From positions 2,046,001 to 2,110,000 of the forward strand of contig JAADJZ010000004.1 in NCBI GenBank assembly GCA_011032825.1: 64,000 nt of DNA. Reading direction: 5' to 3'. This document shows positions 1 to 64,000 of this stretch, one piece after another. The DNA comes from Massariosphaeria phaeospora (lineage: Eukaryota > Ascomycota > Dothideomycetes > Pleosporales). The translations under genes were made by a program, and so were the position numbers. The notes under the pieces are model-generated. The model saw only the letters and a program-made list of their open reading frames with translations. It did no database searches and had not been told where the DNA came from. Each line of letters begins with the position of its first letter. The first letter of the stretch is position 1.

Positions 1-150
1 GTGGCAAACCCAAAACGGACTAGGGCGCCCCACGTTCCCAAATTGCCTCAACTCTCGGCTAGCTCTCTCACCTCGCCACTTTTTCATCCAAGACTCGTTC
101 CTTTACATATTCCACAATTGCCTTTCGACAGTTGCAACCTCCTCCTGCTC

Positions 151-201
151 CCGCGCAGCGTCTGCAACCTCGCGTGCCACAGGATTGCAGACGCTGCGCG
201 G
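151..201. repeat. Perfect 17-bp inverted repeat (hairpin)
   Basis: CCGCGCAGCGTCTGCAA at 151-167 is the exact reverse complement of 185-201, with a 17-nt loop. It lies just 5' of the SmD3 exon, where the normal N-terminal coding sequence of that gene should be, so it probably marks a rearrangement joint. No function can be assigned. Confidence 0.8.
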
Positions 202-216
202 GCTGACCCAAACTAA

Positions 217-375
217 GGACACGTCGTCACCCTCGAGATAACTTCCGGCGAGGTCTATAGGGGCAAGCTTGTTGAGGGTAGGTTCTTGAATGGCTCCGCT
301 GTAGATGCGATTGCTGACTGCTTTATAGCCGAGGACAACATGAACGTCCAGCTCAAACACATCACCGTCACGTCG
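217..375 (+). pseudogene. SmD3 core snRNP protein fragment with intron
   Basis: Two exons read like the Sm fold of SmD3, a core protein of the spliceosomal U snRNPs. Exon 1 (217-277) encodes [20 protein letters not shown] and exon 2 (329-375) encodes [16 protein letters not shown]. They join in frame across a 51-bp intron (278-328) with a GTAGGT donor, a GCTGAC branch site and a TAG acceptor. The SmD3 N-terminus is missing and replaced by unrelated sequence containing a hairpin; the C-terminal half of the Sm fold and the RG-rich tail are not found in continuation. The retained intron shows this came from genomic DNA, not from a processed transcript. The family match is strong; the fragment is not functional. 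Confidence 0.85.
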
Positions 376-1610
376 TTAACCCGCCTCTGGGGATCGCTGC
401 AACGGGTAGGTAGCACAGTGAGCCTTTGATTTGTCCACCGCTAACAGCAACAAGGTTCAACAGGACACGTCGCGCCACCCCGGGCGATGGAGGCCCAGGT
501 CCGGGTTTCGGAAATTTCCCACCACCAGGAAGGCCACTTCCCACCACCAGGTGCTTTTGGAGGTCCTCCGGGAGGCTTTGTACCCCCGCTTTTCGGAGCA
601 GGCCGCGGCGGACCACCTGGACTCGGAAGATGATCTATCGGATTTTGGCAGTGGACAGAATTCCCGGAGGGCGATGTCACGCGCGTCAACTAAGCGAATA
701 CCAACGCGGAAAGGTAGTGGTATCCAAGCAGATGTCGACGTGCAAAGTCACTCAGGTGCTCCAGCAGGTCTCCTCGGTCGCAGGCCCACGTCTTCCTATC
801 GCGTTTCTGCATGAAGATGGAGCTCAGCAGCTCGTACAAGTCCTGGCAGCGAAGAGACCCCTGACGGATAACACGGAGACCAGCCATAGTGCGGAGAGCC
901 GCATGGAGAGCATCGCGCTCAAGACAGCCACAGAAAAGCAAGCTGAGGTGGATCAACTCCTCCCCTCCTCGCAGATTTACTATCTCCGGCCAACGCATAT
1001 CTTCAGCCAACACACTGGGTGAGGTTCGCGTGTGCGAAACCCACAATACGGTATTTGATGTCTGCAAAAGGTGTCACACGCGGACCTCACCGTCTCCAAA
1101 GGATGCCGCGTCGCTCACTATTCAGTTGAGCGGGGCTTCGACCGCAAAACAAACCGTCGACAAGACACGTAAATGTTTACATTCCATCCTCCAACCCGGC
1201 GCAAACGACCTATTCCAGAGGACTGGACCTCGGGCGAAGTCGTATCCACGTTCGACGTTACTCACTCAACCGAGCCTCTGTATCTCTCTGGACGGTGTCT
1301 ACTCTATACCAAAGCAGAACGTACTGCACGTCATGAAATGCGGCTCGACTGTCACGACTACCACTTGGTTGGGATTACGCACACCTCCTACCCCTAGGCG
1401 ACGTAACACACCATGCCAGGCACTCCTGCCTCATCCGACACAGGCACTAGCGCTGTCAAAACCACTCTCAGCGTTCTCGACCCAGAGCATAGCTCTGCTA
1501 AAACGCTCAAACTTGAAAATACCGAAAAACGCGACACGCTGATATCGTATCGAAACGGTCCACTCGCATGTACTGGCACACCGGCTTGTATCAAACGCTC
1601 TCTTGTCGGC
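376..1610 (+). other. GC-balanced stretch, no identifiable intact gene
   Basis: Open frames here are short and disrupted. Around 540-620 one frame gives a Gly/Pro-rich segment (GAFGGPPGGFVPP and GAGRGGPPG) of the kind found in RNA-binding or snRNP protein tails, but it breaks at a stop and has no attached domain. Minus-strand 690-1067 is open for 125 codons with no motif I recognise. 410-463 looks like a possible intron (GTAGGT donor, CTAAC branch, CAG acceptor). I read the stretch as degraded coding DNA. Confidence 0.4.
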
Positions 1611-3163
1611 GCGTTCGACGTCCCCAAGCATGTTTTAATGGCAATGTCTAAGTATGCACTGCAGTACAGCACATCATCACACCTCGCCTCGCAAGGGGAG
1701 ACCCGTCGTATTCGACGTCCCCAAGCATGCTTTAATGGCAGTTTTGGAGCTTTATGCAAACCCGTCGCGTTCGAAGTCCCCAAGCATGCTTTGATGGCAA
1801 TGCTTAAGTATGCAATGCAGTACTTCGCCTGTCACCGCTCCCTCCCCACATCCACCATTCCCCCTCCCGTCCTCGCCTCAACCGACACAGACATTAGCGC
1901 TATCAAAACCACTCTCAGCGTCCTGGACCCTGAGCAGCTATACATACCAATACCTCGCCTAGCGAGGGGAGACCGTTGCGTTCGACGTCCCCAAGCATGC
2001 TTTAATGGCAATGCCTAAGTATGCACTGCAGTACTTCATCTGCGAACATACTGGAAGGTTCACTCCAACTTCACACTGTGATATACCAGAGTCCACGCAC
2101 TCGCCAGTCCTCTCCGACACCGCAACACCTCGGGGGACGTCGCGTTCGACGTCCCCAAGCATGCTTTAACGGCAATGTCTAAGTATGCACAGCAGTACAT
2201 CACGATCCAGAGGATATACCCGTCGCGTTCAACGTCCCCAAGCATGCTTTGACGGCAATGTCTAAGCGTGCACTGCAGTACTTCGCCGAAGAAGGTATGA
2301 CCTCGATATCCATTTCAGAGGGGTCTCTTACTAACCTAATACAGACGGTGAGAGAAAAGGTCTTGATGGCAATGTCTAAGTATGCACTGCAGCACTTCGC
2401 CGAAAAGGTAGCAGCTGCATGTCCGTTTCAGAGGAGTCTATTACTAACATCCTACAGACGGTGGTTGAATTGGTGCGCCCCAACCTTACGATTGATGGTA
2501 ATATCTAAGTATGCACTGCAGTACTTCGCCGAAGAAGGTACGAGCTAGATATCCGTTTCAGAGGAGTGAGTCTCTTACTGACTCACTACAGATCTTGGGG
2601 TACTTACAACCTCGCGAACCTATATCAAGCTCTTCTGGCAAACGTTCCCAAGCATGCTTTGATGGCAATTTCTAAGTATACACTGCAGTACTTGACCGAA
2701 AGAGGTATGAGCTAGGTCTCGTTTCATAGGAGTCTATTATTAACATGATTCAGAGATCAAACATTTCCATGCCTGGATGGCAATGTCTAAGTATGCACTA
2801 CAGGGCCTGGTACTTTGCCGAGAACAAAGTCGCCTGCGAAAGATTCGATGATGAGGTATGAATCGGCCAGATGAAATCTTTTGAAATGACTCCCTGCTAA
2901 TATGAAATCTAGAGCACGGGGTGCTGAAGCCCAAATGGGCTACAGAGAACATTGACGCAATTCCGCCTGACCACCTTGGTCATCGGTGCTCATACTCATT
3001 CACCCGCGAAATCGATGTGGATCCAATTGTGGACAGCCCAAAGCGCTCACTTCCCAAGTGGGGTGCTTTGATGACGATGTCTAAGTATGCACTGCAGTAC
3101 TACGCCGGTAAAGGTACGCGTGGTCCGTTGCTATAAAGATGTACCGTACTAATATAATTTAGA
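1611..3163 (+). repeat. Degenerate array of about 11 exon-like units, six followed by introns
   Basis: A core of about 55 bp, GCATGCTTTGATGGCAATG followed by TCTAAGTATGCACTGCAG, recurs near 1611, 1711, 1768, 1978, 2143, 2226, 2358, 2490, 2641, 2766 and 3049, with spacings of 60-280 bp. In frame it encodes VPKHALMAMSKYALQYFAEE with variations. The last six copies are each followed at once by an intron-like segment (GGTATGA or GGTACGA start, a shared TTTCAGAGG tract, CTAAC/CTGAC branch, CAG or TAG end): about 2294-2344, 2406-2458, 2537-2591, 2703-2753, 2854-2912 and 3112-3162. This looks like repeated duplication of an exon with its 3' intron. A weak resemblance to the start of a BTB/POZ fold (aliphatic-HK-ALL-SxY) is only a guess. 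Frames are not kept across units. Confidence 0.75.
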
Positions 3164-3341
3164 AGTTGACACCATCGACAATGGTCTTCTATCCCGGTCA
3201 GGGGTTGCGGTGTCGAGGGCTCACAGCCCAAGCTCTACGACTATTATCCTATATGCGGTGGCTCATTGGGGCTCACCGGTTCCGTACTCATCGCCCAAAT
3301 CCACGTCAGAGGACCCCACCCCGCGCAAGCAGGTTGTAAGT

Positions 3342-3517
3342 GGCCTCCCCGGCTTCACGAACGAGCGGGGAGGCCCTGTCACTTCACCCTACAAGTCCCT
3401 CACCACGTCGCCCAACGAAACGATTGCCGCCTACATTTCCTTCGATGGGGCCTCCCCGGCTTCACGAACGAGCGGGGAGGCCCTATTACAGCACCCTACA
3501 AGGCACTCACTACGTCG
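3342..3517. repeat. Two 107-bp-spaced direct repeats, each with a GC hairpin
   Basis: A segment of about 69 bp beginning GGCCTCCCCGGCTTCACGAA occurs at 3342-3410 and again at 3449-3517 with few differences. Each copy opens with a perfect 10-bp stem, GGCCTCCCCG and CGGGGAGGCC, around a 14-nt loop (3342-3375 and 3449-3482). The segment is open in one frame, so it may be a duplicated piece of coding sequence. Confidence 0.75.
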
Positions 3518-3666
3518 CCGCTGGATGGAAAGAAGGCTGGAAAGGACCATGGCAGCGGACGCGACCCCACAGCCGATTCATCCAAATCGATGGCTACCCA
3601 TCCTCCCAATGCCGATGCCTTCGCCAAAACCTTCGACCCTTCCCCGACTCTAACTACGCATACGTC

Positions 3667-3713
3667 TTCCGGTGGCGGTATTGCTACGTCTCCCGCCAAT
3701 ACCGCCACCGGAA
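3667..3713. repeat. Perfect 17-bp inverted repeat (hairpin)
   Basis: TTCCGGTGGCGGTATTG (3667-3683) pairs exactly with 3697-3713 across a 13-nt loop. It sits 50 bp upstream of the small ORF at 3763. There is no U-tract or fungal terminator logic to assign, so it is reported as structure only. Confidence 0.75.
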
Positions 3714-3762
3714 AGCGTGGGACACTAGGCTTCATCGTCTGCTGAGGGCCTAGCTGTCAGAC

Positions 3763-3927
3763 ATGGATAAGACGGATTCTGCGCGGCCTCAGAATGGCGG
3801 GGAAGTCGTCATCTGCGCCAACTGCAAGGAGCGTGAGCACAAACGCAATGATCGTAAAAAGAAGCGGACAGATGATGAGGAGGAATGGGACGGTTATGGC
3901 GATCATCGCATAGAGAACACGAGATGA
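3763..3927 (+). pseudogene. Small ORF, C-terminal-like basic CxxC fragment
   Basis: A 54-codon frame contains CANCKEREHKRNDRKKKR followed by an acidic run (DDEEEWDG). A CxxC followed by RExKRxxRKK is, from memory, seen near the C-terminus of fungal Mga2/Spt23-type IPT-ankyrin regulators, but I cannot confirm this. The upstream 3550-3745 frame is open and Ser/Thr/Pro-rich and could be the preceding exon of the same degraded gene. It is probably a truncated remnant; if expressed it would be a short basic nuclear peptide. Confidence 0.3.
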
Positions 3928-6900
3928 TGTTGAAGCTTCTGGGAGAACTCCATCTTCTCAATACTAATGCAGGAGAGACGCGGGAGATACTGAATGATAG
4001 CAGGATCTATCAGAACCTCCACGAGTTGAATTGGAAATTTACATGTTTAGATAGTTAATTGCATGTTTCTGTTTTAATACTTTCCTGCTATGCCTTTACT
4101 ATATATCATTACGTTGTGGCCTTTGACCTACAGCTATTTCTTTGTAACTGAGGTTGTATAACCCGGGGTCCCTAACAGGCTAGTAGAGGAAGGAATAAGG
4201 GAAGTTTGAAGTACCGTATTTACTAGGTAAATCATTTCGTACTCAAGCACATAAGGCCTTGCAGACTAAGATAGAGGGGCTACATCGAACGTAGGATGTT
4301 GAATATAGAGACCTAAGCTACCCCAAGAAGATCCGCTGTTCACCCAAAGTCTTTTATCTCACCCGCAAGGTGCAGCGTATAAGCAAGGACATTAAGATTT
4401 TGAAGATTTAGAAAGCCGTTTTCTTACCATCGTATCATAAAGCCTCTTAGTATACCTTCCGCAGACTGCAATGCAGCACGAGCTTCGCTAAGGGAAATTG
4501 TAGAATAATGATTACTGTAACAGAACATGCTTTTCTGGGACTTCGGTGGCTATTCTGAAGTTACTATTTTAAGTGGAACCTCGGTGAATCTCCCTCGGCT
4601 TATATGAAATATCAACGAAGATTGATGGCTACTAGTAGTTCATCTATTCGACAGCCTTCCCATAACCTAGACCACCAAGAGTGACAGGGCTCTGATTTTC
4701 CTTCTAGCTACTCGTTACGAATACCGCCGCCTGGATAAGGCGGCTCCGGGTACGGAAGCCCATGGCGGCGTCGGAGGAGTTGACTTGAGCAGTCAGCAGT
4801 GAGCTGGCCGCCTACATTAAAGATATCAGTGTTCGAGTAGGGCTAGCTCATGAGCGAGCGCTATAGTGGGTACATCATGCTTTGACATGTGTCTTGTGTC
4901 TTCAAGTTGCTTCTTGTCGCTTAGAGTCACATCTTACTATCCAGCAGCTTTGAGATTTGTTCCAAAAAGACCGGAATAACAGGAACTACAGTCAATCAAG
5001 TATCTATCTTCCTAGGCGTTCGTGCGTTCCCTCGTTTATTCAATCTCAATTGGCTCCGAAAAATCCTTCTCAATATCAACTACCCTTCCATGAAGCTCGT
5101 CCTCCGCGTTCGCAAGTTCCCTCATACCCTTCATCAGGTCGGAAGCATGGACAGTGGCATCCGCTCCCTTGTGATCCCTGTGAAGCCACTCACTCTATTC
5201 CCTTGTCTCATCGGTTCCACCTCCTCGCGGGCTGCTGCTGATGCACTCTCAGCGTGGGTTTTTCGGTCGCTCTGGGCGCGGGGACTCTCTGGTGACTTCC
5301 GTTTGATCGGTGCCCGATGAAGCCACTCCCGGCTTCTCCACGTCTCGTGAGTGCTCCAGCTGCAGTGCTCAGGTATCCTGCAAACACCGCAAAAGCGTCG
5401 TTCTACTTGGCGCCCGAGTTGTTGCTCGACTCCCGGCGGCATAGCGACGTGCGGCATCGCGGGACCAGTTTCGGGTGTAAACCGGCTGTATATTTGGTAT
5501 CGCGCGAAGGCTGCTGGAGTGCGGTTTGATGGGTCGTTCGAGTTATCGTTGCTATCCAGTGGCAGAACGAGGTGTACTCTTTGCAGGCCAACTCCGAGGT
5601 ATGGGTCGGTTGTACGTTGTGATGTTTCGCGAGTGCTGGGTGCTCAAGTGTCATTTGGCAAGCATCTCGGGACCCTGGCTGATCTTTGGTGGCATATCGA
5701 CGGCGTAGTCTCCCAAGGGCGGTTTGATCGTAGCGGTTTGATCGGGGCGGTCCTGCTAGCCTGGTAACTTCGGCGGCTCGATGGGCTGGAAGGGCTCGAC
5801 GGGTGGATTTCGTGGCATTCGTTCGGGAAGGTGTGCAGCTCAGTGAGCGCATCGTTGAGGGAGGCCGTATTTGAGCCGGGGACCTGAAACTATAGAGAAC
5901 CTTTTGATCTTGTCGCACGTTTGCTGTGTAGGCAGGTGAGCGTGCTTTCGAGCGCGTACGGGTGAGACCTGACCTATGGGAGTGTATGGATTCTCGAAAG
6001 CTTCAGCGACACCAAACCAATTCCACCAGGTGGTCATTTACGATGGAACTTGACGGAGGTCGCGATATTTCGTGATAACGAGGGCTGAGCGTCCCGGACG
6101 ATTTTGGGTTCTCTGGCGGCTCCGCTGCGACCGGGCGTGTGAAAATGGGGATCGGAGAAGCGCATGAGATCTTGCACAGAAACAGCACTGCTACGAGCAA
6201 GCCATGGGCGTAGAGGGTCCGTTCCGTAGTCCCGTCACTCCAAGCACAAGCGTTAGCCCAGTGAGACACTTCGGAGACGCCGCCCAAGGGAGGTGGCCAT
6301 GTCTCGATCTGCCGCCGCCCTCGGCTGTGGCCGGGCTACCCTGCTGCTCTGCTCGGTGCGGTCATGTATGTTGTTATCCAATTTCTCATTCACACGCTAT
6401 CTACACTTGAATCAGGGCGGCCAGCGGTCTTCCTGTCGCTGTGAGACTCCGGAGCTGCCTAATTCCGCAGTCGGCATGGTGGGGGCTCTGACTGGACGAG
6501 TGCGGACCAAACGTGGGGGTGCAGACAGCTTCTTGAAGGCGCCAGAAAACCGGGGCAGCCGACAGGCACGACACAGCCGTGTAAGTGACGCTACCGTCAG
6601 AAGCATAAATCGGCGATACTGAGGATATTCAGGAGACACTGCTCGAGAATCGCCACCATAGCGCGCACCTAGACGCCGCCGTTTTAGCTCCAGCCAGCAT
6701 GCCCTCCCAGATGACCTCCACCCCCGCAACCGCTCAGGCCGCTCCCATAAACAGCTATCCTCTTTTTACCTATGTCGTCTTCGCCTGAATCATGCCTGGC
6801 CGTTAGTTTCCCGACGCGAAACGGTATTCTGAGCCGCGCGCTTCTCGTGCTGGAGCTCGTTCCCCTTGAACACATCGAGGCGCACTATCTCCTCCTCAAG

Positions 6901-7112
6901 AACGACGCGACGCTTCTCGAATTTTGGCTGGTCTTCCGCGAGGGTGATCTGGAGCTTGCGGCCGTCGGAGCCTTGGCCGTCCATCTTCATGCAAAAGCGC
7001 CGGGCAGCGGCCTAGCCAGTGAAGTGAAGAACACCAACTCAATCCCTCTACTCGCCGCTCTGCTCACGGGTCCCCAATAGTGCTCACATACAGACCAGTG
7101 GCCGCATTTACA
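3928..7112. other. No confident gene; degraded mixed sequence
   Basis: 3930-4700 is moderately AT-rich with no long frame and no recognisable domain. 4700-6660 is GC-balanced with several overlapping frames under 175 codons on both strands, none matching a family I know. 6684-7217 on the minus strand has short frames, including a charged, probably coiled-coil stretch around 6800-6960 (KFEKRRVVLEEEIVRL), which I cannot name. No promoter or RNA gene was recognised. Confidence 0.4.
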
Positions 7113-7390
7113 AGGTCGCTCGACGAGAGCCGCCAAACACCGCAACTGTTTCCTCAGACCCGAATCCTCGCCAGTCCCCGAAAGGCTCTGCTTCGCAGCT
7201 CTCCTCGCTATTTCCATGGAAACTATACAACAAGAAACACACTAGAGCTATTAGGTTGCATTCGCAAACCGCTCAACGAGAAATTCTAAATACCGTGACT
7301 GTCTCCTGAGGCTCAGATCCTCGCCAGTTCGAGATCTTCTAGCTACTCCCAGCGACATTATACAATGAGGGACACGTTGGATTTGGTAGG
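7113..7390. repeat. Diverged tandem duplication, period about 155 bp
   Basis: The segment around 7113-7240 (CGCTCGACGAGAG, then CCGCAACTGTTTCCTC and ATCCTCGCCAGT) is repeated at about 7268-7390 (CGCTCAACGAGAA, CCGTGACTGTCTCCTG, ATCCTCGCCAGT). The copies have diverged by scattered substitutions and indels. It lies directly left of a hAT insertion. Confidence 0.55.
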
Positions 7391-7669
7391 CAACAATTAC
7401 AAAGCTCATCATTGAGGAGCTGCTGATTATTCCCTCGCCACAGTTGCTATCAATCAAATCAATCAGGCCGAGGGCCTCGGCCTGATTTGACTGGTGTTTT
7501 CAAGGAGGGTGAATTGATTTGATTGACTGATTGCTCAGCAGCTCTCGGCCTGATTGAGATCAGATTGATAGACTGCAAACAGATTGATAGACTGCAGTCC
7601 AAATAGCGGAAATTGCCGGCAGATGGGAGGGAGGTTAGATTTGTATAAGATTAACTAGGCGCTATCACC

Positions 7670-8074
7670 CTAGTCCCATATACTGTACAATTGATCAATT
7701 GCTTCTTTAGTAAGCGGAGTCGTAGTCCTATCCTTGAAGCCAGCTCTGAGCCAGCATCGTACACAGTGAATTGCCGCGAGTAATTGAGGCGACAGAGCTC
7801 TACGCTTTGGCTCTAGGAGATCGCTAACCTCGCTAAACATACGCTCACATTCACAGCTAGATGCCAGAATTGATAGTACGTCAATAGCCAGCCTGCTGAG
7901 GTTGAGATAGAGCTGCTCCATGCCTATCCAATAGGCAATCGGGTCAATTAAATGGGGGTGATCTAATAGGAGATAAGGCTCTTGTCTCCAAAGCTCAAAC
8001 TCGTTACTGCTATTAGCAACTGCTCTGCCTTGTACTGGATTTGTGAGGAGATTAATGCTTGCTTGTATATCCAA
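7670..8074 (-). pseudogene. hAT transposase, C-terminal dimerisation domain
   Basis: An open frame of 134 residues matches the hAT C-terminal dimerisation region: IAYWIGMEQLYLNLSRLAID, then VLSILASSCECERMFSEVSD, which carries the SxxCERxFS signature, and LLEPKRRALSPQL. The catalytic RNase-H-like domain that should precede it is lost through the internal deletion, so the protein cannot transpose anything alone. The best-preserved stretch sits near the element's right-type end, as in the full-length copy at 24373-27411. Confidence 0.85.
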
Positions 8075-8578
8075 TACCTTAACTTTCTTGCGCAGGCGTT
8101 CTAAATCTAGAGTCTCTTTCAGCTTGTACTCACTCCATAGCGCCTAAAAAGCGGCATCTGATGAGGCAATCCACCCAGGTTGATCTGCCTATGAGTTTTG
8201 ACAGTAGAACTTCGTGTTTAGGTGCAGTATCGTAGCGGCGTAGTACGCTAGCAAGTTATTAAGTTTCTTTTAGTACTTTTGAAGCTTTTACTATGCTGCG
8301 TATATGTTGATAGCTAGATAGTCCTCTGGCGAGTTCTCCTCGTTGTAATTGACGCTTTCGTATTGCTGCGCAATCTGGGCAGCAGATGAAGTTGATGTGC
8401 TAACGTCGTACAACCCAGCGCCGCCTCTATCTATTGTTTTATCCTTATGACAGTACGCGCACACGAAAAATATCTGATCAGAGACCTAGCGGAGGCATAC
8501 GCGATAGCCATGGCTATAAATCCACGACTTCCGGTGTTTCTGTGTACGCAGCGGCGCCATATAGTCGGGTAACCGCTC

Positions 8579-8785
8579 CTAGTCAATCTCATCAAAGTTA
8601 TCTTCAAATCGCGCGTTGAGAGCTTTGTCGGGGGCAGGCAATTCACCCTCTGTAGCAGATGGGGCGACTGAGGTTGCAGCAGGTGCAGGCGATGGATCAC
8701 AGCGCTCACGCATCTCTACTTCGAAAGTTTGAGTACTCTGTGTATCGGCGGCGGCAGCTGCGGCGGCAGCGCGCCCACGGCGGCG
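8579..8785 (-). pseudogene. hAT-A transposase N-terminal fragment, alanine/arginine-rich
   Basis: Read from the methionine in MPPRRRGRAAAAAAAADTQ (near 8785), this frame has an Arg-rich cluster, eight alanines and then a Ser/Pro/acidic linker before a stop. The same N-terminus occurs in the other hAT-A copies (27012 downward on minus; 62058 upward on plus), so it is a family feature. An intron or frameshift probably follows, since the zinc-finger-like region continues in another frame downstream in the longer copies. Confidence 0.7.
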
Positions 8786-9192
8786 AGGGGGCATCGTAAA
8801 TACAGCTAATAGAGGCAATTGACAGTGATGGGCGAAATTTTGCGGGTGCCGAGTACTCAGGGGCGTGCGCTACACTAGTTGACTCATACGTCTGCCGATC
8901 GGGGGCCAAAATAAACACCAGAAATCCTATCACGAACTCGCTATACGCCAATCTCTACGGCCTCAAAAACGGCCCTATCTGTACGAGTACAATCTGGGCC
9001 CTTTGGCCACCTCAGATCTCTAATGGAGAAAACAATCAATCCGTTTCCAACTTTCCAATCAGGCCGGCCATCACTGATTGATTTGACTGCAAAAAATCAA
9101 GAGAGTGAATTGAATTGATTGACTGGTTACATAATCAATCAATCAATCAGTCGACTGCAACAGGACTGATTGATAGCATCTGTGTCCCTCGG

Positions 9193-10069
9193 AGCCTCCT
9201 CCGTTTGGTGGAAGGTGCCAATTACCAATCCTGCCGGCTGCACCGATCGCGGGTCTCCATCCAGGCTTGAAGGGATTGAAGTGACGGAACCAATAGCCCT
9301 GTCGTGGAGAACATGCTAGATAATACGGTTGTCCTCGTAGGCTTGGAGATTCAAGAGGATCGCCACCTCATTCGATTGCGGACGTCCATCGATTACTGGC
9401 GGCAGCAGTCAGAAGCTACAGCGTCGGTAATATGCTGGATACTACAGTGCAAGAGAGAGGCCAGCTGCCTGGGCAGTGTGAAGAAAGCTATCTCTTAGCT
9501 ACTTCAATTGCGGATCTTCCTGGCGCCCTTTCATATGGGAGACCGTATTGGCAAGGCCCTGGCCATGGCTGACATGGCAAACAGCAAACAGGTTGGCGAG
9601 CAACAGACAAAGCGGCGGGCCCATTTCTACCGCTGGTCTTCGTGGATCCACAGTCAGAGATCGTCGCATGCAGACTGCGATTGCTCTGGCACCCAGGATC
9701 GGACCAGCAGGGCAACGAACAGCTTTGCCGGCATCAGTTAATGATCCTAGCCCGAGACGTTTCGCTCGCACTTCCTCGTGAATATACACGCAGCTATTAA
9801 CGACTGAAGTTACAAGCTTCACCACATCATATCACAGAAGCCGCAGTTCGGAAAGGGCTGCTTCGAGGTGTCTACAATTGTAGGGAGCTCGACGAGCACA
9901 CTGAGAATGACCTACTCGCATCACAATCCCAGGTTCATACGCAAGATGTAATGTTCAAGAGGAAAATTCATTGTAAGTGCACACCCTTTCGAATCCGCTA
10001 CCCGATGTCCAGACACGCCATGTACGCCCAGTCCCTCAGAGTATTCCACCTAATCTCCAGCCCTCGTCT
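9193..10069. other. No identifiable gene
   Basis: GC-balanced sequence begins exactly at the hAT target duplication. Frames are at most 108 codons. Plus-strand 9304-9498 and 9600-9780 look like degraded coding sequence (for example VFVDPQSEIVACRLRLLWHP in one frame) but match no family I recognise. Confidence 0.35.
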
Positions 10070-10514
10070 CTAACTCTGGGTCTTTGCGAGCGCCATTTTG
10101 CTCTTGCAGAAGGTGATGTAGTCGGGGAATTCTTCGCCTTTGTTCTCGGCCTCCTTCTTTGCCTTCAAATAGCTAAGCTTGTTAGTAACAAGGCGGGCAC
10201 TCGGACAGGTGAGATAACTTACAGTGAAGTGTTGAAGAGGACCCTCATCTGCTTGGTGATCTCGTCCCCGAGCTTGTTGATCTCAACCTTCTCTTGTCCA
10301 CCTTTTCCATTATAGGGTGGATCGTGTTGAAGTCATCGTAGCTTGTAGCGTTAAAGGCGAGGGCGGTACCCTGCTCGACGAGTTTGTTGTAGTGGTCAAT
10401 TCTGGTCTTCACCTGCTCCTGCAAGACTGGCACTCTCGCGCGGATGTCATCGTGGACCGCCTGCACGCCGATTGTTGGGGTGGGGACAGGGACGTTGGAG
10501 GATGATGAGGCCAT
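10070..10514 (-). pseudogene. Two-exon degraded gene, coiled-coil, unidentified
   Basis: The minus-strand start at 10514 opens MASSSSNVPVPTPTIGVQAV followed by a helical stretch (IRARVPVLQEQVKTRIDHYN). A frameshift near 10290 moves the continuation (INKLGDEITKQMRVLFNTS) to another frame. A 50-bp intron (10173-10222; GTAAGT donor, ACTAAC branch, TAG acceptor) separates it from a last exon, KAKKEAENKGEEFPDYITFC and onward, ending at the stop at 10070-10072. The two exons do not join in phase, so the gene is broken at least twice. It looks like a small charged coiled-coil protein; I cannot name it. Confidence 0.5.
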
Positions 10515-11017
10515 TGCTGTTGATGGCGAGAGTGTTGTAGTGGTTTGGTTTGTGGTATTGCGTTTGAAAGGGGAGCTTTAGCTGTAGGTGCGCGGGTTTT
10601 TTGGCCTGGAGAAGGAGAAATCTCACCAGAGACGTGTTTTACCTTCAGCGAGGGTGGCCGTTTGTGGTCACGTGCTTAGCGACCAAAATTACCTCAGTGG
10701 CCTTGGCAAACTCTGCTCCCAGGCCCCCGCGCCTCCAGCCTCTGACCCCCGACTTCACCTTTGGGTCTCCCAGCTTTTTATCTCCTCCACGGCTTCAACA
10801 ACTCTCCACACAACAACGTCGTGATCTAGTGTAAGTAGCACCTGCAGCCGCTGGCAGAGATCGGCGTCAGAAGCTGATTAGCTATCCAGGCACATGGAAG
10901 AAGTCGCCGGTACTTAGGATTGCGATGCACAAGGTCAGTGAGTTCCTCCGCCTCATAATTTCCAGTCCTTGCACTGGCTGCTATGAGCTACGCACGGAAC
11001 TTGCTAACGTCCTTCAG
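10515..11017. other. Upstream flank of THP3 fragment, includes intron-like segment
   Basis: No domain is recognised in 10515-10850. The segment 10934-11017 has a GTCAGT-type donor, a GCTAAC branch site and a CAG acceptor, and probably is the intron preceding the THP3-like exon. Another intron-like stretch (GTAAGT at about 10829 to TAG near 10880) lies before it. Confidence 0.4.
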
Positions 11018-11224
11018 CGACATACTGTTCGTCCTCAAGACGTGCTTGAGAGGACGCTGGCCCATCTGACGAAGAAGTGGAAGGCAGAAAAAAACTAAAA
11101 TTATATCTGCATGCAGTTCAAGTCTCTGCGCCAAGATCTCACAGTCCAACACATCAAGAATGCCTTCACCGTAAAAGTGTACGAGAGGTACGCCCGAATT
11201 GCACTGGGGAAAAGCGAATTGTAG
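11018..11224 (+). pseudogene. THP3/SAC3-GANP-family exon fragment
   Basis: One continuous frame (with a single TAA where the family has an aromatic residue) encodes VRPQDVLERTLAHLTKKWK and then [34 protein letters not shown]. This is the conserved region of the THP3/LENG8 branch of SAC3/GANP proteins, which partner Csn12 in transcription-coupled mRNA processing. The run of identity around [16 protein letters not shown] is diagnostic. The rest of the protein is absent downstream; the frame ends at 11224. An intron-type acceptor lies directly before 11018, so this is an exon from genomic DNA. Confidence 0.8.
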
Positions 11225-12636
11225 GCAGCGCTCCGCTCCCTTGTAGTCACGTCGTCACGTAATGCTAACCAACTGTACTAGGCCGACGTTGTCCTTGATA
11301 TATCTACACTAGAGCCCCAAGACAATATTGGGCCCGGATCTCCCCTTCGCTGGGAAAAGATCTTGCATTGAACACATGATGTTGGCCTGTTGGAGAATCT
11401 CCAGCTGCGCCCAACTTCCTCCAGTCCCTCCTCCGGGAGGTTGAAGTCAACCGAGAAGCTGAACTCGAAAGGGAGATTGCTGAAGCGCATTATCGTCGAC
11501 CGCGCCTGCTCACCGCAAGGATCATCGCCGCGCCTGTCTCTGGTATACCATCTTCGACATGGCATGAGTGCCCCGCCACCTCCCATCAAGTTTCTTAAAG
11601 CAGGTACAGTACCCACTGCATTGCATATCTCCTTTCTACCGATTTGTTTCGCTGTGAATATACTAACCTCGAATTAGTACACTTCAGCCTGAACCCGATG
11701 CCCAGTCATTACCAGGATATTCCCCGTATTCCCCAAAGGATGAAGAGACCCGCCCAGGCCGTCGTGGCCTCCCCAATTATTCCCCCGGTCTAACTAGCCC
11801 ACCTCACTCTATGGATTAGTCTGCCACCGTAATCTACATATACGAAATGCAGCGCATGGTTACCATCGCCTTGAAGCCACTGTATCACAGCAAAGCAATC
11901 CCGAAGACAGAACACACGGAAACGGATTGGGGTAACGAATTCCCCTCACAATATCTGGACAATGTCCACGGCAACGAATCCCTTGACGAACACTCGACCA
12001 GGCTTGAGCCTACAGGGATTGGACGCTACAAGTGGTGACTGCAAATCGTGCTTGCCCGCCAATAGGGCTGCGATCACTTGACGAATATTGGAACTGAACC
12101 CGCGGTGGAGTATCCGAACAAAGGATTACAGTTCGGTATTGCCCCAATATCTCCAACGCATTAATCTCTAACATGGTTTAGGCCATACCATGCACCAAAT
12201 CAGTTTCTTCGCCTCTGTGACCTCGGTCTATGCTAGCATGCGCAGGAATACGGGCGGCCCTACGGGCCGCCATAGAGGGCCATCGATGGCTCGGACCTGG
12301 ATGCGGTTGCGTCGAGTTCCAAGCCGAGATGCTGCGCATTGAGGAGGTCTTCCATATCAATGAGCTCGTAGGTCGAGCTCGGCCCGGGAGTGTGTTCAGT
12401 GAATCGTCGGAGCAGGACTTGTCACACACTTCTCGGGCCGGGAAGTATGTTCAGAGAGTGTGGCTGCAACGACAACCGAGATGTTGTCCACCGACGGCAC
12501 CAGTGGTAAGCTCCATTTGTCAAGCTACAGCCAAGTCAGACACTAATTCCACGCCACAGCAGGGTTTTTCAAGGACTTCAACATCTGGAGCATCGTGCTA
12601 TATGCTGCATTCGGCAGTTCCGCCGGAACATATGTT
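11225..12636. other. No identifiable gene; several exon-like pieces
   Basis: 11390-11600 on the plus strand has a charged helical frame (REVEVNREAELEREIAEAHY) and a possible intron at 11602-11677. 11847-12038 (63 codons) and 12230-12470 are open but unrecognised. I see no repeats with transposon ends here. Confidence 0.35.
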
Positions 12637-12889
12637 GTCTCCGCGATGGATACTACATCAACGGCAAATGCGGTATCATCATGTTCGATGTGGCCTCGCG
12701 TATCACATACAAGAACAGTGCTCATACTCATTCATGTTTCGCGGTTCGGAGCGCGCGAAACACAACTAAACTCAACGGCCAATGCGGTATCATCATGTTC
12801 GATGTGACCTCGCGTATCACATACAAGAACAGCACTCATACTCATTCATGGTTCGCGCTTCGGCGTCGAAAAAGCTTCACGACTGATTG
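12637..12889 (+). pseudogene. Ran GTPase exon fragment, tandemly duplicated
   Basis: 12637-12717 encodes [20 protein letters not shown] followed by RITYKN, the stretch after switch II of the nuclear-transport GTPase Ran. A second copy 114 bp downstream (about 12768-12832) encodes [20 protein letters not shown]. Both break off at the same point and continue into a shared non-Ran sequence containing CTCATACTCATTCATG, so the duplicated unit already carried that joint. No GTP-binding P-loop, NKxD motif or C-terminus is present. The family call is strong; the locus is a non-functional fragment. Confidence 0.85.
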
Positions 12890-12894
12890 AAAAA

Positions 12895-13389
12895 TTGGAC
12901 CCGAAGTGCTTAGGCACGCAGAGGCCAAGGCCAAAGAAGGCGAGCGCGTCAACGCTGAGGAAGAGAGACAACCGCGGCACAGCATACATTCTCTACGAGG
13001 AAATCAACGACGCCGAGAGATCCCTCGCGAAGATGCACGATGTCCAGTTGGACGGCGCCAGGATCCAAGTCTCCATCGTACTGCCCCGACGTTGTTTCTC
13101 GCGCTCCCCACCAGTACTCCGACGCGGCGGACCCCACAACCGCGGCTACGATTCCTTCAGAGGCGGTTACGATTCCTTCAGAGGCGGTCGTCCGGGAGGA
13201 GGCCCACCAGGAGCGTATCGGCCGCCGCCAATCGTGATCAAAAAGCCCGATGGAGAAGTGGTAGACTTCAATATGAAGAATGCTTTCGCACGCGCCACAG
13301 CCCACCGGACACCAGCCATCGTCACGACGCCAACACCACCTCCGCGTGCTCCTAGTGCGGCTGGGTCCGGGAAACATCCAGAGGCTTGA
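12895..13389 (+). pseudogene. RNPS1-like RRM fragment joined to a Pro-rich translation-factor-like tail
   Basis: A 164-codon frame has the second half of an RRM (RGTAYILYEEINDAERSLAK, MHDVQLDGARIQVSIVLP), then FSRSPP and RRGGP as in RNPS1-type splicing/exon-junction proteins. A 24-bp tandem duplication gives YDSFRGG twice (13146-13193). The C-terminal third (VIKKPDGEVVDFN and PAIVTTPTPPPRAPS) resembles the N-terminal low-complexity part of fungal eIF4G rather than RNPS1, so this may be a fusion of two gene pieces. The RNP2 half of the RRM is missing. It could conceivably be expressed, as the frame is open, but it starts without a plausible domain boundary. Confidence 0.55.
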
Positions 13390-13665
13390 AACTTCTTCTC
13401 CTAGTACACTCCCGCCACCACTAGGCACCCGACATTCAGCTTGTCTGGATATAACGCCTTCTTCGTTGTCTCCACATTCTTGTACCACAAAACAACGTCA
13501 TGACTAAGTGGATACACCAGTACTGTGTTGCGGGGAGGACAACATCAGTTACCGACGCATCTTCAACAGCAGATCAAGTGGGCACCGGCTCGCTATTCCA
13601 CGCCGCGAGGGCGCCACCGAAGATCCTGATCGCAAGCGGCCAATCGTGACTCAGTTGATGATAGT

Positions 13666-13860
13666 CTCCTCCAAACTGACGATGGCGACATGTTCAAGGT
13701 TACCTTCGATGCCCCCAACGGTATCGTAGAGCGCATCAAGATTCGGTTGTTCGATACTCTACCAGTTGCAACCAGCATCTGCATCTTAAAAGCAGGCTTT
13801 ATCTACACTGCCTGTGAATCTGGCGACCGCATTCTGTACAAGCTGGAATCGCTCTGTGTG
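13666..13860 (+). pseudogene. RSE1/SF3B3 (SF3b subunit 3) fragment
   Basis: The frame LLQTDDGDMFKVTFDAPNGI, VERIKIRLFDTLPVATSICI, LKAGFIYTACESGDRILYKL matches the beta-propeller region of RSE1 (SF3B130/SF3B3), a U2 snRNP component of the DDB1/CPSF160 family. Conserved anchors are QTxDGD, FDTxPVAxSxCILKxGF and ASExGD (here ACESGD). The frame stays open to 13992 but the sequence after about 13860 no longer resembles the family. The full protein is about 1,200 residues; only about 65 are here. It lies 170 bp left of the hypermutated block yet shows no excess of C-to-T change. Confidence 0.85.
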
Positions 13861-14399
13861 AAAGTTGTTACAAGCGAAATTCACCGGCCGCCGGGGAGTC
13901 TAGACTCCCTGATCATATCGGTGTCTCAGTATTCAGCTAGGTGTTTCTCGAGGGAACTGGTTGGTAGTGTTTATTGGGATGCGATTTTTTGATACCTTGA
14001 TTGGGGTAGAAGGGGGGTTATCAATGGCGGGTCATTACATCACAGATGCTAACAATCAGTCTCGTTGCAGTCAACTAATTAATTGATTGATTATGTAATA
14101 AGTCAATCAAATCAATTCACTCTCTTGATTTTTTGCAGTCAAATCAATCAGTGATGGCCAGCCTGATTAGAAAGTTAGAAACGGATTGATTGTTTTTTCT
14201 ATTAGAGATCTGAGTTAGCCAAAGGGCCCATATAGCACTCGTACAGATAGGGCTGTTTTTGAGGCTGTAGAGATTGGCGTATGGCGAGTTCGTAATAGGA
14301 TTTCTAGTGTTTGTTTTGGCCCCCAATCGGCAGGCGTACGAGCCTGCGCGCTTCGTAACGCGTTTATCTAAGCTCAAAATAGCTTTTAATTGAGCCAAA

Positions 14400-15700
14400 G
14401 ATAGGCAGAGAATACTCTAAGAGGATCTAGAGATAATTAGCGCGTAGTTTAAGCTAGTAAAGGACACTAAAGCTAAGTACAGCGTTTACAACGACAACGT
14501 GCACAACTTTAACAAAACTAGCTTCTAGATAGGCGTAGTTAGCTCTATGAAAGTCGTTACAAGCTTTTAAAAACGTACTCAACCTAATCTTATCTAGCCA
14601 AGCAATCAAGAGTAGGTAACAGTTATTTAGAGCATTTGCGCCGTAGGGTACGCAATTCTGCTATTTATTATCTACAAAGAGCGCGTTTACATCTTAACAT
14701 AGTACAAAAAAAACTTTATACCTAGCAATTAAAAGCTTTTAGTTTCTAAAAACGGCTAGACAAACAACGCTTTTGGTTTTAAATAGTTAAAGCACTTTGA
14801 CGCGCATACAAAAGCGCGTTAGGTAAAAAAGTATTAGCTACTTATTTTAAACGGCTATAAAAGCTACTAATCTTAGAATTTTAAAAACTATTGCTTTAAA
14901 AACAAGATTCTTACGCTTTGCATGCTAGCTTATTTATTTTATATTCTTTAGCTGCTAGATGTAGTTTGCTTTTCGCTGCTAAAGCTAAAGTACTCTTAAC
15001 GCGTTTGAAACTTAGCGCGCTAGCGCGTTTTCTATATTAACAAAGAAAGCTTTCTGCTAGCCTTTAGAAACGCGTTTTTTAAAGTGTTTACAACAAAGAA
15101 CTGCAAAAAAGCTTTTAAGGTTTTAAAGCTAGTTTCTATTAACGCGCAAGTAGTTCTTAGTTGTTTTAAAGTACGGCTGCGTACTTCGCTACTACTTTTC
15201 GCACTAGAAACGCCGTAGCAGTTAAAAACTCTAAGCAATACACTCGAATTTAGATCGCAATTAAAGCTAGTACGCGATTTTATTACTAAATCGCTTACTT
15301 TAGCGCAGAGTAGCTTTTTTTAGCTTGTAAAAGAAGCTGAATTAATGCTGCATTAGAACGCGCTTAAAAACTACTATATTAAAGAGCTTAAAGATTAATT
15401 AGCAAAGATAACCAAGCGAAAATTGCGCAAACGGAAGCGAATTTAGCATAGTAGTACAATAGAGTATAGTAACAAATTAGCGCAAGTAGCTGCTAAAGCG
15501 TCTACAGCGCTTTAGCTATTAAAGAAAGCGCGTAGTAAAAAGAGTTAAAAAAGAGCACAACTAGCTCTACGGCGCTGTAAAAACTATAGTAATACAAGGC
15601 ACAATGCCCAAACCTGCTAAAAAAATACAAAAAAAGCTTTTGAATCTAAAGCTAGCACGACGTACGCAGGTTCTTTGTTCAATAGCAATTAATTTAATGT
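14400..15700 (+). pseudogene. Pogo/Fot1-like DDE transposase, hypermutated
   Basis: Despite many in-frame stops, one frame shows the Fot1/pogo DDE core in order: VHNFxKTSFxIGVVSSMKV (position of the first Asp), WVT-like and SICAVGYAI, a TNNAFGF segment for the family's TNDELG, FDAHTKAR, LLILNGYKSY for LLILDGHxSH (second Asp), then LDVVCFSLLKLKYS for LDVxxFxPL (third Asp). The first and second catalytic Asp are changed to other residues by G-to-A. It differs from the pogo at 57935-60045, so it is a second subfamily. No clean terminal repeats were found. Confidence 0.65.
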
Positions 15701-15889
15701 TCTTTGAGATAAGTTAGTTGTGCCAAGCATTTTTGGCTAGGTTACTAGTTTGGCCGAGTTACTAGTAGTTTACGTTAACTAAAAACGAACTTTAAAAATT
15801 CTATTACGAACTAGCTCTACACTAAACTGTACAGCTTTAAAAACACGTCAAACTATACAATACACAGTTTTCGGCTACTTTAGAGATTT

Positions 15890-16052
15890 TCTGCAGAAAA
15901 CAATTAATTTGTATCTAAGTTTCTAATTAATTAAGACGTTACTAATTAATTTGTCTACAAAATCTAAAGAAAGTAAATTAATTTAATTAATTTGTTACAT
16001 AATTAAGTAATTAATTAAGTAGTTGCAATAGACTTAATTGTTAGCATTTGTG
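15890..16052 (-). repeat. hAT-A left-type end fragment, inverted, hypermutated
   Basis: The tract TTGTTACATAATTAAGTAA, then GTTGCAATAGACTTAATTG and ending GCATTTGTG is a C-to-T/G-to-A altered version of the hAT-A left terminus (compare 61659-61790 reversed). It ends at 16052. No matching 8-bp target duplication was found for it, so it is an older truncated copy inside the 6.8-kb insertion. Confidence 0.65.
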
Positions 16053-16099
16053 CTAAGGCAAAGCTGCTAGCTTTGTTAACCGCTGCTAGCGAGCTACAA

Positions 16100-16390
16100 G
16101 CTTGAAATTAACTATTCAAATGCATTAAGCTTAACTTGAAAATAGTACTAACAATTTATTGCAACAACTTGTAGATAGTAGGTGTTGTTACTAAGTATAA
16201 GAACAAGCTATTTACACGACTGCGACATGTAAACGTCTACTAACATTAACTAAAGCAAAAAGTAGCAGCTAGACTTATATTAGTTCAATAGAAGCTTACT
16301 AATTTTATGCTAGCTAATAGGCTTACTAAGATTCTAGTGCGCTAGAAGCATGCTAAGTTTGTTTAATAGCTAGAATTAAAAAACGTTAAA
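16100..16390 (+). pseudogene. Ty1/copia RNase H fragment, hypermutated
   Basis: Translation aligns with the RNase H end of the copia element at 60700-60940: CNN for the CDN motif, GVVTKYKNKLFTRLRHVNVY, LKQKV, then MLANRLTKILV for the usual MxADxLTKxL ending. Stops replace Trp/Gln positions. The upstream polyprotein and the LTRs are missing. Confidence 0.6.
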
Positions 16391-16789
16391 GATTGCTTAT
16401 TGAAAGTAGAAAAACTAGATAGTTCTAATCTAGCAAGCTTAACTTACTAGTACTAGGCATAGAACTTTATTTGATTAGAGAAATTAGCTTTAGTTAGCAC
16501 TTTAGCTAAAAGAGTGTGTAACTACGTAGCTAAAATTACATAATTTTCTATTGTAGCAGGCAATGTGTTGCGGTTGTAAAAAAAAGCAAATTACGTAATA
16601 GTGTTCTAGTGCTACTTTCTTACTTATTGAGTACTTTTTACTTTAGCTGCATTACAGATACGTTATGTTATAGATCTTGCTGCTAGCTCTTTAAAAAAGT
16701 AGCACAAACACAATACGACAATAGATAGCAATACAAGTGTTAATTTGCAGTACTTAATTAATACTGCTTACCTAGTTACAAGATACGCT

Positions 16790-17916
16790 TTCTAAAGCTT
16801 TCGTAGTATTTCTAGCATTAACGCTACATTTGTAACGCTTTTTGCTTTGTAAAAATAGCTGCGCAGCTTTTTTTTTACTTTTTTGTAAAAATTGTAGAGC
16901 TTTTGTAGCGTTGCGAGCTTTTTTCTAGCGAGCCCGCTCTGCTGCCTTTTTTACTTTCTCTTTTTTTTTTGCTACCTTAGCTGCTTTCTGCGCTACACGC
17001 TTTTTCTTTGCAATTTTCTTTTTGTACAGCTTAGCTGCCTTTCTTAGCTTTGCTGTTTCTGCTTTTCAAAGTTGCTGCTTTTAATTTTTTTGCTTTTTAA
17101 TTAACTAACGAACACGTGCTTTCTTTACTTTTCTTAGTAACTAGAAAATAGCTCTACTATAATACTCCTAGCGCTGTTGAAAGTCTAGAGCTTTGCTCTT
17201 TTTCTTACGCTTTTTTTTAATAGATAGAGCTTGCTTAAGCCTATCTATTTTATGCTTAAGTAAGTTATTTTGAACAAATAAGTAGTAAAGCAATTGACAA
17301 AGCTTTTGTATATTCTTACTACTTTAATTACTTACTACAAAGCGTACAAGCTTATTGATCTTTCTTCAATCATAATTGCTAAGTAATAATAAAGAGTTTT
17401 CTTTTAATTCTTAAGCTTTAGTAAATCTATTAAGAATAGAATTAGAATTAGAAAGTAATATGCCTGTTGCTCTAAAAGAGCTAAGAATTATTAGTTTTTT
17501 AAAGAAAGTCTTCTACGCTTTCTAGAATAGTAGAAAAAAGTTGCTTTTAGTAATAGAAAAAAAGCCTTAGCTTGTCTAAAAGTAGTTTGATAGTTCTACT
17601 AAGTAAGCAGTTGATAGAAGCTTGAACATTGCTACATCGAGTAGCTAAAGCGTATAAGTCGAATAAAAAAGTAGAATAGCAAAAAAAATCTTGTTCTAGT
17701 TATAGTAGTTAATAAAATCTATAGTAATATAAAATCCGTAGCTATCTAGGATTAGAAGTTGATAGAATTGTTGAGTTTTCTGCTTTGTACAGCGATTAAA
17801 TACCTGCTTAAGCTAAGCAAGTCTAATATCGTTGTTCGTCTAGCTAGAGAGTAATAAAGTAACAAAAACTAGGTGTTCTTTTACCTAGATATTGTTTACC
17901 TAGCTTAATTAAATGC
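16790..17916 (-). pseudogene. Pogo transposase C-terminal part, hypermutated copy
   Basis: This is a mutated copy of the C-terminal part of the pogo element at 57935-60045 (compare 58170-59290), in the same minus orientation. The Lys/Arg/Ala-rich tail (KKKIAKKKRVAQKAAKVAKK) is recognisable. The copy is cut on its left in plus coordinates by unrelated sequence and on its right, at 17917, by a GTTAG-rich repeat, so neither terminal repeat remains. Confidence 0.7.
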
Positions 17917-18130
17917 CTTTGTTAGTACGCTAGCGAATAAGTAGAAAGTACTTATCAATAGGTATAAGTTAGGTTATAAGTTGCATAAACTTTAAGTTAA
18001 AGTTAAGTTATAGTTACTCTAGCGTAGGTAGAGGTTAGGTTAAAGTTATTAAAGCGTTAAGTTATAGTTTAGTTAGAGTAATTAAAGCTTAGAGTTAGAG
18101 TTAAGTTAAAAGTTACATTTAAGTTATAGA
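17917..18130. repeat. GTTAG/AAGTTA-rich repeat, solo copy of foldback arm
   Basis: It begins TACGCTAGCGAATAAGTAGA and continues as runs of AGTTAAGTTA/AGGTTAAAGTTA. The same leader and repeats form the arms of the foldback-like element at 41530-43015. Here only one arm is present. Confidence 0.55.
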
Positions 18131-18392
18131 GTTATGTGTTAGCTTAGAAAGTTGCTAAAGTTTAAAAAGTTATTACAGCTAGTTATTACATTTAAGAACG
18201 CGCAAATTGTATTTACAAAGTTCTGTTATTATAGCTACTATTCACGTACAAGAACATAAGTAGAGTAAAAAAAGTTGTATTACTACAGATATTAATTACG
18301 GTAGCGTAAAAGTCAAGCGCGCTTTTGTAGCAAAAGTAGCGAATTTTTTTTTTCTAAATTATTATTTAACAGAGTTATTTTTAATTGTAAAG

Positions 18393-18515
18393 GCCTAGAT
18401 GTAAGCTTAGATGTAGGTCTAGATAACAAGCTAAGTATAAGCCTAAATATTAGCTTAAGTGTTAACTTAGATAACGAGCTAGGTGTAAGCGTAGATGTAA
18501 GCCTAAAAGTAGAGT
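18393..18515. repeat. 12-bp tandem repeat, about 10 units
   Basis: Units resembling CTAGATGTAAGC follow each other ten times without gaps (CTAGATGTAAGC, TTAGATGTAGGT, CTAGATAACAAG, CTAAGTATAAGC and so on). Forward, they read as a tetrapeptide repeat of the type LDVS; in reverse, one frame reads as an SxLT-type repeat. They lie at the 3' side of the minus-strand hAT-B remnant, so the reverse reading may have been its Ser/Thr-rich tail. Confidence 0.65.
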
Positions 18516-18559
18516 TTACATACTGCGCTTAAAAGTTAAGTAAGTTCTTAACTTTGTTA

Positions 18560-21165
18560 CATAGTAGTTCTTTATTATCTGCTTTTGCAGACTAAAAAAC
18601 GCTGTCCTATCCTTTCTTTTAAGCAATACAGTTTTTTAATATTATAATTTGCTAAATTGTTTAGGCAGCAAGTTGGTGCTTTTTATTGCTAATAACATTC
18701 TTAGCAACGTTGAATTTGCGCTTAACTCTAACCTAGGCAATTCGTACTGCAAGTACATTTTTTACAACTTGTAATAAGCGTAGATACGTTTTTTTATTTA
18801 CTTGTTACTATTTAAGAATATTAAAAAAAGCACTAGCGCGTACGCAAGCAATGCTTAAATAAGCTTTCTTTTTTTAGCAAGTTAAGCTCTTTTCTTTTTC
18901 TGTTTTGTCTAAGTTAATAGATGAAAAACTGCTTAGCAGCAACTAAAGCAAAGGCTTTAGTTTTTAAAACTACTTACTACTCTAGGGTTTAGTTGTACAA
19001 AACGAAGAGATAAAAGTAAAAGCAAAGCGAGTATCGTCGTTATAGCAATCAAAGTAATTAAAAAACTCTTCGCAGTAGGTGTGCTTGTTTTGATTATTTT
19101 AAATTTTGTCTTAAACGCGCAGTTAGCATATAACTGTAATAAGTAACTGTAATAACTATACCTCGTACGCCGTAAGCTTTTAGCTAGAGTTTAAAATAGT
19201 AGCACAATTAAATAAAAACTTTCGTTTATTGCTAGTTCTTTTATAATACTTGCTAAGTTTAGCTTTTCTTTTATCTGCAGCAGCTCGTACAACTGTAGGC
19301 TACTTAAAAGTATTTTAATTTTCTATGTTGTTGTTAAGTTTGTCCTGCATACTATCTAGAAAGTTAAAAAAATAGTTGTACATAAGCTAGATATACTAGA
19401 CTTGTAGCTTGTAGTTTTTACTTAAAAAGTTTGTTGCGTTTTTAAAGTTTTTAAGCATATTAGTAATTAACTTTAAGTAGTGCTATTTGTCTAGTGTTAA
19501 TTTTAGTTGCTTAAAGTTGCAGAAGTTTACTTTTGCTATATTCTTATTATCTAGAATACTACTTGCACTAATTGTTATTTTAAGTGCAATTTCTTTTACT
19601 AGCTATTTGTTAATAAATTTTTAAATTTTAAGTGCGCGCTCGCACATATTGTAGGTTAAATTTTATCGTGTTTTAACGTCGCGAATAATAGATATCTATT
19701 GTTTTAGTAGCAAGTGTAGTTGCGTAGCAATAAACCGCTTGTATCGTTGAAACAACGAATTAATTGCTATGCAAATAGCTCAAAGCTAGATGTGTATTAA
19801 GCTGTAATAAAAGTATGTAATAACGCACTATATACTTTGTAAAAAAAGTTTAAAACAAAGATATTCGCTTGCACGTCGCTTAAATAGCGTTTCTATAGTA
19901 TTTTTTTTAGTTTAACGTTAGCACCTGCTAATGCTGCAAGCTTAAAGTGTAAAATAATATTTTAAACAACAAAGTTAATAATGTAAGCAAGACACAAAAT
20001 TGAGTTTTTTAATAAGCTCTAAAGTATGTTCTTTGCCTCTAGTTGCTGTTTAATAACACAACTAAGCGTTTTGTTTTTTTTAGCATTATTCGCAGTAATT
20101 GCTAGAAAGCGTAATTTGATGCTAGTGTTTGAGAGTACTTGCAGTATATTAGCAGCTGCAGCAGCACTAGTATGTTTTCCGCGTAGAAAAACAAAATCTA
20201 GTAACTTCTTTTAAAGCTGCTAGTTGCAGTTAACGTAGTATTCTTTAACTACAAAAAAACTAAGATAATTAGAAGCAAACTACCTATCTACCGCAATTGA
20301 GATCTTAGTTAACTAGCTAATGTTATTAAAAAGTAATGCTTTAGCTTTTTCAAATCGTTTATAGAACATTCTCTAAAATTTGAATTAGCTAATACTTGAA
20401 ATATTAAGTCAAAAAAATTGAAGAAATCGCTGGAATAAGAGCTGCTTAATTGTTTGAAAAAACTAGTTGCTATATATAACTACTCGTACTAGTTTCTGTT
20501 TAAAAGCTTAAGTTGAATATAGTAGTACAATAGTAGTAAATTAAAGTTAACGTAGTGCTAGCTGTAAACGAGGTTAAAAGTAAACAAAAGCAAGCGTTCT
20601 TTAGCAGGTCCTAGATTTAAAGTAGTTAAGTAAGTGTTTAGTTTTAATAGTTTTAACTGCTAGGTGCTAAAAAGCAAAGCCGCAATTATAGCAGAATACG
20701 TAAAAGTAGCTATTACTAGAATTAGTAGCTTTTTTAAACTATAGCTATACCTAACTAGTGCGTACAGTAGAGTTCTATTGCAAATTTGCTATTTCTAGGC
20801 TTAGAGCCTACTTAGTAGAACTCTACTATATTTTTTACGCAGTTACTGCTACTTCTTGTTCTATATTATTTTTAATATGCGTAAAAAGATATTTTACTAA
20901 ATGTAGTTTATTTCTTTCTTTCTCTTAGACGAATTGCTTAGCGTTAAATTTAAATAAACGAATAAGTAGCGAAAGTTCTACTATGTTTATAACAAAAGGT
21001 ATAGTACAAAAGCGCAGGTACTGTAATAATAAACTGTAATAATTAGTGTTAGAGTAAACTAAAGATAGAGAATAAGTACATTGCCAAAGAAAAACACGCA
21101 AATTGTTAAAAAAAAACAAAACATGCTTTTCTGCTTGCGAAATATTGCTAACGTCTAAGCGCAAA
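18560..21165 (-). pseudogene. hAT-B transposase remnant, hypermutated
   Basis: Minus-strand pieces in compatible order include a region for the hAT W-x-YL-x-IT block (YLKLITNMLKNFKNATNFLS), a Y-x-MY-x-FF segment, and AAADKRKAKLSKYYKRTSNK followed by ATILNSS and KLTAYEV. The last matches the hAT motif KLxKYYxxT...ATILDPSxKL, with Asp and Pro lost by mutation. N-terminal pieces reach about 21164. The sequence differs from hAT-A, so it is a distinct family. Terminal repeats were not identified; the remnant lies inside the 6.8-kb insertion and ends where hAT-A sequence resumes at 21177. Confidence 0.6.
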
Positions 21166-21400
21166 GGCTAAGGCAGTAGCCAAAGGGCCTATATAGCACT
21201 CGTACAAATAGAGCTGTTTTTGAAGCTGTAGAAATTAGCGTATAGCGAGTTCGTAATAGAATTTCTAGTATTTGTTTTGGCTTCTAATTGGTAGGCGTAC
21301 GAGTTAACTAGTGTAGCGCACGCCTCTAAGTACTCTGCACTCGCAAATTTTCGCTTATTACTATCAATTGCTTTTATTTACTTTGTTAGCTGTATTTACA

Positions 21401-23790
21401 ATAAGCTAACGTTTTACTCGCTGCCGTAGGCGCGCTGCTGCCGCAGCTGCCGCCGCTAATACGCAAAGTACTTAAACTTTTAAAGTAGAAATGCGTAAGC
21501 GCCGTAATTCATCGCTTACACTTGCTGCAACCTTAGTTGCTTTATCTACTACAAAGAGTAAATTGCCTGCCTCTAACAAAGCTCTCAACGCACGATTTAA
21601 AAATAACTTTAATAAAATTAACTAGAATTAGTTGCTTAACTATATAGCGCTGCTGCGTACACAGAAATACTAGAAGTTGTAGATTTATTGTTATAGCTAT
21701 TGCGTATGCTTCTGCTAGACTCTTAAGTAGATATTTTTCGTGTGCGCGTACTACTATAAAGATAAAACAATAAACTAAAAAAGCAGTAGGTTGTACGACG
21801 TTAGTATATTAACTTTATCTGCTGCAGCTTATTTACAAGCTAAAAAACAAAGCTACAACTTTACGCCGTTAGGCGAGCAGATAGAAGCACTTTTGCTAAG
21901 TAGCTAGCGTACAATACAGCAACTTATACACAGCAGCATTGTTATTCTGCAAGTAGTAAGCAACGCGCTAGGCAACTTTAACGTATAAAAGTTTTAAATA
22001 GCAGCTATTAAGTAGCTAGTAGCAAACAATTACTTTTTAAAGAAGTTTAAAACGCTTGCTTTTAAAAATTTGCTACAAATAGCTAATCTAAAAGCTCTTA
22101 AAGCGCTATAAAAGAATTATCAAAGTGTAGCTAGATATACAATGCAACTGTTTAATTACTTACAACTTTAAGTAATAAAAAACCTATTAAACGCGCTAAG
22201 TAAAATACACTTATTATTTAACAGCTAAACTATAAAAGAAAGCAAAAAAAGCTATTTTAGTATTGTTACTTACTACGCGGATTTAGCGAGTTGCATTTAA
22301 AATCTTTTAATTTTTCTTTTACAGCTATCTAGTGCTTATACAAGTAAAAAAATTGCTTTAGTAATACAAAAAACTCTCTAGAGCTTTAATATTTACTTTA
22401 AAAAAATAAAATACTTTATTTTAAATAACGCAGGCAATAACAACACTGCTGTAGATTATTTAGCAAAAGTGTATAGCTTTAATGCAAATTACTAGCAACT
22501 TTGCTACAGCTTCTACACTTTTAATTTTATAAGCTAAACAATTATGTTTAAAATAAATAAAAAAGCTTTTGAAAATAAAAAAACTTAGCATGCGCTTAAA
22601 AAGAAATTGTTGCTAGATTAGCGTAAACATAACTTGCTAAGTGTTTTTATAAATGTTTTTTACTATATTAAAACACTTTAATAGTACAATTTGCTATACA
22701 GCTTTGTACGCAAGAAAGCAAAAGCTCAACAAAAGCTATATAAATAGATTAAGCTAATTAAGCTAGTAGTAACTAAATAAAACTCTTTTTGCTTTGCGTT
22801 TAAGCGAGCTGTTGAGAAGCTTAAGAATTTGCTTAATGCCTATATATAGTACTATATTAAGAATACGCGTACAACTGCTGCGTACGCTTTTGCCTACGAG
22901 AATTAAATAGCTAAGTTTCTAGCGTAGATAACGTCAACTAAATTAAGCGCAGCAGATTAAAGTGTTATTACTTAGTACATTAAAGTTTTACAGCTGTTGA
23001 AAGTTGCTACAAAGCGCTTTAAAAGCAAAAGCAATAGTAGAAAATTTAGTACGCTACATAACGTTATTTCTACTTTTAAGTACGTACTTAACACTTACGA
23101 GCAAATTGCGCAGCAATACAAAAGCGTTAATTACAACTAGGCAAACTCGCTAGAGAATTATCTAGCTATCAACGTACGCGCAGCGTAGCAAAAGCTTTAA
23201 AAGTACTAAAAAAAACTTAATAACTTACTAGCGTACTACGCTGCTACAATACTGCACCTAAATACAAAGTTCTACTATCAAAACTTATAGGCAAATTAAC
23301 TTAGCTAGATTGCTTTATTAAATGCTACTTTTTAGGCGCTATAGAGTAAGTACAAGTTGAATAAAACTCTAGATTTAAAACGCTTATACAAGAAAGTTAA
23401 AGTATTAGATATACAAGCAAGCATTGATTTGCTTACAAATCTAGTACAAGGCAAAGCAGTTGCTAATAGCAGTAACAAGTACAAGCTTTAAAAACAAAAG
23501 CTTTATCTTCTATTAAATTACTTTTATTTAATTAACTTAATTGCCTATTGAATAGGCATGAAGCAGCTTTATTTTAACTTTAGCTAGCTAGCTATTAACG
23601 TACTATTAATTCTAGCATCTAGCTGTAAGTGTAAACGTATGTTTAGTAAAGTTAGCAATTTCTTAAAGCTAAAGCGTAGAGCTTTGTTGCTTTAATTACT
23701 TGCAGCAATTTACTGTGTACGATGCTAGCTTAAAGCTAGCTTTAAAAATAAAGCTACAACTTCGCTTACTAAAGAAGCAATTAATTAATT
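21401..23790 (+). pseudogene. hAT-A full-length transposase, start codon lost, hypermutated
   Basis: The sequence is collinear with the less mutated copy at 62058-63186 and contains the roughly 1.25-kb middle that copy lacks. The start ATG is ATA here (21401-21403). Recognisable parts are the N-terminal Arg/Ala-rich segment, a C-x2-C-type zinc-finger region (near 21660-21770), the LNNAGNNNTA segment (22425-22450, hAT motif LDNAxNNDTA) and the dimerisation domain (23560-23790) with SSCKCKRMFSKVSN, a Glu-to-Lys altered CERxFS. Many in-frame stops and Glu-to-Lys, Asp-to-Asn changes rule out function. Confidence 0.8.
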
Positions 23791-24040
23791 GTATAGTATA
23801 TAAAACTAAAGTAATAGCGCCTAAGCAATTTTATACAAATCTAACTTCTCTTTTATCTGCTAGCAATTTCTGCTATTTGAATTACAGTCTATCAATCTGT
23901 TTGCAGTCTATTAATCTAATTTCAATTAAGCCGAAAGTTGTTGATTAGTTAGTTAATTAATTCAATTTACTTCTTTTGAAAACACTAGTCAAATTAGGCT
24001 AGAGGCCTCGGCTTAACTAATTTAATTAATAGCAACTATG

Positions 24041-24372
24041 CATTACATAACTTTAGCTTTTAACTTCTAACAAAGTACGTCTACTTAATTTAAAGTCTTT
24101 TACAAGCTAAGCCTAGATTAGAAAAGCTACGACAACGTTCTTAAAGAAAATTTAGCTAAGTTCTATTCGGTAGACTAAGCTATGAACAGGATTTACTTCG
24201 CAAAACTTTTGCGAAGCGAATTCGATCTACTATTCTAGAAGAAATGCATTATCTAATTTCCGAACAACTAAATAAAAATAATAGCTTCGATTTTAAATAC
24301 AGCAATGCTAGTATAGCCTATTTACTTATGTTTGAAAGCATAACTAACTTAGGTTCTAAATACGCTATTTAG
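24041..24372. other. 332-bp spacer between two hAT copies
   Basis: This is the target DNA left between the two oppositely oriented hAT insertions. It starts with the CATTACAT target duplicate of the first and ends with CTATTTAG, the probable mutated target duplicate of the second. It holds a 21-bp near-perfect palindrome (CTTCGCAAAA-C-TTTTGCGAAG, 24196-24216) and an open stretch without a recognisable product. It is AT-shifted like the elements, so hypermutation covered it too. Confidence 0.6.
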
Positions 24373-27300
24373 CATAGTTGCTATTAATTTAAATTAGTTA
24401 AGCCGAAGCCTCTAGCCTAATTTAACTAGTGTTTTCAAAAAAGTAAATTGAATTGATTAACTAACTAATTAACAACTTTCGGCTTGATTGAAATTAAATT
24501 AATAAACTGCAAACAAATTGATAGACTGTAATTTAAATAGCGAAAATTGCTAGCAAATAGAAGAGAGGTTAGATTTGTATAAAATTGCTTAGGCGCTATT
24601 ACTTTAGTTTTATATACTATACAATTAATTAATTGCTTCTTTAGTAAGCGAAGTTGTAGCTTTATTTTTAAAGCTAGCTTTAAGCTAGCATCGTACACAG
24701 TAAATTGCTGCAAGTAATTAAAGCAACAAAGCTCTACGCTTTAGCTTTAAGAAATTGCTAACTTTACTAAACATACGTTTACACTTACAGCTAGATGCTA
24801 GAATTAATAGTACGTTAATAGCTAGCTAGCTAAAGTTAAAATAAAGCTGCTTCATGCCTATTCAATAGGCAATTAAGTTAATTAAATAAAAGTAATTTAA
24901 TAAAAGATAAAGCTTTTGTTTTTAAAGCTTGTACTTGTTACTACTATTAGCAACTGCTTTGCCTTGTACTAGATTTGTAAGCAGATTAATGCTTGCTTGT
25001 ATATCTAATACTTTAACTTTCTTGCGTAAGCGTTTTAAATCTAAAGTTTCTTTTAACTTGTACTTACTTCATAGCGCCTAAAAAGCAGCATTTAATAAAG
25101 CAATCTAGCTAGGTTAATCTGCCTATGAGTTTTAATAGTAGAACTTTGTATTTAGGTGCAGTATTGTAGCAGCGTAGTACGCTAGTAAGTTATTAAATTT
25201 TTTTTAGTACTTTTAAAGCTTTTGCTACGCTGCGCGTACGTTAATAGCTAGATAATTCTCTAGCAAGTTTGCTTAGTTGTAATTAACGCTTTTGTATTGC
25301 TGCGCAATTTGCTCGTAAGTGTTAAGTACGTACTTAAAAGTAGAAATAACGTTATGTAGCGCACTAAATTTTCTACTGTTGCTTTTGCTTTTAAAGTGTT
25401 TTGTAGCAACTTTCAACAGCTGTAAAACCTTAATGTACTAAGTAATAACACTTTAATCTGCTACGCTTAATCTAGTTAACGTTATTTACGCTAGAAACTT
25501 AGCTATTTAATTTTTGCAAGCAGAAGCGTACGCAGCAGCTGTACGCGTATTCTTAATATAGTACTATATATAAGCATTAAGCAGATTCTTAAACCTCTCA
25601 ACAGCTCGCTTAAACGCAAAGCAAAAAAAGTTCTATTTAGTTACTACTAGCTTAATTAGCTTAATTTGTTTATATAGCTTTTGTTAAGCTTCTACTTTTT
25701 TGCGTACAAAGCTATATAGCAAATTGTACTATTAAAGTGTTTTAATGTAGTAAAGAACATTTATGAAAACACTTAGCGAGCTATGTTTACGCTAATTTAG
25801 CAACAAACTTTTTTTAAGCGCATGCTAAGTTTTTTTGTTTTTAAAAGCTTTTTTATTTACTCTAAACATAATTGTTTAGTTTATAAAATTAAAAGTGTAA
25901 AGGCTGTAGTAAAGTTGCTAGTAATTTGCATTAAAGCTATACACTTTTGCTAAATAATCTACAGCAGTGTTGTTATTACTTGCGTTATTTAAAATAAAGT
26001 ATTTTATTTTTTTAGAGTGAATATTAAAGCTTTAGAAAGTTTTTTATATTACTAAAGCAATTTTTTCACTTGTGTAAGCACTAAATAGCTGTAAAAAAAA
26101 AATCAATAGATTTTAAATGCGACTTGCTAAATCCGCGTAGTAAGCAACAATACTAAAATAGCTTTTTTTGCTTTCTTTTATAGTTTAGCTGTTAAACAAT
26201 AGGTGTATTTTACTTAGCGCGTTTAACAAGTCTTTTATTACTTAAAGTTGTAAGTAATTAAACAGTTGCATTGTATATTTAGCTATACTTTAATAATTCT
26301 TTTATAGCGCTTTAAAAGCCTTTAGATTAGCTATTTGTAGTAGATTTTTAAAAGCAAACGTCTTAAACTCTTTTAGAGAGTAATTGTTTGCTACTAGCTA
26401 CTTAATAGCTGCTATTTAAAACTTTTGTACGTTAAAGTTGCCTAGCGCGTTGCTTACTACTTGCGAGATAACAATGCTGCTATGTATAAGTTGCTGTATT
26501 GTACGCTAGCTACCTAGCAAAAGTGCTTTTATCTACTTGCCTAACGGCGTAAAGTTGTAGCTTCGTTTTTTAGCTTGTAAATAAGCTGCAGCAGATAAAG
26601 TTAATGTACTAACGTTGTACAACCTACTGCTTTTTTAGTCTATTGTTTTATTTTTATAGCAGTACGCGCACACGAAAAATATCTGCTCAAAAGCCTAGCA
26701 AAGGCATACGCGATAGCTATGACAATAAATTTACAACTTTTAGTATTTCTGTGTACGCAGCAGCGCTATATAGTTAGGCAACTAATTTTAGTTAACTCTA
26801 TTAAAGTTATCTTTAAATCGTGCGTTGAGAGCTTTGTTAGGGGCAAGCAATTTACTCTCTGTAGCAGATAGAGCAACTAAAGTTGCAGCAGGTGCAGGCG
26901 ATAGATCACGGCGCTTACGCATCTCTACTTCAAAAGTTTGAGTACTTTGCGTATTAGCAGCGGCAGCTGCGGCAGCAGCGCGCCTACAGCGGCGAGTAGA
27001 ACGTTGGCTCATTGTCAATACAGCTAACAAAGTGAATAGAGGCAATTGACAGTGATAGGCGAAAATTTGCGAGTGCAGAGTACTCAAGAGCGTGCGCTAC
27101 ACTAGTTGACTCGTACGCCTGCCAATTGGGGGCCAAAACAAATACTAGAAATCTTATTACGAACTCGCTATACGCTAATCTCTACAGCCTCAAAAACGGC
27201 CCCATCTGTACGAGTGCTATATGGGCCCTTTGGCTAACTCAGATCTCTAATAGAAAAAACAATCAATTCGTTTCTAACTTTCTAATCAGGCTGGCTATCA

Positions 27301-27411
27301 CTGATTGATTTGACTGCAAAAAATCAAGAGAGTGAATTGATTTGATTGACTTATTACATAATCAATCAATCAATTAGTCGACTGCAACGAGACTGATTGT
27401 TAGCATCTGTG
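24373..27411 (-). mobile_element. Full-length hAT-A copy, 3,039 bp, inverted relative to its neighbour
   Basis: The right-type end (CATAGTTGCTATTAAT) is at 24373 and the left-type end, read inward from 27411, is CACAGATGCTAACAATCAG. Flanks are CTATTTAG (24365-24372) and GCATTCAG (27412-27419): five of eight bases agree and two of the three differences are C-to-T, consistent with a decayed 8-bp target duplication. The sequence is an inverted copy of 21177-24040. Mutation is heavy inside but drops sharply over the last 400-700 bp before 27411, where GC-balanced DNA starts at once. Confidence 0.8.
24615..27012 (-). pseudogene. hAT-A full-length transposase, hypermutated
   Basis: The start codon is kept at 27010-27012 (MSQRSTRRCRRAAAAAAAA), followed by an open Ser/Pro-rich N-terminus to 26788. 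Beyond that, stops and missense changes accumulate through the zinc-finger, RNase-H-like and dimerisation regions. The terminal segment 24465-24713 is open in a shifted frame only. The hAT transposase cuts and pastes the element through an RNase-H-fold DDE centre; here the centre is not intact. Confidence 0.8.
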
Positions 27412-27417
27412 GCATTC

Positions 27418-28210
27418 AGTGAGGAGGGACAAATGCTGCATGCGAAGATCCGTAAGAGGGCCACGACGGAAAGGATACAGGAGACCATCGACGAGATCCA
27501 GGAACTTCGTCGGCGGCGGCGGCCTCTCCAGCCGTTTGTTCCCATGCAGCCAAAGCCCCCAACGCTGATCTGGATTGGATCGCAAGAAGGCCCAAGAGAA
27601 GGGCGAAAAGGAGCGGAAAGAGAGCATGTCCGCTGCGCCCCATGGTATACAGGAATGGAGGAAAGTCCCGATAAACCCAACCGTGATCTTGCGGCTGCAA
27701 CTGCTGGGGCGAACGGATCACCATTCCATCGTCTGTTTATCGGAAACAGCATCTTTAGTGTTTCGTAGGACGACCTAAACGTGGTGTTTGCCCCATTTGG
27801 AGAAGTGGAGCAGATCTTTTTGCAGCGTGAGGAGGCTGGAAATCGGTCCAAGGGCTACGGGGAGAACGTTCTCGCAAAGCTCAAACTTGCAGCGTGAGGA
27901 GGCTGGAAATCGCTCCAAAGGCTACGGCTGGATACAGTACGCAAAACCACAGGCCGCAAAGGAAGCCTTGCAATCGATGAATTCTTGCCGGGCGTCCTCC
28001 CCCAGACGACGATCACGGCAACTTGCGGCAGTATAGCGCTTGAAAAAGCAACAGAGAGTGTGACAGCATGCACAGATCCGCGTTGGGCTTGGAAGCGACA
28101 AGTTCACACCTGAATCGACTGCAACACTTTTGCGCAACTTCGACCATCAAGCACAGAGTTTCCAAGGGTACGCTTTTACTTTATCAGCACGCCAATCCCG
28201 AACAAAACAA
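27418..28210 (+). pseudogene. RBM39/Rsd1-like splicing factor (RRM) fragment
   Basis: One frame carries RRM motifs: RLFIGN (RNP2, near 27735), VFAPFGEVEQIFLQREEAGN, RSKGYGWIQYAKPQAAKEAL (RNP1, near 27910). In another frame, VGLGSDKFTPESTATLLRNF with FQG (28085-28175) follows, which in fungal Rsd1/RBM39-like SR-related splicing factors comes directly after the second RRM. A 67-bp tandem duplication (27820-27860 and 27887-27927) repeats the LQREEAGNRSKGYG coding segment and breaks the frame. A TAG also interrupts the first RRM strand. The gene is dead, but the mutations are indels and duplications, not C-to-T hypermutation. Confidence 0.7.
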
Positions 28211-28303
28211 TCGGGAATCGAGACTGTGCCCAAACTTACCGATATCGCGGCATCTCTCATTCGTGATGCTATTGTGGATACTGTAGATCAACTGGATTGC
28301 AAC

Positions 28304-28520
28304 CGCGATGTAGTGGCCAAGTACCTCGAGGACGATATTGACTATGACTACTACTAGTCTCTCCACCTTTGCGAAGCGCGGCACACAATTCGATAAGTTC
28401 CGCGATGTAGTGGGCGAGTACCTCGTGGATCTTGACTGCTACTGGTCTCTCGACACGTTTGCGAAGCGCGGAACACAATTCAACAAGTTCCGCGATGCAA
28501 CCGGTGACAAGGTCTTGTGG
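28304..28520 (+). repeat. Tandem repeat, period 90-97 bp, 2.3 units
   Basis: Units start CGCGATGTAGTGG at 28304 and 28401, with a partial third (CGCGATGCAACCGG) at 28491. Each contains TTTGCGAAGCGCGG and ACACAATTC. In one frame they encode TFAKRGTQFDKFRD. No family is recognised; it directly follows the RBM39-like fragment. Confidence 0.6.
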
Positions 28521-31394
28521 AAATCCGAGCATATGCAATCTTCTCCCAACTTTTCAAGTTACCAGCCCCCGAGCACATGCTAGTCTATTACCACGCTCTG
28601 ATCATGCCAGGGTCGGCTATGAATACTTCCGAATGGAATTCTACACTGAGCCCACTGAAATGGCGCAGATGACTCGCGAAGAAGATGGAATGATCTTTAG
28701 GAAAGGCGCAGTTTTATGTAGTAATCTATTGTTGTGATATATGTTTTTCCCTTAGCTTGCCACATGAGATCGGCGTTAAAGATCTTTGTCTAGGGTCCCT
28801 AAGATATCTAACACGTTCCTGGTGCAAGAGTGAGCTGCGACAAGGGGATCTGGACCTGGCTTTTAGACGAAAATCGCTCCTCCAGAACAACAAGCTTCCT
28901 ATCGTTATGGAGCACAAGTTTAGGAGGAGATCGTCCATGGCGGATAGGTAGATCATGTCTCGATCTCTCGTGGCCAGCGAACCCTCCTCCTCATCTACTA
29001 GCAGCCAAGGTAAACTTTACATTCCTACTTACAATCCATACAGCACATCTAACCCCCACCCAGCGCCCACTACCCCAACATCTCGCGCCCGAACCCGCGT
29101 AGCCCGTAAGCCCCCCCCCCCCCCCCCTCCTATTATCCCCTCTCCTAACTAACCCCTCCCACCTAGTCCTCACCCAGCGCACCGCCCTACGCGCCCGTCT
29201 CACTGCTATCCACTCCCGCATCACGGTTCACCTTTGTCACTAGAAGCCAACGCCCCGCCTACGCCCGAGGAACAGCAGCAAACAATACCGCTCCTGAGTT
29301 CCTTAGCTTGCGTACCATTCTGCTTTCAAATACCCTCTCTTTGCCGGTACCCATCTTGCCCTCGAACGTGCCTACCCAGCCGACGTAGCCTATGCATGGT
29401 CGTCTCGCAACTACTATCAAAGCTGTCATCTACACTAACTCCGCTCACATCGCCGCCACCCTCTGATTTTTCCTTGCAATCTAGTTCTTTCCCACAAATT
29501 TCACTTGTCATTGCGTGACCTTAAGAGCTCTTAGTGTGCGTCTGCCGCACCCTGCTTTGTCTTCAGGTAGCACGAATAGCATTTGAACTATGAGCCTATG
29601 CGAATATGTTTGGTCCTTGTGTTTGAATAGACGCGAGACACGTCAGACATTGAAATTGGGCAGTGCAAAAAGTGGTACATTATGTAAAAGTCTGCAAAAA
29701 TAGTGTTCTTTTCAACTACCAGGTCAAACGTATCACCCCTCCAAAGCTATGATGGTAAACCACCGTTCCGCCTGGCAATCTCTAGTCCCAATCGCACTCA
29801 GAAATCCTGCGCACGTAATCCAATGTATTCTCCACCTTTTCCACAACGATATCCCAGGCTACACCTAGCCCCAGTCCTATTCCGACCCCTAGCTCTCGAA
29901 TGAGCCTGCCGAATCGCGGCATTGTTGTAGATGGCTGCCTGCCTTGTTATGAGCGCCAGTGCACGAGGGGATGGCTGGGAGGACGAAGAAGATGTCCTGC
30001 GGGCAGCCAAAAGGTCTTTGGGGTGTTTTGTAGGGGTCTACAGACCTGGTGTAGGGCCTCGAGGACGTTCGAGGTGGATTGGGCGGACTTCGGGTCTCGT
30101 AACGGCGTGGATGGTGGCGGGTTTGAGGTATCTGGAGCTACAAGCTGAGTTAGTCATTTCGTAGCCAGTCATACGGGATTTGGGGACATCTCACATGTTC
30201 TGGAACTGTTGTTAAAGTAGGGAACGGCGTGAGAAAAACGTGAGACTGTTGTGAATTGGAAGCGTAGTGAAGTACAACAATCTTCACAAAAGAGCACAAG
30301 AAATTCGATAGAGTGTATCGCCGTCTTCTATCAATCAAGTTAGCGCGGGGTAGGCATGGGGAGGGCCGAGCGCGCAGAACCTTCGAGCGAAACGCATCAC
30401 TGAGCACCTGGGGACCCTCTAGCGTCTCTTGGCATCCACGCATATATCTGCCCGCTCACCGCCATTCTTCCTTCTCTCTTCATACCCGTCCCAGCGCCCC
30501 CCAATTCAGCCGGGTCTTGTACTCTGGTTGCGTGGGTTACCGTTCTCATAGCCATTCCATGGTTGGGATCATGGTGCGCTGGGAAGACGCTTCTACACTT
30601 GCTTGCTTGGGCTCCGTGTTGGGCATATTCAATGGAATACGGGATTTATATGTCTGAGCTCCCGCCACTCTCCTGATTTGAAGGATACAATGAGACAACC
30701 CAGTCCCGTATCTGAGCATCAGGAGGGACATACTTGTTGAGACTTGACTTATTGTTTTGATGTTTGTGACGTGATTTCCAAATACCATTTCGTGTCTGCT
30801 TTGTGTTAAAATCTCTGCCACCGTCAATGATAACCGGCTCCATTTCAAGTGACATGATCTGCCCTCCCATGTTCGGCCCGAGACGTAAAAGAGCCCACGG
30901 CACGCATCAGCTCACGATGGGATGATGGGTCGCAGTGTGATCGTGTTTCATGAGGCTGACGCGGATCTGCTATTGTGGAGCCCAGGAGTTGCATAAGACG
31001 GCACTACGAGTAGAGATGCAAATGGGAACGCGCTGCTGTGTACATTGAGAACAGGCTTGCTCCCCCTCACAAAGATGAAGAAGAGCTCGGGCGATCCTAA
31101 CGCCGCGTTCATCATGAGTGGGAAGAAGATGGAGACCAAAGCACGTTCAGCCGATAATTCATCGCCCTCCTATAGAAAACTAACACGAGCAGTCTTCTCA
31201 AGGCTATTTGTACTTTGGCGCGCTCGAAATGAGGCCCGAAAGCTCCCCGCGGTGATGTGAAATCTGACCGAAATGTCAAGGGCTTTCACTACAGCGCCGT
31301 TAGCGAAAGTGGTCGCGCTTGACCGGCCTTTCGATAATCGGCGTCCAGCTTTTCAAGCTCGCGCTCGTTAACCTCCAGCTCGCTCGTTGACTTC
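28521..31394. other. GC-balanced stretch, no identifiable gene
   Basis: Frames are all under about 115 codons. Possible exon pieces include 28600-28730 (YEYFRMEFYTEPTEMAQMTR), 28955-29150 (Ser-rich start then a proline run) and 29330-29430 (YPLFAGTHLALERAYPADVA in one frame); I cannot name them. 29111-29127 is a run of 17 C. No transposon ends were found. Confidence 0.4.
29111..29127. repeat. Poly-C tract, 17 bp
   Basis: An uninterrupted run of C encodes prolines in one frame. Homopolymers of this length are prone to slippage and to sequencing-length error. Confidence 0.9.
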
Positions 31395-31520
31395 TTGCCC
31401 ATCGAATCCAAGCTCAACAACCTTACACAACTCCTTCGACGAAGATTTGACCCAGACATCCAATCCCGCCTCACACAACGAATAAGCCACCTCAGGCGTC
31501 CTTACCTCTACAACTATACC

Positions 31521-32195
31521 ATGGCGACTCCTCATTGCTTTATGTGCCCCCATGGATCCCCCCCGCTCTCCGCCAATGCCACCGTCTGGAATATGGGTGA
31601 CTGCGGCATCGCCATCTGCTTGGATTGCATGCTGCGACATTGGGTCAAGAAACCTTCTGGTGACCCCGTCGTTCGATGCGCATGGCACTACTGTCACAAC
31701 CGCGACGCCGGCTTTCCGCGTCTACCGTCCATCCAAGAAAGCGCCTTCGACCCCGCCAAGATTGTCCTGCTGCGCGAACAGCTCCGCGATGATACCGAAA
31801 TCATGGGTGTAGAGGCTGCCGAAGCCCTCACCATCGCAGACCTACTGCTCGCCATCAACATGCAACATACTCCGTACCTCAATCCCCACAACAAGGATCT
31901 CTATTCAACCCCAGAGGTCCGCCATGCGGTCGAGAATCCCGTTCTCGAGGTCGTGAAGCACCTTCAACTGGGCAAGGACCCACGGTACACCACGACGGTA
32001 AAAGATCTAGGGAAGGAATTGCTGGAGGAGTGGGATCGCCGGCTTGAGCCCCTCATGATCATGTATGGTCAGGGAAGGATCAGGGGCATGGAAGACGCTT
32101 GGAAATCTGTTATATTGGACACAACTGTGCTTCTACGCCTCAGGCATTTGGAGCGGTTTGGGCTGCGGGGCAGTGGCACGCCAAAGTCGATGTAA
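31521..32195 (+). CDS. Hypothetical protein, RING-like Cys pattern, 224 aa
   Basis: This is the only host-type ORF in the window that looks intact. The ATG at 31521 has a good fungal context (ACCATGGCG); an in-frame ATG at 31395 would add 42 residues. The N-terminal half has CFMCPHG, then CLDCMLRHW and CAWHYCHN, i.e. three Cys pairs plus His that could bind zinc in a RING-like way, though spacing does not match a standard RING. The C-terminal half is helical and charged, with an acidic/Leu stretch (LGKELLEEWDRRLEPLMIMY). There is no signal peptide or membrane segment. Codon use is balanced and there is no hypermutation. I do not recognise the family; it may be lineage-specific. Confidence 0.55.
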   Translation: MATPHCFMCPHGSPPLSANATVWNMGDCGIAICLDCMLRHWVKKPSGDPVVRCAWHYCHNRDAGFPRLPSIQESAFDPAKIVLLREQLRDDTEIMGVEAAEALTIADLLLAINMQHTPYLNPHNKDLYSTPEVRHAVENPVLEVVKHLQLGKDPRYTTTVKDLGKELLEEWDRRLEPLMIMYGQGRIRGMEDAWKSVILDTTVLLRLRHLERFGLRGSGTPKSM

Positions 32196-33097
32196 AGACG
32201 GCGCGGAAGAAGGCCTTGACAACTTGGTCGTGAGTGCTTGCGGCATTGATACTGTATGGCAATTGTAACCATTCGTGCAAGACAGTCTATTTAGTCATCA
32301 TGTGAAGTAGTGACCCTACCACTGCTAACCATGTACATGCTTGTAGCTACCGCAACCCTTTTGCCAGCTAGAGATTACGCTCTAGCTCTCATAGGCGTCT
32401 AGCCTCATAGGATATCATGGATCAGTTACAGCTTCAATTAACACTACTTCGGGGAAAGCAGCCTAGTACGTATAGCGTTTGGCAACGTTGGTGCTACAGT
32501 CTGTTTGCTTCGGCATTACATTACACGGTGGATACACGAAGGATGGTAGAAATAATGCAATCTGCTGGCTGCGCTTGGCTCTATTACAACTTCGAAAGCA
32601 TCGTAGGCTTCATTCGACGTGTGGCTCTTTTGGTGCTGGATTGGCGATGGGTCAAATGGGTCAAATGAACACTAGATTCGCGAAAGCTGTCTACAACAGC
32701 ATCTATCCTTCATAGATTCCAGATATAGGCCTAGAGTAACTCCTCACAAAGGTAGCAGCTCTTCAGCCTGCCCGTTGGCCCATAGCACTCCAAAAGCCAA
32801 AACGGCCGCCTGACAGTGACTGCGCCGTAATCGGCCACCCATCGTGACAAACCAGACAAAATACCGCCAGCAAGAACGCCGATGAGCTCACCGTCAGCCA
32901 ATCGGAGTCCACACGTCGCTGCGTGCAAAGTGGGGCGCGCGCTCCGTCAGTGACTGTGAGAGATTTCCATGGACTTCCACGCTAGCGCCGTCCGCCGGGC
33001 AACCACCCACACAGCCTTACATCACCCGATGCACTTCCAGCGTCATCTGGACCACAAGTTCACAAGAGCTCCGACTACATCCCTGTTAACAACCCTA
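32196..33097. other. Intergenic, no gene seen
   Basis: Short frames only (under 85 codons). This is the 3' flank of the 31521 ORF and the left flank of the MULE. No regulatory element is recognised. Confidence 0.5.
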
Positions 33098-33279
33098 TCT
33101 CATCTCATCTCATCTCATCTCATCTCATCTCATCTCATCTCATCTCATCTCATCTCATCTCATCTCATCTCATCTCATCTCATCTCATCTCATCTCATCT
33201 CATCTCATCTCATCTCATCTCATCTCATCTCATCTCATCTCATCTCATCTCATCTCATCTCATCTCATCTCATCTCATC
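33098..33279. repeat. (TCTCA)n satellite, about 36 copies
   Basis: A pentanucleotide run without visible interruption forms the outer tip of the left MULE arm. Frames through it (LISSH repeats) are artefacts of the period. Confidence 0.95.
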
Positions 33280-33486
33280 TTCTCTGTTAGCACTAACTTT
33301 ATCTGAAAAGATGCAGGTAGCGCACGACTACTGCGGGTTATTAAAAAATGCACGCACAAACTCTTGTTGTCTACTTAGATCTAGGCAGCCTCTAATCGGA
33401 CACTACTTTGGCTATTCGGACACCACCTAGCATAATTCCCAAAAACACGCTCGAAAAGACAAAAAACGCAGTCACGTGATCGGGCG
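33280..33486 (+). repeat. MULE left terminal inverted repeat (non-satellite part)
   Basis: The tract starts TTCTCTGTTAGCACTAACTT and ends GTGATCGGGCG, and is inverted at 36947-37153 with four mismatches. Long TIRs are typical of MULEs. Confidence 0.9.
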
Positions 33487-33893
33487 ACCGGAACAACGAA
33501 ACGCCGGTAGGGCTGCAAGGCGCCGATCGCCGACGTCGTGCGAAAATCGATCGTCTGATCTCGCCCCAGATGCGTCGAACGCCAGGCATCGCGAACTGAG
33601 GCTCTGCACCCAGGAATCATCGCCCTAACTGGCGCATTTGGCGGCCGCGGGCGACACGTTTGCGGCGAACTTCTGGCACCCCCGAACTGATACCGCTCGA
33701 CAACGACGCCACGCAGGGGCGCGCTGTTGAAGACTCAAGTAGGTACAGTTTCAGTAAATTGACAGTCCAAATTTGGGACTTTTCTGATGGCGGGGTGGTC
33801 AGCTATTTGTACACTGACGGTTTGGCGATTCAGCGCCCCCATGTGGGTGACGCTAGGGCAAGCCCACGCCACGCATAAACGCTAAGTCGAGAG

Positions 33894-36194
33894 TCATGTT
33901 TCATTGCTACGCCCACGCCCGCTAGGCCCGCCACCTCGCTTCCGTTGCCGCGGCTGCTTATCCTTTGCCCCTGGGGGTCTCCCCCGTTTTTTAGGGCGAG
34001 ATTGGTCCTGCTGGGTACTGTTTGCCCCCCCAGGCGCCTCATCTCGCGCTACAACCTGCTCGTTCGCCCGCCTGAACTGGTCAACGTTCATCAGCTCATC
34101 TGCCTCGTAGCCTAGCGCCAGTGCCGCCTCATACTCAGGGCCGTTCAACTCAGAGCGCGTCACTGGCGGAGTTGGCGGAGGGGAGGCAGCTGTCGTCGTT
34201 TGGGTGACCGCTGGGCGGCTTGCCTGACTGCCTCGAACCGGGAGAGTGGTGCGCTGGGTGTTAGCCGCTGAGCTGGCACTCGGCTGAGATGACTCGGCAC
34301 TTGCGGGAGGCACCTGGGTAGCCCGAACTGTCTCAAACAGTGAAGGGTCACGGGCCTCCTGGGTAACCAGGCCAGTGGGGATCGTCCGCGCAGTAGCTCC
34401 TTTAGGGCGCCCCTTGCCTTTGACCCAAGCGGGATCCTCTGGGCGGGGTGGAGGCTCTGGGCGGCCACTCCGTAGGGGGTATAATCGCCAGTGATCGTGA
34501 ATTTCGTTCACTAGGACCTCGCCGTCGCCAAAGTAGATGATATGGTGAAGCTGGTGTTTGCAAGGCAACCTATACGTCTTAGTAAACGCACCTGAACAGG
34601 CACTGCCGTAGTCATCAGCCTTCGATAGCTTAAGTTGCTTATTTAGTAATTGTAAAGCAGGGGGTGTAATCCGCCGAAGGAGCAGCCGAAACTCTAGAAC
34701 CTTGGCGACCAAGTTAGGCACCTTGCCGTGGGCTTGGCTTATCTTAGTTTCGTACGTATTCACTTGGTTCTTGACGTAGAGGTCTACTAATAGCACTACA
34801 TCCTAGAGGTGACCTTTGGCCGACACGAGACTTCTGTTGATATGACGATAAGAGCTCTCGCTTTGAGAAGTTGCCCTGTACGCAGTTAGCTAGCAGTAAG
34901 CTTAGCTAACTCTGCTGCGGATTTAGCTGTAGAGATTGACAGTAGGCCTTACTTAGTACCAAAGTCAGGTAGAAACCTGCAGTAGCACTCCGCTTACTCA
35001 TTTCGAAACGGTAGCTAGTACTCGCCAAGGTACTCTAGCAGTTTCGGGAACCTCTTGTAGTCGTCCCAAATAGACTGGCAGCGAAGCTCGAACTCTTTAG
35101 TAGTAAGAGCGTTGACAAGGGTGTACCACCGGGCTATGAAGCCTAGTCTAGCAGCTTCAATCTTCTCTTTCTCCTTTTCTCTATAGGCCTAGCGTATATC
35201 CCACGCCTTGATTGCCTAAGCTTCAACGTTCTTGTTGATGTGCTAGATGCAAAGCCGTAGTGGAACCTAAGAAAAGTTTTAGTACAAAGCGGCTTTCAAC
35301 CTGCTATCATTGTCGGTAACAAAACAGAGTAGAGATACTTTTACGTTATCAGCGTAGCGCTTAAGCGCTTCTATCGCCAAGCTGTAGTCGTCCTCTGACT
35401 CGCCGTTAAGAAAGCAGTACGCTACGTCAAACGTAGTACTAACGCTAGTAATCCCGTTTATATGCAATAGCGGCATATTAAACTAGTTTGTTTTGTACGT
35501 AGCGTCAAGCAACAGTACGTTAGAGTTCTCTTTTAAAAGTTTGCGTAAGAGTGGGTGAGCGAAAAACACGAACTTTAGGCGGTTCTTCTCGTCGTATGGG
35601 TGCTCTGCGTAGTACCTGCCCTCCGCAGAATCTCCAGCTGCGAGCAAATCAATAAAGGCTTCTATTTTAGACCTCCTATTGAGCTGGGCGAGAGTTAGCC
35701 GGTGGCGTTCGTTGTGTATGTCCCGCAAGTCAATCTTGACGCCCAATCCAATAAGTTCCGACAGTATGGTCCGTGATGGGCGGCGTAACTAGTGACCGTG
35801 CTGTACTTCGTATAATACCTCTTGTTGCACTGTCCATCTTTCTCATCTAGGGCAGCGCTAATTCAGTATAGCTAGGCTCGTGATTGTAATTAGGATTGAC
35901 CACTGTAAAATCCCACCTACCGCTACTAGATGGCCGAAGCACAGCTTTCCATTCACACCCACTCATACGGGAGCCAGCGGCTCGGCTACCTGTAGCCACG
36001 CTCTTAAACTTGCGCCCTTTGGCGCACCGAAGCCATACAGGCTTATCCTTTTTAGAAGGCTTACTCGATTTGATGCTAACTGAGTACCCGTAAGGGCGTA
36101 AAATCACGTTGATTTGGTCGACTGCCTCTCGGTACGTGTATACTGAGTACCATGAAGGAATGAAGTCTTGTTCTAGCACGAAAAGGGAGTCCAT
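33894..36194 (-). pseudogene. MULE transposase, interrupted in several places
   Basis: Minus-strand blocks in order: 36194-35847 has a FAR1-type DNA-binding domain (WLRCAKGRKFK, SGCEWKAVL, YNHEPS); 35746-35483 leads to the first catalytic Asp (NVLLLDATYKTN); 35476-35279 is the MULE DDE core (MPLLHINGITSVSTTFDVAY, CFVTDNDSRLKAAL with the second Asp region); 34796-33894 contains a SWIM zinc finger (CSGAFTKTYRLPCKHQLHH) and a long Ser/Pro-rich, basic C-terminus with an AT-hook-like RGRPPGAK. Stops lie between blocks, notably 35280-34800, so the gene is broken. Family assignment is firm from motif order. Confidence 0.85.
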
Positions 36195-36946
36195 CGCGGG
36201 TGGAGGAAATGAGGATCAACTGAGTGGAAATGACGGCGAAGCAGGCGCATTTGAACGAGCTCTGGGTGAAGCCGCTAGCGTCGCACTGCGGTTTCGGCAA
36301 GACTAGCGCCTGACTAGCGCGGCCGCCAATTTGCGGCGCGCCAACGCACCTGCCAGCTCTGCGATACTTGCACCTAGTGCAGCTTTACGAGCAGTCGTCC
36401 AAAACACTCAGCGACAACGGCAATCGAATATGCTCGCTGAGTTTAGTATTATCCAACTTCTAGAGAAATTGTTGCAGCGCGTTGCAATATTATTTCACGA
36501 CTGATCGCAATCTGCAGCTCATTGCGCGGGTTTGGTGTTCCTCGCCAAGTGTCTAGCGCTAGCTAGCGCGAGTCTAGCGCCGACTAGCGCTTACCCGCTG
36601 CGCCTTCTGATCCAGCTTCTACCAGGGGCAGCTAGCAGCATATAAGATGCAGCGCCAGTGTCGCTACGCAGCGTCAAATGTTCTGCTTTCGCTCGACATC
36701 ACGTTTTCGCGGCCTAATCAGCGGCCGCCGATCTGCTGCCCGCAAATCTCGATCTTAGCCGATTTTGACACCTGTCAGTTGCCTGTTTAGGCTTAGCGCA
36801 GGTGGAGATCGACCGATCTGACAGCTGTCAACACAGCTGTCATTGCCTATTTGGGTTTAGCTTGGTCGCCTTGGCGACTTTTCCACGCGAGTCGGCGTCG
36901 CAACCTTGGGTTTTGGTTACAGGCTAGTCTCTGCCGGCCCGACTTT

Positions 36947-37153
36947 CGCCCGATCACGTAACTGCGTTTTTTGCCTTTTCGAGCGTGTTTTTGGGAATAA
37001 TGCTAGGTGGTGTTCGAATAGCCAAAGTAGTGTCCGATTAGAGGCTGCCTAGATCTAAGTAGACAACAAGAGTTTGTGCGTGCATTTTTTAATAACCCGC
37101 AGTAGTCGTGCGCTACCTGCATCTTTTCAGATAAAGTTAGTGCTAACAGAGAA
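36947..37153 (-). repeat. MULE right terminal inverted repeat (non-satellite part)
   Basis: Inverted copy of 33280-33486. Four substitutions distinguish the arms, two to three of them transitions. Confidence 0.9.
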
Positions 37154-37388
37154 GATGAGATGAGATGAGATGAGATGAGATGAGATGAGATGAGATGAGA
37201 TGAGATGAGATGAGATGAGATGAGATGAGATGAGATGAGATGAGATGAGATGAGATGAGATGAGATGAGATGAGATGAGATGAGATGAGATGAGATGAGA
37301 TGAGATGAGATGAGATGAGATGAGATGAGATGAGATGAGATGAGATGAGATGAGATGAGATGAGATGAGATGAGATAAGATGAGATGA
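37154..37388. repeat. (TGAGA)n satellite, about 47 copies
   Basis: This is the outer tip of the right MULE arm, complementary to the left tip but about 50 bp longer. One variant unit (GATAAGATG, near 37374) is present near the outer edge. Confidence 0.95.
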
Positions 37389-39239
37389 TAATTTACCGTA
37401 GTCTTGGGGGCCAAGGCGCATCTGGTCACCGCTTGACCGCCACAATATTGCCTGACGACATCTCAACCCTGCACCGTGCATTTATACAGGCTACCGCTAT
37501 CACTGTGCTCGCCAACTTGCCGTGTTACAACTGGTCACAACGGCAAGCACATAGCCAATAATAATCTAGCCTTTGGACAACAAACGCCCGAAGCGGCAGA
37601 TACCACCCTCGCATCCCCCACGCTCCGAGCGTCGCAAGGACTTGGGAAAGCGGGGAAACAAGGCAGAATGGGGCAATACGGGACAACCGGAGCATGCTCA
37701 GACTCAGAGCGAGGCACGGCGAGCATCGGAGCTTCCGTGAGATTGACACCGAGTTTGGAGAACTCATTGCTGGGGAAAAATCGGCGGGCTAGAAGATCGG
37801 TGGCGAGGAATTCCGAGCGTTTCTTACACCAGGCACTGAAAAGAGTATATTCAGAGGCTGGCGTTGGAGGTACCTGGAAGATGGAAAGTCTCGCAGACTG
37901 AACACTCGCGGGACGTTCGGTGCAGAATACCTCGTCCTGCAGCGCGGCGGATGGCCGATAGCATGACGGACGGCTAAGGTACAGCGAGGTCGACGAGCTG
38001 ACTAGTAGTCTTTGCCCCGTTTCAAGCACAGAAGTATTCCTGCGTTCACAGAATCCAGCGCGTTTGCTAAAACAAAGATTATACCAATGTCTCCGAGAAA
38101 ACACCTTCAGTTCCCTCCATTTTTTCACGCTCGCAACCTCTTTTGTTCGGCGACACGGCAGATATAGCGCGTATGCTACTAACGTCATACCTATGGGCAT
38201 CGTCAAGAAAGGCAACTTCGGCGGCGAACCGCGCATACACCGCTCATAAGTCACCACACCCACAACGAACCGCCTGTCATACAGCAGCATGACAGCCCTC
38301 ATTCCCATGACGCTGATTCGTACAGCCTCTTCGCCTCCACCTCCGCTCGTAGCCCTCGCTTCTCTACCAGTTCGGAATCCAGATCCCATCAATACTGAGC
38401 TGGGCCCAGACTTCCACAACCCCCGCCTTCGCGCCCTCGTACTAACAACACTCTATTGCACACACAAGATCCGCTACCATATAAAAACTCGCAAGTCTAC
38501 ACGCAGGCCGACAACACGCCAGTACCCAAGATGTGGAGTTAAAGACACGCTGAGCAGGAGGGCAGAAACAAGTACCGACGGTTAAGAAAGCATTTGGGTT
38601 ACTGTAGAAAACATGCAGCAACGCCGACGGGAACGCCAGACTTTGAACAACAAATGGAGCTGGGTCAAGCAAGCACACGTGCTGCACTTGAGCAACGCGA
38701 TATCGAAAATGCTGCGCGATCTCAGCGGCGACGCGCGGATCACCACGGAAATTGAACTGAGCACTTGTGAAAGTAGATACGCATACCACACTCGTACACG
38801 GCGGACGGAAAGCGGATTGTAGCTATGTAGATGGTGCGCGATGTATCTCGCGGGTTCCAGGTGCTGTTGACTAGAGCATTGAGTTGGATAAGCTCAACAT
38901 GTTTGCTAGAGGCCAGCGGGGAATTTTGTGCGCAGAGGTTCAATTGAATGTGAACTTCTGCTATTGATCTATGGGTTCTACTTTGCCGTGCCTCTCTAAG
39001 TGTCCAACTGTTGTCCTATGTGCATACTTGTCAACAATCCGGCCGGCTGGATATCTATTTTGGAAAGCCTCCGGCTGGCTGACTAGCTTGATTAGCTGCA
39101 GAGCGTTAGCCGGCTTGATGTAGCTGTGTCGGCTAGTTGCCTAATTAAGAAAGTTGTATAGAAAAGTTAGAGTTGTATTTTTTAGCTAACGGCCTATGTT
39201 GCTATGCTGTATTTATTGTGCAGTCCGAATAACCGCATA
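37389..39239. other. GC-balanced stretch, degraded coding pieces, no named gene
   Basis: The plus strand shows exon-like pieces such as FREIDTEFGELIAGEKSAG followed by a stop and GGEEFRAFLTPGTEKSIFRG (37725-37870), and near 38630-38750 TPDFEQQMELGQASTRAALE with RDIENAA. I cannot assign a family. The 294-codon minus frame at 37535-38419 is judged a shadow. From about 39020 the composition shifts to AT-rich; CTTGTCAACAATCCGGCCGG near 39027 resembles a hAT terminus (compare GATGTCAACAATCAATCC at 43852) and may bound the next remnant. Confidence 0.4.
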
Positions 39240-39790
39240 CACTTCAAAAACAGTTTAACTAGTAAATAGCATTAAAGCTCTACTTAAGCAATTGCGCGAT
39301 AGCTTTAATAGCCGTGTCGTTATTGCTCGCATTGTTAAGAACAAAATAGCTAATATTGCGTGTACTTATGCCAAAGTTCTGCAAAATTGTTAGCACTACT
39401 TTAGCTATTTTCTTGCTTAAGTAGGCGCTTGTAAGCTAAGGCAGCGCAATAAACAAGTTGCAAAGCTTACCGTTAGCTCTAACGTAATAAGCAACAATAC
39501 TAAAAAAGCTTTTTTTGCTGCTTTTTATTGTTTATTTGTTAAAGCTTAAGTGTACATTGCTTATTGCGTGTAATAGCTTTATAACAACTAGTAGCTTAAA
39601 ATAATCGTACAAGCGCATAACGTAGCGCGAAACGCTGTTATAAAACGCTTATAAAGCGTTTTTAGCTAACGAGTTAGCAAAGCGTATAAAGCGTCAAAAA
39701 GCTAGCTTTTTAAACTTAGAAAGTAGGTAATTATTCTTAATAAGCTACTCAATAGCTGCGAGCTTAAAGCGGTAAATATTAAAACTGCTA
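39240..39790 (-). pseudogene. hAT transposase fragment, hypermutated
   Basis: The minus-strand frame contains SKKSFFSIVAYYVRANGKLC, LTILQNFGISTRNISYFVLN and NASNNDTAIKAIAQL, the RNase-H-like core of a hAT transposase with the xFVLDNAxNNDTAI motif (Asp to Asn here). It is closest in this window to the hAT-D transposase at 45040-45350. It is cut at 39790/39791 by the 5' LTR of the gypsy element, whose insertion target it was. Confidence 0.7.
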
Positions 39791-40046
39791 TGTAATAAGC
39801 TAGAAGCTCTATGAATTGCTTTAGTTGTAGAACTTTAGTAGATCTCGAAGCTAACATACAGCGCTTAGGTAAGCTTCGCACTTCTTTAAGTAAACTTCGC
39901 AAACTCGCTAGCTTAGTATATTAACGATATATTGCTCGCAGCTACAAACGCTTTAGGCCTTTAGTAGAGCACTAATAGCTGCTCGGCAAGAAGTATATAG
40001 AGTTGCTTCGCTTTTGCTGTAAATAAACTTTATCGAATTTATTACA
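39791..40046 (+). repeat. 5' LTR of the gypsy chromovirus, 256 bp
   Basis: It starts TGTAATAAGCTAGAAGC and ends TTATTACA, so the tips form the inverted repeat TGTAATAA/TTATTACA typical of LTRs. The same start occurs at 63981. Sequence after 40046 (TTCTTTATCTAGAACC) does not match a tRNA 3' end I recognise; self-priming as in some chromoviruses is possible. Confidence 0.75.
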
Positions 40047-40559
40047 TTCTTTATCTAGAACCTGCTTTTCTAAGCGATTTTTTTTTATTTGAATTCAATT
40101 AATTTCTACGCAGTAAAGATTGTAAGATTTTCAAGAAGTACGATACTTTTAAAAGTTAACAATAGCTTACTAGAAACACTCTACGATACAGCGAAAAAAG
40201 TTTTTAAAACTAAATCGCTATAATAGACGGCACTTAGAATGAGTATATTTAAATGCTAGTTGTAGAAGCTCGCAGGCTAGAAAGCGAAAGCCGAAGTAGC
40301 AAAGCAATTAAAAAAGCTCTACAAAAACTAATAAACAACAACAAACTTAATGTAGAAACTTAAGAGATTTGTTTTAATGCAGCAGAAGCTACATATACAA
40401 AAATATTTGTTGCAAAACTCGTAACAAAACTACTTAAAAGAGTAACAAACAATTAGCTACTAGCAGCGAAGCTAGTTCTCGCAGGACTTTTAAATTTTAA
40501 GCAGCTAGTTAATAACGAGAGTGCGAGAGTTTAGGCACTTATTGAAATACTGCAAAATT

Positions 40560-41420
40560 AAATTCAGATTCTCTAAGAGAAAAAGAGGGCTGCGCTAGCA
40601 ATACTACTAACTCTCTTTAGTATTTCAAAAGCTTCTACGCTAATTACAAAGCGCAACAAAATACCTAACCTAGTTTAGTTTAACGAAACAAGGTTAGACT
40701 ATAGACAGTTTAAAGTTCAAGTAGAGAACAAAATGCTTAATAACGAGAATTTAATTAAGAACTTATGCAGCTATATCTACAACTGCTTAACAAAGCAAGT
40801 AGCTACTACTAAACTCGCCTAGTATTAGAAATACTATAATAAAATAGCAAGAAAGTTCTAGAAGTACTTTAATAGGCACTACTAAAACTACATGCGAGCG
40901 CAAAAAGCGCTTAACTAACTCTTTGCTTTTAGGCAGAAAAAAATGTTTTTTTAAAAGTACAATAAAAAATTCATGCGCTTTGCGTACGACGCAAAAATAA
41001 CGAGCAACGTAGTTACATTAAAGAACTAGTACAAAGCAAAGCTTCGCGCTAATCTACAAAACAAAATAGTTAGCGTTATTATCTCTCTAGTATAGCAACT
41101 TTAGGACCTAATAGAACAAGTTACCTAGATTGAAAAAAACCTAAACCGCGCGAAAGCAAACAACTAGTAGTAGATAGTACTAAATTAATTAATAAGCAAC
41201 ACAAAGGCTATAGACTAAAAGCTAACAACTAAAGCTACTACCTAAGCAGTCCGCGCGGCTACTAACAATAAGAAAAAAAAGCAAGCCAAATAAGCAAACA
41301 ACGCAGAAATAACGAAACAACAAAAGAATTACTTTTGCTTTTAATGCAGTTTAGCAACTTACATGTCTAATAGATGCGAGCTCGCAGCTTCAAAAAAGCT
41401 CGCTACAACTTAAAAAGCAA
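40560..41420 (+). pseudogene. Gypsy Gag, hypermutated
   Basis: One frame runs NETRLDYRQFKVQVENKMLN, then WKYFNRHY-like and KKFMRFAYDAKI segments, as in chromovirus Gag (the W/F-rich core that binds and packages the transcript). It ends with CFxCSLATYMSNRC (41335-41380), a CX2CX4HX4C nucleic-acid-binding knuckle whose His is Tyr here. In-frame stops stand mostly where Trp or Gln is expected. Confidence 0.65.
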
Positions 41421-41608
41421 CTTTTAAACTAGTTAAGACAACGGCAAAGGTTAAAAAAGTCTTCGAGTTTAAAAACTCGAAAAACTAGACACTCTTAACT
41501 AAAAGCGCGGTTAAGAGTAGTAGAAAAAAAACATAGTTTCTTTATTAAATTAGAGTAGTAAATGGGTATAGGTTAGGTTAAAGTTGAGTTAGCTTACGTA
41601 AGACTCTA

Positions 41609-41670
41609 GTGCTAACTCAACTTATACCTACGCTAAAACGTTTTAGCGTAGGTATAAGTTGAGTTAGCAC
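41609..41670. repeat. Perfect 62-bp palindrome
   Basis: The arms GTGCTAACTCAACTTATACC... meet at AAAACGTTTT (centre 41639/41640) with no spacer and no mismatch. It would form a cruciform or a spacerless hairpin. Confidence 0.9.
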
Positions 41671-42889
41671 AGACCTCTACAATTTTATATTTTAATATAT
41701 TTTCTTTTTATAATTATAACAGCTAGTTATAATAGGTCTATTAACCTAAAAGTAGTACCTATAACTTAACTTTAACCTACGCTTTAATTACTTTAACCTA
41801 ACTTTAACTCTAAGTCTGTGTACGCTAGCGAATAGGTAAAAAGTACTTATTAATAAGTATAAGTTGAGTTATAAGTTGCACAGACTTTAGGTTAAAGTTA
41901 AGTTAGAGTTAACCTAGCGTAGGTAGAAGTTAAGTTAGAGTAGTTAAAGCTTTAAGTTGAAAGTTAAGTTAGAGTTACCTAAATAGTTAAGAAACTATAA
42001 TAAATAAATGTAATAAATATACATAGAAAACTTAATGTTAATATAAGTTGTAAATATTATGTAAGACCTAACTACAACTCTAAGCTTTAACTACTCTAAC
42101 TCAACTTCAACTTAAGCTGCTTAGTAACTAGCGCGGGTTAAAGCTAGAGTTAAGTTAGAGTCTAACGTAAGCTAATTTAACTTTAACTTAACTTCTACTT
42201 ATTTACTAGCCTAGGTCTGTGCGACTCTAACTCAACTTATACCTAACAATAGGTACTCTCTACCTATTCGCTAGCGTATATTAAATAAGTTTCTAAAGTT
42301 TTGCTAGCGCTAGCTAAATAGAAAACTACTTACAGTACATGCAATTATTAATCAATCTATTTTCGCTTTAGCAATGCTTAACTCTAGGTGCACTACTTAT
42401 AGTTTTGTTAGTAAAAAGTTTTGTAAAAAAAACTATTTCTTGCGTATTTTAATAAAAGAAAGGCCTATAGTAGGCATTAGCGAACAAGTTGTTAAAGTTA
42501 CAAAAGCTGCTTAGTTTACAATAAACCTAAATAAGTACGAACAAACAGTTTAAGCGTACGTTATAACTAAAAATAACGAATACGATATTATTCTAAAGCG
42601 CTTATGAATAAACGAAAGCTAGGTAACGCTAGCTTCGGCGAAAAAATTAATTTTTATCTATTCAACTAGAACACGCGTGCGTACGCTAGCGAATAAGTAG
42701 AAAGTACCTATCGTTGAGTATAGATTAAGTTAGAGTCGTACAAACCTAAAGTTAAAGTTAAGTTAAAGTAATTAAAGCGTAGGTTAAAGTTAAGTTATAG
42801 GTACTACTTTTAGGTTAATAAACTTGTTATAACTAGCTGTTATAATTATAAAAAGAAAATATATTAAAATATAGAATTGTAGAGGTTTA

Positions 42890-42949
42890 TGCTAACTTAA
42901 CTTATACCTACGCTAAAACGTTTTAGCGTAGGTATAAGTTAAGTTAGCA
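42890..42949. repeat. Perfect 60-bp palindrome (second copy)
   Basis: This is the same palindrome as 41609-41670 with two compensating changes (CTCAAC to CTTAAC on one arm and the matching G-to-A on the other), so self-complementarity is still perfect. Centre 42919/42920. Confidence 0.9.
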
Positions 42950-43249
42950 CTAGAGTCTTACGTAAGCTAACTTAACTTTAACTTAACTTATACCTATTTA
43001 CCACTCTACGCGTGCGAAGCTAAGAAAAAAAAAAACTTAGACAAAAACTTCGGCAGGTGTTTGCAGCCGCGTTTAGAATAATAATGCAATAGTCTAAGAG
43101 AAAAAACTTTAGCGTTAAGATTTTCGCCGCGTTTATAGCAGACATTTAGAAAGCTTTTTAAACTAAGGTAGTAGTTAACCTACGCCTAACGCTGCTTAAC
43201 TAGATAAAAGATTAGTATACAGCGTTTATGCAGTCTAAGGCTAACAAAT

Positions 43250-43848
43250 TATTTCTTTACCGAAGCATAATAAACTACAGCATTAAACTAATTAAAAAAA
43301 ACAAGAAAGAAGCAGAGGTCTTATAGAAACTTTTGTATAATATGTTTAAAAACAAACTGCTAGTCTTGCAGAAGCAGCTTACTGCGCATTTAAATTGCGA
43401 GTTTATTAGAGTAAGTTGCTCTTAGGCCGAAGCGCTGGTGTTGTTTGCAAAGAAACCTAGTAAAAAGCTACGCTTTTGCGTAGACTATCGGGCGCTCAAC
43501 GCTATTACGAAAAAGAACTAATACCTGCTGCCTTTGATTCACGAGACCTTAAATTAGATTAGCTAGGCTAAATAGTTTACTAAGCTAGACGTTATCTAGG
43601 CCTTTCACAAAGTCCAGATTGCTAAAGGAAACGAGTGGAAAACGGCTTTCTGTACAAGATTTAGATTGTACGAATAGATAGTTTGCCTATTCGGCCTTGC
43701 TAACGCTTCGAGTACGTTCTAGCAGTTTATTAACTACACCTTGCGTAATTACATTAACGTCGACGCTTCCGCATACTTAGATAATGTACTTATCTACTTC
43801 GGAGGTTCTCGAAAGGACTACCGGCGACGTGTTAAAGAGGTTGTTGAC
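43250..43848 (+). pseudogene. Gypsy reverse transcriptase, N-terminal part
   Basis: Conserved RT blocks in order: [20 protein letters not shown] (43440-43500), YLLPLIHETL, FTKLDVI (first catalytic Asp in xxKLDLR), GNEWKTAFCTRF, GLANASSTFQQFIN and SAYLDNVLIYF (43770-43800), which stands for the YLDDILIF catalytic box with the second Asp changed to Asn. The hAT-D element interrupts the frame after VKEVVD; the RT continues at 46918. Confidence 0.85.
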
Positions 43849-46800
43849 CAGAGATGTCAACAATCAATCCAGATTGCGAGATTGAATTGATTGATTGATT
43901 TGTTATTAATTAATCAATCAATCTCGCAGGCGCTCTTATAGCAATCAATTCAATCTAAGATGCCTGGATTGATTGGATTGAATTGATAACGATCCACGCC
44001 CTTTCTCCCTCGCTCCCCTGCCTAACTTTGGTGTTGCTAAAGGCGTAAAGTAGCTAAAATATAAATTGCCTAAGTTCGATTCTCGCTAAAAACGTAAATA
44101 TTAAAATATTTTCGCTTAGCTGCCTATTTTAGGCTTAGCGCCGCCGTGTAAAATCTTCTGAACATCTTGATTTCTTACGCGCCTCTCAACGCGTACATCT
44201 ACACTCTTATTGCCGCCGCCTACGCCGCCTACAGTACGTATTTTTGACGCGCTTTTTGCTTGTACGCTTACTTGTTAGATGAACTGTAACTTTCTCGCTG
44301 TATTTTCGCAGCGCGTCGATCGCGAGGCAACGCAACCGTTAGGTGCTGCGTTATTCTACCAGGCAACCGATACCGATTCTACGATCGACGATACGCCTGC
44401 CTACGATCCGTTTACTGCCTCTGCCGATGGAGATTACCAAGGCCTAGATTGGACGCGCGTCCTAAATCTGATAAAGCCACCGTACAGCGCAAAGCGCAAA
44501 CGCGAGAGCTGGGTGTTTCAACATGGCTGGCGCCTATGGCACCGAAAAGAGAAGGCGATATACTGGCTCTGCAAGTTTTGCTACACACACAAATTAATAG
44601 GTGGATCATACAAAGCAGCAGAGGCTACCTCAGCTATAGCGCGGCATCTCGGCGAGCAGAAACCTAGCTATAGTGTTAACAGAGGTGGCTCTATAACGTT
44701 CAAAAAGGAAGCTTCTATCGTCGCGCATTTGCACCGCCGTGGCCTCGGCGTTAGCTAAGCGGTTGCTAATGAGATTGTCGACAGCTTCTCGCCGCGCGTT
44801 TTTCAACAGGCGCTTATTAACTAGATTGCAACTGACAATCAAGCTCTCCGCGTTATCGAGGTGCTTGCGTTTCGTAAGATGATCCAGGCAGCCAATCCGC
44901 TCGCCGAGCGCGCTCTCTAGCGGAGTCACAATACGGCGCGGGCGTACATCATGGAGGAATACAACGCCTACCTGCCTGCTGTTGTTAGCTACCTAAAACA
45001 GGCGCGCTCAGCGATCTACATCTCATTTGACAATTGGACGTCAATCGGCGGCAAACGGGCGCTTACTAGAATCTGCGTACATTACCTAAACGCAGCGGGC
45101 GAGCAGGTAGACTACCTGCTTGGCCTGCTAACGCTGTCGGGCGAGCACTCCGGCGCAAACGTTGCAGCAATCGTAAGCTCAACTCTCCGTACGTTTCATA
45201 TAGGAAAAGAAGCCTTGGGTTACTTTGTACTTAATAACGCCTTTAACAACGACACCGCGATCGACGCCCTAGCAGAGGAGTACGGCTTTAACGCAAAGCA
45301 CCGAAGATTGCGCTGCACCTGCCACATACTCAATCTCGCCGCCTAGCGCGTAATATTTGGCCAAGATCGTGAGGCGTTTGAGAACTCGAATGACACTCTC
45401 GCTGTACGTACGCCTCGCTCTCTCAAATCAACCTAGCTAACCTATACAGGCAGAGGAGGAGTACATGAACGAGTGGCGCAAAGCTAGCCCGCTTAGAGTA
45501 CTGTTTGACGTCATCGCCTTAATATGTACTCCGCAGGCTCGTGAGTTGCTAGAGCGCTTTCAACAGGATGAGGCTACTTAGCTGAGCACCGCTACACCCA
45601 AATTTGCGCCTAAAGAGCTCAAAAAACCAGTCAAGACGCGCTGGAATTCTTACTACGACTGCTTTGAGCGCGCTGTTGAGCTACGGGCGCCACTTGATGA
45701 TTATATAGCGCACAAATCAGGCGAGTACAATTGCTACACAGCTCGCTGCCAACCTTGCGCGGTTGCTCGCCCTCTCGACGCTAGCAAATCTTGCTTGTTT
45801 ATTAGAGAGAGCGGGCTTACAGGCAAAGATTGGGCTACTATAACGGAGTATCTCGAGCTGCTCAAGCCTTTCAAGGAGGCGACTAGCTGGCTTGAAGGCC
45901 GAGGCAGCGCTGGCCGCCATGGCGCGATCTGGGAGGTGATCCCTACGTTTGAGTGGCTTACTAATGCGCTGGAGGCTCTGCGTGAGCGAGTTGACGCTGT
46001 GGATTACAACGATCCCGACGCGCCTGAGGATTACGTTAAAACCAACTTCAATCTTGCTATATCTAAGATTGAGGAGTACTACGCAAAGTTTGAGGACGCC
46101 CTAGCGTATTACGCTGCCCTACGCCTTCATCCTGCCTACAACAATTACGTTGATATTGCCTGGAGAGTACCGCCAGATGATGACGTAGATGGCCACCCGC
46201 GAGAGGGGTGGCTAGAGGCCAACAACAAGGGCTTTCAACTGCTCTGGGCGAGAGCCAAAGAGAAAGCTGCTGCTGCTGATCCTAAGTCACTACAGGCGCC
46301 CCAAAGTAAGAAACTACGGCCTGATTACGCACTCAATTGCACCGAGTTTATGAGGGCTACGATGAAAGAGGGGGAAACTCTTATGGATATGGAGGACGAG
46401 TATGAACTGTAGAGATTAGAGAAAGCACTTGATTTCTCTCACAAGCTCGCTCAGCAGCCGATCGCCTACTGGCTATCAAAAGAGCAATAGTACCCCGTCT
46501 TGGCACAGTTTGCTATGGATATTTTGAGTATCCCTGCTGCTGCGGCAGATTGCGAGAGGACCTTTAGTGAATTGGCAGATTTACTAGGCGTACGGAGATT
46601 GCGGATGCTCCCTGACCTACTCTCGGCGCTGCAGAGCCTTCGCTCCTGGAAACGCCTTGGAATCCAGAAGTCTAAAACGCTCTACAAACCTAGCTATATA
46701 CTAGACCTAACGATTTGCCAAATCAACGAGTACTTGAACCAATTCACTAAGTTTGGGGCTGAGGAGTAGGATTACTAATCAATTAATCCAATTCAATCCG

Positions 46801-46909
46801 AAAACTCGACAAATCTTATCAATCAATCCAATTAAGCTAGGCAGAGATTTTTGAGCAATCAATCAAGCTCGCGGCAGCGAGCTTGATTGATTGATTATTA
46901 ACAACTTTG
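43849..46909 (+). mobile_element. hAT-D element, 3,061 bp, lightly mutated
   Basis: Ends CAGAGATGTCAACAATCAAT and, inward from 46909, CAAAGTTGTTAATAATCAAT form the TIRs. The target duplication TTGTTGAC is perfect (43841-43848 and 46910-46917) and removal rejoins the gypsy RT (VKEVVD to KLKKARLQLDIKKCEF). Both ends carry AATCAATCAATC runs. The transposase gene on the plus strand is in one register throughout. Confidence 0.95.
44279..46769 (+). pseudogene. hAT-D transposase, one intron, in-frame stops only
   Basis: The start is MNCNFLAVFSQRVDREATQP. A BED-like zinc finger follows (WVFQHGWRLWHRKEK, LCKFCYTHK, then AIARHLG), then the RNase-H-like core (YISFDNWTSIGGKRALTRIC with the first Asp; GYFVLNNAFNNDTAIDAL; RLRCTCHILNLAA), a 46-bp intron (45404-45449: GTACGT donor, GCTAAC branch, ACAG), TRWNSYYDCFERAVEL, and the dimerisation domain (VLAQFAMDILSIPAAAADCE, RTFSELADLLGVRR). 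All segments share one reading register across the intron. Damage is limited to several TAG/TAA codons, most where Trp or Gln is expected. It catalyses cut-and-paste transposition when intact. Confidence 0.9.
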
Positions 46910-46917
46910 TTGTTGAC

Positions 46918-47690
46918 AAGTTAAAAAAAGCGAGGTTACAACTCGATATTAAGAAATGCGAGTTTGAAGTAACTAAAACTAAATACCTTGGTTTTATTAT
47001 CGAGGTAGGCAAGGGAATCAGCATGGACCCAGAAAAAGTCCGCGCGATTTTTGAATAAAAGGCTTTAGCCTTAGTCAAAAGAGTGCGGAGCTTCGTTGGT
47101 TTTGCAAATTTTTACTAGCAGTTTATTTGCGCCTTTTCTGCAATCGTTTTTCTACTAACAGAGTTAACAAAAAAAAGCGTTGAATTCTGTTAGAGGCCTA
47201 AACAACAAGAAGCGTTTAACACGCTTAAGAAAGAGTTCATATCTAGGCCGTTATTAGCCTATTTTGACCTCAATTTGGAGACCGCTATTGAAGCAGACGC
47301 TTTGGGAATAGCTACTAAAAAGGCGCTTTTTTAAAAAGCAAAAAACAACTTGTAGCAAGCAGTAGCCTACTACTTTGCCAAAATGTTACTTGCAAAGTCT
47401 AACTACACTATTTACAACAAAGAATTATTAGCAGTAATCAAATGCATTACTAAATAAAAAGCGAAGTTTAAAGCAGTGCCGAAGATTACGGTTTACACTA
47501 ATTACAAGAACCTCTTGTACTTTACTATAGCGAGGTTACTAACAAAGCAACATGTCCGCTAGGCAAACATTTTTTTCAAACACAACCTAGAGTTTGTGTA
47601 CCGCCCTAGGGCAGCTAATAGAAAGGCAAACGCTTTCTTACAGAAAAAGCAGAATCTCTTCTAAGACCAAGACGATGTTTAGCTGAAAAG
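46918..47690 (+). pseudogene. Gypsy RT C-terminus and RNase H
   Basis: Directly after the hAT-D target duplicate, LKKARLQLDIKKCEFEVTKT followed by KYLGFIIEVGKGISMDPEKV is the RT thumb/connection. RSFVGFANFY, LTELTKK and EAFNTLKKEFISRPLLAYFD follow, then RNase H (AVAYYFAKMLLAKSNYTIYN, KELLAVIKCI; VYTNYKNLLYF with the family's Asp changed to Asn; KQHVR; FVYRPRAANRKANAF). Stops replace Trp/Gln. Confidence 0.85.
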
Positions 47691-48099
47691 CTGTAAATTT
47701 TAACTTCTCAAACCAACCGGTGTGTCAAACGAGGATAACATTACAGAAGAAACTTCGGGCGTGATCCGCGCGTTCCTGCTCTACGGCACCTTAGTTCTAA
47801 CGCCAAATGTACTTGCTAGTAAGCTCGATGCCTTCTACAAGGCAGATGTAGCGAAAGCTCTAGAGCAGAATGTTTTTCTCTAAATCGGTGCAGGCTCTAA
47901 GAAGCAGAATGCTGCGGGCCCTAGACAGAATGCTGCTGAACGAGAAAAAAATGCTGGCACGAAGAACGATTCTAAGAATAATGCAAAAGAGCTGTCTTTA
48001 GATGAATTTTAGAATAAAGAAGTTTGAAAAGACGATTTGTACCAGAAAGCCTTAGAGGCCGTAAAGAAGAGCTAAACTAAAGAAAGTACCCGTAGGAAG

Positions 48100-48653
48100 T
48101 TTCTTTTAGGCTTTTAATTAAAGGCGTTTTTAGCGGACTGCGCTGTCGAAAACAACGCGCTTCTCTATTAGAAAAAGAGATAGGTGCCAAAAACGTATCA
48201 ACTGCGCACTAGATTAATCTCTGGAGCCTACGACTCGCCTATCGCAAGACACCCTAGCAGAGAGAACACCTACAATATTCTCAAAAGAGATTTCTTTTAG
48301 CTAGGAATAAGCTCGGACATCTGATAGTACATCGCCAACTGCGATGCGTGTAAACTAGCGAAACTATAGCAGAAAATAAAAAGTAGTTTTCTTCGCTCGC
48401 TTTCTGTTCTAGATAGAATCTAGAAAGAACTCTCTATAGATTTTATTACTAACCTGCTGGAAAGCGACGGATGTACAAACCTACTAGTTATTACGAACTA
48501 ATTAAGCAAGAATATAATCTTAATCTCTCTAGCGAAAATTAACGCAGCAACCGTAGCAAAGGTATTTATCAAGAAAGTAGTAGCCTACTACTAGCTCTCT
48601 AACGCTATTGTTTCCAACCGAGAAGCACAATTCGTAAGCGACTTTTAGAAAAC
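48100..48653 (+). pseudogene. Gypsy integrase, N-terminal part
   Basis: The HHCC zinc-binding domain is visible (ARHPSRENTYNILKRDFF, YIANCDACKLAK), then the catalytic core start ELSIDFITNLLESDG with the first Asp, LVITN, and REAQFVSDF with the second Asp just before the copia-1 insertion at 48654. The third catalytic residue (Glu in ATERAN) lies beyond that insertion at 61310-61330. Confidence 0.85.
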
Positions 48654-48817
48654 TGTCACGGTTTATAGCTTTTACTCTATGAAATGGATAAAGATACTAC
48701 GCTTATCTAGGACTAGCGCTGTTTGTGCTTTCGCACCTACAAATTCTGTAGCTTCTAGATAATACAACCTTAGTTCAATTCTCAATTCTCTACGCACTGC
48801 TTGCACTTACCGCGACA
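48654..48817 (+). repeat. Copia-1 5' LTR
   Basis: 164 bp, TGTCACGGTTTATAGC to CTTACCGCGACA; same length as the 3' LTR at 61078-61241. Confidence 0.9.
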
Positions 48818-48830
48818 GTTATAAGCTCGG
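48818..48830 (+). promoter_or_regulatory. Copia-1 primer binding site (initiator tRNA-Met anticodon arm)
   Basis: GTTATAAGCTCGG follows the 5' LTR at once. It matches, with one G-to-A and one C-to-T change, GTTATGAGCCCGG-type sites complementary to the anticodon loop (GGGCTCATAAC) of initiator tRNA-Met. Priming by a half-tRNA cut in the anticodon loop is known for copia and Ty5. Confidence 0.65.
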
Positions 48831-48989
48831 CTGCAACCTAGAATTCTTCTTACCTGCTGCTGCAATCGTTACTCTACTTTAAGTTGCACGTTGCTATACC
48901 GCGTTTACTACAGCGCACTTGTTACTGCGTTTACCTACGACGCACATTGCCTAGATCTTAGCCTAAATCTAATCACATACGACTATAGC

Positions 48990-51529
48990 CTCTACAATAG
49001 CTACTAAGTTTAACCTCGCTGTAACGCACGTCACAGTTATACTAAACACGCTTAACAACTAGTTTACCTAGCTATTCATTCGCCGAGACGTTGCCAATCG
49101 CTACGGTCTTTGGCAGTATATCAATTCTAACGTAGCTAAAGAGCTTCTCTCTAAGCTAACGAAAGCTACCAAGCTTCAACTTATCGACTACAAGGCTAGA
49201 GCTATTAGGCTCTCTAACCTAACTGCAGACAACTAAGAGTCTTACTAATAAGAATGCAATCGATAGAAGCGACGCCGCTCTAAGTACTGCACTTAGAAAA
49301 AGGCTTTAGCTAACTTGAACACGAACATTAGCAAGACAATTGCTGTACGCTACATACACCTAATTAAGAATTACAAGACACTTTACAACCGACTAGTTGC
49401 TCTTAAGAAGTTTCTTTGTCTAACTAACGCAACTCGCTGCTGCGAGCTTGCTAACAAATACAACACACTCAAGACTACTCTAAGAACTGCAAAGAAAGTC
49501 GAACAATAGCTATCTAACTAGATATTCATTACAGCTTAAAGCAAAGCTGTTAATCTGCTAGAAACTAACGGCAATCGACTACAAGAGGACTTTCTAATCG
49601 CCTGCAAAGCACTTGATTAAGAATACGCTACGACTTGCCTACGCGAGATATTCAAGCATAAAGCGCGAGGCACTACTGCTAAGATTCTATTTCTAAAGAC
49701 CTACGTCGCTAAGATAACTACATATCTACGCTTTACGAAGCTTTACTCTACTAGCCTAGCAGTTACTGCCGCTAAGCTCGGTATCGCGCACCCAATTGAG
49801 CTTCAATCAACAGGCAATTAAAGACAGCGCTACTGTAACGGCGCACGACCAACGCCTACTTGTATCTGTAGAAAGAAGCATTGGTACACTAACTACTTTA
49901 TTTTAAATACACGCTACCTAGAGCGTCTGAAGTCTTATCAACCTGCAGCTAAGGCTATACGCAAGGTTGAAGAAGCGCGAAAGAATTCTAAAATCAACGC
50001 GCGCATCAAGACTGCTCTTGAGAAGTAAGCAGCCCGCCAACTACAGAGCGCTGGACAGAACGCTAGGTCACTACGAGTTAACGACGGCAAGCTACCTGCT
50101 AACACTAACACGTTCGTAATATCAACTAGCCTATTACTTATAACACTTGGCTACGACGGTTACGACAGTTATAACGGTATCGCGATCGAAGCTTTTACCA
50201 AGTCTGTTGGAACTCTTACAACAATAGCTGTTAATAACACTACTTAGACTAACCTACTTAATCGATAGATTGTTGATCCTGGATCTAACACACACGTTGT
50301 TAACTTAGAAACATAGAAAAGCTAGAAGAGAACGAGCAACAACCCAAAGCGCTGCTTTGTTAATGCTAGCAATAGCTGTATTCCTATTACAGCTTAGGGC
50401 ACAATGGACCTCGTAGCCCGTACGCTACATGGATTGCTAACGCTAGAGCTAACGCACGTTGCGTACGTCGAAGGCTTTCTTACAAGCGTCTTAAAACTCG
50501 CTCGCTGCTGTACAGAGTTAATTTACTTCGACTCTAGCTACAACGTCTTGTACATGCAACAGACATCGAACGTTATCGCGTAACTTAAGTACAATAGGAG
50601 ACACTAGCTTATTGATGCAAAGCTATTACGCCGACCCCCTCTATTACTTCTACACTTACGATTGAGTACTTTTGAAGCATCGTACCGCCCGTTGTACGCG
50701 CCAAAGCCTACTAACGTCGTCGATCGACGTGCTGCTCATCTGATATGGAGCCATCCAGGCCAAAAAGCAGTTAACAAACTTGAATCAAACGTTACTAGCG
50801 TCCAACTAATAGGAGACTATATAGACTGTCTTTGCTAGACGTGTATCGAAGCTCGAATAACTTATATTATCTTAAGGCGCTCGGCTAAGAGCCGTGCACA
50901 ACGACTATTCTATCGAATCGCAATAAACTTGATTTATATTATCTCTATAGGAGAGGAGTGTATAGACAGTAGCAAATACGCTCCGCACTCTATAGACGAG
51001 TACTCAAAATAGCACAAGATAGCTACAATTAAGCGAAAAAACAAGCTAACTCTTACACGCTAGTTTATAGCCTTGATTTGCAAGATTCAGCGCGTGTACA
51101 ATGCTAACGTAGTCGCTATTCAATGCAACAACAAAAAGAGATTTGGCAACGATTTAATTAACACTACAGACGAACTAGAAATGCTGTACGAGCTAGCTCT
51201 ACCTAGCACAAAAAAGTCGAATGGACTTATTAAGCGCGCAGGCAGAGTTTTTACTTAGCGAGCTTACGCTATGCGCATACACGCGAACCTACTAAAAGAT
51301 CTAACACATAAAATGTATCGCACAGCTGCGTACATTCTTAATTAAACGCTTACTAAAGCACTAGGTTAGAAGACACTATACGAAGTTGTATAGAAACAAA
51401 AGCTACTCGTTGCTTATATAAGGCCTATCGGCTGTCGCGCCTACGTTTACAACTGTAATCTAAAAGCTGCTAACAAGCTTAAATTGCGTACTTTTATTAG
51501 CTACCTAGTTGGCTACCAAGGCACTAATA
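48990..51529 (+). pseudogene. Copia-1 Gag, protease and integrase (first part)
   Basis: Gag-like helices lie at 48980-49500. The aspartic protease site appears as IVDPGSNTHVVN (50269-50304; family W-I-x-DSG-AxxHV). The integrase zinc domain reads HLIWSHPGQKAVNKLESN, DCLC, TCIEARI (50735-50865). The catalytic region and the typical end, LRTFISYLVGYQGTNIF (51485-51534), follow, where copia-2 is inserted. Stops and a few frameshifts are scattered; TAG dominates. Confidence 0.8.
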
Positions 51530-51534
51530 TCTTT

Positions 51535-51669
51535 TGTTAGCATCTATGCCTACTTAGGAGTAGCGTGTTTTATTACTAATTATGTAACAGGAGGATATAT
51601 ATTCGCTCTCTCGATAGTTTCTATTAATACAACTAACTTCTTCCTTAATTTCTCTCTCATATGTTAACA
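51535..51669 (+). repeat. Copia-2 5' LTR
   Basis: 135 bp. It differs from the 3' LTR at under ten positions, most of them near the 3' end. Confidence 0.9.
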
Positions 51670-51680
51670 GTTATGAGCCC
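51670..51680 (+). promoter_or_regulatory. Copia-2 primer binding site (initiator tRNA-Met anticodon arm)
   Basis: GTTATGAGCCC directly follows the LTR and is the exact complement of GGGCTCATAAC, the anticodon loop and stem of initiator tRNA-Met. It indicates half-tRNA priming, as in copia and Ty5. Confidence 0.75.
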
Positions 51681-51822
51681 GAAAGCTTTTTTATACTAAG
51701 TTGAGTTCACTTTATACCCTGCGAGATATCTAATAGCTACGATAGCTACAGAAAGAGACCTTTTGATTACGAAAGCTACAGTTATTCTCGAGAAACTAGG
51801 CAACTAGCAGAGGTAGCTATTT

Positions 51823-54800
51823 TTGAGAAAAGATAGTGCTGAGAGGAATAACCTCTGGCAGTACTTGGATCCTTTACTCAAGGCAGAGCAAGTAAAAAGA
51901 ATAGAGCAGAAGAAGCCTCGTGAGAGAGAGATTGAGGAGTTCTATACAGAAGCTGCTCGAGAGCATAAAGAAATCACGATCTTAGATCTCTCGGAGAAGG
52001 ACGTCTCGCGATACGAGCTCTAGTTAAAAGTACACATCAGAAAAGAAACTCAATAGAGCAAGAAAGAGAAAGCGCTGAGAGAATTCAATTATGAGATCTC
52101 TCGAACGATCGCTTCGAGGCATATCCATCTAATCTCGGACTGCTTGACGCCGCACAATCGATTGAGAGCGCTCAAAAAGCACCTCTGCCCGAGCACCTTA
52201 GAGCGAAGTTATTAGCTAAGAGCTTACTACTAGAGGCTACTTACTCCGCCGAAGAGGAGCAACCTAGATACCTAGTTTGAGGACTAGCTAGATACGACGC
52301 GGCTGATAAAGGAAGCAGCGTTACCTAAGATTGCAGGGAACAGAGCTTAGAAGGATTTTATCCGAGCAATTAGAAGCCTCGATGAGAGCTAGGCAACCCA
52401 CTAGCTAACGGAGCTAGTACGGAAGAATTAGGAAGAGATAGAGTTTACAGGAATATCCGACCTCGTGGCTAAGTATCGATTCTACTATCGGCGCGTACGA
52501 CCAATCGCCTCTAGCCTAGAGAGCTTTGCTTCGCTCGGCGTCGCAGAACAGCCTAAGAACGAGCATCAAGGCGTCCAAGGCGTTTAGAATAAAAACAAGG
52601 GCAAGCAAACTCCTACCTGCGTATGTAGAGAACAACACAAGTTTCAAGACTGCCTATACGTCAATCATGCTCGTAGGCGCTCTAGCTAGAAGCCTAATCA
52701 ACAGATTGTTAGGAAGTTTGATAAGCTTAGAGCGAGGCAATTATACAAGGCCTCGATTCTGCAGCGAGTAAAAGCGCGGCTTAAGAATTAGGCTTAGAAC
52801 CAAAGAGGTTTGCATGACGATAGGAAGCTTTAAGCAGTAAGTAGCTCAAGCTCGTACGCAGTGCTGCAGACTGCTATTATCTCAAAGGCTAAGGATCAGC
52901 CGCCTCTTATCAATCGATAGATACTTGATCTAGGCTCAAACGCTTATGTAGCCAACTCTAGATCGTTCGGATGAAAAACGATAGCTTAAGCGCAGCCAAG
53001 GAAGTACGTGTATGCAGGAAGCTAGCTACTTTAAATCAAAGAATAAAGTAAAGTAGAGCTACAGGTGAATACGCTATTTAGCAGGCAGCTGTTTAGGCTT
53101 ACCTATGTAGCCTATATTCTAGGATTCTTTACAAATGTAGTAGGCCTATTACGCTGTAGAAGCCTAGATATCTACTTTAACTCAAGAAGGAACTGCTTCT
53201 ATTAGCGAGTGCCTTCGAATCCTGTGTGCTACCTCGAGTACAAGGACAGTTACTAGTTAATTAATAGAGACAAGAAAGCACGTTCGCTTTCTAGATCACT
53301 GCAGGCAGCAGCAGCAGTATTAGAATATCGATCCAAGCCTTCGTACAAGGAGAAGAAGCCTTTGGAACTTAGCAGTAAGCACGCTTATAGGCTCCTCGGC
53401 CATGCGAGCTATAAAGCGATCTCTCATCTCTTTTACAACGTTGAGAGAGTAAGAATAGCTTAGAAGAATCAGCGATTAACGTCGTGGAAAGATTGCGAGG
53501 TTTGCATTAAAGCAAAGCTTTACAAGCTTATTAGCAGGCGTACGCCTTAGGAGGTAGCTACACGACTTTTCTATCGCATTGGAATAGATCTTATACAGCT
53601 CCAGAAGCGAGGAGAGCAGTGCTACAATAAAGATTAGTAGCTGCTCTATGCAGTAGATTAGAACGCAAAGTAGCATAAGGGCACCTGCCTACCTAATAAA
53701 TCAAGACCTACGCTCAAGCAAGCAGTCAAGCGCCTGCTTGCTAAGATCAGACGACAATTTAGTTAGGTCGTGATAGTTATTAGGCTTGACAGTAAGCTAG
53801 GATATTCAGCTCTGTACGAGTTACTTAGGGATTTCGGAATTGCGATTGAGACTCGAGCTCTATATACTAAGGAGCAGAATAGCGGAACAGAGCGAGCTGG
53901 AGCGACAATTATCGTACGAGCGCAAGCGATCAGGATTGAAGCCTGTCTACTAAAGGAGCTATCGAACGAGTGTGTAATAACAGCGATATACCTGCTAAAC
54001 AGGACCTCTGTAAAAGCTCTCGACTAGAGAACTCCGTTTAAAGCAGTACATAGAGTAAAGCTATTTCTAGCTCATGTTAATAAGATAGGAGCTACGGCGT
54101 ACGCTCTCAATCATGCTCTCAAGCGAGGAAATAAGCTCGAATTAAGGGCTCTCGTAGGGCAGCTCGTTGGCTATAACTCAACTAATATCTACAGGATCTA
54201 GATGCCTACGCTAAGCAGGGTAATTAGGACTAGAAACGTCGTGTTCATGCGCACAGAACTATTGAAGAGAAAGAACTACTCTAACGAGAAAACGCTTAGG
54301 CAGCTTGTTACTGTGCTAGATATCGAAGACCTACTTGCATTAGATAAAGAAATTGAACAAGCCCTCTACCTGCTAACTCGGCATGCGATCGAGAAAATCG
54401 AAGAGAATGAAAAAGCTGAAAATCAACTCATTAGTAAGCTCTATTAGCAGAAGAAAGCAACTCAAGAATTCAGCAAAGAATTCCAAGGCTTTCTAAGCCC
54501 TAAAGAGACGCTAGAGCTAGAGAAAACGCTAGAGCCCAAGAAAACGCTAGAGTTAGATCAAATCGATTAGAATAATTAGGCAGAGATCGCTAGCAGCTCA
54601 ATGCTTCGAGGCTAGCAGGTAATACAAGAAGATTAGAAAGCACCTAATCGTATAAGCAACAACGCTCCTAGAAAGAATAAAATCAACAGTTAGCTTAATT
54701 AGAGGAATATTATTACTAGTAGGAGATCGAGAAAGTAGCTAGGAGCTTATGTGACCTCGTTCATAAGCTTGATCAATACAGCAGCTTTGAGCAAGCTATT

Positions 54801-56350
54801 TGAAAATCTGTTGAAGCAGAAGCTGCATCGCAATCAATTACCTCCGCTACCAAAGCGATAGAAGAATCTTTTGAACTACCTATTCTCTTAGGAGTTCATC
54901 TAGGCAGCAGAACTAAAGCTCGATAGCTGTTTTACAAAAAGCTGCTTTGCTTTAACATTAGCGAAAGAGAAGAAAGTGCAAGAAAAGATACTGCCTCTAA
55001 TGTAGCTTTTCTCGTACAAGTTCGACGAGGACAGCTACCTCTACAAATTCAAGGCAAGGCTAGTAGTAAGAGAAAATCTCTAGGACAACTAGGGCGATAC
55101 GTACGCTGCTACCTTAGCTGCTCGAGTATTTAGGTTTCTAATAGCAATTACTGCTGCCTTTGGACTAATTGCCTACTAATACGATGTCCTAAACGCCTTT
55201 CTTAACGCGACTCTTAATTAAAAGCTATATGCTCGATTCTCTAAGGGATTTGTAAAAGATCTAAAGAAGCTCCTTAAGCTCAAGCGAGCTCTATATAGAC
55301 TAAAAGACGCACCTCTGCTCTAGTACGAGCACCTCAAGAAAACGTTAAAAAAGCTAGGCCTTAGGCTAGTTGAGAGAGTGCAGTGCTTCTTTACGAGCAA
55401 CAGGCTTATTGTATTCTTCTATGTTAACAATATCGTCGTACTCGTTTATTTATTTTATTTCTCGCATCACCTGCAGTTCGAGCAGGAGCTTAAGAAAGAA
55501 TATAAGATCAGATCTCTCGGAGAGCTGCGTTGGTTTCTTAGCATCTAAGTACTAAGAAATAAGCTTAAGAGAAGAATCTACCTAATACAGAACTCGTTTA
55601 TCAATAAGGTTACTTTAAAATTTGAGATCAATGCTAGCAATCGAGCGACAGGAGCTCTACTAGTCGAGGAATATCTCAAGGCTAGCTCTAAGCCTTAGAA
55701 CGATTATTGAACAAGGACGTACTAGCAGCTCGTAGGCTCGCTGGCCTATATATCGACGTTTACTCGCCTTGATGTAGCGAGAGCTTATTCTGTACTCGCG
55801 AGGCACCTCTAGAACCCTAGGCAGAAGCACTTTAGCGCTGCGTACCAAGTGTAGCGATACTTGCTTAGAACAAAGTTTCTTGCGATTAGTGCCTTAGGAG
55901 ATATTTTACAGAACAGCTATTATCTTACGAAGCCTTAGGAGGCAGGAGAGGAGCTAATATTTTATAGCGCATTAGATGCAGCGTTTGCAAATAACCCTAA
56001 GAGAAAAAGCTTTTAAGGCTATCTATTTAGCCTGTACAGCTTACTTATCGATTGGAAAGCTACCGTACAGAAGTCGGTTACCAAATCGACAACTAAAGCT
56101 AAGCTGCTAGCTCTCTCTTTAGCAGGCAGCGAGCTTATGTAGTAGAAAAAGCTGTTCAAGCACGTTAACTTTGAGCTTGAAATTCGCTCTACTCTTTTCT
56201 GTAATAACTAGCAAACAGTTGAAATTATCAACAAAGCAGAGGACCAACTCAACACGAAGATGAAGCACGTGGATACTTATCAAATGTAGCTACGTTAGAA
56301 AGCAGAGGCTAGCTAGCTTTAGGTAAACTAGATAGCTACAAATTAGATGC
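51823..56350 (+). pseudogene. Copia-2 polyprotein, partly open
   Basis: Gag-like: 51823-52023 (KKPREREIEEFYTEAAREHK) and onward. Protease: ILDLGSNAYVANS (52925-52965). Integrase zinc domain: HAYRLLGHASYKAISHLFYN, CEVCIKAK (53370-53515); core 53560-54150 with VIVIRLDSKLGYSALYELLR, DFGIAIETRALYTKEQNSGT, ERAGATI (catalytic Asp and Glu visible). GYNSTNIYRI (54170-54200) and VIRTRNVVF end it. RT: KFKARLVVRENL, TYAATLAARVFRFLIAITAA, YDVLNAFLNATL, FFYVNNIVVLV (YVDD with Asp to Asn, 55423-55450), RNase H: DWKATVQKSVTKSTTKAKLL (56050). Stops are mainly TAG. Less mutated than the gypsy Gag region. Confidence 0.85.
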
Positions 56351-56526
56351 TAGCTAACGGCCTTACTAAGTTCCTTAGTAGCTAGAAGCACTCTACTTTC
56401 GTAGAGCAGCTAGGCCTTATTAACATTAGCGAACAGATCCAAGGACACTCAAAGAGTAAGGAGAACTCTTACTCTCTATATTAGCTATAGTCTAGCTTTG
56501 TTTGTTTTACTGCAGCTAAGAGAGTG

Positions 56527-56661
56527 TGTTAGCATCTATGCCTACTTAGAAGTAGCGTGTTTTATTACTAATTATGTAACAGGAGAATATATATTCGCTC
56601 TCTCGATAGTTTCTATTAATACAACTAACTTCTACTTCAATTTTCTTCTTATATGTTGACA
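56527..56661 (+). repeat. Copia-2 3' LTR
   Basis: 135 bp, preceded by a short purine tract (AAGAGAGTG) suited to plus-strand priming. Confidence 0.9.
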
Positions 56662-56666
56662 TCTTT

Positions 56667-57932
56667 CGTATATAGAGCTACCTACAAAAGGTACTGTTAT
56701 CGTTACACGTAACGTCGTATTCGACTCTACGCTTTTTTTCGAGAGAATAGACAGCTACGCCTCTACGTTAGTAATCGAGGAAGTAATCGAGCTACTCGAA
56801 TATCCAAAGATGCTATAGAACAACGATATTAGCATTGAAAACCTGTTAACTACTCGTTAGCGCAGCTGCCAAACAGCACTTGTAACTTTAGCTTCGACAG
56901 CTAGAAGCTCCTATGTAGAAAGTGAAACGACTAACGACGTACTCGAATTAACTTAGCAACAGCTGCTAACTTCTAAACTCTCTAAAGTTGACTTAACTCT
57001 AATAGTACCTAAGAACTATTGCCGACAAGGCTAGAGAGCTCTATAGGACGTTAATCTCAACTTAACTAACACAAGCTTTATTATTACAAGCAAGCGCAGT
57101 CGAAAACTAAAAAATCTAAACAACTTTGCTATCTAGTCTTACGCTACGAGGCTAGGACCTAAGCTTCTAGTTAATTACCTGCAAGCGTTTTCGACCGAGA
57201 TTTACTTAATACCCGCTGAAGTAGATAAAATACTGCGAATTCATTAATTACAGCTGCTGCTTCTGTCGAAAGCAGTAAAGCAGCTTAGTACACACATGTT
57301 TAGCGATTAATTCTAACGCGCTATAGAAATCGAATAGCGAGACTTACGCGCTAAAGACGTTTTTGGCTAAATAGATTAGGCGAAGGCAACTGCAGACGCT
57401 AAGGTGCTACCTCTAATGTAGGTTTTCACCTACAAAACAAACGAAGATAGATATTTTTTACGCTTTAAAGCTCGACTAGTTGTTTGAGGCAACTTTTAAG
57501 CTTCGCTTAAGAACACGTACGCTGCTACACTCGCAATTCGCAACTTTCGCGCTCTAATTGCGATCGCTAATTACTTTGATCTAGAGCTAAAGCAGTACGA
57601 CGTTCTTACTACTTTCTTGAACGCTTAAATCAATCGCAAGCTATACGCTAAAACACCTAAGGCCTTTCGCTAAATTAAAAGCGAGATTATAATAGTACTT
57701 CGCGCTCTCTACGGCCTAAAGGAGTTACTTGTACTATAGTACAACGAGCTACGCCGCGAGCTTATTAAGCTAGGCTTAAAACTAGTTGAGAGCTTCCTGT
57801 GTTTGTACACGAATCGCTAGCTTATTCTATTCGTCTACGTTAACGACATCGTTATAGCATTTCATCAATCAAACGCTTATCTCTACAGGTCCTTTGAGAA
57901 GGATCTAGTGAACCTATACAACATCAAAGCTA
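56667..57932 (+). pseudogene. Copia-1 polyprotein, RT part
   Basis: It resumes after copia-2 with ELPTKGTVIVTRNVVFDST. RT motifs follow: VLPLM, FTYKTNEDRYFLRFKARLVV, NTYAATLAIRNFRALIAIAN, YFDLELKQYDVLTTFLNA, LYAKTPKAFR, LRALYGLKELLVL, LILFVYVNDIVIAF (catalytic YVDD altered to YVND, 57829-57855). The frame is interrupted at 57933 by pogo, whose removal joins LYNIKAI to the following G-K-L region. Confidence 0.8.
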
Positions 57933-57934
57933 TA

Positions 57935-60045
57935 ACGTGTCTGTGCGCGTGCCGAGCCACTTCGCGTGCCGAGCTACTTAATACCATCACGAATTAATTA
58001 GAATTGAGGCTGTAGAGCCGCCTATAATTAATATTATCGCGAGATATTTATTAGGAGTACTATGTTGATACTCGCGATTAAATTGTACTACTTATATTTA
58101 TCTAGAAGCTTGACGCTGCGGCCGCGACGCGTTAGAATAGCTAGGGTAGCAGATACGCTCTCTAAGGCCTTCGCAGCATCTCTAGTATCAACGCTGCGTT
58201 TGTAACGCTTTTTGCTCTGTAGAGATAGCTGCAAAGCTTTTCTCTTACTCTTTTGTAAAGATTGTAGAGCTTTTGTAGCGTCGCGAGCCTCTTTCTAGCG
58301 AGCGCGCTCTATTGCCTTTTCTACTATCTCTTTCTCTCTAGCTACCTTAGCTACCTCCCGTGCTATACGCTTCTCCTCTGCAATTTTCTCCTTGTATAGC
58401 TTAGCTGCCTTTTTTAGCTCTGCTGTCTTTGCTTTTTAAAGCTGCTGCTCTTTCTCCTCTTGCTCTCTAACAGATTGACGAACACGTGCCTCCTTTATCT
58501 TCCTTGGTAACTAGAAGACCGCTCTACTATGATATTCCTAGCGCTGTTAGAGATCTAGAGCTTTGCTCTTCTTCTTGCGCTTCTCCTTGATAGATAGCGC
58601 TTGCTTAATTCCATCTATTTCATGCTTAAGTAGCTCATTCTGAACAGATAGGTAGTGAAGCGATTGGCGAAGCTTCTGTGTGTTTTTACTGCTTTGATCG
58701 CTTACTACAGAGCGTACAAGCCTATCTATCTTTCTCCAATCATAATCGCTAAGTGATGATATAGAGTTTTCTCTTGATTCTTGAGTTTTAGTGAATCTAT
58801 CAAGAATAGGATTAGAATTAGGAGGTAATATGCTTGTTGCTCTAAAAGAGCTAAGAATTGTTGATTCTTTAAAGGAGGTCTCCTACGCGTTCCAGAATAG
58901 TGAGAAAAAGTCGCCTTTAGTAATAGAAAGAAGACCTTGGCTTATTTGAAGGTAGTTTGATAGTTCTACTAAGTAGGCAGTTGATAGAGGCTTGAACATC
59001 GCTACATCGAGTGGCTGAAGCGTATAAGTCGAATGAGAAAGTAGAATAGCAAGGAGAATCTTGTTCTAATCACAGTAGTTGATGAAATCCATAGTAATAT
59101 AGGATCCGTGGCCATCTAGGATTAAGAGTCGATAGGATCGTCGGGTTTTCTCTTTTGTACAGCGATCAAACACCTGTTCAAGCTAGGCAAGCCCAATATC
59201 GTTGTTCGTCCAGCCAGAGGGTGATAAGGTGATAAAGACTAGGTGTTCTCCTGCCTGGATATCGTCTACCTAGCTTGATTGAATGCCCTTGTTAGCAGCT
59301 TCATAGATAAAGCTTGGAGGCAGAGCAGATCCATTAGCGCATATACATGCTAGGAGCGTAATCCATGCGCGGTTTCTATCCTAGAGTAATGCCCTAACCT
59401 CCTTCTTCTCCTACATTCGTCGGCTGAATATTCTCTTTAATCTGCTAACAACACCGATTATAAAGCCTTTCTCATCCATATTGTAGATATAACGAGAATC
59501 TATTTGATATTGATCGATCTTGCTGTGTAGGAGCTGAAAATAGAAGCGATATTTATCCTCTAAATCAGCTTTGTAGCGATTGCTGTCCATGCCAACTGTC
59601 TATTGTAATATAAGATGAATACTGTGCCGGTTGATAAAGTGCGTAACCTAGCTCTCACTAACTAGCTCCTAGGCTATCGCTGATGCGAAATTTCGTATCA
59701 TCTCTCTTGTAGGAGGTATATGTCTCTCTGATAGTTCTTTGATATACTGTACAAGCTCCTGCTCTTGCTGTAGGTTAAGTTTCTGTTGATTAATCTTCTT
59801 GGCTTCATTGGAGGCCTGAACGCGCTTGTGCCTTTGGGATAACGTAGTTCTGTTGATATTATAGGTGGCAGCAATTTTTCTATACGAGAATGATTCTCCT
59901 GGATCCAAAGATTTGATCGCATCAATTGCATTATCAATTGCTCTCATGTTGGTGGAGTTAAGACGCGTCAAAGTTAGGGGGATTTCGGTGTTTTGGTGAT
60001 AGGTGGCTCGGCACGCGAAGTGGCTCGGCACGCGCACAGACACGT
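57935..60045 (-). mobile_element. Pogo/Fot1-type element, 2,111 bp
   Basis: TIRs of about 45 bp begin ACGTGTCTGTG and contain two direct copies of CGCGTGCCGAGCCACTT (57946-57962 and 57963-57979; mirrored at 60001-60034). A TA target duplication flanks both ends (57933-57934, 60046-60047), as in the pogo/Fot1 group. The transposase is on the minus strand. It is lightly mutated. Confidence 0.95.
58200..59947 (-). pseudogene. Pogo/Fot1 transposase, stops at a few codons
   Basis: The start at 59947 reads MRAIDNAIDAIKSLDPGESF, then SYRKIAATYNINRTTLSQRH, a psq/CENP-B-type helix-turn-helix that binds the TIRs. The second HTH part follows (TREMIRNFASAI). The DDE catalytic domain shows IYNMDEKGFIIGVVSRLKR (first Asp, near 59480), AWITLLACICANGSALPPSF, GWTNNDIGLAWLEQVFDR, YRLLILDGHGSYITMDFINY (second Asp) and YTLQPLDVAMFKPLSTAYLV (third Asp). 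A long Lys/Arg/Glu-rich C-terminal tail ends near 58200. A handful of TAG codons are the only visible damage. Confidence 0.9.
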
Positions 60046-60047
60046 TA

Positions 60048-61000
60048 GGAAACTTTACCTAGTTTCTCGGAATCTGCATTGTGCGCAATTGAGCTCTACA
60101 CAAGACTTAGCTTGTTCAAAACGCCTTTATTAATAAAGTGTGTGCTCGATTTAGTATTGAGGCTGTAAGCAAAGCTCTAGACGTTTTACTAATAGAGAAC
60201 TAGCTGCCGCAGTCTATCGAGAAGCTTAACGCTACTCGAACGAAGCTCTATTAGCAACTAGTTGGCTCTTTGGCATACATTGCTGTCTAGGGCAGGCCTA
60301 ACGTCGCCCGAACGCACGTTGTCTTTGCCTGCTACCTTACCAACTTAGGACAGTTATACTTCTCGAAGATCTGCTAAACCTAGCGCTACCTGCTTAGCAC
60401 GAAGGCTTTTGCTTTTGAAGCTTCTGCTAGCGCACAGGACATAGCCGAGTATCTCTCTAACGATCCTCTATATCGCGATTCTCTTTTTTTTGGATCATCT
60501 AACGCCTCGTACGCTGACGAGCCTGAGACTCGCTAGAGCTCTTAGGGTTACGCGTTCAAATTCGGTGAACTTATAATTGACTGGAAATCGACTATATAGC
60601 GCACAGTTACAAAATCAACTACAGAGTCTGAATTGCTTTCGTTATCTCTCGCTGCCTCGCAAATGGAGGAATGGATACGATTCTTTACTAGAATTAACCT
60701 TACGCTCGACTGTACACCTACAATTTGGTGTAACAATTAGCAAACTATTGGTATTGTTACGAAAAAGCACGACAAGCTTTATACAAAAGTCAAGCACGTT
60801 AACAACTACTAGCTCTAGATTCGACAGGAGGTCACTGCCTTACGAATCAACGTTCAATAGGTTCCTACTAATCGTATGCCTGCTAATGGACTTACAAAGA
60901 TACTACTAAAGCAGAAGTTTACAAAGTTCGTTCGCTAACTCAACCTCGTTGATATTACTAAGCGCCTAAAGGGCCTACGACAGGCTAATTAGAACGACTT
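60048..61000 (+). pseudogene. Copia-1 polyprotein, RT end and RNase H
   Basis: It continues copia-1 after pogo: RNLHCAQ in one frame, LVGSLAYIAV (60260), THVVFACYLTNLGQLY, then RNase H (SSNASYADEPETR with the DADWA-type block, FGELIIDWKSTI, RTVTKSTTESELLSLSLAAS, CNN for CDN, TKVKHVNNY, MPANGLTKILLKQKF). Ends before the 3' LTR at 61078. Confidence 0.8.
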
Positions 61001-61077
61001 CAACACTCTCTATATGCACTAATACTAATCAGCTGTCGTCGACTCCCTGCCTTTGAGTCTACGCTAGCTGAGAGGTG

Positions 61078-61241
61078 TGTCACGGTTTATAGCTCTTACC
61101 CTATGAGATGGATAAGGATACTACGCTTATCTAGGACTAGCGCTGTCTGTGCTTTCGCACCTACAAATTCTGTAGCTTCTAGATAATACAACCTCAGTTC
61201 AATCCTCAATTTCCTACGCACTGCTTGCACTCACCGCGACA
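61078..61241 (+). repeat. Copia-1 3' LTR
   Basis: 164 bp, preceded by a purine-rich GCTGAGAGGTG. It is followed at once by the AAAAC target duplicate and the gypsy integrase. Confidence 0.9.
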
Positions 61242-61246
61242 AAAAC

Positions 61247-61658
61247 ACTCTGCGCAGAGCTAGGAATAACAAGACAGCTCTCGACAGCTTTCTACCCAGA
61301 AACTAACGGAGCTACAGAGAGAGCAAATTCGACAATCGAGACTGTCTTAAGGCCGTTTGTGAACTAGGACTAGAAGAACTAGGCGCGGCTATGCCCTATT
61401 GTACAAATCGCAATCCGGGGACGAGAGGCAGTGTCGACAAAAGTAAGCCCTTTCTTTCTGCAGCATGGCTACGAGATGGACCCGATTCAGCTCCAAGCAG
61501 AGGAGAGGGCGGACACGCTCCACCGGGCAACCTTGGACCCCAAGCGAAGCGCAGCGGAAATGGCTAAAAAGATAAAAGAAGTTATCGACTTCGCGCAAGC
61601 CGCTATGGCGGAGGCCCAACAGAAGCAGAAAAAACAAGCAAACCGACATAGAAAAGAG
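61247..61658 (+). pseudogene. Gypsy integrase, C-terminal part
   Basis: LCAELGITRQLSTAFYPETN then GATERANSTIETVLRPFVN gives the third catalytic residue (Glu) and the region after it; IAIRGREAVSTKVSPFFLQH, GYEMDPIQ and a long helical basic stretch (MAKKIKEVIDFAQAAMAEAQ) are the typical chromovirus integrase tail. Only three in-frame TAG codons occur, all where Trp is expected. The short hAT-A is inserted at 61659 after HRKE. Confidence 0.9.
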
Positions 61659-63422
61659 CACAGATGCTAACAATCAGTCTCGTTGCAGTCGACTGATTGA
61701 TTGATTGATTATGTAATAAGTCAATCAAATCAATTCACTCTCTTGATTTTTTGCAGTCAAATCAATCAGTGATGGCCAGCCTGATTGGAAAGTTAGAAAC
61801 GGATTGATTGTTTTTTCTATCAGAGATCTGAGTTAGCCAAAGGGCCCATATAGCACTCGTACAGATGGGGCCGTTTTTGAGGCTGTAGAGATTAGCGTAT
61901 GGCGAGTTCGTAATAGGATTTCTAGTGTTTGTTTTGGCCCCCGATCGGCAGGCGTACGAGTCAACTAGTGTAGCGCACGCCCCTGAGTACTCTGCACCCG
62001 CAAATTTTCGCCCATCACTGTCAATTGCCCCCATTCACTTTGTTAGCCGTATTTACAATGAGCCAACGTCCCACTCGCCGCCGTGGGCGCGCTGCCGCCG
62101 CAGCTGCCGCCGCCGATACGCAGAGTACCCAAACTTTCGAAGTAGAGATGCGTGAGCGCCGTGATCCATCGCCTGCACCCGCTGCAACCTCAGTCGCTCC
62201 ATCCGCTACAGAGGGTGAATTGCCTGCCCCCGACGAAGCTCTCGACGCACGATTTGAAGATAACTTTAATAGGATTGACTAGGATCGGTTGCCCGACTAT
62301 ATAGCGCCGCTGCGTACACAGAAACACCGGAAGTTGTGGATTTATCGTCATGGCTATCGCGTATGCCTCCGCCGGGCCCCTGAGCGGATATTTTTCGTGT
62401 GCGCGTACTGCTATAGAGATAAAACGATAGACCGGAGAGGCGGTAGGTTGTACGACGTTAGTACATCAACTTCATCTGCTGCCCAGATTGCGCAGCAATA
62501 CGAAAGCGTCAATTACAACGAGGAGAACTCGCCAGAGGACTATCTAGCTATCAACATATACGCAGCATAGTAAAAGCTTCAAAAGTACTAAAAGAAACTT
62601 AATAACTTGCTAGCGTACTACGCCGCTACAATACTGCACCCAAACACGAAGTTCTACTATCAAAACTTATAGGCAGATTAACCTAGCTGGATTGCCTTAT
62701 CAGATGCTGCTTTTTAGGCGCTATGGAGTGAGTACAAGCCGAAAGAAACTCTAGATTTAGAACGCCTACGCAAGAAAGTCAAGGTATTAGATATACAAGC
62801 AAGCATTGATCTGCTTACAAATCCGGTACAAGGCAAAGCAGTTGCCAATAGCAGTAACGAGTACGAGCTTTGGAGACGAGAGCTTTATCTCCTATCAAAT
62901 TACTCCCATTCAATTAACCCGATTGCCTATTGGATAGGCATGAAGCAGCTCTATCCTAACCTCAGCTAGCTAGCTATTGACGTACTATCAATTCCGGCAT
63001 CTAGCTGTAAGTGTAAACGTATGTTTAGTAAAGTCGGCGATTTCCTAGAGCCAAAGCGTAGAGCTTTGTTGCCTCAATTACTTGCGGCAATTCACTGTGT
63101 ACGATGCTGGCTTAGGGCTAGCTTCAAAGATAGAGCTACAACTCCGCTTACTAAAGAGGCAATTGATCAATTGTACAGTATATAGAACTAGGGTAATAGC
63201 GCCTAGGCAATTTTATACAAATCTAACCTCCCTCCTATCTGCCGGCAATTTCCGCTATTTGGATTACAGTCTATCAATCTGTTTGCAGTCTATTAATCTG
63301 ATCTCAATCAGGCCAAAAGTTGTTGATTAGTTAGTTAATCAATTCAATTTACTTCTCTTGAAAACACTAGTCAAATCAGGCTAGAGGCCTCGGCCTAACT
63401 AACTTGATTAATAGCAACTGTA
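61659..63422 (+). mobile_element. hAT-A internally deleted element, 1,764 bp
   Basis: It starts CACAGATGCTAACAATCAG and ends GCAACTGTA (a CTGTG end with the last G changed). The perfect 8-bp target duplication GAAAAGAG lies at 61651-61658 and 63423-63430. It lacks about 1.25 kb of the middle relative to 24373-27411; the joint at about 62478-62495 (CTGCTGCCCAGATTGCGC) is the same as in 7439-9184. It is the least mutated hAT-A copy besides that one and serves as the reference for the mutation comparison below. Confidence 0.95.
62058..63186 (+). pseudogene. hAT-A transposase with central deletion
   Basis: The N-terminus MSQRPTRRRGRAAAAAAAAD is intact to a stop at 62280, and a second frame continues RTQKHRKLWIYRHGYRVCLR and IFFVCAYCYRDK (C-x2-C zinc-finger-like) to 62490. 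The catalytic middle is missing. After the joint, SAAQIAQQYESVNYNEENSP runs into the C-terminal part with IDLLTNPVQG-like spacing, IGMKQLYPNLS, SCKCKRMFSKVGDFLEPKRR and a final GLASKIELQLRLLKRQLINC in a shifted frame. Not functional; the ends could still be recognised by a transposase supplied elsewhere. Confidence 0.8.
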
Positions 63423-63430
63423 GAAAAGAG

Positions 63431-63920
63431 GCGCTTTTGCTTCGGGTAGAAAACAAAGTCTAGTTGCAGTATAGCAAACACATCTCTAATAAGCGCCTAA
63501 ATAAGAAACTTGACTAAAAAAACGGCAAGTATACAGTCCTAGAAGTTAAATCCCTAGGCAATGTCGTTTTGGATACTCTACCAGAGATAAGTCCGACATT
63601 TCCAATAGATAGGCTAAGACTTGCGGCAAATAATCCGCTGGAGGGACAAAAGACCTCTAACTGAAGACTAGGCAGCATTACGGTAGAAAGCGAGCAAGAG
63701 TAGTTCGTCGAACGCATTACAGGAGAACGCCGGAAAGCAGTCGGAAGAGAACGGCAGCTCGAGTATCTCGTGAAATGGACTGGCTATAACCAGCCTACAT
63801 GGGAACCAGCGCTAGAACTCGAAGACACAGAAGCTTTATCCACCTAGCAAAAATTTTCGGCGGCCTACCAGGACGCTGATGGGAAATTGCCAAAAGACTT
63901 TCGAAACGGCACGCCTTTAG
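63431..63920 (+). pseudogene. Gypsy integrase tail with chromodomain
   Basis: After the hAT target duplicate the polyprotein resumes. VERITGERRKAVGRERQLEY followed by LVKWTGYNQPTWEPALELED (63700-63825) is a chromodomain (the YLVKWxGY and TWEP signature), which marks the element as a chromovirus and in that group steers integration toward particular chromatin. A TAG stands in the final helix. The frame ends near the 3' LTR. Confidence 0.9.
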
Positions 63921-63980
63921 AAAGGACGCTAGAGCGCCGACGAAGTAAGTAAATCGCTACAGACTAGAGAAGAGGGCTTA

Positions 63981-64000
63981 TGTAATAAGCTAGAAGCCCT
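63981..64000 (+). repeat. Start of gypsy 3' LTR, cut by window edge
   Basis: TGTAATAAGCTAGAAGCCCT matches the first 20 bases of the 5' LTR at 39791 with one C/T difference. A purine-rich tract (AGAGAAGAGGG) stands just upstream, as a plus-strand primer would. Confidence 0.8.

What the first reader, a model, noticed from the sequence alone, without database searches (positions are those of the whole stretch)
14343..27411. Repeat hypermutation follows a 5'-pyrimidine rule (YpC to YpT), not the classical CpA rule
Seen directly: I aligned the lightly mutated hAT-A copy (61834-62290) by eye with the AT-rich copy (21177-21630). Of roughly 78 C-to-T or G-to-A differences, all but about five fall on a cytosine preceded by C or T (TCA, TCG, TCC, TCT, CCA, CCG, CCC, CCT). 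The following base varies: A in only about a third, G in nearly as many. Cytosines after A or G (ACG, GCG, GCA, GCT, ACT) mostly survive, which is why these AT-rich blocks are still full of GCGC, ACGCGT and GCTAGC but nearly lack CC, GG, TC and GA. The 3' halves (63082-63420 vs 23700-24040) give the same picture. Known: Neurospora-type RIP depends mainly on the 3' base (CpA). Inference: this lineage uses a different cytosine-mutating activity or a modified RIP targeting preference, resembling the 5' context rule of APOBEC-type deaminases. Hand counts are approximate.
Basis: partly seen in the sequence, partly recalled or inferred. Interest (0 to 1): 0.88.

Follow-up and report, generated by a model that had tools for sequence, protein, structure and literature searches.

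The report
Fungal repeat mutation with 5'-pyrimidine rule
In the fungus Massariosphaeria phaeospora, repeated DNA has been mutated from C to T almost only where the C follows another C or a T, a different rule from the "C before A" preference usually described for this kind of fungal genome defence.

Summary
The host is Massariosphaeria phaeospora (Pleosporales). I tabulated all 16 NCN contexts in three repeat families and made an ancestor-free test in a fourth. In heavily hit window copies 62-80% of C after C/T, but only 3-8% of C after A/G, became T. In three lightly hit copies 175 of 178 changes are at YpC (175/2154 YpC, 3/2377 RpC). A 3'-A preference exists but is secondary: about 2.4-fold in a pooled rate model, against about 24-fold for 5' Y.

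The process behaves like repeat-induced point mutation (RIP): both strands, confined to repeats, sharp against unique flanks, present in a linker between two copies. The genome encodes RID, a DIM-2-like and a DNMT5-like enzyme. No APOBEC_N match was found; the one AID/APOBEC-labelled hit looks like an ordinary RibD-like deaminase.

Best reading: a RIP variant with a 5'-pyrimidine gate, probably through RID; the agent is not shown. "Not CpA" is too strong, and the APOBEC likeness is one of context only. Simulation shows a pure YpC rule still gives a positive composite RIP index, so such rules could be overlooked. Whether related species share it could not be tested here.

The parts
14033..14040 (+). 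Left 8-bp target-site duplication CATTACAT of hAT-A copy A (partner at 24041-24048)
14041..14342 (+). hAT-A copy A, left end (element positions 1-302), lightly mutated (10 C>T/G>A)
14343..21176 (.). AT-rich nest of other repeats inside copy A (GC 0.31, YpC/RpC 0.31)
14343..15777 (+). High-copy repeat family (875 first-look candidates, 40 scored); not analysed for context
16781..17925 (+). pogo fragment, heavily mutated: YpC 169/269, RpC 10/248
18130..21176 (+). Repeat family 3: 520 C>T/G>A against GC-normal copy L073; YpC 484/679, RpC 36/736
21177..24040 (+). hAT-A copy A, remainder (element positions 176-3036 aligned), heavily mutated: YpC 516/682, RpC 41/773
24041..24048 (+). Right 8-bp duplication CATTACAT of copy A
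24049..24371 (.). Linker between the two inverted copies; its 164 bp with a relative on C20 show YpC 26/42, RpC 3/31
24372..27411 (-). hAT-A copy B, heavily mutated except its first 300 bp: YpC 500/719, RpC 33/797
39600..43800 (.). Second AT-rich repeat block; 39791-41554 is family 4 (ancestor-free test)
7440..9184 (-). Older hAT-A copy lacking the middle of the element; 88 C>T/G>A but also 35 T>C/A>G and 24 transversions against the consensus

Best explanation
A homology-triggered, RIP-type process turns C into T on both strands of repeated DNA in Massariosphaeria phaeospora. Its choice of target is gated mainly by the base before the cytosine (C or T), with a weaker and roughly independent preference for A after it. 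Shown by sequence: the 5' rule in four families, action on both strands, confinement to repeats, and the same rule in a linker between two repeats. Inferred: that this is RIP, that it acts in the sexual phase, and that the RID methyltransferase carries the 5'-pyrimidine specificity, with the DIM-2-like and DNMT5-like enzymes as possible alternatives or helpers. Because a pyrimidine before C stays a pyrimidine, and a purine stays a purine, under C>T and G>A change, RpC cytosines are lastingly spared; this accounts for the leftover GCGC, ACGCGT and GCTAGC.
For: Sixteen copies of three families: YpC 4376/9681, RpC 348/10435, with 87.5-100% of each copy's changes at YpC (summed; 8 of 22 hAT-A rows, 4 of 37 pogo rows, 4 of 4 family-3 comparisons). 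Family 4 without ancestor: C/T-variable columns 226/261 after Y, 76/387 after R, 3 mixed set aside. C5+C9+C13: 175/2154 against 3/2377, p 1e-53. Copy A: 557 C>T/G>A, none reversed. Flanks normal: GC 0.485 (200 bp left) and 0.58 (200 bp right) against 0.31-0.32 inside. Few changes in the first 300 bp of copy B, 6-25% of YpC against 68-94% beyond 600 bp until the last 300 bp. Linker follows the rule. RID present with the conserved methylase columns; DIM-2-like gene present.
Against: No genetics: dependence on RID, on sex or on repeat homology was not tested. CpA, the usual RIP mark, is only second. No substitution in RID stands out. End weakening is not general: C13 and the 61659 copy are most mutated in their 3' third. 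C12 has a 103:51 strand skew, C51_75236 has too few strand runs (p 0.03), and heavy copies too (p 0.0005 or less against local availability in copies A and B). Diverged older hAT-A copies show only 2.7-3.3-fold (136/1012 against 57/1127; 204/1262 against 65/1324) and pogo singletons 2.6-fold with no 3'-A effect; both measures are diluted or biased. In the two heavy pogo copies position +2 carries almost as much information as +1 (0.026 and 0.030 bits).
Confidence: 0.78

Rival explanations
1. A separate AID/APOBEC-like DNA cytosine deaminase, brought to repeats, sets the 5'-pyrimidine context.
For: TpC plus CpC is the context of APOBEC3-type enzymes (recalled). A RibD-like protein scores 202 bits with PF18785 'Invertebrate-AID/APOBEC-deaminase'.
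Against: PF08210 APOBEC_N: no match up to E 10. PF18785 has one match in the genome, a protein found throughout the 120 listed relatives, mostly Pleosporales where named, nearest solved chains 7drz/7dry (recalled to be a fungal Rib2 riboflavin enzyme). Strands interleaved in C5, C9, C13. One of six PF00383 loci (C26) was not examined, and an unknown deaminase family would not be found.
Confidence: 0.08
2. Methylation by the DIM-2-like or DNMT5-like enzyme, followed by deamination or by repair that spares RpC, produces the rule without RID.
For: Both genes are present. The linker is mutated by the same rule, and in Neurospora linker mutation nearly vanishes without dim-2 (PMC11969663, passages).
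Against: Dim2-driven change in Zymoseptoria is at CpA (PMC8016269, passages). The whole repeat body is saturated, which in Neurospora repeat-linker-repeat tests needs RID (PMC11969663, passages). No methylation data exist here.
Confidence: 0.11
3. Ultraviolet damage at dipyrimidines, which also gives C>T after C or T.
For: The UV mutation signature is C>T at TpC and CpC (recalled).
Against: Changes stop at repeat borders while adjoining unique DNA is normal, and most YpC sites of a heavy copy are changed.
Confidence: 0.01
4. Artefact of the reference copy: it had lost its CpA sites, or its contexts are biased.
Against: The hAT-A consensus keeps about 200 RpCpA sites, which survive (changed 0/197 in C9, 29/190 in copy A). 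Family 3 uses one GC-normal copy and family 4 no ancestor, with the same result.
Confidence: 0.01

Closest known systems
Classical RIP of ascomycetes (Neurospora crassa; Zymoseptoria tritici)
   Same: C>T on both strands of repeats, sharp repeat borders, linker involvement, RID and DIM-2 homologues, some preference for CpA
   Different: Dominant base is 5' pyrimidine; CpA is 97 of 178 changes in C5+C9+C13, against 240 of 242 in Z. tritici crosses (PMC10294615, passages)
RIP-like mutation in Microbotryum (TpCpG)
   Same: A 5' base takes part in the target
   Different: There the 3' G is needed too and T alone is named at 5' (PMC4352252 and PMC2621366, passages); here C or T at 5' with any base after
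APOBEC3-type deaminases (context only, recalled)
   Same: TpC and CpC targets
   Different: No APOBEC_N match in the genome; strands interleaved in the light copies; confined to repeats

Membership tests
RIP in the broad sense | C>T changes on both strands, confined to repeated DNA | tested here: met
RIP in the broad sense | RID/Masc1-type methyltransferase gene present | tested here: met
RIP in the broad sense | Action before meiosis in the sexual phase | not testable with these tools
   needs crosses
RIP in the broad sense | Mutation needs RID (or DIM-2) | not testable with these tools
   needs gene deletions
Classical CpA-type RIP | 3' A is the dominant context | tested here: not met
   3' A 2.4-fold against 5' Y 24-fold; CpA dominance 0.50-1.41 over 16 copies, 2.13 for family X0 of P. 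nodorum (PMC2621366, passages)
AID/APOBEC deaminase mutagenesis | YpC context | tested here: met
AID/APOBEC deaminase mutagenesis | An APOBEC-family gene in the genome | tested here: not met
   PF08210 none; PF18785 one match, a RibD-like protein
AID/APOBEC deaminase mutagenesis | Strand-coordinated clusters | tested here: inconclusive
   Absent in C5, C9, C13 (p 0.41-0.64); C51_75236 p 0.03; heavy copies have too few runs, partly from pyrimidine tracts; C12 strand skew 103:51

The most novel reading that the evidence does not exclude
The two layered preferences (strong 5' pyrimidine, weaker 3' A, acting roughly independently) are the marks of two enzymes: a RID-type methyltransferase with the usual CpA leaning, and a separate cytosine or 5-methylcytosine deaminase that requires YpC. 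RIP in this lineage would then have a distinct deamination step, and the context rule would expose it.
Probability: 0.15. Interest if true: 0.92.

Novelty: new variant of a known kind. Interest (0 to 1): 0.74.

Why it matters
In the passages seen here RIP is described by the base after the cytosine, usually A. The RIPCAL paper says its tool cannot detect a tri-nucleotide bias (PMC2621366), and the common indices use ApC as the unmutated control, which is just what a 5'-pyrimidine rule spares. In simulation a pure YpC rule with no 3' preference gives a positive composite index (0.50-1.00) and a high product index (1.55-1.87), while the substrate index stays above the 0.75 cut-off (0.86-1.11). 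So such a rule may be counted as ordinary RIP or missed, and in neither case recognised. GpC obs/exp near 3 with CC and TC depleted is a simple diagnostic. A strong change of context in one lineage also offers a handle on an open question: which part of the RIP machinery sets the context, and whether methylation and deamination are one step or two.

Tried and rejected
Reference artefact: rejected with a consensus ancestor, a single GC-normal copy and an ancestor-free test. UV damage: rejected on repeat confinement. APOBEC-like gene: PF08210 none; PF00383 gave 8 matches at 6 loci, of which 5 were examined and resemble tRNA-adenosine, dCMP-type, cytidine and RibD-like deaminases. A specificity change in RID: 7 substitutions at columns at least 85% conserved among 18 relatives, none compelling; the residue after the catalytic cysteine is N here and C, K or Q in those 18. 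Structure prediction was not run, since it would not show base contacts. Singleton test in pogo: biased, because sites changed in many copies are left out. Literature: ten searches ran; I saw listings, and passages found by term in 15 papers, and no whole paper; none of these reports a 5'-pyrimidine rule in an ascomycete. One search (species name) listed 4 papers, none on RIP by title. Two papers on Neurospora RIP were not held. No other fungal genome could be searched, so the spread of the rule is unknown.

Rows dropped: hAT-A hits under 75% identity; pogo hits under 78% or under 300 bp. The pooled model uses 8 of 22 hAT-A rows and 4 of 37 pogo rows, chosen because their differences are mostly C>T/G>A. 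tabulates 15 of 22 hAT-A rows. Four of the eight pooled hAT-A copies (C5, C9, C12, C13) are also among the nine behind the consensus.
Full report
WHAT IS THERE. The window is C34:2046001-2110000 of a 42.1 Mb genome in 51 contigs. The RID protein searched from contig C50 is 100% identical to a protein of Massariosphaeria phaeospora whose longest contig has the length of C50, 1,652,558 bases; the species is in the Pleosporales. The finding's block consists of a hAT-A copy (A) at 14041-24040, flanked by the 8-bp duplication CATTACAT, with a nest of other repeats inside it (14343-21176); a 323-bp linker; and an inverted second copy (B) at 24372-27411. hAT-A positions 176-302 occur on both sides of the nest, which I cannot explain.

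THE OBSERVATION. With the majority of nine copies as ancestor, copy A has 557 C>T/G>A, no reverse change and one transversion; copy B has 533, one and three. Copy A by 5' base: A 23/305, C 259/324, G 18/468, T 257/358; by 3' base: A 204/387, C 100/325, G 123/342, T 130/401.

GENERALITY. Sixteen copies of three families in the pooled model give YpC 4376/9681 and RpC 348/10435, and 87.5-100% of each copy's changes lie at YpC (sums). Family 3 against one GC-normal copy: YpC 447-520 of 678-679, RpC 34-58 of 736 in four copies. Family 4, in which all four copies compared are AT-rich, was tested without an ancestor: C/T-variable columns 226/261 after Y and 76/387 after R, 3 mixed set aside. The rule is therefore not a property of one element. 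Results on the other side: diverged older hAT-A copies show 2.7- and 3.3-fold only (136/1012 against 57/1127; 204/1262 against 65/1324), and pogo singletons 2.6-fold (71/9667 against 32/11299) with no 3'-A effect. The first mixes in differences of subgroups; the second leaves out sites changed in many copies.

HOW STRONG, AND WHAT OF CpA. In the two heavy hAT-A copies the base at -1 carries 0.408 bits about mutation, +1 carries 0.020, and the other six positions from -4 to +4 carry at most 0.0052. In the two heavy pogo copies the values are 0.232 at -1, 0.030 at +1 and 0.026 at +2, so there +2 matters as much as +1. Over five sets of copies the odds ratio for 5' Y is 10-65 and for 3' A (against T) 2.1-4.7. 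The rate model gives 5' Y/R of 25, 14.6 and 27 and 3' A against the rest of 2.1, 2.6 and 2.9 for hAT-A, pogo and family 3. In C5, C9 and C13 together: YpCpA 94/653, YpC before other bases 81/1501, RpCpA 3/597, RpC before other bases 0/1780. The 3'-A effect is real (odds ratio 2.9, p 2e-11) and also shows within the rare RpC changes (copy A: RpCpA 29/190, other RpC 12/583), as expected of two independent preferences. The title should read '5' pyrimidine first, CpA second'.

HOW IT WORKS. The pattern is that of RIP. Unique flanks are normal, GC 0.485 over 200 bp on the left and 0.58 over 200 bp on the right, against 0.31-0.32 inside. Copy B is sparsely changed in its first 300 bp (6-25% of YpC) and densely beyond 600 bp. 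Three copies (C51_b, C1_2535542, C34_2010495) are sparse in their last 500 bp or so, but C13 and the 61659 copy are densest in their 3' third, so weakness at the ends is common and not universal. Changes on the two strands are interleaved at random in C5, C9 and C13 (p 0.41-0.64); C51_75236 (p 0.03), the heavy copies and the 103:51 skew of C12 depart from this. The linker, compared with a 164-bp relative on C20, has 29 of 32 differences as C>T/G>A, with YpC 26/42 and RpC 3/31, p 7e-6; it is thus not strictly single-copy. In Neurospora, linker mutation between repeats nearly vanishes without dim-2 (PMC11969663, passages).

MACHINERY. PF00145 has four matches at three places: RID on C50; a protein with BAH and methylase domains on C1, DIM-2-like; and on C23 a methylase followed by two SNF2-related pieces, DNMT5-like. 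The names DIM-2 and DNMT5 rest on domain order, from recall. PF08210 (APOBEC_N) finds nothing up to E 10. PF00383 finds eight matches at six loci, of which five were examined. The RibD-like protein matches PF18785, named for AID/APOBEC deaminases of invertebrates, with 202 bits, but relatives appear throughout the 120 of 1686 listed, and the nearest solved chains are 7drz and 7dry, which I recall as a fungal Rib2 enzyme. The simplest agent is RID with a shifted specificity. That is inference.

COMPARISON WITH PRINT (passages only). Z. tritici crosses: 240 of 242 changes in the duplicated region at CpA (PMC10294615). A survey of 1,239 fungi: RIP-like defences share a CpA preference (PMC12543289). 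P. nodorum: CpA dominant, and RIPCAL cannot detect a tri-nucleotide bias (PMC2621366). Colletotrichum truncatum: CpA or CpT by family (PMC6180176). Ganoderma: CpG (PMC4457147). Microbotryum: TpCpG (PMC4352252). None of the passages seen gives a 5'-pyrimidine rule in an ascomycete. Statements of an A/T preference before C in Magnaporthe or Fusarium are recalled only. CpA preference varies among cases called RIP, so I treat it as typical and not as defining; the process is not CpA-type RIP, and its place in RIP in the broad sense still lacks the genetic tests.

WHY IT COULD BE OVERLOOKED. A simulated pure YpC rule on three ancestors gives composite RIP indices of 0.50-1.00 and product indices of 1.55-1.87, with CpA obs/exp of 0.93-1.06; its substrate index, 0.86-1.11, is above the 0.75 cut-off (cut-offs as quoted in PMC7882544 and PMC6963459, passages). 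The unmutated family-3 copy already has a composite of 0.08. The real blocks give composites of 1.42 (14343-21176), 1.18 (copy A remainder) and 1.15 (copy B), with substrate 0.67, 0.78 and 0.81. A CpA rule gives CpA 0.15-0.16 and GpC 1.0-1.4; a YpC rule gives GpC 2.7-3.1; the window blocks show GpC 2.2-2.9.

VERDICT. Observation confirmed, interpretation partly supported: a RIP variant with a dominant 5'-pyrimidine gate, not found in print by the searches made here, with agent and phylogenetic range open.

Noticed in passing
14216-14342 and 21177-21303: A 127-bp stretch (hAT-A positions 176-302) stands on both sides of the nested insert 14343-21176, like an oversized target duplication; unexplained.
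   Followed up: partly
33097-33487 and 36946-37336: A 391-bp inverted repeat, 99% identical, with 3.5 kb between the arms and full of intact TpC sites: a near-identical pair of this length has escaped mutation. Its last 100 bp or so has some 27 further, mostly diverged relatives in the genome.
   Followed up: partly
genome C48:1102849-1103250 (L066, P0121): A widely conserved RibD-like deaminase scores 202 bits with the Pfam family 'Invertebrate-AID/APOBEC-deaminase'; probably a reach of that profile, which could mislead annotation.
   Followed up: yes
24049-24371: The linker between two inverted hAT-A copies is mutated by the same rule, while its short relative on C20 has normal GC; a natural repeat-linker-repeat case.
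   Followed up: yes
1428-3129: A field of short imperfect direct repeats, about 60-80 nt, with normal GC.
   Followed up: no
41610-41670 and 42890-42950: Two 61-nt near-palindromes inside the second AT-rich block, as in small inverted-repeat elements.
   Followed up: no
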